Virus record (IMG/VR): IMGVR_UViG_3300030333_006518
Span: 1-36,704 of that record
Direction: 5' to 3' (one strand)
DNA: 36,704 nucleotides
DNA from: a virus
The position numbers and the translations under genes are program-made. Under the pieces are notes generated by a model. That model did not search any database and was not told the origin of the DNA. It was given only the letters and a program-made list of their open reading frames with translations. Below, piece by piece: positions 1 to 36,704 of this stretch (its first letter is position 1; each line of letters starts with the position of its first letter).

Positions 1-1643
1 CGATAGAGTTGAATCTTCGATGCGAGGTCCACGTTCTGAGAGCCCTCTGGGATGAGGGTGCTCCTGTCGTCGCTCATCAGCACGTCGATGGCCACCATCT
101 TGGTGCATACGTCCTCGATGGCCTGCTCGACATATCTCTCGCCGTAGATGTACGCGACCTTGACGGCGTTCCACTCGAAGAACGGGTATGAGTTGTTGAA
201 GTAGATGATGCCCATCTCAGCGTCGAGCCAGAAGTCCCTGAGCCTGCCCTTGTCGCCGCTGGAGGCGCCCCCCTGCAGGTCTATCGCCAGTCTGTGCTGA
301 GTGATTGTAGCACCTTCGCTACTCATGCCGGTAGTAGAGCCATTACCCGGACCATGGCTGCTGAGTTGTTTGCAGTTCAAGAATGAAGTTGCTGTTTTCG
401 CTTGATAGAACACTATATCATCCGTCACACCTGAGTTTTGAGCGCCAACAAGCAAACCAGAGGGAGCGAAACCTTCCGTGGAAGCGACTGTTATGCTCAT
501 CGTACCAGCACTCAAGTCCCCGGATGAAGATGCTGTCGTCGCTGTGCTGGTGTTAGTCTGTGACAGTGTGAGTGTCGCGTCTGGTGTGTCGCTGATTGCT
601 ATTGTTGAATCCTCGCCGCCGACGGAGTCTCTCATGCTGGTTATCTTCACTATCCCCGAGCCGTAGTCGGCATTGGCGCTTGCGAGGAACTCGTTGTGGA
701 CCGCCACGTTCGATGTCGAGCCGGGCATGGTGAGCGCTGTACCTCCTATGTCTGCGAACTCGATGGCAGTTGCTGATACCCTGTCCTCCTTGTTGATGAG
801 GTCGGCGAGGCTCTGTGCGTTGCTCATGTTGTCCAAGTCCAGCCTGAACTTGCCTGTATCACCTGAATAAGCACCTGCATCACCTATGTCCACCGATTCC
901 AGTGTCGCATAGACACCTGAGCCATTGGCTAGGAAGATGTCCACTTTATTTACTGCTGAACCACTTGCGAAGGTGGTATTGCTGTTTCTCTTTTCAAATC
1001 TGATGCGAGCCTCAGCAGCGCCAATCTCCCTGTAGTCGTCGCCCTGCCACAACTCTATGCGCAGCATCTGCTGCACGTTGCGAAATAGGAGCGGCGTGGT
1101 GCCGACGTAATCCGTGTAGTATCGTCGCCTGTACGGCTTGTACGTGTCGAAGTTGATGTACTCGGCAGAGACCAGATTGGGTCTCCACGAGTTGTGAGTC
1201 ATGTTGTCTATCCTGTCCTGTGCGCGTAGTATGAGCGTCTTCACCTTGTCATACGTGATTCCTCTTGTCCTGCCGTTCGTGAAGGAGGCGGTGTTCTGCA
1301 CATAGCCGTTGTCAGCCGTCTCGTAGAGGCCCGGATTGATGGCGGATGAGAATGCCAGTTTCACACCGCTGACGGTGGAGGTGATGGCGGTGATTGCGCG
1401 TTCCAGCCCCATCGGGTCCGCATCGCTGTAGATGAGTATGGTGTCGCCCACTGAGAATCCTATGTTCCTGTAGTCCGCTCCTGTAACGAACACGGCGTTC
1501 GCCTCGGCGTTGGAGGACATCAGCACGGCCTCTTGAGGGCCTATCTCGAGGAGGTCAGCGACTTTCTGAGGGGTGGTGTACACCAGAGCGGTGGGGTCGA
1601 GGGGCCTTGTCTCAGGCTCACCGGGGCTGAACACCTGTGGCAT
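1..1643 (-). CDS. Large virion structural protein, 3' end cut by window edge
   Basis: Minus-strand frame open from an ATG at 1643 through the left edge, so at least 547 residues with no stop seen. The ATG shares its A with the TAA of the upstream gene (TAATG) and follows a GGAGGGG ribosome site. The N-terminal third is mixed alpha/beta with a Tyr/Arg-rich stretch (YKPYRRRYYTDYVG). The middle is Ser/Thr/Gly-rich and beta-like, as in viral tail, fibre or adaptor proteins. The visible C-terminal part (KVAYIYGERYVEQAIEDVC) resembles the helical end of head-tail connector proteins. Its place downstream of capsid and decoration genes supports a head-tail junction or tail role. No family is recognised with certainty; an adaptor or baseplate/tail protein are both possible. 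Confidence 0.7.
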   Translation of the reverse strand, partial: MPQVFSPGEPETRPLDPTALVYTTPQKVADLLEIGPQEAVLMSSNAEANAVFVTGADYRNIGFSVGDTILIYSDADPMGLERAITAITSTVSGVKLAFSSAINPGLYETADNGYVQNTASFTNGRTRGITYDKVKTLILRAQDRIDNMTHNSWRPNLVSAEYINFDTYKPYRRRYYTDYVGTTPLLFRNVQQMLRIELWQGDDYREIGAAEARIRFEKRNSNTTFASGSAVNKVDIFLANGSGVYATLESVDIGDAGAYSGDTGKFRLDLDNMSNAQSLADLINKEDRVSATAIEFADIGGTALTMPGSTSNVAVHNEFLASANADYGSGIVKITSMRDSVGGEDSTIAISDTPDATLTLSQTNTSTATTASSSGDLSAGTMSITVASTEGFAPSGLLVGAQNSGVTDDIVFYQAKTATSFLNCKQLSSHGPGNGSTTGMSSEGATITQHRLAIDLQGGASSGDKGRLRDFWLDAEMGIIYFNNSYPFFEWNAVKVAYIYGERYVEQAIEDVCTKMVAIDVLMSDDRSTLIPEGSQNVDLASKIQLY

Positions 1644-1957
1644 TACCGCCCCCCCTCCAATTCTTGAATGTGGTCTCCTTCATCTATCGCTAATCGTGCC
1701 AAGAAGCGCCTATCTTCATCTTGGTCCATGGTTAACGGTGTTTTCTGATTTTCTATTTCTTGTTGAAATTGCATCAATTCCTTGTAAGTTTCATTTTCAG
1801 GGTGAGTGAAGTAAGGATAGGATTCAGCATACCTATTTAACAACTCATCGAAGGGTACACTTTGTGTCCAGCCAACTCCTTCCACCCATTTGTTCTCCTC
1901 GGCATTCTTGAAATTCTCGGCTTTCAAGAATACCCAAGCCTCGTTGAATGCGCTCAC
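1643..1957 (-). CDS. AW-LLK-tagged small protein, tandem duplicate (copy 1)
   Basis: 104 residues from a GTG start that overlaps the previous stop as GTGA and follows GAGGAGGGG. It begins MSAFNEAWVFLKA, the tag shared by many proteins in this window. The body contains a PFDELLNRY motif, YPYFTHPEN and a ENQKTPL stretch, all also present in the gene immediately upstream, so the two are tandem paralogues. Base composition of the body is clearly more A+T-rich than the flanking structural genes. No enzymatic motif is visible. Function is unknown; a small virion-associated protein targeted by its N-terminal helix is an inference from the tag. Confidence 0.8.
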   Translation of the reverse strand: MSAFNEAWVFLKAENFKNAEENKWVEGVGWTQSVPFDELLNRYAESYPYFTHPENETYKELMQFQQEIENQKTPLTMDQDEDRRFLARLAIDEGDHIQELEGGR

Positions 1958-1960
1958 AGT
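1919..1960. repeat. 42-bp perfect direct repeat over AW-LLK tag (copy A)
   Basis: Bases 1919-1960 are identical to 2302-2343. They encode the tag and the start codon of the two tandem paralogues, plus three bases upstream. The bodies downstream are diverged, so the tag end is either under stronger selection or was homogenised recently. Confidence 0.9.
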
Positions 1961-2340
1961 TTCCCCTCCTCATAACGAAGGATGTCTGCATTCTCTGCTG
2001 CTCCTCTTACCAAGAAGCGCCTTTCTTCATCCTGTATGGCTCTTAACGGTGTTTTCTGATTTTCAAGTTGTTGAAGATATTGCATTAAATTCTTGTATGT
2101 TATATTTTCAGGGTGAGTGAAGTAAGGGTAGTTGTTTGTATAGTGACTTAGCAACTCATCGAAAGGTACCCCACCACCTGCTACTGTTATCTCTTCAAGG
2201 CGAGACTTACCAGCAGGAGTCTTGTAGTCACCGACATCATACAAATAATTCAATTCAGTCGGCGGTCCAATCTCCCAGAACCTCCCTTCGTTATCAGTGT
2301 AGGCTTTCAAGAATACCCAAGCCTCGTTGAATGCGCTCAC
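1954..2340 (-). CDS. AW-LLK-tagged small protein, tandem duplicate (copy 2)
   Basis: 128 residues from GTG 2340, preceded by a GGAGG site (GGAGGCGAGACT) and coupled to the upstream stop as GTGA. A longer upstream reading exists but only covers the preceding gene in another frame, and the tag and ribosome site fix this start. The N-terminus MSAFNEAWVFLKA is identical to copy 1, and 42 bases of DNA covering it are identical. It is followed at once by YTDNEGRFW, whose 27-base coding stretch is identical to part of the prohead protease gene. The rest (PFDELLSHY, YPYFTHPEN, ENQKTPL) matches copy 1. The gene therefore looks assembled from three pieces. Function unknown. Confidence 0.8.
   Translation of the reverse strand: MSAFNEAWVFLKAYTDNEGRFWEIGPPTELNYLYDVGDYKTPAGKSRLEEITVAGGGVPFDELLSHYTNNYPYFTHPENITYKNLMQYLQQLENQKTPLRAIQDEERRFLVRGAAENADILRYEEGKL
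2275..2301. repeat. 27-bp repeat shared with prohead protease gene (copy A)
   Basis: All 27 bases match 6402-6428 exactly, in the same orientation and reading frame, giving YTDNEGRFW in both proteins. In the protease this segment belongs to the catalytic domain; here it directly follows the tag. The match stops sharply at both sides. Confidence 0.9.
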
Positions 2341-2343
2341 AGT
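2302..2343. repeat. 42-bp perfect direct repeat over AW-LLK tag (copy B)
   Basis: Identical partner of 1919-1960. Its inner edge (2302) touches base for base the 27-bp repeat shared with the prohead protease gene (2275-2301), which marks a recombination joint at the last tag codon. Confidence 0.9.
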
Positions 2344-2636
2344 CTCGCCTCCTCGTCTCTGTGTCCCATGTTGTACTCCATCGGCTTTTCGCATGCACCG
2401 CATGTCTCCCTCCACATGAAGTGTAGGAATCCACAGTGCTTGCAGCGCGTGCCAGCGCCTATGTTGAGCACGTCGCCTACGTTCTTGTTACGTTTGCGCT
2501 GCTCTGATGTCACACCGGCGAGGGGCTTGTCCTCTGAGAGAACATTGCCCTCCCCGATGCTCGCTGCGTATCGGACATTGGTCTTCTGAGCGACTGACAG
2601 GTCTTCGATGTCAAGCGTGCGTAACTCGAACCCCAT
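2337..2636 (-). CDS. Small zinc-ribbon protein
   Basis: 99 residues, ATG 2636 after a GAGGGGAGACT site; the stop overlaps the next GTG as GTGA. Cys65-x2-Cys68 and Cys79-x2-Cys82 form a four-cysteine zinc ribbon near the C-terminus; the N-terminal 60 residues are polar without a recognised fold. Similar CxxC pairs occur in several neighbours, including the portal. In the structural operon it may be a minor virion or assembly protein; the function is not known. Confidence 0.75.
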   Translation of the reverse strand: MGFELRTLDIEDLSVAQKTNVRYAASIGEGNVLSEDKPLAGVTSEQRKRNKNVGDVLNIGAGTRCKHCGFLHFMWRETCGACEKPMEYNMGHRDEEARL

Positions 2637-2648
2637 AGTCTCCCCTCA

Positions 2649-2696
2649 TCACGAGAAGGACCCGACTACAAGATAGATGTTACCCAACTCTCGCAT
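2649..2696 (-). CDS. Possible 15-residue miniprotein
   Basis: ATG 2696 follows GGTGGGTAAGC, a fair ribosome site directly after the upstream stop, and the reading MRELGNIYLVVGSFS ends at TGA 2649-2651. It fills the only gap between two tightly packed genes. It has a short hydrophobic run. It may be chance; the support is its spacing and ribosome site only. Confidence 0.3.
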   Translation of the reverse strand: MRELGNIYLVVGSFS

Positions 2697-2707
2697 GCTT
2701 ACCCACC

Positions 2708-2926
2708 TCAGACTGTGTAGGTGAGTAGGAAGTAGTGTTGGCCGAGCGACATGAAGGGCTCGACGCTAACGAGTGCCGTTGTGCTTGCCGCCGCTACCCC
2801 AAGAGCACCTGTGCCACCTGTGGCTCGTAGGTCTGCTTGTATTGCCGCTGTCGCTGTGCCGTCAGCGACCTGCTTGGGGGTGTATGGACCGATTACTCGG
2901 TTACCATACCCACTTAGTACTGCCAT
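2708..2926 (-). CDS. Small Ala/Thr-rich structural protein
   Basis: 72 residues from ATG 2926 with an upstream GGTGA site. The sequence is Ala/Gly/Thr-rich and ends in a hydrophobic beta-like segment (HYFLLTYTV). Size, composition and position between capsid and connector genes resemble small head decoration or fibre proteins of marine tailed viruses. No specific family is recognised. Confidence 0.65.
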   Translation of the reverse strand: MAVLSGYGNRVIGPYTPKQVADGTATAAIQADLRATGGTGALGVAAASTTALVSVEPFMSLGQHYFLLTYTV

Positions 2927-2939
2927 CTAGGTCACCGCC

Positions 2940-3221
2940 TCAACTGCGGTGTCCCATAGCGAACCATGTACCGTCTTGCCCGTTCACGTTCTGGATGACC
3001 AGAGAGGTGCCGTTGATGAGTGCGAACACTCCATCGACTCCTGCACCAGTTCCAGCGGTGCTGCTTCCTGCGACTGCGTTGCATGCAACTATGTCGGCTA
3101 GTATGCTGGAGAGGTCTATTGTGCCTCCAGCATCGGAACCACCATTGGTGAAGGTGCCTGTAACCATTAGCAGGTTACCCATTACGTGCGGTCTTGTGTC
3201 TATTGTACTAGCAAATGCCAT
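2940..3221 (-). CDS. Small beta-rich structural protein
   Basis: 93 residues from ATG 3221 after GGAGTGAT. The pattern of a polar start (MGNLLMVTGTFTNGG), an ILADIVACNAV core and a C-terminal INGTSLVIQ...GTWFAMG strand is the type seen in small capsid-decoration or tail-associated proteins. It shares general style, not clear homology, with the genes at 2708-2926 and 3662-4105. The three probably form a group of small exposed virion proteins. Role inferred from context. Confidence 0.65.
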   Translation of the reverse strand: MAFASTIDTRPHVMGNLLMVTGTFTNGGSDAGGTIDLSSILADIVACNAVAGSSTAGTGAGVDGVFALINGTSLVIQNVNGQDGTWFAMGHRS

Positions 3222-3228
3222 ATTTTAA

Positions 3229-3660
3229 TCACTCCTGTGTTTCTTCTTCAAGTTGTTGCTCTACTACTGCCTCTACCTCATCTTCCACCACTGGCTCTGG
3301 TTCCGGTTCTGGTTCCGGTTCTGGGGCTGGTGGGTTCAGATGCTGGTCGACGAGTTGTAGCAATTTTGTTTTAGTCCTGTATGACGAGCGTGCGAACTCG
3401 ACACCCTGAGAGTCGAGCCACGCGGAGATGTCCCCACGTCGCCACGACTCGTCAGGTATGCCGTCTGCACCTTCGTCCGTTGTTGGCGCCTCGTCTCCCT
3501 CTAGGGAGAAGTAGGGTGCCACAAGCCAGTTTCGCCATTCGTCGACCCATTCCTGTGAGACATCCCTAACTTCACCCCGAGTGAAATCAGGCGTATACGC
3601 ATCAGGACTACGTCTGTAGAAAGACGGTCCGTGGTAGCGCACTGAGGGCAGTTCAATCAC
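3229..3660 (-). CDS. HeH/LEM-like domain protein with EP-repeat linker
   Basis: 143 residues from a GTG at 3660. Residues about 75-110 (DISAWLDSQGVEF...TKTKLLQLVDQHL) fit the short helix-extended loop-helix HeH/LEM/SAP-like fold common in phage head proteins. It is followed by an (EP)n repeat and a very acidic tail. The N-terminal part is rich in aromatic and Arg residues. It sits between two decoration-like genes downstream of the capsid gene. A head-completion or DNA-contacting virion role is likely; the acidic tail may mimic DNA or bind a partner. Confidence 0.7.
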   Translation of the reverse strand: MIELPSVRYHGPSFYRRSPDAYTPDFTRGEVRDVSQEWVDEWRNWLVAPYFSLEGDEAPTTDEGADGIPDESWRRGDISAWLDSQGVEFARSSYRTKTKLLQLVDQHLNPPAPEPEPEPEPEPVVEDEVEAVVEQQLEEETQE

Positions 3661-3661
3661 C

Positions 3662-4105
3662 TCACTCTACGAGTAGTGTGATAGAGTTACCGTTCGAGGT
3701 AGCCTCTGCGGTCAGAGTAAGAACCAGTCCGCTGAAAGTGGCGATGTCGTGGTCGTTGGCTGCGCCGTTGACCTGTCCGACTATTGCTACTATGCTGCTT
3801 AGGCTGACTCCGTTCACTCCGCTGAAAGTCAATGTGTCTGCGCTTGTGTGGTCCTTGTCGTACTGGACCGTAATCATGCGCAGGCTTCCACCAGCGGTGT
3901 TCGTGTCATCGTTGTTGGTAGCATTGAACGGTGTTAATGCTCCGGGGTAATCGTCTGCTGCCCCACCTGCACCATCCAGCCATCTTGTGCTGCCTGCCTG
4001 TGCGCCTGTTCTCATGTCTATGTCAGCGAGGACGGAGACGCTTGAGAACTCCCCATCATCGAAGGCTATTTTTATTCCATTGCTTGTTATGCTTGTTGCT
4101 GCCAT
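3662..4105 (-). CDS. Putative head decoration or fibre-like structural protein
   Basis: 147 residues, ATG 4105 after AGGTGATGAAAA, directly downstream of the major capsid gene. It is rich in Ser, Thr, Asn, Gly and short beta strands (TLTFSGVNGVSLSSIVAIVG, GLVLTLTAEATSNGNSITLL). No cysteine, no membrane segment. Position immediately after the capsid gene is usual for a decoration or head-stabilising protein in HK97-type viruses. The family is not identified. Confidence 0.7.
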   Translation of the reverse strand: MAATSITSNGIKIAFDDGEFSSVSVLADIDMRTGAQAGSTRWLDGAGGAADDYPGALTPFNATNNDDTNTAGGSLRMITVQYDKDHTSADTLTFSGVNGVSLSSIVAIVGQVNGAANDHDIATFSGLVLTLTAEATSNGNSITLLVE

Positions 4106-4140
4106 TTTTCATCACCTGTTTTATCTCCTAGTTCGAGACC

Positions 4141-5271
4141 TCACTGAAGGTCTCTCACACTCCCCTGTGCTCCGAAGAAAGTCGTCCACATCTCACCCAT
4201 GGTTCGGTACAGTCCTTCCTGACCGAGCCTGTTGATGGCGAATGGGTCGCCTGTCTCAATTCCACTCTCGTAGTACTGCGTTGGTATCGCAGTGCTGAAG
4301 TATAGATAGTCGGTGTCGAGGAAGTACATCCTGCTGATACCGTCTTTCGGCATGTCCTTGGTCGGGATGATTGGGACGCCGTTGTACGTAGCGACGATGA
4401 ATCCGGCTTCCATACCGGGAACACCCTTGACGCCGTTGTAGGTTGGGGTCACTCTCTTCTCCTCCATGAACCTCTGCTGGGACTGTAGCAGTTGCTGTAG
4501 TCTCATCAGAGTGTCATATCCGGTCAGGATGACTTTCGGGTTTCCACCGCGCTCCCAGACTTGCTGGAAGAGCGTGTCAAGGTGGTCGAGGCTGAGTGTT
4601 CTGTTAGCGCTGCTTGAGTCAGCGTTGTCCTCAGCGAAGGCCCACGTGTTGGCGCTTCTGTCGATGGAGTAGATGTCCTCGTCTCCAGCATCATAGTGAG
4701 TGCCGGAGGTCATGCTCGTGTTGCCAGTCGTGACTCGGTCGAGAGACTCGAAGTTGTTTCCAGCAGCGGTCGTGACGTCCGTGAGGAGCATCTTGTTGAC
4801 CATCTCAGCGTGGTGCTTGCCCATCTCTTCCTTCATGACTGCTCGGATGTCTCCGAGGCCGTCGTCCTTGTCGGCGAGGAAGATTGCGGTCTCCGACATG
4901 TCGAAGGTGTGTGCAATCGTCTTGGGCTTTGCAGCAACGTGCTGGAAGACAGGCTTCACTGTGTCAGGAAGAGTGCCGTTCTCTGCTACGCCACCGTGTA
5001 GGGTGCCACCATTGGGCTTCTCGGTGATGACTCTCCATCCCGACCTGTCCCAAGGTCTCTTTGGCAGGATGCTGAAGGCGTTGAACTCTTGGTTCAGTTG
5101 CGACCAGACCTTGCGACCGTAGATTGCTTGGTAGGTACCAGCAGTCGTGGATAGCATTGGTGCATCCGCTTTCAATAGTTCACTGCCCGAGTAGGAGTAT
5201 CCCATTGCGTTTCCAGCGCCGTAGTAGTAGCGCTCCATGTCTGTTATTGTTCGTACGTAATCTCGTGCCAT
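4141..5271 (-). CDS. Major capsid protein, HK97 fold
   Basis: 376 residues; ATG 5271 follows GAGGTGATT. Length, position directly after the protease/scaffold gene, and organisation fit an HK97-type major capsid protein: an N-terminal arm of about 60 residues with WSQLNQEFNAFSILPKRPW, a central region with KPKTIAHTFDMSETA (P-domain and spine helix region) and a C-terminal A-domain-like part with VPIIPTKDMP and a YLYFSTAIPTQYYESG strand region. Archaeal-virus capsid proteins of this group often carry the GTYQAIYGRKVWSQLNQ type N-terminus. It forms the head shell; the N-terminal arm may be trimmed by the neighbouring protease. Confidence 0.87.
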   Translation of the reverse strand: MARDYVRTITDMERYYYGAGNAMGYSYSGSELLKADAPMLSTTAGTYQAIYGRKVWSQLNQEFNAFSILPKRPWDRSGWRVITEKPNGGTLHGGVAENGTLPDTVKPVFQHVAAKPKTIAHTFDMSETAIFLADKDDGLGDIRAVMKEEMGKHHAEMVNKMLLTDVTTAAGNNFESLDRVTTGNTSMTSGTHYDAGDEDIYSIDRSANTWAFAEDNADSSSANRTLSLDHLDTLFQQVWERGGNPKVILTGYDTLMRLQQLLQSQQRFMEEKRVTPTYNGVKGVPGMEAGFIVATYNGVPIIPTKDMPKDGISRMYFLDTDYLYFSTAIPTQYYESGIETGDPFAINRLGQEGLYRTMGEMWTTFFGAQGSVRDLQ

Positions 5272-5294
5272 TCATAATCACCTCAATTGCTTAT

Positions 5295-6116
5295 TCAGGC
5301 CCCCCTGAAGGCCTTGGTTGCGAGGTTGTGCACCTCGTCCCACGACATTGACGCTAGGTCAGCAGTGGAGGGAATCTCTACAGATGGTACAGCAGCGGAC
5401 TTGGTGATTGTCTCACCGGATTCTGCTGGAGCACTGATAGCCTCGACGCGCTCTGATAGAGCGGCGATGGACTTCTGTATCTCGTCAAGTGGACCGCGTG
5501 CGTCGAACTCTAGGGCTGCAGCCTTGGTGAGTTCAGCATTGCGCTCTGACTCGAAGCGGGATGCGAACTCCCCTTCTAGGGACTTCTTCAACTCTGCCTC
5601 GAGCATAGCGGCCTTGTATACCTCGTATGCGGCTTCCACGTCAGCGGAGGAAACAGCGTCTGGGGTCAGGTAGTCGGACTTCCTGAGTTTGGATGGTTTG
5701 CCTTTCCCACCAGCGCCGAAATCGGCCTTGGGTGTCTCTGGCTTGCCGTCTTCCTGTTCCCTCTTAGGTGCCTGACCGTAGTTCAGGTCGAACTCCGCAG
5801 GAGTGGAACCTAGGTTGCCTTTCGCCACATCGTCGAAGTGGGTTCGAGCACCTGCTACGTCCACACCAGCGGACTTGAGGGTGTTCTCCATCCAATCGAG
5901 ATATTCTGAGGAGATGACGTCAGAGTACTCTTCGGACTTTTCAACGTCCTCGGATTTCTCCTTGTCATCTTTCTTCTCTTCTTTCTTGTCGTCCTTCTTG
6001 TCTTCCATATGCTCTTTGAGTCCAGCAGGCATGCCTTTCTCGAATGCATCTAGACGACCTTCGAGACGTGAAAGAACGTCTGTCATTTGCGTCATTACGT
6101 CGTTTTCTTCTGTCAT
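5295..6116 (-). CDS. Nested scaffolding protein from internal start
   Basis: In frame within the protease gene, ATG 6116 (Met181) is preceded by AAGGTGACAAAA, a strong ribosome site at ideal spacing. This would give a separate 273-residue scaffold, starting right where the protease domain ends. The arrangement matches the known lambda C/Nu3 scheme, where the scaffold is produced from an internal start of the protease gene. The product is acidic/basic coiled coil without catalytic residues. Confidence 0.6.
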   Translation of the reverse strand: MTEENDVMTQMTDVLSRLEGRLDAFEKGMPAGLKEHMEDKKDDKKEEKKDDKEKSEDVEKSEEYSDVISSEYLDWMENTLKSAGVDVAGARTHFDDVAKGNLGSTPAEFDLNYGQAPKREQEDGKPETPKADFGAGGKGKPSKLRKSDYLTPDAVSSADVEAAYEVYKAAMLEAELKKSLEGEFASRFESERNAELTKAAALEFDARGPLDEIQKSIAALSERVEAISAPAESGETITKSAAVPSVEIPSTADLASMSWDEVHNLATKAFRGA

Positions 6117-6656
6117 TTTTGTCACCTTGTTTTTGTTTTTATCTTCTTTAAGAATCTTGAACGTCGCCTCTGGGTTGATGCCTCGCTCGCAGATTGTAAT
6201 CTCATGTAGTTCTAACTTGCTGATTTCTTGGTAGTCTCCATGCTCGGGGTCCGACTTCCTCACTCTCTTGAATGCCTGACCACCGATGCTGAATCCACGA
6301 AGGGCGCCCTTCCTGATTTCTGCAGCGACTTCCTTTGCTTTCTCGATGTCGTCTCGCAGTGATACTACCACAAACATGCCGACATCGTCAACCTCGCTTT
6401 TCCAGAACCTCCCTTCGTTATCAGTGTATGATGGTATTACTTCCCCGACTTGTATGTTAGAATGCGCCAGTTGCACGTTTCTGAATTTCGGGTCCTCCAT
6501 GTATTTCTTGAATGCGTCTTTGAGTGCTTGCTTGGTTATTTTGTCGCCTTGCTTGTCTACCACTTCGACGCTGGCATATCCAGCGACGACGAGGTCACCA
6601 CCCTTGAGCAACCGGAGATTTGACTCCCCTGTTGCACGTAGTGGTTGTGACAACAC
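5295..6656 (-). CDS. Prohead protease fused to scaffold
   Basis: 453 residues from GTG 6656; upstream in frame a stop comes before any other start. Residues 1-170 form a prohead serine protease domain of the HK97/S78 type: VAGYASVEVVDKQGD, His65 in LAHSNIQVGEVI and Ser123 in RGFSIGG as likely catalytic residues, then the conserved LHEITICERGINPEA ending. Residues 181-453 are highly charged coiled coil (KKDDKKEEKKDDKEK) plus helices, a fused scaffolding part. The last residues, ASMSWDEVHNLATKAF, recur at the end of the protein at 12903-13244. The capsid gene follows at once. Cleavage of scaffold and capsid arm during head maturation is expected. Confidence 0.88.
   Translation of the reverse strand: MLSQPLRATGESNLRLLKGGDLVVAGYASVEVVDKQGDKITKQALKDAFKKYMEDPKFRNVQLAHSNIQVGEVIPSYTDNEGRFWKSEVDDVGMFVVVSLRDDIEKAKEVAAEIRKGALRGFSIGGQAFKRVRKSDPEHGDYQEISKLELHEITICERGINPEATFKILKEDKNKNKVTKMTEENDVMTQMTDVLSRLEGRLDAFEKGMPAGLKEHMEDKKDDKKEEKKDDKEKSEDVEKSEEYSDVISSEYLDWMENTLKSAGVDVAGARTHFDDVAKGNLGSTPAEFDLNYGQAPKREQEDGKPETPKADFGAGGKGKPSKLRKSDYLTPDAVSSADVEAAYEVYKAAMLEAELKKSLEGEFASRFESERNAELTKAAALEFDARGPLDEIQKSIAALSERVEAISAPAESGETITKSAAVPSVEIPSTADLASMSWDEVHNLATKAFRGA
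6402..6428. repeat. 27-bp repeat shared with tagged gene (copy B)
   Basis: Partner of 2275-2301, inside the protease domain of the gene at 5295-6656 (residues 77-85). The protease is the likely donor because the segment fits its fold context there. Confidence 0.9.
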
Positions 6657-6680
6657 AGTATCGCACTTGGTTCTGTCATA

Positions 6681-6694
6681 CTACATATATGAAG
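6681..6694 (-). promoter_or_regulatory. TATA-like box for protease-capsid operon
   Basis: CTTCATATATGTAG on the minus strand in the 48-base gap after the giant gene. Its centre (about 6687) is 31 bases ahead of GTG 6656, so a transcript would be nearly leaderless. No other AT-rich box lies in this gap. Confidence 0.5.
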
Positions 6695-6704
6695 CGGCAA
6701 TGCA

Positions 6705-9700
6705 TTATTCCTGCTCTGGATTACTTTCTTCCTCTGAATCGCTTGACTGCGAGCCTTTCTTCCTTCTTCTGAGTTCTCTCGCCTTCGGATACTCCTCTTC
6801 CGGGTCCTCCTCCGGTCTCTCCTTCATGTCCCAGTCGGGGAGCGACATCTCCGAGGTCAGGCTCGTCGGTCCCCTAGGGCTCTGTATGCCGCTACCCATG
6901 TCGATGCCCAGACCCTTGGCCCCTGTGGTGTTGTACATCTGCTCCTTCTCGAGCACGTCTAGAGCCCTCTCGAGGACCTCCAGAGCCTTCTTCATCTTGG
7001 GTTTGAGCAGGATGTTCTTGTCTCCGGGCTTGATTATGCCCGCGCTCTCGCTCTCCACCTTGCGCCTGTGGTGCTCCTGCTGCTCCTCTGATGGGAGTAC
7101 TTCGCTCTCCGTTTCTTTCTGACGCTCAATCTTGCCCTTCAGCATCATGCTGGCGACCTCTCCCCAGAACGGCTTGAGGCTCTCGGATAGTTCTATGCTG
7201 TAAGTATCCATGCCCATGTCCGAGAGAGGGGTTGTCGGCGAGTGCACCCAGTGTCCTAGGCTGCTCTTCTCGAGGGTGTAGGTGACTTGGCTCTCCGTGG
7301 GGAGGGTGACCACTATCGCTCTGTCCTCTATGTCTATGCCGTGTGCGAGGTGGACGGGTGGGAAACTCTTGGCGAGCAGTGACAGCGTCTCCATCGACAC
7401 GCTGGACTCTCCCTCTCCCTCGCCGACCAACTTCGACGGGTTGATTGTGAATATGTCACGACCGCCCTTCCTCTGCCTCTTGATGCCTGAGAACCTCACG
7501 CGTACTATATTACCCTCCTCGAAGGGCTTGGGGCTCGAGACCGTGCCGGCGTCGAGATACACCTTGCCGTCGTGGTCGACCGCCCTGTCGCCTAGCCCCT
7601 CCCCGTCCAGCAGCGGGCCCGCACCGAGCCTGTATGTGTAGGGGCCGTCGCCCCTCCTGTCGAGCACGATGAGGTTGATGTCCCTGTTGGGTCTCAGCAC
7701 CACCCACTTGGGATGCCTCCTCTCACCGCGCATGTATGTGCTCTTGCCGTCCCTGAGAAGGAGGGTCCTGTGCTCGGACTGCAGCGTCTTGACTGCATCC
7801 TCCAGACCCTCCTCGTCGGTGAAGCGGGTGTCATGCGGACCTGATATGAGCACCTGCTCGTGGCTGTCGTACTGGCCTCTGAGCACCTTGAACCTCTCTC
7901 TGACGTTCATATCCATGATGTCGGTGCCGTCGTAGTGGAGTATGTCTATGATATGGAGTGTGTCCTTGCCGAGTATTCCGTCCAAGGTGCAGTCCTTCTC
8001 GCCGAGTTTCTTGACGCCGGTCTTGGCCCAGTCGGGTATGGCCCTCTGACCGCCGTCCTCGTCGAACGCCCTCACCCTGTTCTTCTTCTTGGTCAGGACT
8101 ATCCTGTCTCCGTCATACCACTTGGAGACGACCCAACTGCCTGTGAAGCCCCTGAGTTCATCCAAGTCCCTGAGCCTGAAGATGCGATGCATGGGGCGAA
8201 TCGGTGGAATCCACTCCGGTGAGGCGTCTGCCTTGACGACGAGGTCGGGGTTGAGCAGGTATGTGGCGTACAGGCCAGCGTCCTCTATGCTCTTGCCGAG
8301 GTTCGGGTCCTGAGTCATGGGGACGCCGGTGGCTCCACCTCTGAGTGCGGACGGCTCGAACTCCGGTATCGGGTAGACGCCGTCCATGCCGTTCCTGACG
8401 TAGGTCTCAGCGACATCGGGTCCTAGAGCCGCTGATATCATGTGCTGGGGGACGGATGAGAGCCGCTGGTCGAATGTCTCGGTCCCGACCTCCGGCGTGT
8501 CCCCGAACTCGAAGCCGTGCGTGGGACGCACAGGGTGACCGAACTGCATGTTGTTGGAGGCGCTTGTGAAGTAGTGCATCATGCTCGCCCCGCCTGCGCC
8601 GAAGGGCATCGCCGGTTGGGCGTTGAATGTGATTCTCTGGGTGTCGAACTTCGTGTTCTCGTCAGCGCCGGTGTCGCTGTTCGGGTCGTACACCACCAAG
8701 TCACGCAGGTTGTGGAGGGTCTGGTTGTGCTTGCTTGACATCTCGCCCCTCCTGTGCACCTTCGTCTGACCGGTTCTGATGAAAGAGGTGCTGTTCGTCT
8801 CTCTGTCCACCGGCGCTTGAATCCTGCTGAGGCCGAAAGCGGCATGCTGCTCCCTCCTGTCTCTGTTGAATACCCCTTGGATGGCCTCGCTGTGACCGTG
8901 CAGTTGCCTGCCGTACCCCAAGTCGCCGCGAATCTCGGATATGCTGTCGCCGATTGCCTCCAGTGCCTGCTTGGGGTTGGATGCGTCCACATCGACCCCG
9001 ACTTTTCTGGCCAGCCTCTCGAGCACCATGCTCGCCCTGTCTGCCCTGTTCTCCTCGAGGTGACGCGCTGCTCTGCTATGGAGGGCGTCGTACCCCGTGA
9101 CCTCCTTCTCCCTCTCCAGAAGGGGTTCTATTTCTGAGATTCTGGACTCAATCTGCATCAACTGCGGGGTGAAGGAATCGTCGCCCTCCCTCACTCTCTT
9201 CTCCATTCTGCTCCTCATGCTCTTGAGATTCCTCATCTCCGCCTGAAGGGGAGCGTCTCCCGCACCGGCACCATGACCGTGCTGCTCCTTGAGATGGTCG
9301 TCGAGATGCGAGTCGTACATGGATGAGTCTATGCCCATGACGTCGCCATGCTCCTTGATGAGATTGTGATTCGACTGTATGAAGTGGATGTCATCGTCGG
9401 GTATCGTGTCTAGGTAGGATTGGATGTGACTCGTATGCGCCTCGTCGGAGGGGAAGCCGAGTTGCTCCGCTATCTCGGATGCGTCTGAGAGTCTGGTGAT
9501 TGGCACCCCTCCGCCGGTGGTGAGACGCTCCCTCAGCGATGGGTAGACCGGCTCCGCTGTCTGCGTTCTATTCTCCACCATGTAGTCCGCTGTCAGGGGC
9601 CTCACTCCCACACCCTCCCAGTACTCGCTCGGCAGGGTGTGGATGGCACGCTCCGCATCGTGGAACAGCCTTCGCACGTTGGCATCGAATGACGGGTTGC

Positions 9701-12296
9701 TGGGGTCGAGCGCCTCCTCCGGCAGCAGTGTCGCCAGATGCTTGGCGGCATTGATGATTGAATGGATGTCGTATTGATGCTTCAGGTTCAACTGGTCGAT
9801 GAGTCTGGACTTCTGAGGTCTGCTCCTACCCGTGAGCGCCCTTCCCTCCTCATCCAGATTGCCGTATCTCTCGTTGTAGTCGAGCATGGAGGAGTCTGGG
9901 AAGTCATGGGTCGACATCGAGGTTGGGAATCGGTCATGCGAGTGCAGCAGCATGGCGAGCCTCATCGCCTCTATCTTGTTCCTTCTCTGCTCACCGGAGG
10001 TGTGTATCACAGGCTCTTGTTCTCTCTTCACAGAGCCCCCGCCTGCGAATAGTTCTTCTCGTGAAAGCCCCCCTGTGTCTATATCAAATCTGAGGTTCTC
10101 AGGGTCTATATCCTTGGGAGCCAGCATATCGAGCGACTTGCCGTATGGTATGTTCTTCCTAGTGCCCTCGTTGGCTGCATCCACGAGCATGTTGTTCATC
10201 TGGTCTATTCCCATCTTCATGCCGAACTTGCTGTTCACTTCGGATTGCGTGAGCCCATGGATGAGTGCTGCTATCCCCGGTGAGGTGACTGACGAGAGAG
10301 CGTGATTGGCGGTGTCTCCACCGAGGAAGTTGGACATGTGCTGCATGTAGTGAGGTCCCAGAGGGGCCTCTGCCTCGGGTCTAATCAGATGGCCGAACAG
10401 CCCCATGTTGATTGACCGGGGGGTGATGCTCTCCCTCTGACGGTTGACTGAGGCGATGAGGCTCTCATCATCCATCTGATGGTGGTCGTGCAACTTGCTG
10501 GCGTATATGTGCTGGTCGATTGCGTGCCCTCCCTCCAGATAGGGCGCGACGAAGTCATGGGCGAGGTGCTTCCCGCCGAGTATCTCCAGAGCCTTCTGAA
10601 TCTCCTCCGGTATGGCTTCAGTGTCCTTGAAGCCGACGTTGGTGCTGAACAAGGACAGGATGTCCTGAACCTCCCTCTGCCTGTCTCTCAGCGAGATGTT
10701 CTCATTCTCCCTCTTGAGAAGGGACTTCAGTTGGGAGTTTGTGATGAGGGGACCTGAGTGCTCTGGATAGCCATGCTCCCCTGCTGGTATCTCCTCGCCC
10801 TTCGAGTCGAATCCAAGAGCGTGCAGCAGGTTGTCTCTGGGAACGACGTTGCCCTTCTTCTTGGACGCTGTCAGAGTCCTCATCTCATCCATCATCTCAT
10901 CCTGATTGAATCTGGATAGACCACGTGAGTCTATGTCTGGCAGGTGCATGAATATCTCGTCCTTCGGGTCGTCCGTGTTGACACCGAAGGCCTCATGCAG
11001 GTTCCTCATCGCCACATCCATGAGTTTGCTGTGACCCTTCCTGTCCGCCTCTCTCCTGTCGAAGGTGACCTCCCCCTCTTCATCGACATAGGCTGATTCC
11101 AGTGCTGAGAAGAGCGCTCTCTTGTCCGGTGGGTCGGTAGGCAGGTTCTGCGACCACACCGGTGCGACGTTGTGTGGCCCTGCCTTCGGTCCTCGCCTGA
11201 CGTGACCGAGGGCATTGGTTCCTCTCATCCTCATGTTCCTCTTGAGGCGACCCATCGGGAGGCGCGTGCCGTCGTCGAACTTCACATGCTGCTCCTTGGA
11301 GTCGCTACCGTGCTCGTTCAGGTGGTCAATGACCTTGGTGCGCTCCTCCGGCGAGAGCCACTCTAGGCCCAGCATGAATGAGAGGTGGTTGAGGTATGAT
11401 GGGTGGTTGGAGATTGACTTCTCCCTCTCCATTATCTCCTTGGCCTCTGGTGTGTCCCCGTAGAATTCGATAAGTCCTCTCTCCTCATCGGTCATGCCTT
11501 CCTCCAAGGTCGCCTTGTTGTCCTTGTCCATCCAATCCCGTGCTCTCGCGCTGAAATGGCTCTCCCTGACTTCCCTGTTGTCCTCGCCCTGCGCATTCTC
11601 CTCGCTCCATCTCCTGAAGTCCCTCTCGTAGAGGTCGTGCTCGTGACTGAGTATGGACTGGTCCACTGAGTCGCCGAGGGGACCGAGGAGCGGGTATGAG
11701 TAGGTGCCCTCCTTGTTCTCCCTGACATGGGGGCTGCCGGTCTTCCCCATCCATTCCTCGATGAGCCTCTCGGCGTCCCTCACCTGCTTGGAGCGGGAGT
11801 TGCCCTCCTCGTCCGGTAGGAACCTCCTTGCGAGCAGTTCAATCTTCCTAGGTATGCCCTTCGTCATCGACTTCTTCTCAAGAGGGTCGAATAGGGACGA
11901 GAAGATATGCTCGTCATTTCTGCCGTGGTATCTATCGAAGTCCGCCCGAACGTCGATTGGCAGGCCGTGAGTCACGCCTATGGGAAGGTCTTTCCTGCTG
12001 TTGATGACTCTGCCTGACCAGTGGTTGTTCCCCATAGGGAGATGGCCTTTGTGCCTCCCCCTCCTTATTTCCCTCATCTCAGCCTCGAACTTGCCCGGTC
12101 GGATGTATTCGTTCTTGACCAGAGTATCGCAGAGTATCTCACGCCAAGTGTGTCCGGGCGAGAAGTCGTGCGCCTCCAGATTGGCCTTGGCCAGCACGTA
12201 GTCTGATATCGAGGACTCTATGTCCACATCGTCATTGACTGAGTCTATGAGAGCGTCACGTGCTCTCACAAATACGTCAGCAGCGTCCTCATACAC
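6705..12296 (-). CDS. Giant internal/virion protein with degenerate DNA-ligase-like domain
   Basis: 1,863 residues from GTG 12296 after AGGTGGTAGC. Residues 1-1350 are Asp/Glu/His/Arg-rich, largely helical and unrecognised. Residues about 1380-1600 resemble the adenylation plus OB domains of ATP-dependent DNA ligases: K1392WYDGDR (motif I-like), LHIIDILHYDGTDIMDMNV (motif III-like), RTLLLRDGKSTYMRG and PKWVVLRP (IV/V-like), then an OB-like strand set (GNIVRVRFSGIKRQRKGG). The motif I lysine is one residue too far from DG (KxxDG instead of KxDG), the LDGE acid is Ile, and motif V lysines are gone, so ligation activity is doubtful. The C-terminus is a charged tail with GIQSPRGPTS, similar to the portal tail. 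It lies between capsid and portal genes, so a virion or internal head protein is likely. Confidence 0.8.
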   Translation of the reverse strand: MYEDAADVFVRARDALIDSVNDDVDIESSISDYVLAKANLEAHDFSPGHTWREILCDTLVKNEYIRPGKFEAEMREIRRGRHKGHLPMGNNHWSGRVINSRKDLPIGVTHGLPIDVRADFDRYHGRNDEHIFSSLFDPLEKKSMTKGIPRKIELLARRFLPDEEGNSRSKQVRDAERLIEEWMGKTGSPHVRENKEGTYSYPLLGPLGDSVDQSILSHEHDLYERDFRRWSEENAQGEDNREVRESHFSARARDWMDKDNKATLEEGMTDEERGLIEFYGDTPEAKEIMEREKSISNHPSYLNHLSFMLGLEWLSPEERTKVIDHLNEHGSDSKEQHVKFDDGTRLPMGRLKRNMRMRGTNALGHVRRGPKAGPHNVAPVWSQNLPTDPPDKRALFSALESAYVDEEGEVTFDRREADRKGHSKLMDVAMRNLHEAFGVNTDDPKDEIFMHLPDIDSRGLSRFNQDEMMDEMRTLTASKKKGNVVPRDNLLHALGFDSKGEEIPAGEHGYPEHSGPLITNSQLKSLLKRENENISLRDRQREVQDILSLFSTNVGFKDTEAIPEEIQKALEILGGKHLAHDFVAPYLEGGHAIDQHIYASKLHDHHQMDDESLIASVNRQRESITPRSINMGLFGHLIRPEAEAPLGPHYMQHMSNFLGGDTANHALSSVTSPGIAALIHGLTQSEVNSKFGMKMGIDQMNNMLVDAANEGTRKNIPYGKSLDMLAPKDIDPENLRFDIDTGGLSREELFAGGGSVKREQEPVIHTSGEQRRNKIEAMRLAMLLHSHDRFPTSMSTHDFPDSSMLDYNERYGNLDEEGRALTGRSRPQKSRLIDQLNLKHQYDIHSIINAAKHLATLLPEEALDPSNPSFDANVRRLFHDAERAIHTLPSEYWEGVGVRPLTADYMVENRTQTAEPVYPSLRERLTTGGGVPITRLSDASEIAEQLGFPSDEAHTSHIQSYLDTIPDDDIHFIQSNHNLIKEHGDVMGIDSSMYDSHLDDHLKEQHGHGAGAGDAPLQAEMRNLKSMRSRMEKRVREGDDSFTPQLMQIESRISEIEPLLEREKEVTGYDALHSRAARHLEENRADRASMVLERLARKVGVDVDASNPKQALEAIGDSISEIRGDLGYGRQLHGHSEAIQGVFNRDRREQHAAFGLSRIQAPVDRETNSTSFIRTGQTKVHRRGEMSSKHNQTLHNLRDLVVYDPNSDTGADENTKFDTQRITFNAQPAMPFGAGGASMMHYFTSASNNMQFGHPVRPTHGFEFGDTPEVGTETFDQRLSSVPQHMISAALGPDVAETYVRNGMDGVYPIPEFEPSALRGGATGVPMTQDPNLGKSIEDAGLYATYLLNPDLVVKADASPEWIPPIRPMHRIFRLRDLDELRGFTGSWVVSKWYDGDRIVLTKKKNRVRAFDEDGGQRAIPDWAKTGVKKLGEKDCTLDGILGKDTLHIIDILHYDGTDIMDMNVRERFKVLRGQYDSHEQVLISGPHDTRFTDEEGLEDAVKTLQSEHRTLLLRDGKSTYMRGERRHPKWVVLRPNRDINLIVLDRRGDGPYTYRLGAGPLLDGEGLGDRAVDHDGKVYLDAGTVSSPKPFEEGNIVRVRFSGIKRQRKGGRDIFTINPSKLVGEGEGESSVSMETLSLLAKSFPPVHLAHGIDIEDRAIVVTLPTESQVTYTLEKSSLGHWVHSPTTPLSDMGMDTYSIELSESLKPFWGEVASMMLKGKIERQKETESEVLPSEEQQEHHRRKVESESAGIIKPGDKNILLKPKMKKALEVLERALDVLEKEQMYNTTGAKGLGIDMGSGIQSPRGPTSLTSEMSLPDWDMKERPEEDPEEEYPKARELRRRKKGSQSSDSEEESNPEQE

Positions 12297-12306
12297 ACGC
12301 TACCAC

Positions 12307-12447
12307 CTATTGCACCGGCCTGTAATCATTGCACCCCTCGATGGGGTGGTTGCCGAGTCCGCATGTCCTCTCACCCTCCATGGGGTTGGCTCCGCATGTT
12401 GCACAGGGGGCCATTCTGGCTTTCCTGATAACACGGACTGATGACAT
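12307..12447 (-). CDS. 46-residue zinc-binding miniprotein
   Basis: ATG 12447 follows GAGGTGTTCTAG, and the TAG at 12307-12309 is followed by the ribosome site of the next gene. The sequence has APCATCGANPMEGERTC and NHPIEGC, giving Cys15-x2-Cys18, Cys29, His34 and Cys39 as possible zinc ligands. It completely fills a gap between two genes in the structural operon. Function unknown; likely a small structural or DNA-associated zinc protein. Confidence 0.65.
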   Translation of the reverse strand: MSSVRVIRKARMAPCATCGANPMEGERTCGLGNHPIEGCNDYRPVQ

Positions 12448-12457
12448 CTAGAACACC

Positions 12458-12901
12458 TCAGACGCTGGTTCTCCCAGTCATCCCGGTGTCTATCTCGTGA
12501 GTCTCGACTGCTCTGTCGTGAGTGTTGGTCTTCGCGCCGAGAGCCTCGAGGTTGTAACTCTGGCTAGTGGCACCCTTGTTGGCGACGTCCTCTGATTCCA
12601 GTAGCGTGTTGTTGGTGCTGTACTGCTGGTGGTAGGTGTTGCCGCCCGTCTCGATGTGGAATGTAGATGCATCCGGCGTGGTGCCGAAGGTCTGTATCCT
12701 GTGCTGCTCCCCCTTCTTCATGGAGCCATACGATTTCATGCCTCCGCAGCCCATCTTCATGCATGCTCCCTTCTCCACCTTGGAACCGCATTCTGGGCAT
12801 TTCTCGGCCTTCTCCAAACTCTCGACCTTCTCGAGGAGAGATTGTGCTTTCTCTAGCATTTCATATGCCTCTTTGGAGGCTGGGCTTGGTATAGGTCTCA
12901 T
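12458..12901 (-). CDS. Coiled-coil plus zinc-ribbon protein
   Basis: 147 residues from ATG 12901, one base after the upstream TGA. Residues 8-32 are a heptad-like helix (AYEMLEKAQSLLEKVESLEK). Cys35-x2-Cys38 and Cys47-x4-Cys52 form a zinc ribbon followed by GGMKSYGSMKKG. The C-terminal half is polar and lacks a recognised fold. Located between giant protein and portal, it is probably a minor head protein or assembly factor. No family name can be given. Confidence 0.7.
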   Translation of the reverse strand: MRPIPSPASKEAYEMLEKAQSLLEKVESLEKAEKCPECGSKVEKGACMKMGCGGMKSYGSMKKGEQHRIQTFGTTPDASTFHIETGGNTYHQQYSTNNTLLESEDVANKGATSQSYNLEALGAKTNTHDRAVETHEIDTGMTGRTSV

Positions 12902-12902
12902 T

Positions 12903-13244
12903 TCAGTACAACTCCCTTACTTCTCTGTGTTGAGCGGCCATCTCGTGTATCTCTTCCCATGACATCTCATGCACCTCTTCATTGGTGAAGGAGTCTAATT
13001 GCGCGTTGCTCTCTGACTTGAGGACGGTCTCATCGTTCCTGAACGGGTCCTCTAGCATGTCTATGGAGAGAGGTGTGTTGGTACGGACGTACCCTGCCCT
13101 CTTGAGGAGGGCCGCTGGGTTCTCCACCATCTTGCGGAGTTGGATGTTCTCATTGCGAACCGACCTTATGTCGCTGTCCATGGACTCCATCTTGGAGATG
13201 AGAGCGCTCATGAGTTGCTCGGTCGTGTTCTCTTCCTCGCTCAT
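12903..13244 (-). CDS. Coiled-coil protein ending in scaffold-like MSWEE motif
   Basis: 113 residues from ATG 13244. Residues 5-45 form a coiled coil (TEQLMSALISKMESMDSDI). Near the C-terminus, EEVHEMSWEEIHEMAAQH closely resembles the last residues of the protease/scaffold (MSWDEVHNLATKAF). In scaffolding proteins the C-terminal helix commonly binds the capsid protein, so this may be a second scaffold or a capsid-docking assembly factor. That role is an inference from the shared motif and the coiled coil. Confidence 0.7.
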   Translation of the reverse strand: MSEEENTTEQLMSALISKMESMDSDIRSVRNENIQLRKMVENPAALLKRAGYVRTNTPLSIDMLEDPFRNDETVLKSESNAQLDSFTNEEVHEMSWEEIHEMAAQHREVRELY

Positions 13245-13252
13245 GTAAGCAC

Positions 13253-13609
13253 CTACTGGGGTCTGTATCCACCGAAGGTGCCTGTATGGGGTCTCATCCT
13301 CGAGTTGGTTCTAGCGGAGATGATGGTTCCGGGTAGTTGCTTGCCCCTGTTGTCGGGGTTGAATTTAGCACCACGCTCGTTGTATTTGATGACCGGCACG
13401 CCGTTGGCGAATTGATTGATGCCTGATGGTGCATCGTCTGATTTAGCGATGGACATGTTGATGTCCTCGAGCATGAAGTCGCCGACTTTCAGGATTTCAC
13501 TGATGTGCGATTTTGCGAGTTCGGCGTCTCCCGTCTCAAGTGCCTCAGAAAGCGCTGCTGCGTGGACATTCATCTTTCTAGCCATGGGGTCCATCTTCGT
13601 CAAATCCAT
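13253..13609 (-). CDS. Small structural-operon protein, function unknown
   Basis: 118 residues from ATG 13609. A GGAAGGGCGAG sequence lies upstream, and an AT-rich box (TGTAATTAAG at 13637-13646) stands about 33 bases before the start. Residues 10-55 are helical (KMNVHAAALSEALETGDAE, KSHISEILKVGDFMLEDIN). The C-terminal half is Gly/Arg/Asn-rich and probably extended. It directly follows the portal gene, a usual place for head-assembly proteins. No homologue is recognised. Confidence 0.7.
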   Translation of the reverse strand: MDLTKMDPMARKMNVHAAALSEALETGDAELAKSHISEILKVGDFMLEDINMSIAKSDDAPSGINQFANGVPVIKYNERGAKFNPDNRGKQLPGTIISARTNSRMRPHTGTFGGYRPQ

Positions 13610-13648
13610 CGTGCTCGCCCTTCCGTATGCATGCTGTCTTAATTACAC

Positions 13649-15400
13649 TTATGCTCCCCGAGGCCTTCTGGCGTTCTCTAGAGCGTTGGATACGTTACGC
13701 CCGAGAGTATTGGCTGGTCCTCTCTGCTGGACGCTGGAGAAAGGAGCCCCTGAGCCCATGGATGAGCGCTGCTGTGGGCTCGCTGGCCCCCTCGGGGTCC
13801 TGATGCCGACTCCCTCTCCTCCGGGCTGCGACGCTGGCATGACCTGCTGCATGAGTCCGGCTGGCATGCCTCTGGCTGGCATGCCTCCCATTATCGGCGG
13901 TGCTCCGCCCATGCCGGCCATCGGTGGCATCATCGGTGGACCCCCTCCGGCAGGAGGAGCGCCGGGAGGGGCTCCTCCCATCTCTGGTGCCTGCTTGCGA
14001 TAAACGAATCGGATGTCCCTCTCGCCCTCCTGCATCAACTCCGGCTTGTAGCCGAGCATCATCATGCGCTGAGCGAGGTTGGCCTCCATCTCATCTCGAC
14101 GGAGTCTGGTAATCTCGTCCTCCTCCTCGTTCGGGTAGAGCGTGAGTTTCCAGTCGTGCACGTCCATCTGCTTCAGCATGCGCGGGAAGAGGACCTCGGT
14201 GTACACCTTCTGCCCGAACTCCACCGCTCTGTTGGTGACGAGAATCTGCATGCCCTCGTTGTTGAGGCCGCCGCTCTTCCCGTTGTCAATCATGAATACG
14301 GCGGACACGCCGTAGTACGCTGCGATTCTGTTCCTTATCTCGTCGCGCACGGAGATGTACTGCATCTCCTCCATGGTGTCCATGAACTTGACCCAGTTGA
14401 CTCCGCCCCTGCCGGTGGACGACTCTATACCGACCTTCGGGACGTAGTGGGGGTCTCTCTCCATCTTCTCGTCGACCGCCTTCCAGAAGGACTTCATCGA
14501 CTCGAGGTTGTCGGTGGTCACCGATATGATTCCCTTGGGTATCCTCCTCTTCTGATACGCTGTGTACATGTAGTTGTCCATCGCTGTCAGGGTCATCGCC
14601 TGTCTCCACATGGTGTTGACCGGGCTCTTCCCGTAGAGTTTGGAGGGGTTGTACTTGCTGACGTGCAGCACCTCGCCCTTGAGGTAGTACTGGGTCTTGC
14701 CGCTGCCGGCCATGTTGACGTAGTGAGCGTCCTCCATCTTGGAGCCGCAGACCTGACACGGGTCGTCCTGACCGGGGTAAGAGACTTGGTCGCGGTGGAT
14801 GGGGCACACCTTGTACCTCCCTCCTCGGACCCCCCTCTTGTCAGACACTATGCGCATGAATATGGGGTCTCCCCTGATTATCTCCTTGATTCTGTAGAAC
14901 ATTATCTCCGAGGTCTCCTCATCGACGAAGTACTCCTTGACGAGGATTAGGAAGGCGTCATCCACCACATTGAGGTCATGCTCTATCTCCTGCAGGACGT
15001 TCATGAAAGACTGCTCCATGGAGTTCTCCTGATTGAGAAGCCACTTGGGGTAGATTATCTCGTCAGAGTCGCACTTCCTGACTGGTCCTTCGCACAATGT
15101 GCAGGCTTCCACCTCGTGCTTGTACTCCTCGCCGCACTCTGTGCACTTGACCTCGAACTTCTTCTCCCAGTAGTATCCCCTTCTGAATATCTCCTGATTG
15201 AGTTTGGCGAGCACTGTGCGCAATATGAGATTCTCGCGTGATACGGCGAATAACGCTGGTATGGTGATTCCCTGAGCCATCACAGGCTCCTGTATGCCCG
15301 TCGTGTAGAGGGGCATCTGGGGCTGTGGGGTGGTTCTCCTTCGGAACGGTCTTCCTAGGGCGGATAGGAATCGACTCACTCTGCTCTCTTCATCTGCCAT
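13649..15400 (-). CDS. Portal protein with two embedded zinc ribbons
   Basis: 583 residues. ATG 15400 overlaps the upstream TGA (TGATG), preferred over an upstream in-frame start. Portal features include DAFLILVKEYF and EIIRGDPIFMRIV in the wing/stem region, YLKGEVLHVSKYNPSKLYGK with SPVNTMWRQAMTLTAMDNY, and RDEIRNRIAAYYGVSAVFM, typical of HK97/SPP1-type portals. Two CxxC ribbons are inserted: Cys86/89/100/103 and Cys199/His202/Cys215/218. Such inserts are unusual in bacterial-phage portals. The Pro/Gly/Met-rich tail contains GIRTPRGPAS. It forms the dodecameric DNA channel that docks the terminase. Confidence 0.85.
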   Translation of the reverse strand: MADEESRVSRFLSALGRPFRRRTTPQPQMPLYTTGIQEPVMAQGITIPALFAVSRENLILRTVLAKLNQEIFRRGYYWEKKFEVKCTECGEEYKHEVEACTLCEGPVRKCDSDEIIYPKWLLNQENSMEQSFMNVLQEIEHDLNVVDDAFLILVKEYFVDEETSEIMFYRIKEIIRGDPIFMRIVSDKRGVRGGRYKVCPIHRDQVSYPGQDDPCQVCGSKMEDAHYVNMAGSGKTQYYLKGEVLHVSKYNPSKLYGKSPVNTMWRQAMTLTAMDNYMYTAYQKRRIPKGIISVTTDNLESMKSFWKAVDEKMERDPHYVPKVGIESSTGRGGVNWVKFMDTMEEMQYISVRDEIRNRIAAYYGVSAVFMIDNGKSGGLNNEGMQILVTNRAVEFGQKVYTEVLFPRMLKQMDVHDWKLTLYPNEEEDEITRLRRDEMEANLAQRMMMLGYKPELMQEGERDIRFVYRKQAPEMGGAPPGAPPAGGGPPMMPPMAGMGGAPPIMGGMPARGMPAGLMQQVMPASQPGGEGVGIRTPRGPASPQQRSSMGSGAPFSSVQQRGPANTLGRNVSNALENARRPRGA

Positions 15401-16620
15401 CAAAGTCCCTCCGACCATTTCGTGATATCATCCACAGTGCACTCCCATTCGCTCAAGAGATTCTCGGCCTTCTTAGTATCATCCTTCCAATTCGAGAAGC
15501 GGACTACGCGCATCAACTGCTCCTTGCGAAGGGGGTCCTCCTCATGGATGTATTGCAGGACGGCCTTCGCCTGAGTGTCCTTCATCCTCAGATGAGGCAG
15601 AATGCCCTTGAGCAGTTTCTCCACGTCTGACTTCGAGAAGAACTGAAGCCTGTGCTGGCTTCTGGTGCTGTTCTTGTGAATCTTCTGATTCAACTGCAGC
15701 ACCCCGCAGTCGAGGGTCTTGTGCAACTGCTCGCAGTGAGCCCTCCCCCTGTCGCCCGTGGCGACGAAGCCGGCACGGGCCTCGCCCCTGCCTGTGATTG
15801 TGATGTATCCGTCCGCGTCCAAGAAGCCGGCAGCGTACGCCATGGGGTCCTTGAGAATCAGGCCGTCGCCCCTCATCTTGACGAAGGTGCCCCTCGAGGC
15901 GCCTGTTGTGATGTCCTCGTCATCACCGTACATCTTGAGCAGTTTCGACAACTTGGAGGGTGTCATGCTCTTGCGCACATGACCCTGCTCCATGAGACGC
16001 TCGTGTATGGAACGGGAACTGAGCGGTCCCTCGATGGACAGTATTTCAGCGGTCTTGGAGAGGGTCTCCCTGTCCTTCGAGTTGAGGCTGTCGGCCTGAT
16101 GCAGGGTGGAGCGCCACATCTTGCGAGCCTCCGTCTTGCTCTGCATGGCGCTGGCCCATGCTCTCTGCTCCTCCTCCCCCCAGACGTCCTCGAACTCGTC
16201 GAGCGATTTCAACGCCGAGTCTGCGTTCTCCCACAGGTTGCACGCCTGTATGAGACCCACCTGTCTGGTGTTCGAGAACCTGCGTAGGCTCTTGAGGTCC
16301 CTGTCGGAGAGACCGAGATTGCGGATGGTGTCATGTCTGTCACCAGCCCACTGTATCGAGTCGAGAGTGGCCTTGACCTCGAGGGCCTTGAGGGTTCTGA
16401 CATCCTCTATGATGGTGTCAATCTCAATCTTGGACTCCTTGTTGTGCCTCCTCATCTTGCGCAACTTGTCGACGAAGTCAGCGGCGGAGCATCCGAGATG
16501 AGTCTCGAACCAGCCCTCGCCGGTTATCGAGAACATGTTCTTCCTGATTGGCTGCTCCTTCGGAATGGGGTTCGATTTGATGATTTGAAAGGAGTCATCG
16601 AGAAACGCGCTACCCCACAT
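15400..16620 (-). CDS. LAGLIDADG-domain protein with winged-helix-like middle
   Basis: 406 residues, ATG 16620 after GAGGGGTCAAGT; a TTAAGTAAA box at about 16639-16647 might be its promoter. Residues 1-180 are helical and unrecognised. Residues 180-250 resemble a winged helix (ILSIEGPLSSRSIHERLMEQ, MTPSKLSKLLKMYG). Residues 261-271, AYAAGFLDADG, begin a single LAGLIDADG endonuclease domain followed by beta strands and FFSKSDVEKLLKGILPHL. Its stop overlaps the portal start, so it is an integral operon member and not inside an intron or intein. It could be a free-standing homing endonuclease or a domesticated DNA-binding protein used in packaging. Confidence 0.78.
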   Translation of the reverse strand: MWGSAFLDDSFQIIKSNPIPKEQPIRKNMFSITGEGWFETHLGCSAADFVDKLRKMRRHNKESKIEIDTIIEDVRTLKALEVKATLDSIQWAGDRHDTIRNLGLSDRDLKSLRRFSNTRQVGLIQACNLWENADSALKSLDEFEDVWGEEEQRAWASAMQSKTEARKMWRSTLHQADSLNSKDRETLSKTAEILSIEGPLSSRSIHERLMEQGHVRKSMTPSKLSKLLKMYGDDEDITTGASRGTFVKMRGDGLILKDPMAYAAGFLDADGYITITGRGEARAGFVATGDRGRAHCEQLHKTLDCGVLQLNQKIHKNSTRSQHRLQFFSKSDVEKLLKGILPHLRMKDTQAKAVLQYIHEEDPLRKEQLMRVVRFSNWKDDTKKAENLLSEWECTVDDITKWSEGL

Positions 16621-16649
16621 ACTTGACCCCTCATTTGACCTTTACTTAA

Positions 16650-17315
16650 CTACTCCTGTACCCTTGACAATACAGAGGCTGGAATACCGCCCGGTCTGAC
16701 GAGGCTGATGTTGCCGTGTGGCTCAGGGTGCTGTGTGGGTGGTGGTAGTTCCCTCTCGTCCACTTGCACTATGCCCGCTCTCGCTGGGTCCAGTCCCGTC
16801 TCTCGCAGTCTCCTCGCTTGGAATTCCTGCGCATCCCGCAGAGTCGGCCATGTGTAGGAGACTTTGTCCTCCCCTCTCAGGCTCTCTGGGACGTGTCTCT
16901 TGGAGCGGCGGGAGGTCGAGCCACCGCGTATCCCCTCGCTCATGACGCCCTCCATGTCGAAGGTGGCGTGATACTCAGGGGGAGCCTTGAGAATCAGCCA
17001 AGCGTCCTCCATGGGTGATGACTTGACGATGGTGGGCTTGCCACCGACGCCCTGCTTCTTGGCTCGTTTCCTCTTGGTTGCTGCTCTCTTCTGCCCCGTC
17101 GTCATGGAGCCGGATGTCTTCGGGGTCTTGTCCGACACCTTCACGGAGGGCCTGCATTTCGGATATCCCTTGCTGGACTTCTTGGCCTTCGACCTACCGC
17201 ACGGCGGGTGCTTGCCCGTCTTCGGGTCCTTCCTCGATACGTCCACCCACTTCTCCTTGAACCATCTGTTCAGGTCCTTGACGACAAGGGTATCGTGACA
17301 GGTGCATCGGTCCAT
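16650..17315 (-). CDS. DUF5872-like basic protein with internal AW-LLK tag
   Basis: 221 residues, ATG 17315 right after the stop of the preceding miniORF with GGGGTGAG upstream. Residues 14-85 match the small basic DUF5872 type common in marine viruses: DLNRWFKEKWVDVSRKD, GKHPPCGRS, GYPKCRP and a Lys/Arg-rich end. Residues 99-110 carry the tag SSPMEDAWLILK, and the C-terminal half is a separate polar region. The basic domain probably binds nucleic acid or another acidic partner. Fusion of a recognised small domain to a tag-headed body suggests joining of two genes at the tag. Confidence 0.78.
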   Translation of the reverse strand: MDRCTCHDTLVVKDLNRWFKEKWVDVSRKDPKTGKHPPCGRSKAKKSSKGYPKCRPSVKVSDKTPKTSGSMTTGQKRAATKRKRAKKQGVGGKPTIVKSSPMEDAWLILKAPPEYHATFDMEGVMSEGIRGGSTSRRSKRHVPESLRGEDKVSYTWPTLRDAQEFQARRLRETGLDPARAGIVQVDERELPPPTQHPEPHGNISLVRPGGIPASVLSRVQE

Positions 17316-17372
17316 TCACTCACCCCAGAAGACGGTGTAGTCATTCATGTCGTCTACATAGGTGGTGTTCAT
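17316..17372 (-). CDS. Possible 18-residue coupled miniprotein
   Basis: ATG 17372 overlaps the upstream TGA as ATGA, and its own TGA is immediately followed by the next ATG. The product MNTTYVDDMNDYTVFWGE is acidic and aromatic. Perfect coupling on both sides suggests real translation, or a translational relay between neighbours. No function is known. Confidence 0.4.
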   Translation of the reverse strand: MNTTYVDDMNDYTVFWGE

Positions 17373-17560
17373 TTCTTCTTCCCCTTCTTCCTGAACTTTC
17401 CTCGGCAGTACTGCACAGCCCATCCGTTGGCGTAGGCAGATGGGTACACCTTGAACTTCCTCTTTGCTGCGGCTTTCCCCTCGGGGCAGAGTTTCTTCTC
17501 TAACGAGTCCCAAGCACCGCTCATACCGACGCAATGTCCGCATTCACAGGAGCCAGTCAT
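17369..17560 (-). CDS. Small basic Cys protein, GKAAAKRKFKVYPSAYAN family
   Basis: 63 residues from ATG 17560, coupled to the upstream stop as ATGA; a longer reading upstream only shadows the previous gene. An N-terminal CECGHC motif is followed by LCPEGKAAAKRKFKVYPSAY and ANGWAVQYC, a pattern I recognise from small proteins of marine phages and large algal viruses, usually beside DUF5872. Very Lys-rich C-terminus. Likely nucleic-acid or virion associated; no biochemical role is established. Confidence 0.75.
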   Translation of the reverse strand: MTGSCECGHCVGMSGAWDSLEKKLCPEGKAAAKRKFKVYPSAYANGWAVQYCRGKFRKKGKKK

Positions 17561-17754
17561 CTCACACCCACCATCTTCTTCATGTTCATCGGCGCCCACG
17601 CGTCGCACACGTGGTCTGCTCGGCAGATGAAGTCGTACCACTTGCAGTATCCCGTCATGGGGTCGTCGGTCTTGCTTGAGTCCCAAGCCTTGCAGTTGCC
17701 GCACTTCTTGCCAGTGGTGGCTTTTCGATAGTTCGGTGCATCTGACTTGGCCAT
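17557..17754 (-). CDS. Small Cys-rich HiPIP-like protein
   Basis: 65 residues; ATG 17754 shares its A with the upstream TGA. The pattern KKCGNCKAW...GYCKWYDF...VCDAWAP resembles the small cysteine proteins of marine viruses often compared with high-potential iron-sulfur proteins, with four or five Cys that could hold a metal or an Fe-S cluster. It is coupled on both sides to basic small proteins of the same marine module. Redox activity is not shown. Confidence 0.72.
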   Translation of the reverse strand: MAKSDAPNYRKATTGKKCGNCKAWDSSKTDDPMTGYCKWYDFICRADHVCDAWAPMNMKKMVGVR

Positions 17755-18107
17755 CAGCAGTTCCACCTCTTCAGTGCTGCGCCCTTGGGCGTGAGTTTGC
17801 CGTCCTTGCTAGTCGGCCCCTTGCTGCCGCTCATGCGAGCGCAGAAGGACTTGCGCCTCTTGGCCCTTTTGCTTCCGGGCTTGAGTTTGGATGGCTTGGT
17901 GGTGACGGGCGGTTTCAGGTTGGCACCTGTCTCCCTCTTGAACTTGGCACGACCAGCGGCGTTGAGTCCTCCCTTCCTGTGGTGCCTCTTGGGGTTGTAG
18001 CCGTGGAAGGGCTTGGACTTCTTCTTGGCCTTCTCGAAGTGCCCGTCCAGCAATGCGAACGAGGCCTGTTGCATAGGCGTGCAGCAATCACAGTATTCCC
18101 ACTCCAT
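17754..18107 (-). CDS. DUF6321-like basic protein
   Basis: 117 residues, ATG 18107 after AAGGTGATACT. The Cys cluster YCDCC near the start, KGGLNAAGRAKFKRETGANL, KPPVT, RRKSFCARMSG and the end LTPKGAALKRWNC match the DUF6321 type found in many marine viruses. Extremely Lys/Arg-rich, so nucleic-acid binding is likely. It is the first of four coupled small genes downstream of the large terminase, a combination known from unrelated marine viruses. Confidence 0.78.
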   Translation of the reverse strand: MEWEYCDCCTPMQQASFALLDGHFEKAKKKSKPFHGYNPKRHHRKGGLNAAGRAKFKRETGANLKPPVTTKPSKLKPGSKRAKRRKSFCARMSGSKGPTSKDGKLTPKGAALKRWNC

Positions 18108-18116
18108 AGTATCACC

Positions 18117-19616
18117 TTATGGTATCATCCAAGGGCTCCCGTAATTTGAGTTTCGATGGTCCTTGCCAGTCATCCAGTCATCGAATCCGGGCAGGATGTC
18201 GTCGAGGAGCATGACGCTGCCCTTGAACTCCTTCGTCCCCCAGTTGGCCAGAGCGAGGCTCATCGCCAAGTCGTCGTTGACGCCGACACTCTCCAGCCTG
18301 CCGTTCTTCTGCATGCCGAATCGATTGAGTTCCTCCTCCACGCGATGTGTGTACTCCCTGCTCTTCTCATCCCCGTATGGGAGTTTTATCTTGCCCTGCT
18401 CGAACGCCATGAGCAGCGACATGAACAGTGTCTCCTTCTTCGTGCGCGTCGTCATGAAGGTGCGGATGGGGATGTCCGCCTTCATGTTCTGCAACTCCGC
18501 CTCGAACATGCGCTGGAAGTTGTTGCCCTCAAGTTCGATGAGTTCAGGCTTGAAGCGGTTGTTGAGCATGAGCATCATGTTCCTCTGGGCGTTGCTGCCG
18601 AGCCCCTTGTCGTGAACGACGTGCACAATCTGCTTGATGTCGTCGTCACCCAAGTACCGCATCACCGTCATGGCGGTGTAGTCGGCGTTCTTGTCGGAGG
18701 ATATGGCGGGGTCCCAACCGATGAAGTGCTGTCCCCACACCCCGTCGGCCTCGCCCAGTTCGTTGTAGTTGGTCTCCGCCCTCTCTATGAGGGTGAGTTC
18801 CTTGTCCCTCGCGGCCTCGAGTATGTCCATCGGGAACATGCTCGCCACATCGTGGATGGGCTCGCACAGGTACTCGCGGCTGAACTGTATCGCTGGCATG
18901 GAGAGTCTCCTCTGCTCCAGCGCCTCGAGGTTCCACCGCTCTGGCCACAGGGCGACTCCCTTCTTGTCGATGGCCGGGTAGGTCTCGACGCAGAACGTGT
19001 CCTTCTGCTCCAACTCCGCATACAGGTCGTTGTAGGAGAACGGCGTGCCGACCATCATGAGTTTGCTGGTGTGGTGGAGGACGGGGAGCAGGACGCCGTA
19101 GAACCAGTCTGCCGTCCTCTGCAACTCGGTCCCGCTGGTGCCCCAGAGGATATCGTCGCACACGACGACGTCCGGGTGGAAACCACGAGTCGCACCTCCG
19201 ACCGACTTCGCCATCATTCGGCTGCCGTTGGTGAACTCGAAGTACGACTTGGCCCAAGGCTTGCCCTCCGGCTTGAGCCCCCTCAGACAGTGCGCAGTCT
19301 CTATGTTGTTGCGGATGAAGCGCATGTGCTCGAGGGTCTGCTCCAGAGAGTGGGAGAAAATCATGATGTGGGTTCCGGGGTTGAACGCCGCCAGCCACAG
19401 CGCGTACGACATGAACAGGGTGGACTTGCCGTGGTCTCGTGACGCCTTCACGCAGTAGTAACTCTGGGTGTTGAGCCCCTTCTCCCACATCTCGTGGTGG
19501 TGGCTGTAGTGGAATCCCAGTATCTCGGTGAAGAAGTACTTGAACGACTTCTTGGACATCTCCCTGTCCATCTCCAAGACGAACTTCTTGACGCCCTCCT
19601 CGCTCATCTCACTCAC
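18117..19616 (-). CDS. terL: Terminase large subunit (packaging ATPase-nuclease)
   Basis: 499 residues from GTG 19616; ATG 19607 (Met4) with GGGTGAG upstream is an equally good start. ATPase domain: Walker A A58SRDHGKST66, Walker B VVVCDD (150-155) and coupling motif MVGTPF (188-193). Nuclease domain: Asp302 in GWDPAISSDKNADY, an acidic residue in ELIELEGNNF (361-363) and Asp448/449 in GVNDDLAMSLALANW, the RNase H-like metal-binding set. It cuts viral concatemers and pumps DNA through the portal. The arrangement with portal downstream is normal for HK97-type viruses. Confidence 0.93.
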   Translation of the reverse strand: MSEMSEEGVKKFVLEMDREMSKKSFKYFFTEILGFHYSHHHEMWEKGLNTQSYYCVKASRDHGKSTLFMSYALWLAAFNPGTHIMIFSHSLEQTLEHMRFIRNNIETAHCLRGLKPEGKPWAKSYFEFTNGSRMMAKSVGGATRGFHPDVVVCDDILWGTSGTELQRTADWFYGVLLPVLHHTSKLMMVGTPFSYNDLYAELEQKDTFCVETYPAIDKKGVALWPERWNLEALEQRRLSMPAIQFSREYLCEPIHDVASMFPMDILEAARDKELTLIERAETNYNELGEADGVWGQHFIGWDPAISSDKNADYTAMTVMRYLGDDDIKQIVHVVHDKGLGSNAQRNMMLMLNNRFKPELIELEGNNFQRMFEAELQNMKADIPIRTFMTTRTKKETLFMSLLMAFEQGKIKLPYGDEKSREYTHRVEEELNRFGMQKNGRLESVGVNDDLAMSLALANWGTKEFKGSVMLLDDILPGFDDWMTGKDHRNSNYGSPWMIP

Positions 19617-20340
19617 CCATCAACCGGCCTTGCTCCCTAGCCTTCTCCTCCGCGTCGGGGTCCTCATACCGGTCAAACAGCGTCTTCATCTGTGACTCTG
19701 TGATACCCTGATTCTTGGGTTGGTCTTGAGTGACTGCGACATTACCCGATAGTGTCTTCTCTTGACCGGGGGAGAACCCCTCTGCTGTCTGATTAGGTGT
19801 GGGAGCCGCTATATCAGGCATGTCTTTTGGTAATTGGCTACCTGTGTATTGGTGTGTGAAGATGGCTTGCTGCGGGTCTAACCTGTTGACCCTAGCCTCC
19901 TGTGGTGTCGGTTGCCTGAATGGTTGTGGTTGTGCAACTGCGACTTGAGGTGCTGGCTTCATACCCCTGCTGGCGGCGCGGACACCGACCCTCCTTGCTA
20001 TGGGAGCGACTGAGCCGTAGGCCCCGGCCCCGGCGCCTATGGCGCTGGTCGGGCTCCTGCCGGAGGCAATGGCGTCCATCATCCTGTAACCGCCGTAGAG
20101 GCCGGCTAGTCCCTGACCTATTCTCTCCCCCGTCCTGAGCCTCTTGTACTCGTCTGAGTCCATGTCGTACCCGAGTTCCTTTGCGGCAGCGGGGGCGAGT
20201 GGCTTCTGCGGACCGCTGAGGAGATTGAGGAGACCGAGTTGCTCCACTGCACCCGCACTGCTGAGGTCGCCGACAGTAGCCATGTTGTTGGCTACCTGCT
20301 TGGGGTCGAACATCTGCTTGCGGACGAGCACCTTACTCAT
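19609..20340 (-). CDS. Ala/Gly/Pro-rich structural-operon protein
   Basis: 243 residues; ATG 20340 sits within the last codons of the upstream gene and has GGGGGTGG in front, preferred over a GTG at 20349. Residues 75-135 contain a glycine-rich hydrophobic helix region (GQGLAGLYGGYRMMDAI, AIGAGAGAYGSVAPIA), then a Pro/Gln-rich linker. The plus-strand protein at 32585-33100 has a similar glycine-rich hydrophobic stretch. It may contact membranes or be an internal head or ejection protein. Not recognised. Confidence 0.7.
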   Translation of the reverse strand: MSKVLVRKQMFDPKQVANNMATVGDLSSAGAVEQLGLLNLLSGPQKPLAPAAAKELGYDMDSDEYKRLRTGERIGQGLAGLYGGYRMMDAIASGRSPTSAIGAGAGAYGSVAPIARRVGVRAASRGMKPAPQVAVAQPQPFRQPTPQEARVNRLDPQQAIFTHQYTGSQLPKDMPDIAAPTPNQTAEGFSPGQEKTLSGNVAVTQDQPKNQGITESQMKTLFDRYEDPDAEEKAREQGRLMGE

Positions 20341-22474
20341 CGGCGCCACCCCCGAAAGCCACCTTGACGGCCTTGACGATGGTGGGGCTCATGTTGAACG
20401 TGTCAGCGACGCGATGCCAGTCGCCCTTGGAGAACAGGATAGCGCGGACGTCGTGCTTCGTGATGCTCATCCTCTCGGCCATGTAGGAGAGGTCGTCCTC
20501 GTTCATCATGCTCAGGGTCTGAGACGGCAGGTGCTTGCGGATGTCGTCGTCGTTGGCGGCGTCCTTGTACTGGAGATTCTCCATCGCCTTGATGAGCCTG
20601 TCCTCTATCGGGGAGGAGTCGCCACGGAGATACTGGTCGAGCGTCTGCTGGTAGGGGTCCGACAGCGTCTGCTGGAACCTCTGCTCCTGCGGGGTCATCG
20701 GACCGGTGGGCGCTGGCGCCCTTCCGGGCTGCCCTAGACCGCTCCTTGCCACATACACGCGACGCACCTGCTCAGGAGTCGCAAAGCGGAACGCCCTTTG
20801 TGCTTGTCGGTATTCCTCGCTGGGAGTAATCGGTGGAGTGGAAGGAGGGGTCTGCACGGGCGCAGGCTGCCTGACCGTGGCGTACTGCGGGCTGATTTCC
20901 TGCTGCTCCGGCTCCGCTATGGGGGTGCCCGCCATCTCCTTGATGTGATACTGGTCGAGATGCTGGGGCAGGTCCATGCTCATGGGGGCCGTCGGGAACC
21001 CAGCGCTCATCCTGCCGGTGTTGGGACCGGTCGGCACCTCGTCGAGCAGGGACCTGTTCGGTGTGTGACCGTGATGATGGGATAGGGCGGCGGCAACTGT
21101 CTCTGTCAGTCGCCTCTGCCCCTCCACATCGGGGTGGAGGTTGACGCCCTCCATCTCAGCATCCCTCAGCGGTGTGCCTGCGGCTTCGAGTAGTTGAGCG
21201 TAGGCGAAGAGTTCGGCAGCGTCCTTGTGGCTGTTCTTGCCTCTTCCCCTCTGGTATGCGTTCCTCACCGAGCCCGCCTTGATGTGGGTCCTCATGTCAT
21301 CGGTCGTGACGCCCTCCGGTAGAGGAACCTGCTCGCGCAGGGCTGAGATAATCCTCTTCGTGTTGCCTTGAGTCGAGTCGCCCATCATGAGATGGAGAGC
21401 ACCGGGGGTCTCAGCGAGTTTCCTAGCGAGCGCATTGGCGTCCGTCTCATTGGAGAGAGCCTGTCTCATGGTGATTGGTCCCCCCTCGTCCTGCATGATG
21501 ACCTCGTCGAGGAGTTCCTTCGGCATCTTTGATTTATCGAGTGACATGAGGATGCTGCCGAAGGCTGCGAAGTTGGTGGGTCTGCCTGCTCTCCCTGTTG
21601 CATAGATGCCATCCGGCAGGAGATGCATCATCTCGTGGGAGTGGAGATTATCGACAGCGACACCTGCATCGGCGCCCATGTTGTTGAGGAAGTTGTCGCT
21701 CAACTCACCACGGGGACCTATCGTCTCCCCCGACTGCGCCCCCCTCTTCCTGCTTCCGACCGGCATCCCGGTAGCGGGGTTGAACGAGAGGTCAGCCACG
21801 CTGATGTGACCGACGTTGATGCCCTCGTCATTCCTCTTCAGAGTCACTCCCGCATCCGTCATCATGGCGGCGAGGAAGGGTGCGAAGGGGATGGCGTAGG
21901 ACTCGTGGAACCTGCCCAGTGAGGGGTGGCTGCCCCTCCCCGAGTTGGTGTACACCGTGCCGAGCGTCCCAGCGGCGCCTCTGACCTTGGTCTCGGAGGC
22001 CTGTGACTTGCTCCTAGAGTGCTGGAAGTCCATTGAGCGCAACTTCCTCCATTCGGGGCTGTCCACAGGGGGGAGACTGTGCTCCTCCGTGTTCTTGTGA
22101 GCCTCGTTGAATCTCCTGATTGCCTCATTGACGAAGTCGGCGGCGTTTATGTTGGTCAGCCCCGCCTCCCTCAGCCTCCTCCCGACCTTGTTGATGACGC
22201 CGTCGATGCCGTGCCTGTGCTCGATGCCGAACTCGTCTGTGAACACGGCCTCCCCGAACTCGCCGGGACCGAACTCCCCCTGCGGCATCCCCAACTCGCC
22301 GTAATGCGAGAAGAGGGGTCTGTCGAAGCCGTTCCTGTTCAGCGGGTTCTCCTCCGAGTGGAAGAACTCGGGCGGGGGATTGCCGTAGTAGAAGGCCTCC
22401 CCCGTCACAGGGTGGACACCGTGATTGCCATCACCCTTGAGAATCGGATAACCCTTCTTGAGAATGAGCCTCAT
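20333..22474 (-). CDS. Large protein with HExxH motif, function unknown
   Basis: 713 residues, ATG 22474 coupled to the upstream stop as ATGA. His280-Glu-Met-Met-His284 within DNLHSHEMMHLLPDG fits the zincin HExxH pattern, but no clear third ligand is identified. Residues 540-600 are a Pro/Gln linker (APVQTPPSTPPITPSEEY). The C-terminal 100 residues look like small helical HTH-type units (ITKHDVRAILFSKGDWHRVA, FNMSPTIVKAVKVAF). A metalloprotease-like virion protein is possible. It belongs to the packaging operon. Confidence 0.7.
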   Translation of the reverse strand: MRLILKKGYPILKGDGNHGVHPVTGEAFYYGNPPPEFFHSEENPLNRNGFDRPLFSHYGELGMPQGEFGPGEFGEAVFTDEFGIEHRHGIDGVINKVGRRLREAGLTNINAADFVNEAIRRFNEAHKNTEEHSLPPVDSPEWRKLRSMDFQHSRSKSQASETKVRGAAGTLGTVYTNSGRGSHPSLGRFHESYAIPFAPFLAAMMTDAGVTLKRNDEGINVGHISVADLSFNPATGMPVGSRKRGAQSGETIGPRGELSDNFLNNMGADAGVAVDNLHSHEMMHLLPDGIYATGRAGRPTNFAAFGSILMSLDKSKMPKELLDEVIMQDEGGPITMRQALSNETDANALARKLAETPGALHLMMGDSTQGNTKRIISALREQVPLPEGVTTDDMRTHIKAGSVRNAYQRGRGKNSHKDAAELFAYAQLLEAAGTPLRDAEMEGVNLHPDVEGQRRLTETVAAALSHHHGHTPNRSLLDEVPTGPNTGRMSAGFPTAPMSMDLPQHLDQYHIKEMAGTPIAEPEQQEISPQYATVRQPAPVQTPPSTPPITPSEEYRQAQRAFRFATPEQVRRVYVARSGLGQPGRAPAPTGPMTPQEQRFQQTLSDPYQQTLDQYLRGDSSPIEDRLIKAMENLQYKDAANDDDIRKHLPSQTLSMMNEDDLSYMAERMSITKHDVRAILFSKGDWHRVADTFNMSPTIVKAVKVAFGGGADE

Positions 22475-23934
22475 GCCGTTCGACCGCCCCTTCCAACGTC
22501 GTTGCCGATGGTATGAGCACCGAAGTGTCGTGGGTCGTTCTTGGCATCCTCGGTCGCCCCCTCGGGGCGGTTCGTCTGCTTGGGACCGTTGGACGGGTGG
22601 TTGGGAAGCATGGTGCCACCGCCTGATGTGTCTGCGTCGCCCTTGCCCTTCCTCTTGCGCTCCTTCTCGCGCAGGAGCCTCTTGCTCTCGGATAGCATGT
22701 GGCGGAGTTGCTGCACTGTGAACCAGTCCATCCTCTTCTGGAGGTCGGAGCCGGAGTGCAGGTCCTCGCTCGCCATGATTGGCATGGGCGGTGGAGGAGC
22801 AGAGGCTCCCATCCCCATGCCTGTTGTGCCTCCGCTCATGTTCAGATGAGGTGCGCCGGCGATGACCGGCGGGTTGATTGGTGGTGCCCTCATGGGCTTC
22901 AGTTTGGGCTTAGGCATGCCCCTCGTGGAGTATCCGCTGATTTGCGGTATGGATGGTGATGCGGGTGTTCGGACCTGACCCTGCTGGGCCCTGACCTGCT
23001 GCCTGCCTATCTGCTGCATGTACTTCCTCGGGTCCTCCAGCCTGAGAGGCTGCTTCGTCTTGATTCCCCTGTGCTCCATCTCGACTGCGAGGTGGGCCCT
23101 TCCGAGGCCGGTCCTCTTGGTCTTGCCGCCCAGTGCCCTCGACTTGAACTTGGCACGACGGCTAGTCGCGCTCTTGGGGTCGTAGCCACCGACTGGCCTC
23201 TTGAACTCGCCAGTGCTGGGCTTGAATTTCTTCTGGGCCTCCTTCTTGCGTCTCTTGGCCCTCTCCTTGGCGCTGGACTTCAGCAACTCGGACCAAGCAT
23301 CGCCCATCGGCTCACCTGCCTCTATGCTATCTTGCCAGTTAGGGTCGTTATGCTCAGGTCTTGCAGCAAAATATTGTGCCAAATCAAAGTCCCCTTTTTC
23401 ATGAAAGCGTTGCGCTAAATTATTTTGAGTACAAGCACTGCATCTCGATAAGGCGCCACGTATGGAATCATAAGGCTGACCACACTCATTACAAATGTCA
23501 ATTGTCCTTTCTTTCATCAAACTCGACCAAGCATCGTCCATCGGCTCGCCAGTGGCGACCATCTCACCACGAGCGGCTCCCGGTCCCTTGGCGCCTCCGG
23601 CGAGGCTGGATAGGAATCCGAAGTTCCCGGCAGCGCCTGTCTGAGCGTGAATCTCCCTGTCGGCGTCGACCTTCTTCGAGTCGTCGATGCCGTCCTCGTC
23701 GCTGTCGAACTCACGGAGCATGGATGGTCTCACCTTGATGTGCTTTCGTGAGCGTTCCTTCTTGGCCTGCTTCTCACGGGCAGCCTGCTTCTTCTCCTTC
23801 TCCTGCTCCTCGTACTTCGGGTCACCGGGATTGTAGTTGCCGTCACCGTCGTTGTTGCGGAACATCGTCGAGGATTCCGAGCGCGGGTTGTAGATTCGGG
23901 TGTCCGAAGTGCGTCCCATCATCCCCTCTGTCAT
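22471..23934 (-). CDS. Modular basic protein with two AW-LLK tags and a zinc ribbon
   Basis: 487 residues, ATG 23934, ATGA-coupled at both ends. Order of parts: charged Lys/Glu N-terminus (about 1-110), tag GEPMDDAWSSLMK, a zinc ribbon (CNEC...CSAC) on markedly A+T-rich DNA, second tag GEPMGDAWSELLK, a basic region with RRKKEAQKKFKPS and GYDPKSATSRRAKFKS resembling the DUF6321-type basic domain, then a Pro/Met/Gly linker and a basic helix. The AT-rich ribbon module is bounded by the two tag repeats, as if inserted or duplicated there. Likely a nucleic-acid-binding virion protein. Confidence 0.75.
   Translation of the reverse strand: MTEGMMGRTSDTRIYNPRSESSTMFRNNDGDGNYNPGDPKYEEQEKEKKQAAREKQAKKERSRKHIKVRPSMLREFDSDEDGIDDSKKVDADREIHAQTGAAGNFGFLSSLAGGAKGPGAARGEMVATGEPMDDAWSSLMKERTIDICNECGQPYDSIRGALSRCSACTQNNLAQRFHEKGDFDLAQYFAARPEHNDPNWQDSIEAGEPMGDAWSELLKSSAKERAKRRKKEAQKKFKPSTGEFKRPVGGYDPKSATSRRAKFKSRALGGKTKRTGLGRAHLAVEMEHRGIKTKQPLRLEDPRKYMQQIGRQQVRAQQGQVRTPASPSIPQISGYSTRGMPKPKLKPMRAPPINPPVIAGAPHLNMSGGTTGMGMGASAPPPPMPIMASEDLHSGSDLQKRMDWFTVQQLRHMLSESKRLLREKERKRKGKGDADTSGGGTMLPNHPSNGPKQTNRPEGATEDAKNDPRHFGAHTIGNDVGRGGRTA
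23291..23316. repeat. Tag DNA repeat bounding AT-rich module (copy 1)
   Basis: 24 of 26 bases match 23525-23550 in direct orientation; both encode GEPMxDAW-type tag residues. The roughly 208 bases between them are clearly A+T-richer than the surrounding gene. Confidence 0.85.
23525..23550. repeat. Tag DNA repeat bounding AT-rich module (copy 2)
   Basis: Partner of 23291-23316. Direct repeats around a compositionally foreign segment are what homologous or micro-homologous insertion at the tag would leave. Confidence 0.85.
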
Positions 23935-24359
23935 TCCGATTCCCCCATGTGATACTTCGACGAGCGTGTTAGCGCACGGGCCACCCGTTCATAGAACTGT
24001 TTGACCATCGGGGGTTCCGTGAAGCAATCCCCCATGCCGTAGAACTCCTGCTCTATGAGAGGTAGAATCTCCCTCATCTCCTTCCTGATGGGGAATATAA
24101 TCTCAGGCTCGTCGCACTCGCATATGGTTCTCAGGTTAGCAACCAATGTGGGTATCTTGGTGCCGAACTCGAGCACGTGCAGCCCGCTGTCGCCCAAGTA
24201 GAAGTTGAATCTCTCGAAGAGCAGAGCCACGTAGTCTAGGAAGAGGGGCAGTTCCTTCTCGTTGATTATACCGGTGTGGGTTGATTTGACGAGCGCGTGG
24301 CCGGGGTGGGACTGCTGCAGGAGGTCGTGAATCTGGATGTACTGCTGCACGTCCCTCAC
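23931..24359 (-). CDS. Helical packaging-operon protein, function unknown
   Basis: 142 residues from GTG 24359, GTGA-coupled to the upstream stop. Predicted largely helical with aromatic-rich segments (LFLDYVALLFERFNFYLGD), a TICECDEPEIIF acidic stretch and a C-terminal helix. No tag, membrane segment or catalytic motif. Directly downstream of the zinc/HTH protein, it may assist packaging or head assembly. Not recognised. Confidence 0.7.
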   Translation of the reverse strand: MRDVQQYIQIHDLLQQSHPGHALVKSTHTGIINEKELPLFLDYVALLFERFNFYLGDSGLHVLEFGTKIPTLVANLRTICECDEPEIIFPIRKEMREILPLIEQEFYGMGDCFTEPPMVKQFYERVARALTRSSKYHMGESE

Positions 24360-25039
24360 AGGTCACCACCGGCCTGCTCTATGAGTTGAGCGCGTATCCT
24401 GCTCCACGTCTCGGGGGACTCCTTCGACATCTCCAACTTCAGGACGTTGATTGTCTGGTTGACGGTGGTCTCGTTGCTGTCGGAGCCCCAGTCGTTGTTG
24501 AGTTTGAGCATGTCCTTGAGGGACTCCCTGACCTCCTTGTGCAGGGACACCGCGTCTCGCACGAAGCCGTCCTCGTGCACTGAGCCCTCGGAGAGCAGTT
24601 CGCTGAGTTTCTCGTTGAGCCTCTCGACGTTGCCCCTGAGTATGTCGAGTTCCTTGCCCACGGTGAGAGCGACCTCCACGGCAGCCGTCCTCTGGACGAG
24701 CGGTTGGAAGTGGTGCTTCATGTGGTGATACACGCTGGATTCGGATACTTCCAACTCAGAAGCAATCTGTTCACTTTCACTTCCATCCTGAAAGTAGCGG
24801 GACTCGAACTCCGCTCGGTGCGGGTGGGAGCATATCTTGCATGAGGGATTGGCTGCCATGTGGTACTCCCCCATGTGATTCCTGTAGTGCCTGTCCGCTG
24901 TGTTGGCCCTCCAGCCCATGTCCTTGTCCATCTGCTTGGCGGTCATGTCGCCGGACATCAGCATCTCCTCGAGTTCGTCCCTCTGCTCGCTCTGGCAGAA
25001 GGCGCAGGAGCGTTTCGTGATGCGTGCGCCCCCCTCCAT
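24356..25039 (-). CDS. Tandem zinc-HTH protein, candidate small terminase
   Basis: 227 residues from ATG 25039. It contains two tandem units of the same layout: Cys12-AF-Cys15 with His51-YRN-His55, and Cys67-KI-Cys70 with His105-HMK-His109. Each encloses a helix-turn-helix-like stretch (MTAKQMDKDMGWRANTADRH; SESEQIASELEVSESSVYHH). The rest is coiled coil with GKELDILRGNVERLNEKLSE and a VNQTINVLK segment. DNA-binding HTH plus coiled-coil oligomer, in the operon of the large terminase, fits a small terminase subunit that recognises packaging sites. That assignment is inferred; a transcription factor is the alternative. Confidence 0.75.
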   Translation of the reverse strand: MEGGARITKRSCAFCQSEQRDELEEMLMSGDMTAKQMDKDMGWRANTADRHYRNHMGEYHMAANPSCKICSHPHRAEFESRYFQDGSESEQIASELEVSESSVYHHMKHHFQPLVQRTAAVEVALTVGKELDILRGNVERLNEKLSELLSEGSVHEDGFVRDAVSLHKEVRESLKDMLKLNNDWGSDSNETTVNQTINVLKLEMSKESPETWSRIRAQLIEQAGGDL

Positions 25040-25079
25040 CAGAGGTACTTAAGGCAGCACGAAACATGAATGTTTCTTA

Positions 25080-25325
25080 TCACATGCGCGATATACGGGC
25101 GTAGACCGCTGACAGGAATATCATCGAGCCGAAGAGTCCCACGAGGTAGAATGTGGCCTCGTTGGTGGACAACTCGTTAGCCCTGAAGACGAGTACTCCG
25201 AGCATGAGAAGGACTAGGCTGATAAGTTGGACCATGACCATGTCGACGACTACGCTTCTCTTAGGCGACCATAGGTCGAGACCCATTGCTGCGAACTGGG
25301 ATGGTATTGGCATTCCGCTCATCAT
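25080..25325 (-). CDS. Small two-span membrane protein
   Basis: 81 residues, ATG 25325 after AGGAGG. Two hydrophobic helices at about residues 26-47 (VVDMVMVQLISLVLLMLGVL) and 58-77 (FYLVGLFGSMIFLSAVYA) joined by a short polar loop. Size and topology recall a holin, but no lysin lies nearby and archaeal-virus lysis genes are poorly known. It could also belong to the nearby membrane/GTPase group. A 40-base gap follows before the next gene. Confidence 0.7.
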   Translation of the reverse strand: MMSGMPIPSQFAAMGLDLWSPKRSVVVDMVMVQLISLVLLMLGVLVFRANELSTNEATFYLVGLFGSMIFLSAVYARISRM

Positions 25326-25326
25326 A

Positions 25327-25977
25327 TCATCTTCCTCCTGTTAGTAGATTCCGTGTGAAGGAGCCTATCCCGGTTCCTACGTTCTCTATGAGATTCGGAT
25401 TGGCCATGGCGGCATTGAGAGCCCCGGCCATCATGCTCTGATTGGCCATGGCGAGGACCTGCTGCCTCTGCATCTCAGCCTGCTGTATCGCCTGATTGGA
25501 TGAGTTCTGCATGGTGGACAACTGGGCCATCACGTTCTCCACTGACAGGGTCTGCAGTTCCGATGGCAGTGATGTGACGTCGAGCCGCATCGAGCCGTCA
25601 TCGTCGTCTATTGCGAATGTGGCGTTCTTGAGTATGTTGAGGACTGACATGCTGATGATGCCGGATAGCATCTCCATCAGCGCTGGCATCTGAGGGCTGA
25701 CGATGAACTTGTCAATCGGTATGAGGGTCTTGAGCATCGAGTCGAGAATCTCGGTCTCCGACGGGGGTGCCACCGGCTGTCCGTAGTACTGGTTGTACTG
25801 GTCTCCGTACCCCGCTCCCGCGAACAGTCCCCCCATGAGCGTCTGTGCGGGCTGCTGTGCGCCCATACCCATGCTCTGCTGGGGCATCATCCCCGTCGGT
25901 GCCCCGGTCTGAGATAGGTTCAGGGTGGCGCTGGGCAATTGCTGCTGTGGTTGATTGTTTCCGAATCCGAACATCAT
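25327..25977 (-). CDS. Gln/Met/Gly-rich protein, function unknown
   Basis: 216 residues, ATG 25977 coupled to the upstream stop as ATGA. The first 70 residues are low-complexity Gln/Gly/Met/Pro. Residues 75-140 are hydrophobic/helical (LMEMLSGIISMSVLNILKNA) followed by a DDDDG turn, then a Gln-rich helical stretch with QQAEMQRQQVLAMANQ. No known domain. It precedes the two-span membrane protein in the same operon. A virion-associated role is likely. Confidence 0.68.
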   Translation of the reverse strand: MMFGFGNNQPQQQLPSATLNLSQTGAPTGMMPQQSMGMGAQQPAQTLMGGLFAGAGYGDQYNQYYGQPVAPPSETEILDSMLKTLIPIDKFIVSPQMPALMEMLSGIISMSVLNILKNATFAIDDDDGSMRLDVTSLPSELQTLSVENVMAQLSTMQNSSNQAIQQAEMQRQQVLAMANQSMMAGALNAAMANPNLIENVGTGIGSFTRNLLTGGR

Positions 25978-26912
25978 TGCTCACCTACTGGTTGTTGTGT
26001 GATGGGGGGTTGTTGATTAATTATCTGCTGGAAAGCAGGGGTCGGCTGCTGCATCTTGGCCAACTCGTCTTGGAATATTCTCAGGTCGAAAGTAACTGTG
26101 GTTATGTCGTTCAGTCCCGTCATAGGATTGGTGTAGTGATTGATGTTGATGCCCTTGGTGACTCTGGAGTCCCTCTCGAGCAACTCGAAGAAGGGCTCGT
26201 ACTTGGCGAGCATCTCGGGAACCGGTATCTCGTCCTTCTTCATCGTGGAGACGGGGACCGTCACTATCGACACTCCCCTCTTGACCTTGTCCTTGAATCT
26301 CGATGGCTGCATCTCGTTCTCCTTCTCCTGCTCGGCCTCCCACTTGCACAGGAGGTGGTACAGGTGCAGATGCTCTGGGCAGTAGGTGCCTCTCATCTTC
26401 CTGCCGCTCGTGACGTTGTCCATGGCGAGGAATGCGGATGGCTCGCCTGTCACGGGATTCTGCCAGTACATCTCCCACAGGCTGCGACCGGTGTCCTCGT
26501 CGCATATCTTGGCATAGAGGTTGTCATGCTGTATGAGTTCGGAGCAGTTGCACCCGTCGACCACGCATACGTTGGTCTGCTTGTTGTACAGGTACTTCGA
26601 GCCCCATAGTCTCGCTGGGCTGAACAGCCTTCTCTTCGCTGGGCGAAGTAATCTGTAGGCCTGCTTGATGTCCTTCTTGCGGGCCTTCCTCGGGTCAGCG
26701 TGAGTGCTGGGATAGAAGTTCACCTTGGGAACCTCTAGGTTCTTCTGCTCTGCCATCTGCTGCATCTGCTGCTGCGCTGCGGCCTGCTCCATGAGAGCGG
26801 CCCTGTTGAGTTGGGGATTGCCCTGAGCGGCCAGTGCCATGAGGTGGGCCTCGTTGACGACGCCGAGTGACTGCTGGGGTGTTTGAGCCATGGGATTCGG
26901 AATGCCGCCCAT
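25974..26912 (-). CDS. Cys/His-rich protein, possible zinc domain
   Basis: 312 residues. ATG 26912 shares its A with the upstream TGA; a longer in-frame reading to 27128 is rejected because it overlaps the AbrB gene. N-terminal 60 residues are Gln-rich helix. Residues 75-105 are very basic (RKARKKDIKQAYRLLRPAKR). Cys116, 121, 123, 137, 178, 189 and His181/183/186 (YCPEHLHLYHLLC) suggest a metal site. The C-terminus has a VTFDLRIFQDELAKM segment and a Gln/Pro tail. Not recognised; a nucleic-acid-binding structural protein is possible. Confidence 0.7.
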   Translation of the reverse strand: MGGIPNPMAQTPQQSLGVVNEAHLMALAAQGNPQLNRAALMEQAAAQQQMQQMAEQKNLEVPKVNFYPSTHADPRKARKKDIKQAYRLLRPAKRRLFSPARLWGSKYLYNKQTNVCVVDGCNCSELIQHDNLYAKICDEDTGRSLWEMYWQNPVTGEPSAFLAMDNVTSGRKMRGTYCPEHLHLYHLLCKWEAEQEKENEMQPSRFKDKVKRGVSIVTVPVSTMKKDEIPVPEMLAKYEPFFELLERDSRVTKGININHYTNPMTGLNDITTVTFDLRIFQDELAKMQQPTPAFQQIINQQPPITQQPVGEQ

Positions 26913-27106
26913 CACGCCTGACCACCCTCCTTGACTGGTAGGACCTTGATGTACATTGAACTTCCGTCTGTGTCGAGCCTCCAACTCAGACGGTCCCCGG
27001 CAGCGAGGGAGAACTGCTCGACCAACCACATTGGGACAGTGGTTCTGAGGCTGTTGGAGCCACCACCGGTGGAGACCAGAGCAGTATCCCCATTGGTCTT
27101 GGCCAT
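26912..27106 (-). CDS. AbrB/SpoVT-type DNA-binding protein
   Basis: 64 residues, ATG 27106. Residues 20-58 fit the swapped-hairpin AbrB fold: NSLRTTVPMWLVEQFSLAAG, DRLSWRL, then a strand MYIKVLP. This fold is common in archaeal transcription regulators and MazE-type antitoxins. It lies between the small GTPase and downstream genes; no toxin partner is next to it, so a regulator of the viral operon is more likely than an antitoxin. A weak AT-rich box (CTTTTGAATG near 27125-27134) precedes the start. Confidence 0.8.
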   Translation of the reverse strand: MAKTNGDTALVSTGGGSNSLRTTVPMWLVEQFSLAAGDRLSWRLDTDGSSMYIKVLPVKEGGQA

Positions 27107-27152
27107 GTGAGTCGCATCCGTTGTTCATTCAAAAGGCTATTGATGGGGTCAA

Positions 27153-27866
27153 TTATGAGGTCAGCAAATCAAGCATGCTTATTTCCACGTTCCAGCCTAT
27201 GCGCGTGGCCATGAAAGAGCGCTTGCTTCTGATGTTCGCCTTCTGCAGCCTGATTAGGTCGTCGCGGAACGGGTCGAACACCTTGTGCTCGCCTATCCTC
27301 CCCTGCTGCCACAGGAGAGCGGCCTTGTCATCGAAGAAGCGGTCCGCCTTGTTTGCGACCAGCATCAGCACCTTCGGGGCGTACTTCTTCCCCTTCCATC
27401 TGCTCCTGAGCGTGCGATAGCGATACTTCCTGCCTACGAGTACGTCGACGAGGTACTTGAATCCGGCAACCTGCTCCATGCCCTCGGCCCCTCCTCTGAA
27501 TGCCCTGTCGTCGAACATGTACACCACGGCCTCCACCTGTCTCGCAACCATGTCGTCCACCCACAGGTTCCAGAATCTCTCCTGACCCCCCATGTCGGCG
27601 GAGTTGACGACACGCTTCTCGCCCTTCCAACTTATCCTCTTCTTCGATGCTCTAGGCAGCAGGTACCTGTTGAGTATGCGGAAGTGCTCCGTCCTCTCGG
27701 ACTCCGGTATCTCCTCCATCTCGCCGGGAGTGGTCATGTAGCGGTCCAGAGTGGTCTTGCCGACCATGCTGGTGCCGTAGATGCCGACGCTTCTCGGCTT
27801 CCATGCGTTGTAGAGATGCTGGCCCCACAACGCTGCGCCTACCAGAACGCTGCCAGTCGCCGACAT
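27153..27866 (-). CDS. Arf/Ras-like small GTPase with membrane-anchor N-terminus
   Basis: 237 residues, ATG 27866 with GGTGAG upstream. G1 is G31TSMVGKT38 in VGIYGTSMVGKTTL. G3 is D91MGGQ95 followed by ERFWNLW, close to the Arf/Galpha DxGGQ switch II. G4 is N172KAD175. A G5-like MATRIGWNVE follows at the end. Thr45/46 may serve as the switch I threonine. Residues 5-22 (GSVLVGAALWGQHLYNAW) form a short hydrophobic helix, possibly a membrane anchor as in SR-beta. The two genes just upstream encode membrane proteins. It is expected to bind and hydrolyse GTP. Such a GTPase is rarely described in archaeal or bacterial tailed viruses. Confidence 0.83.
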   Translation of the reverse strand: MSATGSVLVGAALWGQHLYNAWKPRSVGIYGTSMVGKTTLDRYMTTPGEMEEIPESERTEHFRILNRYLLPRASKKRISWKGEKRVVNSADMGGQERFWNLWVDDMVARQVEAVVYMFDDRAFRGGAEGMEQVAGFKYLVDVLVGRKYRYRTLRSRWKGKKYAPKVLMLVANKADRFFDDKAALLWQQGRIGEHKVFDPFRDDLIRLQKANIRSKRSFMATRIGWNVEISMLDLLTS

Positions 27867-27872
27867 CCGTAA

Positions 27873-28130
27873 TCAACTCACCAGACCGAGAAGCCACTGA
27901 CCGGCCTCCTCGACCTTGGAGGCTGCCCAGTCGCCCGTGAGTTCCCACACGCCGATACTCGTGTAGTACTCGAGAGCGCTGGTGCCGAGCACGCCGATTG
28001 CGAAGGCTATGACCGTGCGTACCCATCCTATGCCCCATTCGTACACGTTGTCGACCGTGTTGGCAAGGTGCATTGCGCGAAGCGTTTCTTCCACTGAATC
28101 GTCTTTAGGGGTCTTGAAGATGCGTCCCAT
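27873..28130 (-). CDS. Small membrane protein of GTPase block
   Basis: 85 residues; ATG 28130 shares its A with the upstream TGA, preferred over the GTG one codon earlier. One clear hydrophobic helix at about 40-58 (VRTVIAFAIGVLGTSALEY) and a C-terminal amphipathic helix ending GQWLLGLVS. It lies six bases ahead of the GTPase gene, suggesting a joint role at a membrane. No family recognised. Confidence 0.72.
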   Translation of the reverse strand: MGRIFKTPKDDSVEETLRAMHLANTVDNVYEWGIGWVRTVIAFAIGVLGTSALEYYTSIGVWELTGDWAASKVEEAGQWLLGLVS

Positions 28131-28708
28131 CACTCATCACCACGGGCCTTCTTGTATCTAAGGTCCGGGGTTCCATCCTTCTTGAGACGTATGTTACCCT
28201 CGTTGGCGCCGAGGTTGAGGGAGGGTGTGATTGAGGCCTCGTGAACGGGGGTGCCCGGATTGAATGTGCTGTGCATGTCCGAGCCTAGATTCAGCCCGTC
28301 TCTCGCTGAGCCCGTGGGGCTGAAGCCGCTCGGCACCTTGCCGGGGTTCTGCTCCATCCACCTGAGTTCCTTCTCGAGTTCGGCCTCAGCCTTGCGCAGT
28401 TCCATCTCCGACCTCCTCTGGTCGAAGGTGACCTGCATGTTGCGGAACCTAGACTGCTGGGTCCTCTGCATCTCGTTGATGCGTGCCCTCTCCTGCAGGT
28501 TCCTCTCGAAGAACATCTTGAACATGTAGTAGGCGAGGCCCTGCACCGCGAAGGCCCCCATACCGTAGTTCAGCCCGTTCATCCAGACGTCTTCGTTCAC
28601 TAGCCATAGTTCAGAGTCGAAGATGGCGACTGCCACTCCGATGAGTGCCGACTGGCTCAAAATGAGTCCCATGAGCCTTATCTCGGCGTCGTTGTTGTCT
28701 TGAGACAT
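28130..28708 (-). CDS. Two-span membrane protein with cytoplasmic coiled coil
   Basis: 192 residues from ATG 28708 (MSQDNNDAEIR) with AGGGGTCAT ahead; a longer reading to 28795 is rejected because its start lies inside the promoter palindrome. Hydrophobic helices at about 12-30 (LMGLILSQSALIGVAVAIF) and 45-63 (MGAFAVQGLAYYMFKMFF), then a long charged coiled coil at 64-125 (RRSEMELRKAEAELEKEL). The tail is Gly/Asn-rich and disordered. It leads the operon with the small membrane protein and the GTPase, and could recruit the GTPase or another partner through the coiled coil. Confidence 0.72.
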   Translation of the reverse strand: MSQDNNDAEIRLMGLILSQSALIGVAVAIFDSELWLVNEDVWMNGLNYGMGAFAVQGLAYYMFKMFFERNLQERARINEMQRTQQSRFRNMQVTFDQRRSEMELRKAEAELEKELRWMEQNPGKVPSGFSPTGSARDGLNLGSDMHSTFNPGTPVHEASITPSLNLGANEGNIRLKKDGTPDLRYKKARGDE

Positions 28709-28778
28709 AGTATGACCCCTGTTGAGGCCAACAGTGAGGTCAACATAAAGGTATGGTGAGAATCTGTCCAACTGTCCG

Positions 28779-28795
28779 ATGTATAGTCTATACAT
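28779..28795. promoter_or_regulatory. 17-bp perfect palindrome, candidate operator
   Basis: ATGTATAGTCTATACAT is perfectly self-complementary around a central T. It stands between the TATA-like box (28796-28810) and the predicted start of transcription. An outer pair TGTCCGAT (28773-28780) and ATCGGACA (28848-28855) is inverted around the whole promoter. A dimeric repressor site is likely. Confidence 0.55.
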
Positions 28796-28810
28796 TTAGA
28801 TATATACTTA
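28796..28810 (-). promoter_or_regulatory. TATA-like box for GTPase operon
   Basis: TAAGTATATATCTAA on the minus strand, in the 136-base gap before the membrane/GTPase block, the second-longest gap in the window. Transcription would begin near 28778, giving an untranslated leader of about 70 bases. Confidence 0.5.
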
Positions 28811-28844
28811 CTTGTAGAGTATATCGTACAGATGAATAATCGGA

Positions 28845-29429
28845 CTAATCGGACATTTGTCGTTGCAGACGTTTCGCCTGCAGACGGCGATACATACGCC
28901 TCCGCCGGGCGTCTCGCTTGTATTTTTCCCATTCGGCTTCTCTCTCTCGATGGTTTCTGAGCATCCGCTCTTTCTCATATTGATTCCTAGGCCAATGGCC
29001 TTCCTTCTCATATCGTCCCCAAAGTTCCTTCCCTTGACTTGACCTATCGAATGATGGTATGATGACTGCGCCATCCTCCTCGTCTCGGATATTCGCAGAC
29101 AAATCATACAAAGCAGAGGCCATGCCCATTCTACGATGAGATGGCTCAGTTTTAGTGCCCCAAGCGTAGTCCCTATCTCCGCCAGTCAACACAAGATGCG
29201 ATAGGGCATCGCTAGTCATGACAGAGCCTTGAGTCAATTCCGGTCTTTGTCCCGGCCTGTAAATACCGCTCTCATAGCCCAACCCGAAGTCACTAGCAAC
29301 CATGGGGAAGACCTCTCCGGTTTCAGGGTGGATGAAGTTGGCATGGTATTGCTTGTCTCCCACCTGCTCTATTGAGTCGTAATCAAGTGGCATCTTGAGC
29401 AGTGCCCATGCTTGCTCGAAGGGATTCAT
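28845..29429 (-). CDS. AW-LLK-tagged GNAT-like protein
   Basis: 194 residues, ATG 29429 coupled as ATGA. Tag MNPFEQAWALLK (1-12). Residues 30-45 HPETGEVFPMVASDFGL are shared with the gene at 29890-30576, so the two are paralogues. Residues 115-130 EPSHRRMGMASALYDLSANI resemble the acetyl-CoA-binding motif A (R/Q-xx-G-x-G/A) of GNAT acetyltransferases. The C-terminal 50 residues are strongly basic (KYKRDARRRRMYRRLQAKR). The body is AT-rich. Substrate unknown; a packaged acetyltransferase that modifies host or viral proteins early in infection is a speculation from tag plus domain. Confidence 0.72.
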   Translation of the reverse strand: MNPFEQAWALLKMPLDYDSIEQVGDKQYHANFIHPETGEVFPMVASDFGLGYESGIYRPGQRPELTQGSVMTSDALSHLVLTGGDRDYAWGTKTEPSHRRMGMASALYDLSANIRDEEDGAVIIPSFDRSSQGKELWGRYEKEGHWPRNQYEKERMLRNHREREAEWEKYKRDARRRRMYRRLQAKRLQRQMSD

Positions 29430-29893
29430 TCTCTTAACCTCCTCAACTGCTCCTCTATGTGGGCTATTCTTTCATCTGTTGAGAAACGACCACCGGAAGT
29501 ATCGAGAAAACCTCTCGTCTCTTCATAATAGTCAGGGTCTTCCTTGTAGTCAGCCAAGAGTTGCTCTACATCTCTAGCAGTCTCCTCACGACTCTGAATC
29601 TCATGAGGTAGATTTCTCGCCATCCCAACCATAGTAGTCTCCGGGTCGCTATCCAAATGGTGCATTTGCTTGGTTTCGGGTGCTACTCTGATTTGTGGGA
29701 TGCCGCCTCTCATGCTAGGAGCGTTCACATCAGAACCCATGAGTGCATATTCTAAAGCCTCGTCATAACTCATAGGCCAATAACCCGTATCGGGGTCGCC
29801 TTCCTTACCACCTTGATACAACACATCCCTAACTTCACCATCGATGTTGTATGGTGCTTTGAGCAAGGCCCACGCTTGGTCGAAGGCAGTCAT
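29426..29893 (-). CDS. AW-LLK-tagged protein, function unknown
   Basis: 155 residues from ATG 29893 (ATGA with the upstream stop, AGGAGGCAAAG in front); an in-frame start farther upstream lies inside the previous gene. Tag MTAFDQAWALLK. Body polar and acidic with YWPMSYDEALEYALMGSD and a C-terminal helix (DERIAHIEEQLRRLRE). No enzyme motif seen. Its position between two tagged GNAT-like genes suggests the same delivery or assembly path. Confidence 0.72.
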   Translation of the reverse strand: MTAFDQAWALLKAPYNIDGEVRDVLYQGGKEGDPDTGYWPMSYDEALEYALMGSDVNAPSMRGGIPQIRVAPETKQMHHLDSDPETTMVGMARNLPHEIQSREETARDVEQLLADYKEDPDYYEETRGFLDTSGGRFSTDERIAHIEEQLRRLRE

Positions 29894-30576
29894 CTTTGCC
29901 TCCTGCTGGGCCATCTGTCCCTCCCCTCGTGCTTGGCCCACATTCTTTGGGCATTTTCGGTTTGACTATCATCACGCACGATTACATGGGCACCTCGTGT
30001 CTCTCTGTCTAGGATATCGGCGGCCATATCGTACATGGCAGTCCCATGACCCTGATGCTTGTAGTTCCTGAACTGATTGAGGTATTCCTCTAGACTCATG
30101 TCGAAATCAGGGTCATTCTGAACTTTCTGACGATATGCCCTAATTTTATTGCCTACAGGACCAGCCTCTTTGACTCTCGGTGTACCTATCATGTTTCTAT
30201 TGCCGTAGTTATCATCGCTTTGCTGAGGACCAAAGAAAGCATCCGCTATCGAATGCTCATAATCAGCGTCCTGAGAGAAATACTTCTCACGAATCCCTGC
30301 ATCAGGCACATCACCTATATCCTCTACAGGATGATTAGGCGATAGAATGTTCATTTCTATCTCAGGATGTAAAAATCTCCCATGTATCGTGTCTACTTCT
30401 GGCAGGGTGACATCGGCAACCATCGGGTGAATCTCACCAGTCTCAGGGTGCTTGAAGTCAGCGACATACCGAACCATTTCATCACCAGCATCATCCTGTG
30501 AAGTGCTATGTCTAGTCAGACTGCCCGGCACCATCGGCATCTTGAGCAGGGCCCACGCTTGGTCGAAGGGGTCCAT
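29890..30576 (-). CDS. AW-LLK-tagged GNAT-like protein, paralogue
   Basis: 228 residues; ATG 30576 shares its A with the upstream TGA. Tag MDPFDQAWALLK. HPETGEIHPMVADVTLPE matches the paralogue at 28845-29429. The C-terminal part YKHQGHGTAMYDMAADIL followed by GAHVIVRDDSQTENAQRMW has the GNAT layout: Q-x-x-G-x-G/A cofactor loop, then the strand and the N-A-Q-R-M-W helix typical of motif B. Acetyl-CoA binding is likely; substrate unknown. Confidence 0.76.
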   Translation of the reverse strand: MDPFDQAWALLKMPMVPGSLTRHSTSQDDAGDEMVRYVADFKHPETGEIHPMVADVTLPEVDTIHGRFLHPEIEMNILSPNHPVEDIGDVPDAGIREKYFSQDADYEHSIADAFFGPQQSDDNYGNRNMIGTPRVKEAGPVGNKIRAYRQKVQNDPDFDMSLEEYLNQFRNYKHQGHGTAMYDMAADILDRETRGAHVIVRDDSQTENAQRMWAKHEGRDRWPSRRQR

Positions 30577-31406
30577 CAGACCACCCTCAACGTGCCTCGG
30601 TTCTTGAAGTGCCTCGCCCTGTTCGCATGCTCGGGCTCGAGCGTCAGCCTCCCACCCTGCGTGTGGCTGACGTCCATGTGGTCCCCAGTGCCGTAGATGC
30701 CCCTCCTCCGTCTCTCAGCGTGGAGTTCGCGCTGGTACTTGCGCCGCTCAGGGGTCTTCTCGTACTGCTTGTCGTATGCCAACTTGCGCCTCATCGCCTC
30801 GGGCGACTTGCGCTCCTTGAGCAGTCGGAAGGCGATGTCCATCGGCTCCTCGGACTTCAACTGGGTGTATCCCATACCCTCCGGCGTCCCTCCCACGTCA
30901 TCACCTCCCGCGTCTGAGTGGGTGAAGACCCTCTCCACTCTCAATGCTTTCGGCGTCCAAGGCTGCTGCATCTCCCCTCTCCATTCATCCCTGCGCAGCA
31001 TGGTGGTCTGCAATTTCGCTGTGCCGGGGTAGTCAGGGTGCTCGCGTACTATGCCCACTATAGTATTTCCATTCGAGAGGGGCCTTCCCCTGATGTCCAC
31101 GCCATCCGGGTTCCTGTCCCTGTCGAGTATGTGGGTCCTGATTGCCACGCTGGAAGGGGCGCCGGGGAGGAACCTACCGTTATTCCCGACAATGCCCTTG
31201 TCCCTCAGAACCTCTGCGATGCGCTGCTTGACCTCGTCGGACTCCTCCTTCGAGTGGATTCTCCTCTCGTCCCCGAGCCTATGCCCAGCATGCCCCCTCC
31301 AGAAATCACGTTGGAACTGGATGCCTGCTACTGGGGGATGGGGCGGCCTGCGTCTGGAGACCCTGTATTTGAGGACGAGCCAAGCGACGTCCATCAAGTC
31401 GCTCAA
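30576..31406 (-). CDS. Doubly tagged protein with HNH-like C-terminus
   Basis: 276 residues from TTG 31406; ATG 31394 is the alternative but would shorten the tag. Tag MSDLMDVAWLVLK at the N-terminus and a second, EEPMDIAFRLLKER (30816-30851), before the C-terminal unit. That unit is very basic (RRKYQRELHAERRRRG) and ends with GDHMDVSHTQGGRLTL...HANRARHFKNRG, resembling degenerate HNH endonuclease folds of phages (D-H/V-S-H ... N-R-A-R). The middle is beta-rich. Two tags with two modules suggest joining of two tag-headed genes. Confidence 0.72.
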   Translation of the reverse strand: MSDLMDVAWLVLKYRVSRRRPPHPPVAGIQFQRDFWRGHAGHRLGDERRIHSKEESDEVKQRIAEVLRDKGIVGNNGRFLPGAPSSVAIRTHILDRDRNPDGVDIRGRPLSNGNTIVGIVREHPDYPGTAKLQTTMLRRDEWRGEMQQPWTPKALRVERVFTHSDAGGDDVGGTPEGMGYTQLKSEEPMDIAFRLLKERKSPEAMRRKLAYDKQYEKTPERRKYQRELHAERRRRGIYGTGDHMDVSHTQGGRLTLEPEHANRARHFKNRGTLRVV

Positions 31407-31418
31407 ACCACCACATCA

Positions 31419-32054
31419 CTATCTTCTATCGCTCATCATCTGCGTGAGTTGCTGATACATGCTGTTGGCCATCGCCTGAAGTTCCATCTTCCTCTGAGGG
31501 TCCTGCTCTGCCCGTGCAGCGGCGTCCAACTCGTGCACTCTCTGCCTCGCTGCCTGCAGTTCCATCATATCGGAGGTCGCTGAAGAGACGCCCATCTGGT
31601 TGTAGTTCTTGAGGAGCGACCAAGCCATGTCGAACGGCACATCGGAGCGTTGAACCATGTCTGCGCCCTTTGGCTGCAGTGTCATGATGTTTCTCCTTCT
31701 CTCTCCCTCCATGGGACCAAAAGGTGGATTTTTAGGATTATTTTGCTCCCTTCGAGCAGCATCTTGAATCGCTTTCCTTCTCTCTGCCATTAGCCTCTCC
31801 GCACTCAAGGCGTTCGCAGGGTCGTAGTACTGCCTGTTCCCTTCGGTTCCTGCGTATATGCCGCTGGTTCTGGTGTAGGGCAGGTTGTGCTGTCTCGCTA
31901 TTTCGGCGAGGGTGGTAGGCTCGTCACGACCGAAGCCGCGAACCGCGAGTCCTTTCTTCTTCTCGTCCTTGTCCGGCTTGGCCGTGTCCATGGGCGACTT
32001 GGGCGACGGCTTGCCCACCGCTATCACGAGAGTCATGCCCTTCTTGCCCTTCAT
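31419..32054 (-). CDS. Protein with internal AW-LLK tag
   Basis: 211 residues, ATG 32054 coupled as ATGA. The N-terminal half is basic, with a possible small HTH (TTLAEIARQHNLPYTRTSGI). The tag DVPFDMAWSLLK lies at about 138-150 (31608-31643), followed by a helical C-terminus rich in Gln/Met (QAARQRVHELDAAARAEQD). A base-composition change to AT-rich DNA around 31690-31790 lies just ahead of the tag. Function unknown. Confidence 0.7.
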   Translation of the reverse strand: MKGKKGMTLVIAVGKPSPKSPMDTAKPDKDEKKKGLAVRGFGRDEPTTLAEIARQHNLPYTRTSGIYAGTEGNRQYYDPANALSAERLMAERRKAIQDAARREQNNPKNPPFGPMEGERRRNIMTLQPKGADMVQRSDVPFDMAWSLLKNYNQMGVSSATSDMMELQAARQRVHELDAAARAEQDPQRKMELQAMANSMYQQLTQMMSDRR

Positions 32055-32302
32055 TGTCTCGCCTCCTGCTGCATCCTTCTGACCAGTGCCAGCAACTCTT
32101 CCCTGCTCATCTCATCGTACTCGTCCTCGGGCAACTGGTCCAAGAACCGCTCAAGTCCCAATCGTTCGGAGGCTTTAGCGGCTCTTCTCTGCTCAGGCGT
32201 CATCTCCGCCTGCTGCTGGGGGTCGTCGGGGTAACCCCGGTCGGTGCTGTCGTAGAACGCCTTCTCCAGTGATTCCCATGCCATCTCGAATATATCAGTC
32301 AT
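32051..32302 (-). CDS. Small tagged acidic protein
   Basis: 83 residues, ATG 32302, ATGA-coupled at both ends. Begins MTDIFEMAWESLEKAF, a tag variant in which the terminal LLK is SLEK. The remainder is helical and acidic (LDQLPEDEYDEMSREELLAL). No known family; the charge is opposite to the very basic gene directly upstream, so the two might interact. Confidence 0.7.
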   Translation of the reverse strand: MTDIFEMAWESLEKAFYDSTDRGYPDDPQQQAEMTPEQRRAAKASERLGLERFLDQLPEDEYDEMSREELLALVRRMQQEARQ

Positions 32303-32535
32303 CTCGCTCTTGCCACCCTTACTAATCCTGTCTGCCTTCTCATCTTCGGACGTACGTTTCCACGACCGACTTGCCTCTTGTACTTGGCCTTCGTCTTGCG
32401 AGTCTTGACTTTGCGAGCCTGTCGCTGAACTTTGGCCTGTGCGACCTTCTTAGGCCTTTGAGAGATGTACGAGTCTTTCTTATAGCCGAATTGACCTTTG
32501 ATAAGGTCAAAGAAGACGTCAAAGGATTCCGCAAT
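32299..32535 (-). CDS. Very basic tagged protein with probable ATT start
   Basis: The frame that ends TGA at 32299-32301, overlapping the next ATG as ATGA, runs back to an in-frame stop at 32545 without any ATG, GTG or TTG early in it. ATT 32535, five bases after GGTGAG, is the best start and gives 78 residues. The start IAESFDVFFDLIKG is a tag variant. The rest is Lys/Arg/Gln-rich (KVQRQARKVKTRKTKAKYKR), so nucleic-acid binding is likely. The overlapping reading at 32340-32534 from TTG is a shadow. A sequencing slip near the start is the alternative. Confidence 0.5.
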   Translation of the reverse strand: MAESFDVFFDLIKGQFGYKKDSYISQRPKKVAQAKVQRQARKVKTRKTKAKYKRQVGRGNVRPKMRRQTGLVRVARAR

Positions 32536-32552
32536 GGTGACTCACCTGCACC

Positions 32553-32562
32553 GGCATATGAA
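32553..32562. promoter_or_regulatory. Possible bidirectional TATA-like site
   Basis: GGCATATGAA with a central CATATG palindrome lies about 28 bases before the plus-strand ATG 32585 and about 22 bases before the minus-strand ATT 32535. The layout parallels the stronger divergent site at 34219-34230. Weak by sequence. Confidence 0.35.
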
Positions 32563-32584
32563 CCAGCAGCATTTTACAGTTCCG

Positions 32585-33100
32585 ATGAAACGGGGTGTCG
32601 TGGCGGAACCTGCGGGCCAACTTTTTCGGTCATCTGACATAGGTGTTGTTCTCGGCTCTCACACCGCAGGTCCCGTCACGCTCAGCAAGCAGGACCACGA
32701 GCGTGCCATGGATGCCGCCTTCAGCGTACTACAAGCCGATGACGACATCGGGAAGGGTGGCCCGCTCGCTCTTCTCGCTCCTCTCGCTGCAGGCGCCGGT
32801 CGTCTGGCAATGGGCGCGGGTCGCGCTGTGCTGGGCAGCAAGATGGGTCGGATGGGTCTTGCTGGCTACGCAGGCGCCAAGGTGGCGGGCGCTGGTAAGG
32901 AGTCGACTGACGCAGGCACGGCACAGGCACCGCAGACAGGCAATCCCGCACAGCAGGGAGCAGGCAACTCGGCGTTCGACAAACTGAAAGAGCAGCAAGA
33001 GCAGCAGGCGATGATGGAGCAGCAGCAACAGCAGCAGATGAGCCAGAACCTACGCGCCAGTGCGAATCCAGCGTCTACGAATACCACTCAGTTTTCCTGA
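32585..33100 (+). CDS. Plus-strand Gly-rich/Gln-rich protein with tag variant
   Basis: 171 residues from ATG 32585 (MKRGVVAEPAG), chosen because a TATA-like site is 28 bases upstream; in-frame ATGs at 32534 and 32558 are alternatives. Residues 38-48 HERAMDAAFSVLQ are a tag variant. Then a glycine-rich hydrophobic segment (LALLAPLAAGAGRLAMGAGR, GYAGAKVAGAG), then a Gln/Met-rich coiled tail (KLKEQQEQQAMMEQQQ). One of only two plus-strand genes. Its 3' end overlaps the HMG-CoA lyase 3' end by 51 bases. Possibly membrane-active or an internal head protein. Confidence 0.65.
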   Translation: MKRGVVAEPAGQLFRSSDIGVVLGSHTAGPVTLSKQDHERAMDAAFSVLQADDDIGKGGPLALLAPLAAGAGRLAMGAGRAVLGSKMGRMGLAGYAGAKVAGAGKESTDAGTAQAPQTGNPAQQGAGNSAFDKLKEQQEQQAMMEQQQQQQMSQNLRASANPASTNTTQFS

Positions 33101-33994
33101 TATGAAGCGCGTCAGCCGCTCTGTCAGCGGCGTGTCTGTTATCGACTCGGCATAGAGGCGGGCGGCCTCGAGCCTCGACCTGTTTATCTCCTGCTCTATC
33201 GGTATGCCGTAGAACTCGGCCCAGTCTACGATATACTCGGTCGGCAGGTTGCCGAAACTGCCCGGAACGTACGGGCACCCGCCCAGTCCGCCTATGCTGG
33301 AGTCGAACTCCCTGATGCCGGAGAGGTACGCCGTGGTCAGCAGTTTGTCGAATGACATCTTCTTGCTCTGGGGCTCGTGCAGGTGCAGTGCGAGCCTGTC
33401 CATGGACACGTGCTTCCTCGCCATCTTGATGACCTCCGTCATCCTCCCCTCCGTGGCCATCCCGGCTGTGTCGGCGAGCACGACAGTCTCGGCGTTCTCG
33501 GAGCACCACAGCAGGCAGTCCTCCACCGACTTGCTGTCCCAATCGTCGAAGGGGGAGTCGAAAGCGAGGCTGATGTAGGCCCTGACGCTCTCCTTGGACA
33601 CGCTCTCGAGGGCGGAGTCGTACTTGTCGAACACCTCGGACAACTCGAACGTGCCGTGATTCTCGTTCAGGAACGCGGGAGAGGGGCTGACGTAGACGTT
33701 GAGCAGTTTAGCGCCCACGCTCTCCGCAATCTCGACGCCCTTCTTGTTGGGAACGAGCACTGAGAGGCCTGTCACCCCCTTCAGTTTATCAAGCAGCAAT
33801 AAAAACAGGTCCTTCGTGTCCTCCATCTGGGGCACGTGCTTCGGATTCACGAAACTGCCGATTTCTATCCGGTCCAGACCGGCGTCCCTGAGCATCTCGA
33901 TGAGGTTGAACTTGCTCTCGACGGTGATATCGCCCTCGAGGTTCTGCAGACCGTCCCTCGGACCCACCTCGAAAAGGCGAATGACCTCGGACAT
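33050..33994 (-). CDS. HMG-CoA lyase-like enzyme
   Basis: 314 residues, near the usual length; ATG 33994 after AAGGTC, 12 bases behind a tagged gene and in the same operon. TIM-barrel lyase motifs: FEVGPRDGLQN (Arg13-Asp14), RIEIGSFVNPKHVPQM, metal ligands His204-x-His206, and GGLGGCPYVPGSFGNLPTE with the catalytic-loop Cys240 and Asn249. HMG-CoA lyase splits 3-hydroxy-3-methylglutaryl-CoA into acetyl-CoA and acetoacetate. The usual HxHDTxG is HLHEPQS here, so the substrate may differ. It has no tag. Its presence suggests a virus-borne metabolic gene acting on host isoprenoid/leucine-linked metabolism. Confidence 0.85.
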   Translation of the reverse strand: MSEVIRLFEVGPRDGLQNLEGDITVESKFNLIEMLRDAGLDRIEIGSFVNPKHVPQMEDTKDLFLLLLDKLKGVTGLSVLVPNKKGVEIAESVGAKLLNVYVSPSPAFLNENHGTFELSEVFDKYDSALESVSKESVRAYISLAFDSPFDDWDSKSVEDCLLWCSENAETVVLADTAGMATEGRMTEVIKMARKHVSMDRLALHLHEPQSKKMSFDKLLTTAYLSGIREFDSSIGGLGGCPYVPGSFGNLPTEYIVDWAEFYGIPIEQEINRSRLEAARLYAESITDTPLTERLTRFISGKLSGIRRRWIRTGA

Positions 33995-34006
33995 GACCTT
34001 GCGGAA

Positions 34007-34198
34007 TCACCGTTGGACATCAATGTACCGGGCGAACAGCATGCTGGCCTCCTCTTCCATTATTGGGTCACCGCTGTTCATCGCCTTGGTGAGCGTGTTT
34101 ATGATGAGCGCCTTCTCAGAATCGCTGAACTGCGAGCCTTCTGGCTGAGTCTTCAACAGGAACCAAGCCTTGAGGAAGGCGTCCGGGGTCTGCGTCAT
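34007..34198 (-). CDS. Small AW-LLK-tagged helical protein
   Basis: 63 residues from ATG 34198 (MTQTPDAFLKAWFLLK); an ATG at 34213 is rejected because the TATA-like box at 34219-34230 is 27 bases before 34198, which makes the latter a leaderless start. The rest is helical (DSEKALIINTLTKAMNSG, EEEASMLFARYID). It heads the operon that also carries the HMG-CoA lyase. Function unknown. Confidence 0.72.
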   Translation of the reverse strand: MTQTPDAFLKAWFLLKTQPEGSQFSDSEKALIINTLTKAMNSGDPIMEEEASMLFARYIDVQR

Positions 34199-34218
34199 CA
34201 GTAGTAATAGCATGGCTG

Positions 34219-34230
34219 TTTTATATATGA
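34219..34230. promoter_or_regulatory. Bidirectional leaderless promoter
   Basis: TTTTATATATGA: the near-symmetric TATATAT core is centred at 34225, 25 bases before the plus-strand ATG 34250 and 27 bases before the minus-strand ATG 34198. Both distances are those expected between an archaeal TATA box and the transcription start, so both transcripts should begin at or next to their start codons. Confidence 0.65.
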
Positions 34231-34249
34231 ACCCAGCGACGAGAGGTGC

Positions 34250-34372
34250 ATGGGGTCTGTGGCAGGGTCAATGTGGAGAATCATATCCGACGTGCTGGTA
34301 GACCTCGGCATCAAAATCGGCATTCTGGCGGTGTTCCTGCTCACCGCGCTCGCGTGGGCGCTCACGAACTAA
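34250..34372 (+). CDS. 40-residue single-span membrane miniprotein
   Basis: ATG 34250 to TAA 34370-34372 on the plus strand. Residues 17-38 form one hydrophobic helix (GIKIGILAVFLLTALAWALT) behind a short polar start. It is leaderless behind the divergent TATA-like box, with no ribosome site. It is opposite in direction to its neighbours and fills the whole gap between two operons. Possible membrane-perturbing or regulatory miniprotein; a second start at ATG 34271 is in frame. Confidence 0.6.
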   Translation: MGSVAGSMWRIISDVLVDLGIKIGILAVFLLTALAWALTN

Positions 34373-34376
34373 AAAG
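34370..34376 (-). terminator. Oligo-T end of the right-hand tagged operon
   Basis: On the minus strand CTTTTTA follows about 18 bases after the stop of the metalloprotease gene (34394). Short T-runs are the usual archaeal termination signal. It precedes the next promoter on the same strand. Confidence 0.4.
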
Positions 34377-34393
34377 ACTGGTGGAAGTACTCT

Positions 34394-35092
34394 TCACGAG
34401 ACTATGGTGTCATCGGTGATGTCATACTCGTAGTCCGGGTTGCTCGGGACGGATGCTCCCGCTTGTCTAAGTTCGTATAGCCTAGCGTCCAAGTATCCTT
34501 TGGCACCGGGAAGTACCTCTGATATGCCTCCAGAGGAGTCTCTTCCTCTCATGGCCATCCTCGTGGCCTGCTCCAGCACATGGGCCGGCATCTCACGCTG
34601 AGCGAAGCCGCCTTGAACGAAATCGCTATCCAGAGCATGACCCACCTCATGAGCCACGAAAGGCGCCACTTCCTCACCGAATCGCCTTGCGGTCTCATCC
34701 TCATACAGATGCTCGTCTTTATTATCCCAAGCAGCCGTTTCAAGGGCATACGGCAGCCCAAAAACCCCAGTCGTCATCGCCATGTTGACCTTCTTGTCTA
34801 TGTGACTCGGCCATATCTCCTCCGCCTCGGCCTCGGTAATCAATTTACCACGTATGCCTTCGAGCGGGTCGTCGTAGAATACGAATCCGGGCAGGCCCGG
34901 AACGGGCTGAAACACGTTGTGCCTGTACATCGTGATGGCTCTCGCCGGTGGTAATCCCATGGGTTTCGTTTTACCGTCCTCGAAACCCCTCAATTCGGGG
35001 AACCTCTTGTCCCTGCTCCTTCTCGTCTCCACGTCGTAGTCGAACTGGGTGACGCCCTTCAGCAGAGACCACGCTCGGTCGAAGGGACTCAT
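34394..35092 (-). CDS. AW-LLK-tagged HExxH metalloprotease-like protein
   Basis: 232 residues, ATG 35092 coupled as ATGA. Tag MSPFDRAWSLLK. His148-Glu-Val-Gly-His152 in APFVAHEVGHALDSDF is a strong zincin active site (two zinc His and the catalytic Glu); a third ligand is not certain. An FEDGKTKPMGLPPARAITMY segment precedes. No signal peptide. A tagged peptidase packed into the virion could act on head proteins, the host envelope or host factors; these are inferences. It is the third gene of the right-hand operon. Confidence 0.78.
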   Translation of the reverse strand: MSPFDRAWSLLKGVTQFDYDVETRRSRDKRFPELRGFEDGKTKPMGLPPARAITMYRHNVFQPVPGLPGFVFYDDPLEGIRGKLITEAEAEEIWPSHIDKKVNMAMTTGVFGLPYALETAAWDNKDEHLYEDETARRFGEEVAPFVAHEVGHALDSDFVQGGFAQREMPAHVLEQATRMAMRGRDSSGGISEVLPGAKGYLDARLYELRQAGASVPSNPDYEYDITDDTIVS

Positions 35093-35553
35093 CCGTGAGT
35101 CCCCCTAATGACTTTGACTGGTAAGGGTGTATCACCGTGACCACGAGCGAAGAGTTCGGCCATTCTGTGTCTCCCTTCATGGTATACATCGGGGTCAAAA
35201 TCGGAAAAAACATACGGCATACCGAACTTGATGTCCTCTCCCGCCTCTGCCCTATCCATCATATCTTGGTAGAAATTATCATCTGCTTCTCTTGGAGAAG
35301 ATTTTCTCCCCAATGCGTCAATATATATGCCTCCTTTTTCCTCACCCGAAGTCATTTTTCCATATTCACCGGGCGTTATGTACTGAATCTCTCCTTGTCC
35401 TTTACTTGGGTCAGCGGGAACATATCCATACACATTATCCATTGACCTCCAATGGGGGTCGTCATCACCTTGCGTGACGAACTGTATACCGGGAATACCT
35501 GTCTCGTATACAGGCATCTTGAGCAGGGCCCAAGCCTCGTCGAACGCGCCCAA
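35089..35553 (-). CDS. AW-LLK-tagged protein with ParB/sulfiredoxin-like motif
   Basis: 154 residues from TTG 35553, eight bases after GGGAGG and two bases after the previous stop. Tag MGAFDEAWALLK. The C-terminal YHEGRHRMAELFARGHGDTP and LPVKVIRG match the 'E-G-R-H-R ... G ... I-P-V' signature of ParB-N/sulfiredoxin-like domains found in many phage-borne effector proteins. The middle is AT-rich DNA. The fold may bind nucleotide; here it is only the C-terminal portion of such a domain, so activity is uncertain. Confidence 0.74.
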   Translation of the reverse strand: MGAFDEAWALLKMPVYETGIPGIQFVTQGDDDPHWRSMDNVYGYVPADPSKGQGEIQYITPGEYGKMTSGEEKGGIYIDALGRKSSPREADDNFYQDMMDRAEAGEDIKFGMPYVFSDFDPDVYHEGRHRMAELFARGHGDTPLPVKVIRGTHG

Positions 35554-35554
35554 C

Positions 35555-36148
35555 CTAGTAGCCTCCCTGCATGGGAGCCTCTCCTGATTGATTACGGGCA
35601 GCCAACCTGCCCTTCCTGTGGTTCGCCTCGACCAGTTCCTTGGTCTTGTGGCTCATCGTGAGCGCCTTGGCGTCTCTGTACGGCATCTTCAGCGTCTCGA
35701 CTAGGAAGTCTATGAGCGCCTCGGGGTCCAAGTCCTTGTGCGAGTACTCCTCGACGCCGTTGTCCTCCTTGGGCATCTGACCTCCCATCATCGGGGCCAT
35801 CTTGAATACCTCGGGTCTGCCTTGTTCGCCTATCCGAGAGAAGACGCTGCCCCTGCTCATCTGTGCCGCTGCGTCTATTGGGTCCTGCCCCTCATTATAG
35901 CGGTAAGCAGTTAGCCCACTACCGTCCCCACGATAGGCGTCTGCTGTCCCTCGTCTAGCGAGCATGCCCTGTATGGCGGGGTGCATGGTGCCGGAACCCC
36001 TGCCTTTGTTACGCAGCAGTTGTATCAGCGTGCGCTCGGGGGCGAAAATTGATTCAGGGTAATCGGTGTATCGTATATTTCGGTCTTGTATCTGCTGCTC
36101 CTCTAGCGCCTTGAGCATCGACCATGCGGCATCGAAGGGCGCTACCAT
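35555..36148 (-). CDS. AW-LLK-tagged protein, first gene of right operon
   Basis: 197 residues from ATG 36148, with no ribosome site but an AT-rich promoter-like box 28-48 bases ahead, so probably leaderless. Tag MVAPFDAAWSMLKALEE. Body: PERTLIQLLRNKGRGSG, RYNEGQDPIDAAAQMSRG, and a C-terminal helical part with EALIDFLVETLKMPYRDAKA and basic end. Similarity to known families is not recognised. As the first gene it marks the start of the tagged series. Confidence 0.72.
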   Translation of the reverse strand: MVAPFDAAWSMLKALEEQQIQDRNIRYTDYPESIFAPERTLIQLLRNKGRGSGTMHPAIQGMLARRGTADAYRGDGSGLTAYRYNEGQDPIDAAAQMSRGSVFSRIGEQGRPEVFKMAPMMGGQMPKEDNGVEEYSHKDLDPEALIDFLVETLKMPYRDAKALTMSHKTKELVEANHRKGRLAARNQSGEAPMQGGY

Positions 36149-36172
36149 GCATGGGCAGGAGGGGGTCCACTA

Positions 36173-36196
36173 CATGAAAATTTTTGAAAATTTTTC
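36173..36196 (-). promoter_or_regulatory. AT-rich promoter-like element with tandem 10-mer
   Basis: GAAAATTTTT is repeated twice in tandem (36176-36185, 36186-36195) in otherwise GC-rich DNA. It lies 28-48 bases ahead of ATG 36148 on the minus strand, the position of an archaeal promoter for a leaderless message. It could also be a DNA-unwinding element next to the repeats at 36250-36346. Confidence 0.5.
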
Positions 36197-36249
36197 TCGG
36201 AGGGCCTCCCACCGAAATTTTGTCGCAGCGCTGTGCGCCCCCAAAGGAG

Positions 36250-36346
36250 CCGCTAAAGTACCCGCTAAACTATCCCTCCGGCTAAGGGGGGTTCCGCTAA
36301 AGGGCACTGCGCCCCTGCTCCCACCCCGCTAAAGGCCCCGCTAAAG
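36250..36346. repeat. Iterated CCGCTAAAG words (main cluster)
   Basis: CCGCTAAA occurs at 36250, 36262, 36294, 36326 and 36338, with a degenerate copy (CCGGCTAAG) at 36278, all in the same orientation. Several starts are 12, 16 or 32 bases apart. Iteron-like clusters beside an AT-rich element are typical of replication origins or regulator-binding arrays. Confidence 0.7.
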
Positions 36347-36353
36347 GGGGCTG

Positions 36354-36467
36354 GGCTTGGGGGCGTCGGGTGGGCGCGGTGTGGGCGTCACGCCCTCGCA
36401 CAGGCTCGCAGTGCAGCGGTTTTGGCATGGGGTCGGTGCTGGGCTGCCACCACGCCCACCCCAAGCC
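36354..36467. other. GC-rich inverted-repeat region, possible structured RNA or site
   Basis: GGCTTGGGG (36354-36362) and GTGGGCG (36370-36376) can pair with CGCCCAC/CCCCAAGCC (36453-36467). Inside, GGGCGTCACGCCC (36383-36395) is a perfect small palindrome. Whether it acts as RNA or as a DNA site cannot be told. Confidence 0.45.
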
Positions 36468-36607
36468 GATGCCGAACCGACCCACCGTGCGGCTGCGCCT
36501 GTACGATTGGCCTTGCCACCAAGCCGAACCCACTGCGCCACGTTCACCCTCCCATCCATATGGGTAGCAGTTTGCTGCCTCCTTGGAGCGATAGCGACCC
36601 AACGCTC

Positions 36608-36629
36608 CCGCTAATGCGTCCCGCTAATG
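36608..36629. repeat. CCGCTAATG pair (outlying copies)
   Basis: CCGCTAATG at 36608-36616 and 36621-36629, 13 bases apart, share the first seven bases with the cluster at 36250-36346 and the same orientation. They bracket the other side of the structured region. Confidence 0.6.
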
Positions 36630-36704
36630 TGCGCGGCCACGTGAGTCGGCAATCCAAATCGATGGACCAAGGCCAATTCATATTTAAAGAAGCAAGACAG
36701 TAAG

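Follow-up and report, generated by a model that had tools for sequence, protein, structure and literature searches.

An Arf-Type Small GTPase Gene Fixed beside Two Membrane-Protein Genes in a Clade of Magrovirus-like Tailed Viruses

The viral DNA analyzed here (IMG/VR record IMGVR_UViG_3300030333_006518, positions 1 to 36,704; the window hereafter, 36,704 nucleotides) encodes a small GTPase of Arf type behind two membrane-protein genes. Among the contigs compared here, which were selected by their terminase and come from magrovirus-like tailed viruses, the GTPase belongs to the core gene set. The identity of the protein as a viral Arf-type GTPase is well supported, and its function we infer. 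The features on which the argument draws are the following.

27153..27866, minus strand: Arf-type small GTPase, 237 aa, identified by motifs, predicted fold, and profile search; N-terminal helix at residues 3-22, G1 at 31-39, G2 probably at T59, G3 at 91-95, conserved basic insert at ~146-165, G4 at 172-175, G5 at 219-227
27873..28130, minus strand: one-span membrane protein (TM1), 85 aa from the ATG at 28130, in 94/94 loci
28130..28708, minus strand: two-span membrane protein (TM2), 192 aa, in 94/94 loci
26912..27106, minus strand: AbrB/MazE-type DNA-binding protein, 64 aa, accessory (MazE_antitoxin E 4.5e-5, just under the cut-off)
25974..26891, minus strand: conserved protein downstream of AbrB, 305 aa, with invariant C109, C171, H174, and H176
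28780..28794, no strand assigned: 15 bp palindrome TGTATAGTCTATACA (TGTATAG-T-CTATACA), upstream of the block, lineage-specific
18117..19616, minus strand: terminase large subunit (TerL), matching PHROG terminase families; independent marker
33050-33994, minus strand: HMG-CoA lyase-like enzyme (NCBIfam PRK05692 E 1.5e-58, below its cut-off), auxiliary gene

Motifs and Conservation of the GTPase

A first-pass annotation, made from the sequence by a model, had described a 237-residue GTPase with G1, an Arf-type G3 (DMGGQ), a G4 of NKAD, a G5-like loop, and a hydrophobic N-terminus. The open reading frame is real and its coordinates are correct: IMG/VR holds 80 viral relatives at 55-98% identity, and strong purifying selection acts on the gene, with dN/dS about 0.04 (0.03-0.04 against five of the six near relatives compared, 0.19 against L013). 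When 82 sequences are aligned, the Walker A GKTT, R58-T59 (the probable G2), and D91 and G94 of G3 are invariant to nearly invariant. G4 is invariant, and the G5-like core MATRIGWNV (M219-T221-G224-W225-V227) is invariant or nearly so. The claimed G1, G4, and G5-like loop are therefore conserved, and the GTP-specific motifs are kept rather than lost among the relatives. The succession of G1 GxxxxGK[ST], G3 DxxG, and G4 [NT]KxD is that of the Ras-like small GTPase superfamily (TRAFAC).

G3 follows the pattern D91-x-[G/A]-G-[Q/E/D/H]...L101-W102, in which L101 and W102 are invariant; they lie 10 and 11 residues past D91, which we take to be the register of L77-W78 in Arf1. The Arf type of this motif is thus confirmed, but the Gln that it shows in the window is not general: at position 95, where Arf has its catalytic Gln, just 47 of the 82 sequences keep Q, while 28 have E and 6 have D, so that Glu, Asp, or His replaces it in ∼40% of the viral GTPases. 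Hydrolysis of GTP may therefore be weak, or a second protein may have to assist it in trans. As for the N-terminus, it is hydrophobic and a helix is predicted at residues 3-22, but there is no clear transmembrane span (19-residue Kyte-Doolittle hydropathy 0.52-1.28, below the transmembrane threshold); its moment, considered with an amphipathic membrane helix of the Arf kind in mind, is 0.29.

Predicted Fold

An AlphaFold2 model of the GTPase was built from 36 sequences (pLDDT 75, pTM 0.77). A Foldseek search with this model returned 806 PDB chains at E ≤ 0.001, the top rows being small GTPases and the best E value, 4e-7, belonging to Rab/Rho. In a second look with VIA, Arl8b (Z 14.2), ARL1 (13.9), and Arf1 (13.6) lead, followed by Asgard ArfR1 (Z 13.1), with Rag and Rab5 close behind; 998 of the 1000 rows have Z ≥ 8. 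Because Rag and Rab5 come so near the Arf-type scores, rank in VIA cannot by itself separate the families. Some Arf rows also take in the N-terminal helix, as with 2ksq, which is aligned from residue 7. The predicted model thus gives the protein a small-GTPase G-domain fold and, by both searches, places it with small GTPases and not with packaging or unrelated P-loop ATPases.

Placement among Small GTPases

A profile of the viral GTPase was run against 222 Asgard genomes. Its best non-viral matches were Asgard Arf-like GTPases with the motif D(M/L)GGQxxFWxLW (E 1e-7 in one genome), and three of these, scanned with Pfam, all scored above the Arf cut-off. In the reciprocal direction, the Asgard Arf-like profile found the window GTPase as the sole significant open reading frame among 328 (E 4.7e-14, 47.0 bits), a score that is inflated because the set had been picked by the viral profile. 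The other profiles in this comparison of families, which used Asgard sequences only, gave 21.1 bits for Asgard ArfR, 16 for another Asgard group, 6.8 for Rab/Ras, 5.6 for ArvA, and 3.0 for Rag; the ArfR set, three of whose four sequences were chosen by Pfam Arf score, still beats the Rab, Rag, and ArvA profiles. Among the genomes searched, the closest cellular relatives found are Asgard Arf-family GTPases. A maximum-likelihood tree of G domains puts the viral sequences at the end of a long branch whose position is poorly supported (48-68 along the deeper nodes).

Standard family models respond faintly. Pfam and NCBIfam small-GTPase models match the viral GTPase below cut-off only; the PF00025 gathering score is not reached by any of 36 members, three of which match (best E 0.03), and the window GTPase has no Pfam Arf match at E 0.1. 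The SRPRB profile, used as a check on SR-beta, does not match the GTPase, whose N-terminus also falls under the transmembrane threshold. Membership in Rag/Gtr is not supported: the protein stops 10 residues past G5 and has no C-terminal roadblock domain of the kind found in the ∼300 aa type, in keeping with the 3.0 bits above. Membership in the ArvA family was rejected in spite of a local likeness in G1-G2, since the ArvA score is at noise level and ArvB is absent from the 12 large viral records. The first-pass annotation had called the protein Arf/Ras-like; "Ras-like" in the narrow sense is disfavored by the 6.8 bits of the Rab/Ras profile against 47 for Asgard Arf-like, and, while the motifs, the fold, and the reciprocal search agree on a small GTPase, it is the G3 and the profile scores that speak for the Arf type.

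The Asgard Arf-like GTPases (L331, L332, L334, L336-L338, L340) are homologous to it in the G domain and have a near-identical G3, but they carry an N-terminal domain of ∼100 aa where the viral protein has a short helix, and they are without the basic insert seen in the virus. Two membrane-protein genes accompany the viral gene; the Asgard set was compared by protein alone. The N-terminal extension of these Asgard proteins is itself conserved (IRTLEC..C.RFD...). Eukaryotic Arl8b, ARL1, and Arf1 resemble the viral GTPase in fold (Z 13.6-14.2), in GGQ(x)5LW in register, and in a predicted N-terminal helix; they differ in that identity is 15-17%, the Gln is not conserved in the viral proteins, and long inserts separate the viral G motifs. 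ArvA (OapA) of Euryarchaeota is an archaeal small GTPase that drives vesicle formation together with partner genes, and it has a local match of GIYGxxxxGKTTL...IPxExRT to the viral protein, but its G3 is DMPG where the viral G3 is DxGGQ. Its partner ArvB (OapB, PF09846) is found in 0/12 large viral records, and the neighbors scanned have no Pfam match to it. Giant viruses also encode small GTPases (for example the mimivirus Rab, 5xc5); theirs are of Rab/Ras type and serve viruses of eukaryotic hosts, whereas here the gene belongs to the core set of a whole lineage of tailed viruses of archaea.

The Fixed Triad and Its Variable Neighbors

The first-pass annotation had placed a two-span coiled-coil membrane protein and a one-span membrane protein just upstream of the GTPase, and this is borne out in all 94 loci that have 1.5 kb upstream of the gene (a few share one contig). 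Transcription on the minus strand runs TM2, TM1, GTPase, AbrB-like protein, 305-aa protein. TM2 and TM1 overlap by stop and start (TGATG) in the window, where the GTPase starts six bases past the TM1 stop; the median intergenic gaps are 5 nt (TM2-TM1) and 6 nt (TM1-GTPase). The program-made list of open reading frames had slightly over-extended both membrane proteins at their starts, which we corrected. TM1 begins with a highly conserved 35-aa domain, MG(R/W)(I/L)FKTPxDD...TLR..H..N..D..YE, followed by a variable tail. In TM2, both the hairpin and the charged helical (coiled-coil-like) tail are conserved; the second span is weak by hydropathy in the window copy, the segment itself being conserved. 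The C-terminus of TM2 reads RLKKDGTPDLRYK (28130-28210, minus strand) in several members and is missing from others. That the GTPase always adjoins the same two membrane genes suggests a virus-owned, GTP-controlled membrane machinery.

The flanks of the triad are less constant. The AbrB gene reported downstream is present in the window but occurs in 54/94 loci, so it lies outside the core block, and it was rejected as a core partner. Similarly, the block had been said to stand behind a promoter with a palindrome: the palindrome is real and adjoins an AT-rich (TATA-like) stretch, but it occurs once in the window and is kept in the nearest relatives only, and it was rejected as a general operator of the block. 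The four invariant residues of the 305-aa protein could form a metal site. A PDB search with its AlphaFold model gave nothing informative (best Z 3.6), and the single viral structure that it matches carries no name. Further downstream, the same cluster encodes a further membrane protein with two spans (81 aa, 25080-25325, minus strand), which is conserved in 45/45 contigs.

Distribution and the Identity of the Virus

For a test of universality, contigs were chosen by TerL and not by the GTPase. In one clade, where at least 9.5 kb of upstream sequence was required, 45/45 such contigs have the gene; in a second clade, at ∼50% TerL identity, at least 9.3 kb was required and 29/29 have it, or 74/74 with enough sequence. 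GTPase and TerL distances are correlated over 101 loci (Mantel r 0.91), and 0/2000 permutations reached as high a value. The first-pass annotation had called a tailed-virus copy unusual, and the searches agree: tblastn against the 50,697 phage records of INPHARED found no match, nor did a search of PHROGs. A PDB sequence search gave nothing significant (top profile row, the GTP-binding protein 8oun, E 0.18), PADLOC gave no match, and the named small-GTPase matches among BFVD predicted viral structures come from giant viruses of eukaryotes. The magrovirus and archaeal tailed virus literature examined does not mention a GTPase; prior annotation elsewhere is possible. Three GTDB matches (L084, L085, L086) lie on contigs binned with Asgard, Maricaulis, and Cytophagaceae MAGs. 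The Asgard-labeled L084 carries the whole viral block and is therefore read as a mis-binned virus; contigs of this kind are a contamination trap for Asgard GTPase surveys.

The triad shares strand and cluster with the terminase, portal, protease, and MCP genes and sits at the head of that cluster, upstream of the terminase. The window is a 36.7 kb fragment, and the large records that carry the GTPase measure 90-118 kb. PolB is found in 11/12 of these and a Cpn60/TCP-1 chaperonin (PF00118) in 12/12, one of which was typed with NCBIfam as thermosome type; another large record has a clamp-loader gene (RFC small subunit-like). MCM, tried as a host marker like PCNA, had no match above cut-off. Magrovirales are marked by a genome of 90-110 kb, PolB, a chaperonin, and a tailed-virus module, and the related records (95-118 kb) agree with this, while PCNA_N is above cut-off in 0/12 large records, so not every feature listed for Magrovirales is present. 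Four clades of MGII viruses have been described, with thermosomes in clade 1 only (PMC5332604); given the thermosome-type chaperonin, the window was therefore placed in the thermosome-bearing group, probably as a fragment of a magrovirus-like (Poseidoniales) tailed virus. An HMG-CoA lyase-like gene, such as the window carries, has also been reported for Aoguangviridae (PMC10768690).

Two other observations concern the window. A 1863-aa open reading frame (6705-12296, minus strand) in the portal to prohead protease interval has no confident family match. A tag, [P/A]F(D/E)xAWxLLK, occurs in 12 copies against 0.1 expected from shuffling, at 1643-2415 and 28845-36148 on the minus strand, mostly close to the N-terminus of proteins that differ in other respects, with two copies internal; relatives' loci have 0-11 copies. 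It may serve these proteins as a common signal for docking, packaging, or cleavage.

Proposed Function and Alternatives

The first-pass annotation had proposed membrane remodeling, egress, or a host-conflict function as candidate roles. Our preferred reading, held tentatively and at somewhat less than even confidence, is that the GTPase is an Arf-type GTP membrane switch with TM1 and TM2 as its receptor and effector, acting in late egress or membrane-anchored assembly. The N-terminal helix and basic insert would recruit the G domain to the host membrane on its inner side, where the conserved parts of TM1 and TM2, probably facing the cytoplasm, could contact it; the host membrane would then be reshaped or opened for virion release, or assembly anchored there. 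A late task seems most likely because the triad heads the virion-morphogenesis cluster. ArvA offers an archaeal precedent by analogy: it is related to Arf, has an amphipathic helix at its N-terminus, and drives the formation of vesicles in Haloferax, where vesicle release falls on its deletion and rises on its overexpression (PMC10927574). Against the membrane switch stand the moderate hydrophobicity of the N-terminal helix, the frequent replacement of the catalytic Gln, the long viral branch in the tree, and the inflated reciprocal score. The more specific proposal of a dedicated Arf-like, GTP-driven membrane-remodeling machine of the three proteins for virion release, with no known tailed-virus counterpart, we regard as rather unlikely.

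The constant place of the triad ahead of the other morphogenesis genes, together with a presence as universal as that of TerL, would also suit factors that scaffold heads or tails or control their quality, or a membrane-tethered packaging apparatus; GTP hydrolysis would then time a step of morphogenesis instead of bending membranes, and nucleic acid or capsid could be bound by the conserved basic insert. Two dedicated membrane proteins would, however, be unusual for tailed-virus head or tail assembly, and the Arf-like N-terminal helix also speaks against this explanation, which we judge unlikely. Manipulation of the host is a slightly weaker candidate: the viral switch would compete with or hijack host small GTPases, for example in vesicle formation of the ArvA type, and thereby block the release of vesicles, alter the surface, or exclude superinfection. 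ArvA homologues are widespread in Euryarchaeota (PMC10927574), and the viral G1-G2 stretch is locally like ArvA (38% over 37 columns), but a gene that is universal and inherited along with TerL is more likely to have a core function than to serve in host conflict, and the negative ArvB and PADLOC results point the same way. That the proteins are virion components acting on the membrane at genome entry is improbable; they share cluster and strand with virion genes, yet a cytoplasmic GTP switch would need packaging and no virion signal was seen. Finally, a P-loop ATPase or packaging motor resembling a GTPase by chance would suit the below-cut-off family matches but is scarcely credible beside the invariant NKAD, the Arf-type G3, the fold and reciprocal profile searches, and a terminase encoded by a separate gene.

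For the membrane-switch reading, the wider setting is a large, oceanic group of GTPase-bearing viruses among the magroviruses, which are widespread marine archaeal viruses. No description of magrovirus egress was found in the literature examined, and the triad provides a specific candidate for such a machine, one that is open to testing. Arf-type switches, with which eukaryotic cells shape membranes, are usually discussed in Asgard archaea and eukaryotes; here one is found in viruses that belong with a different group of archaea, and it bears on how such GTPases have spread.
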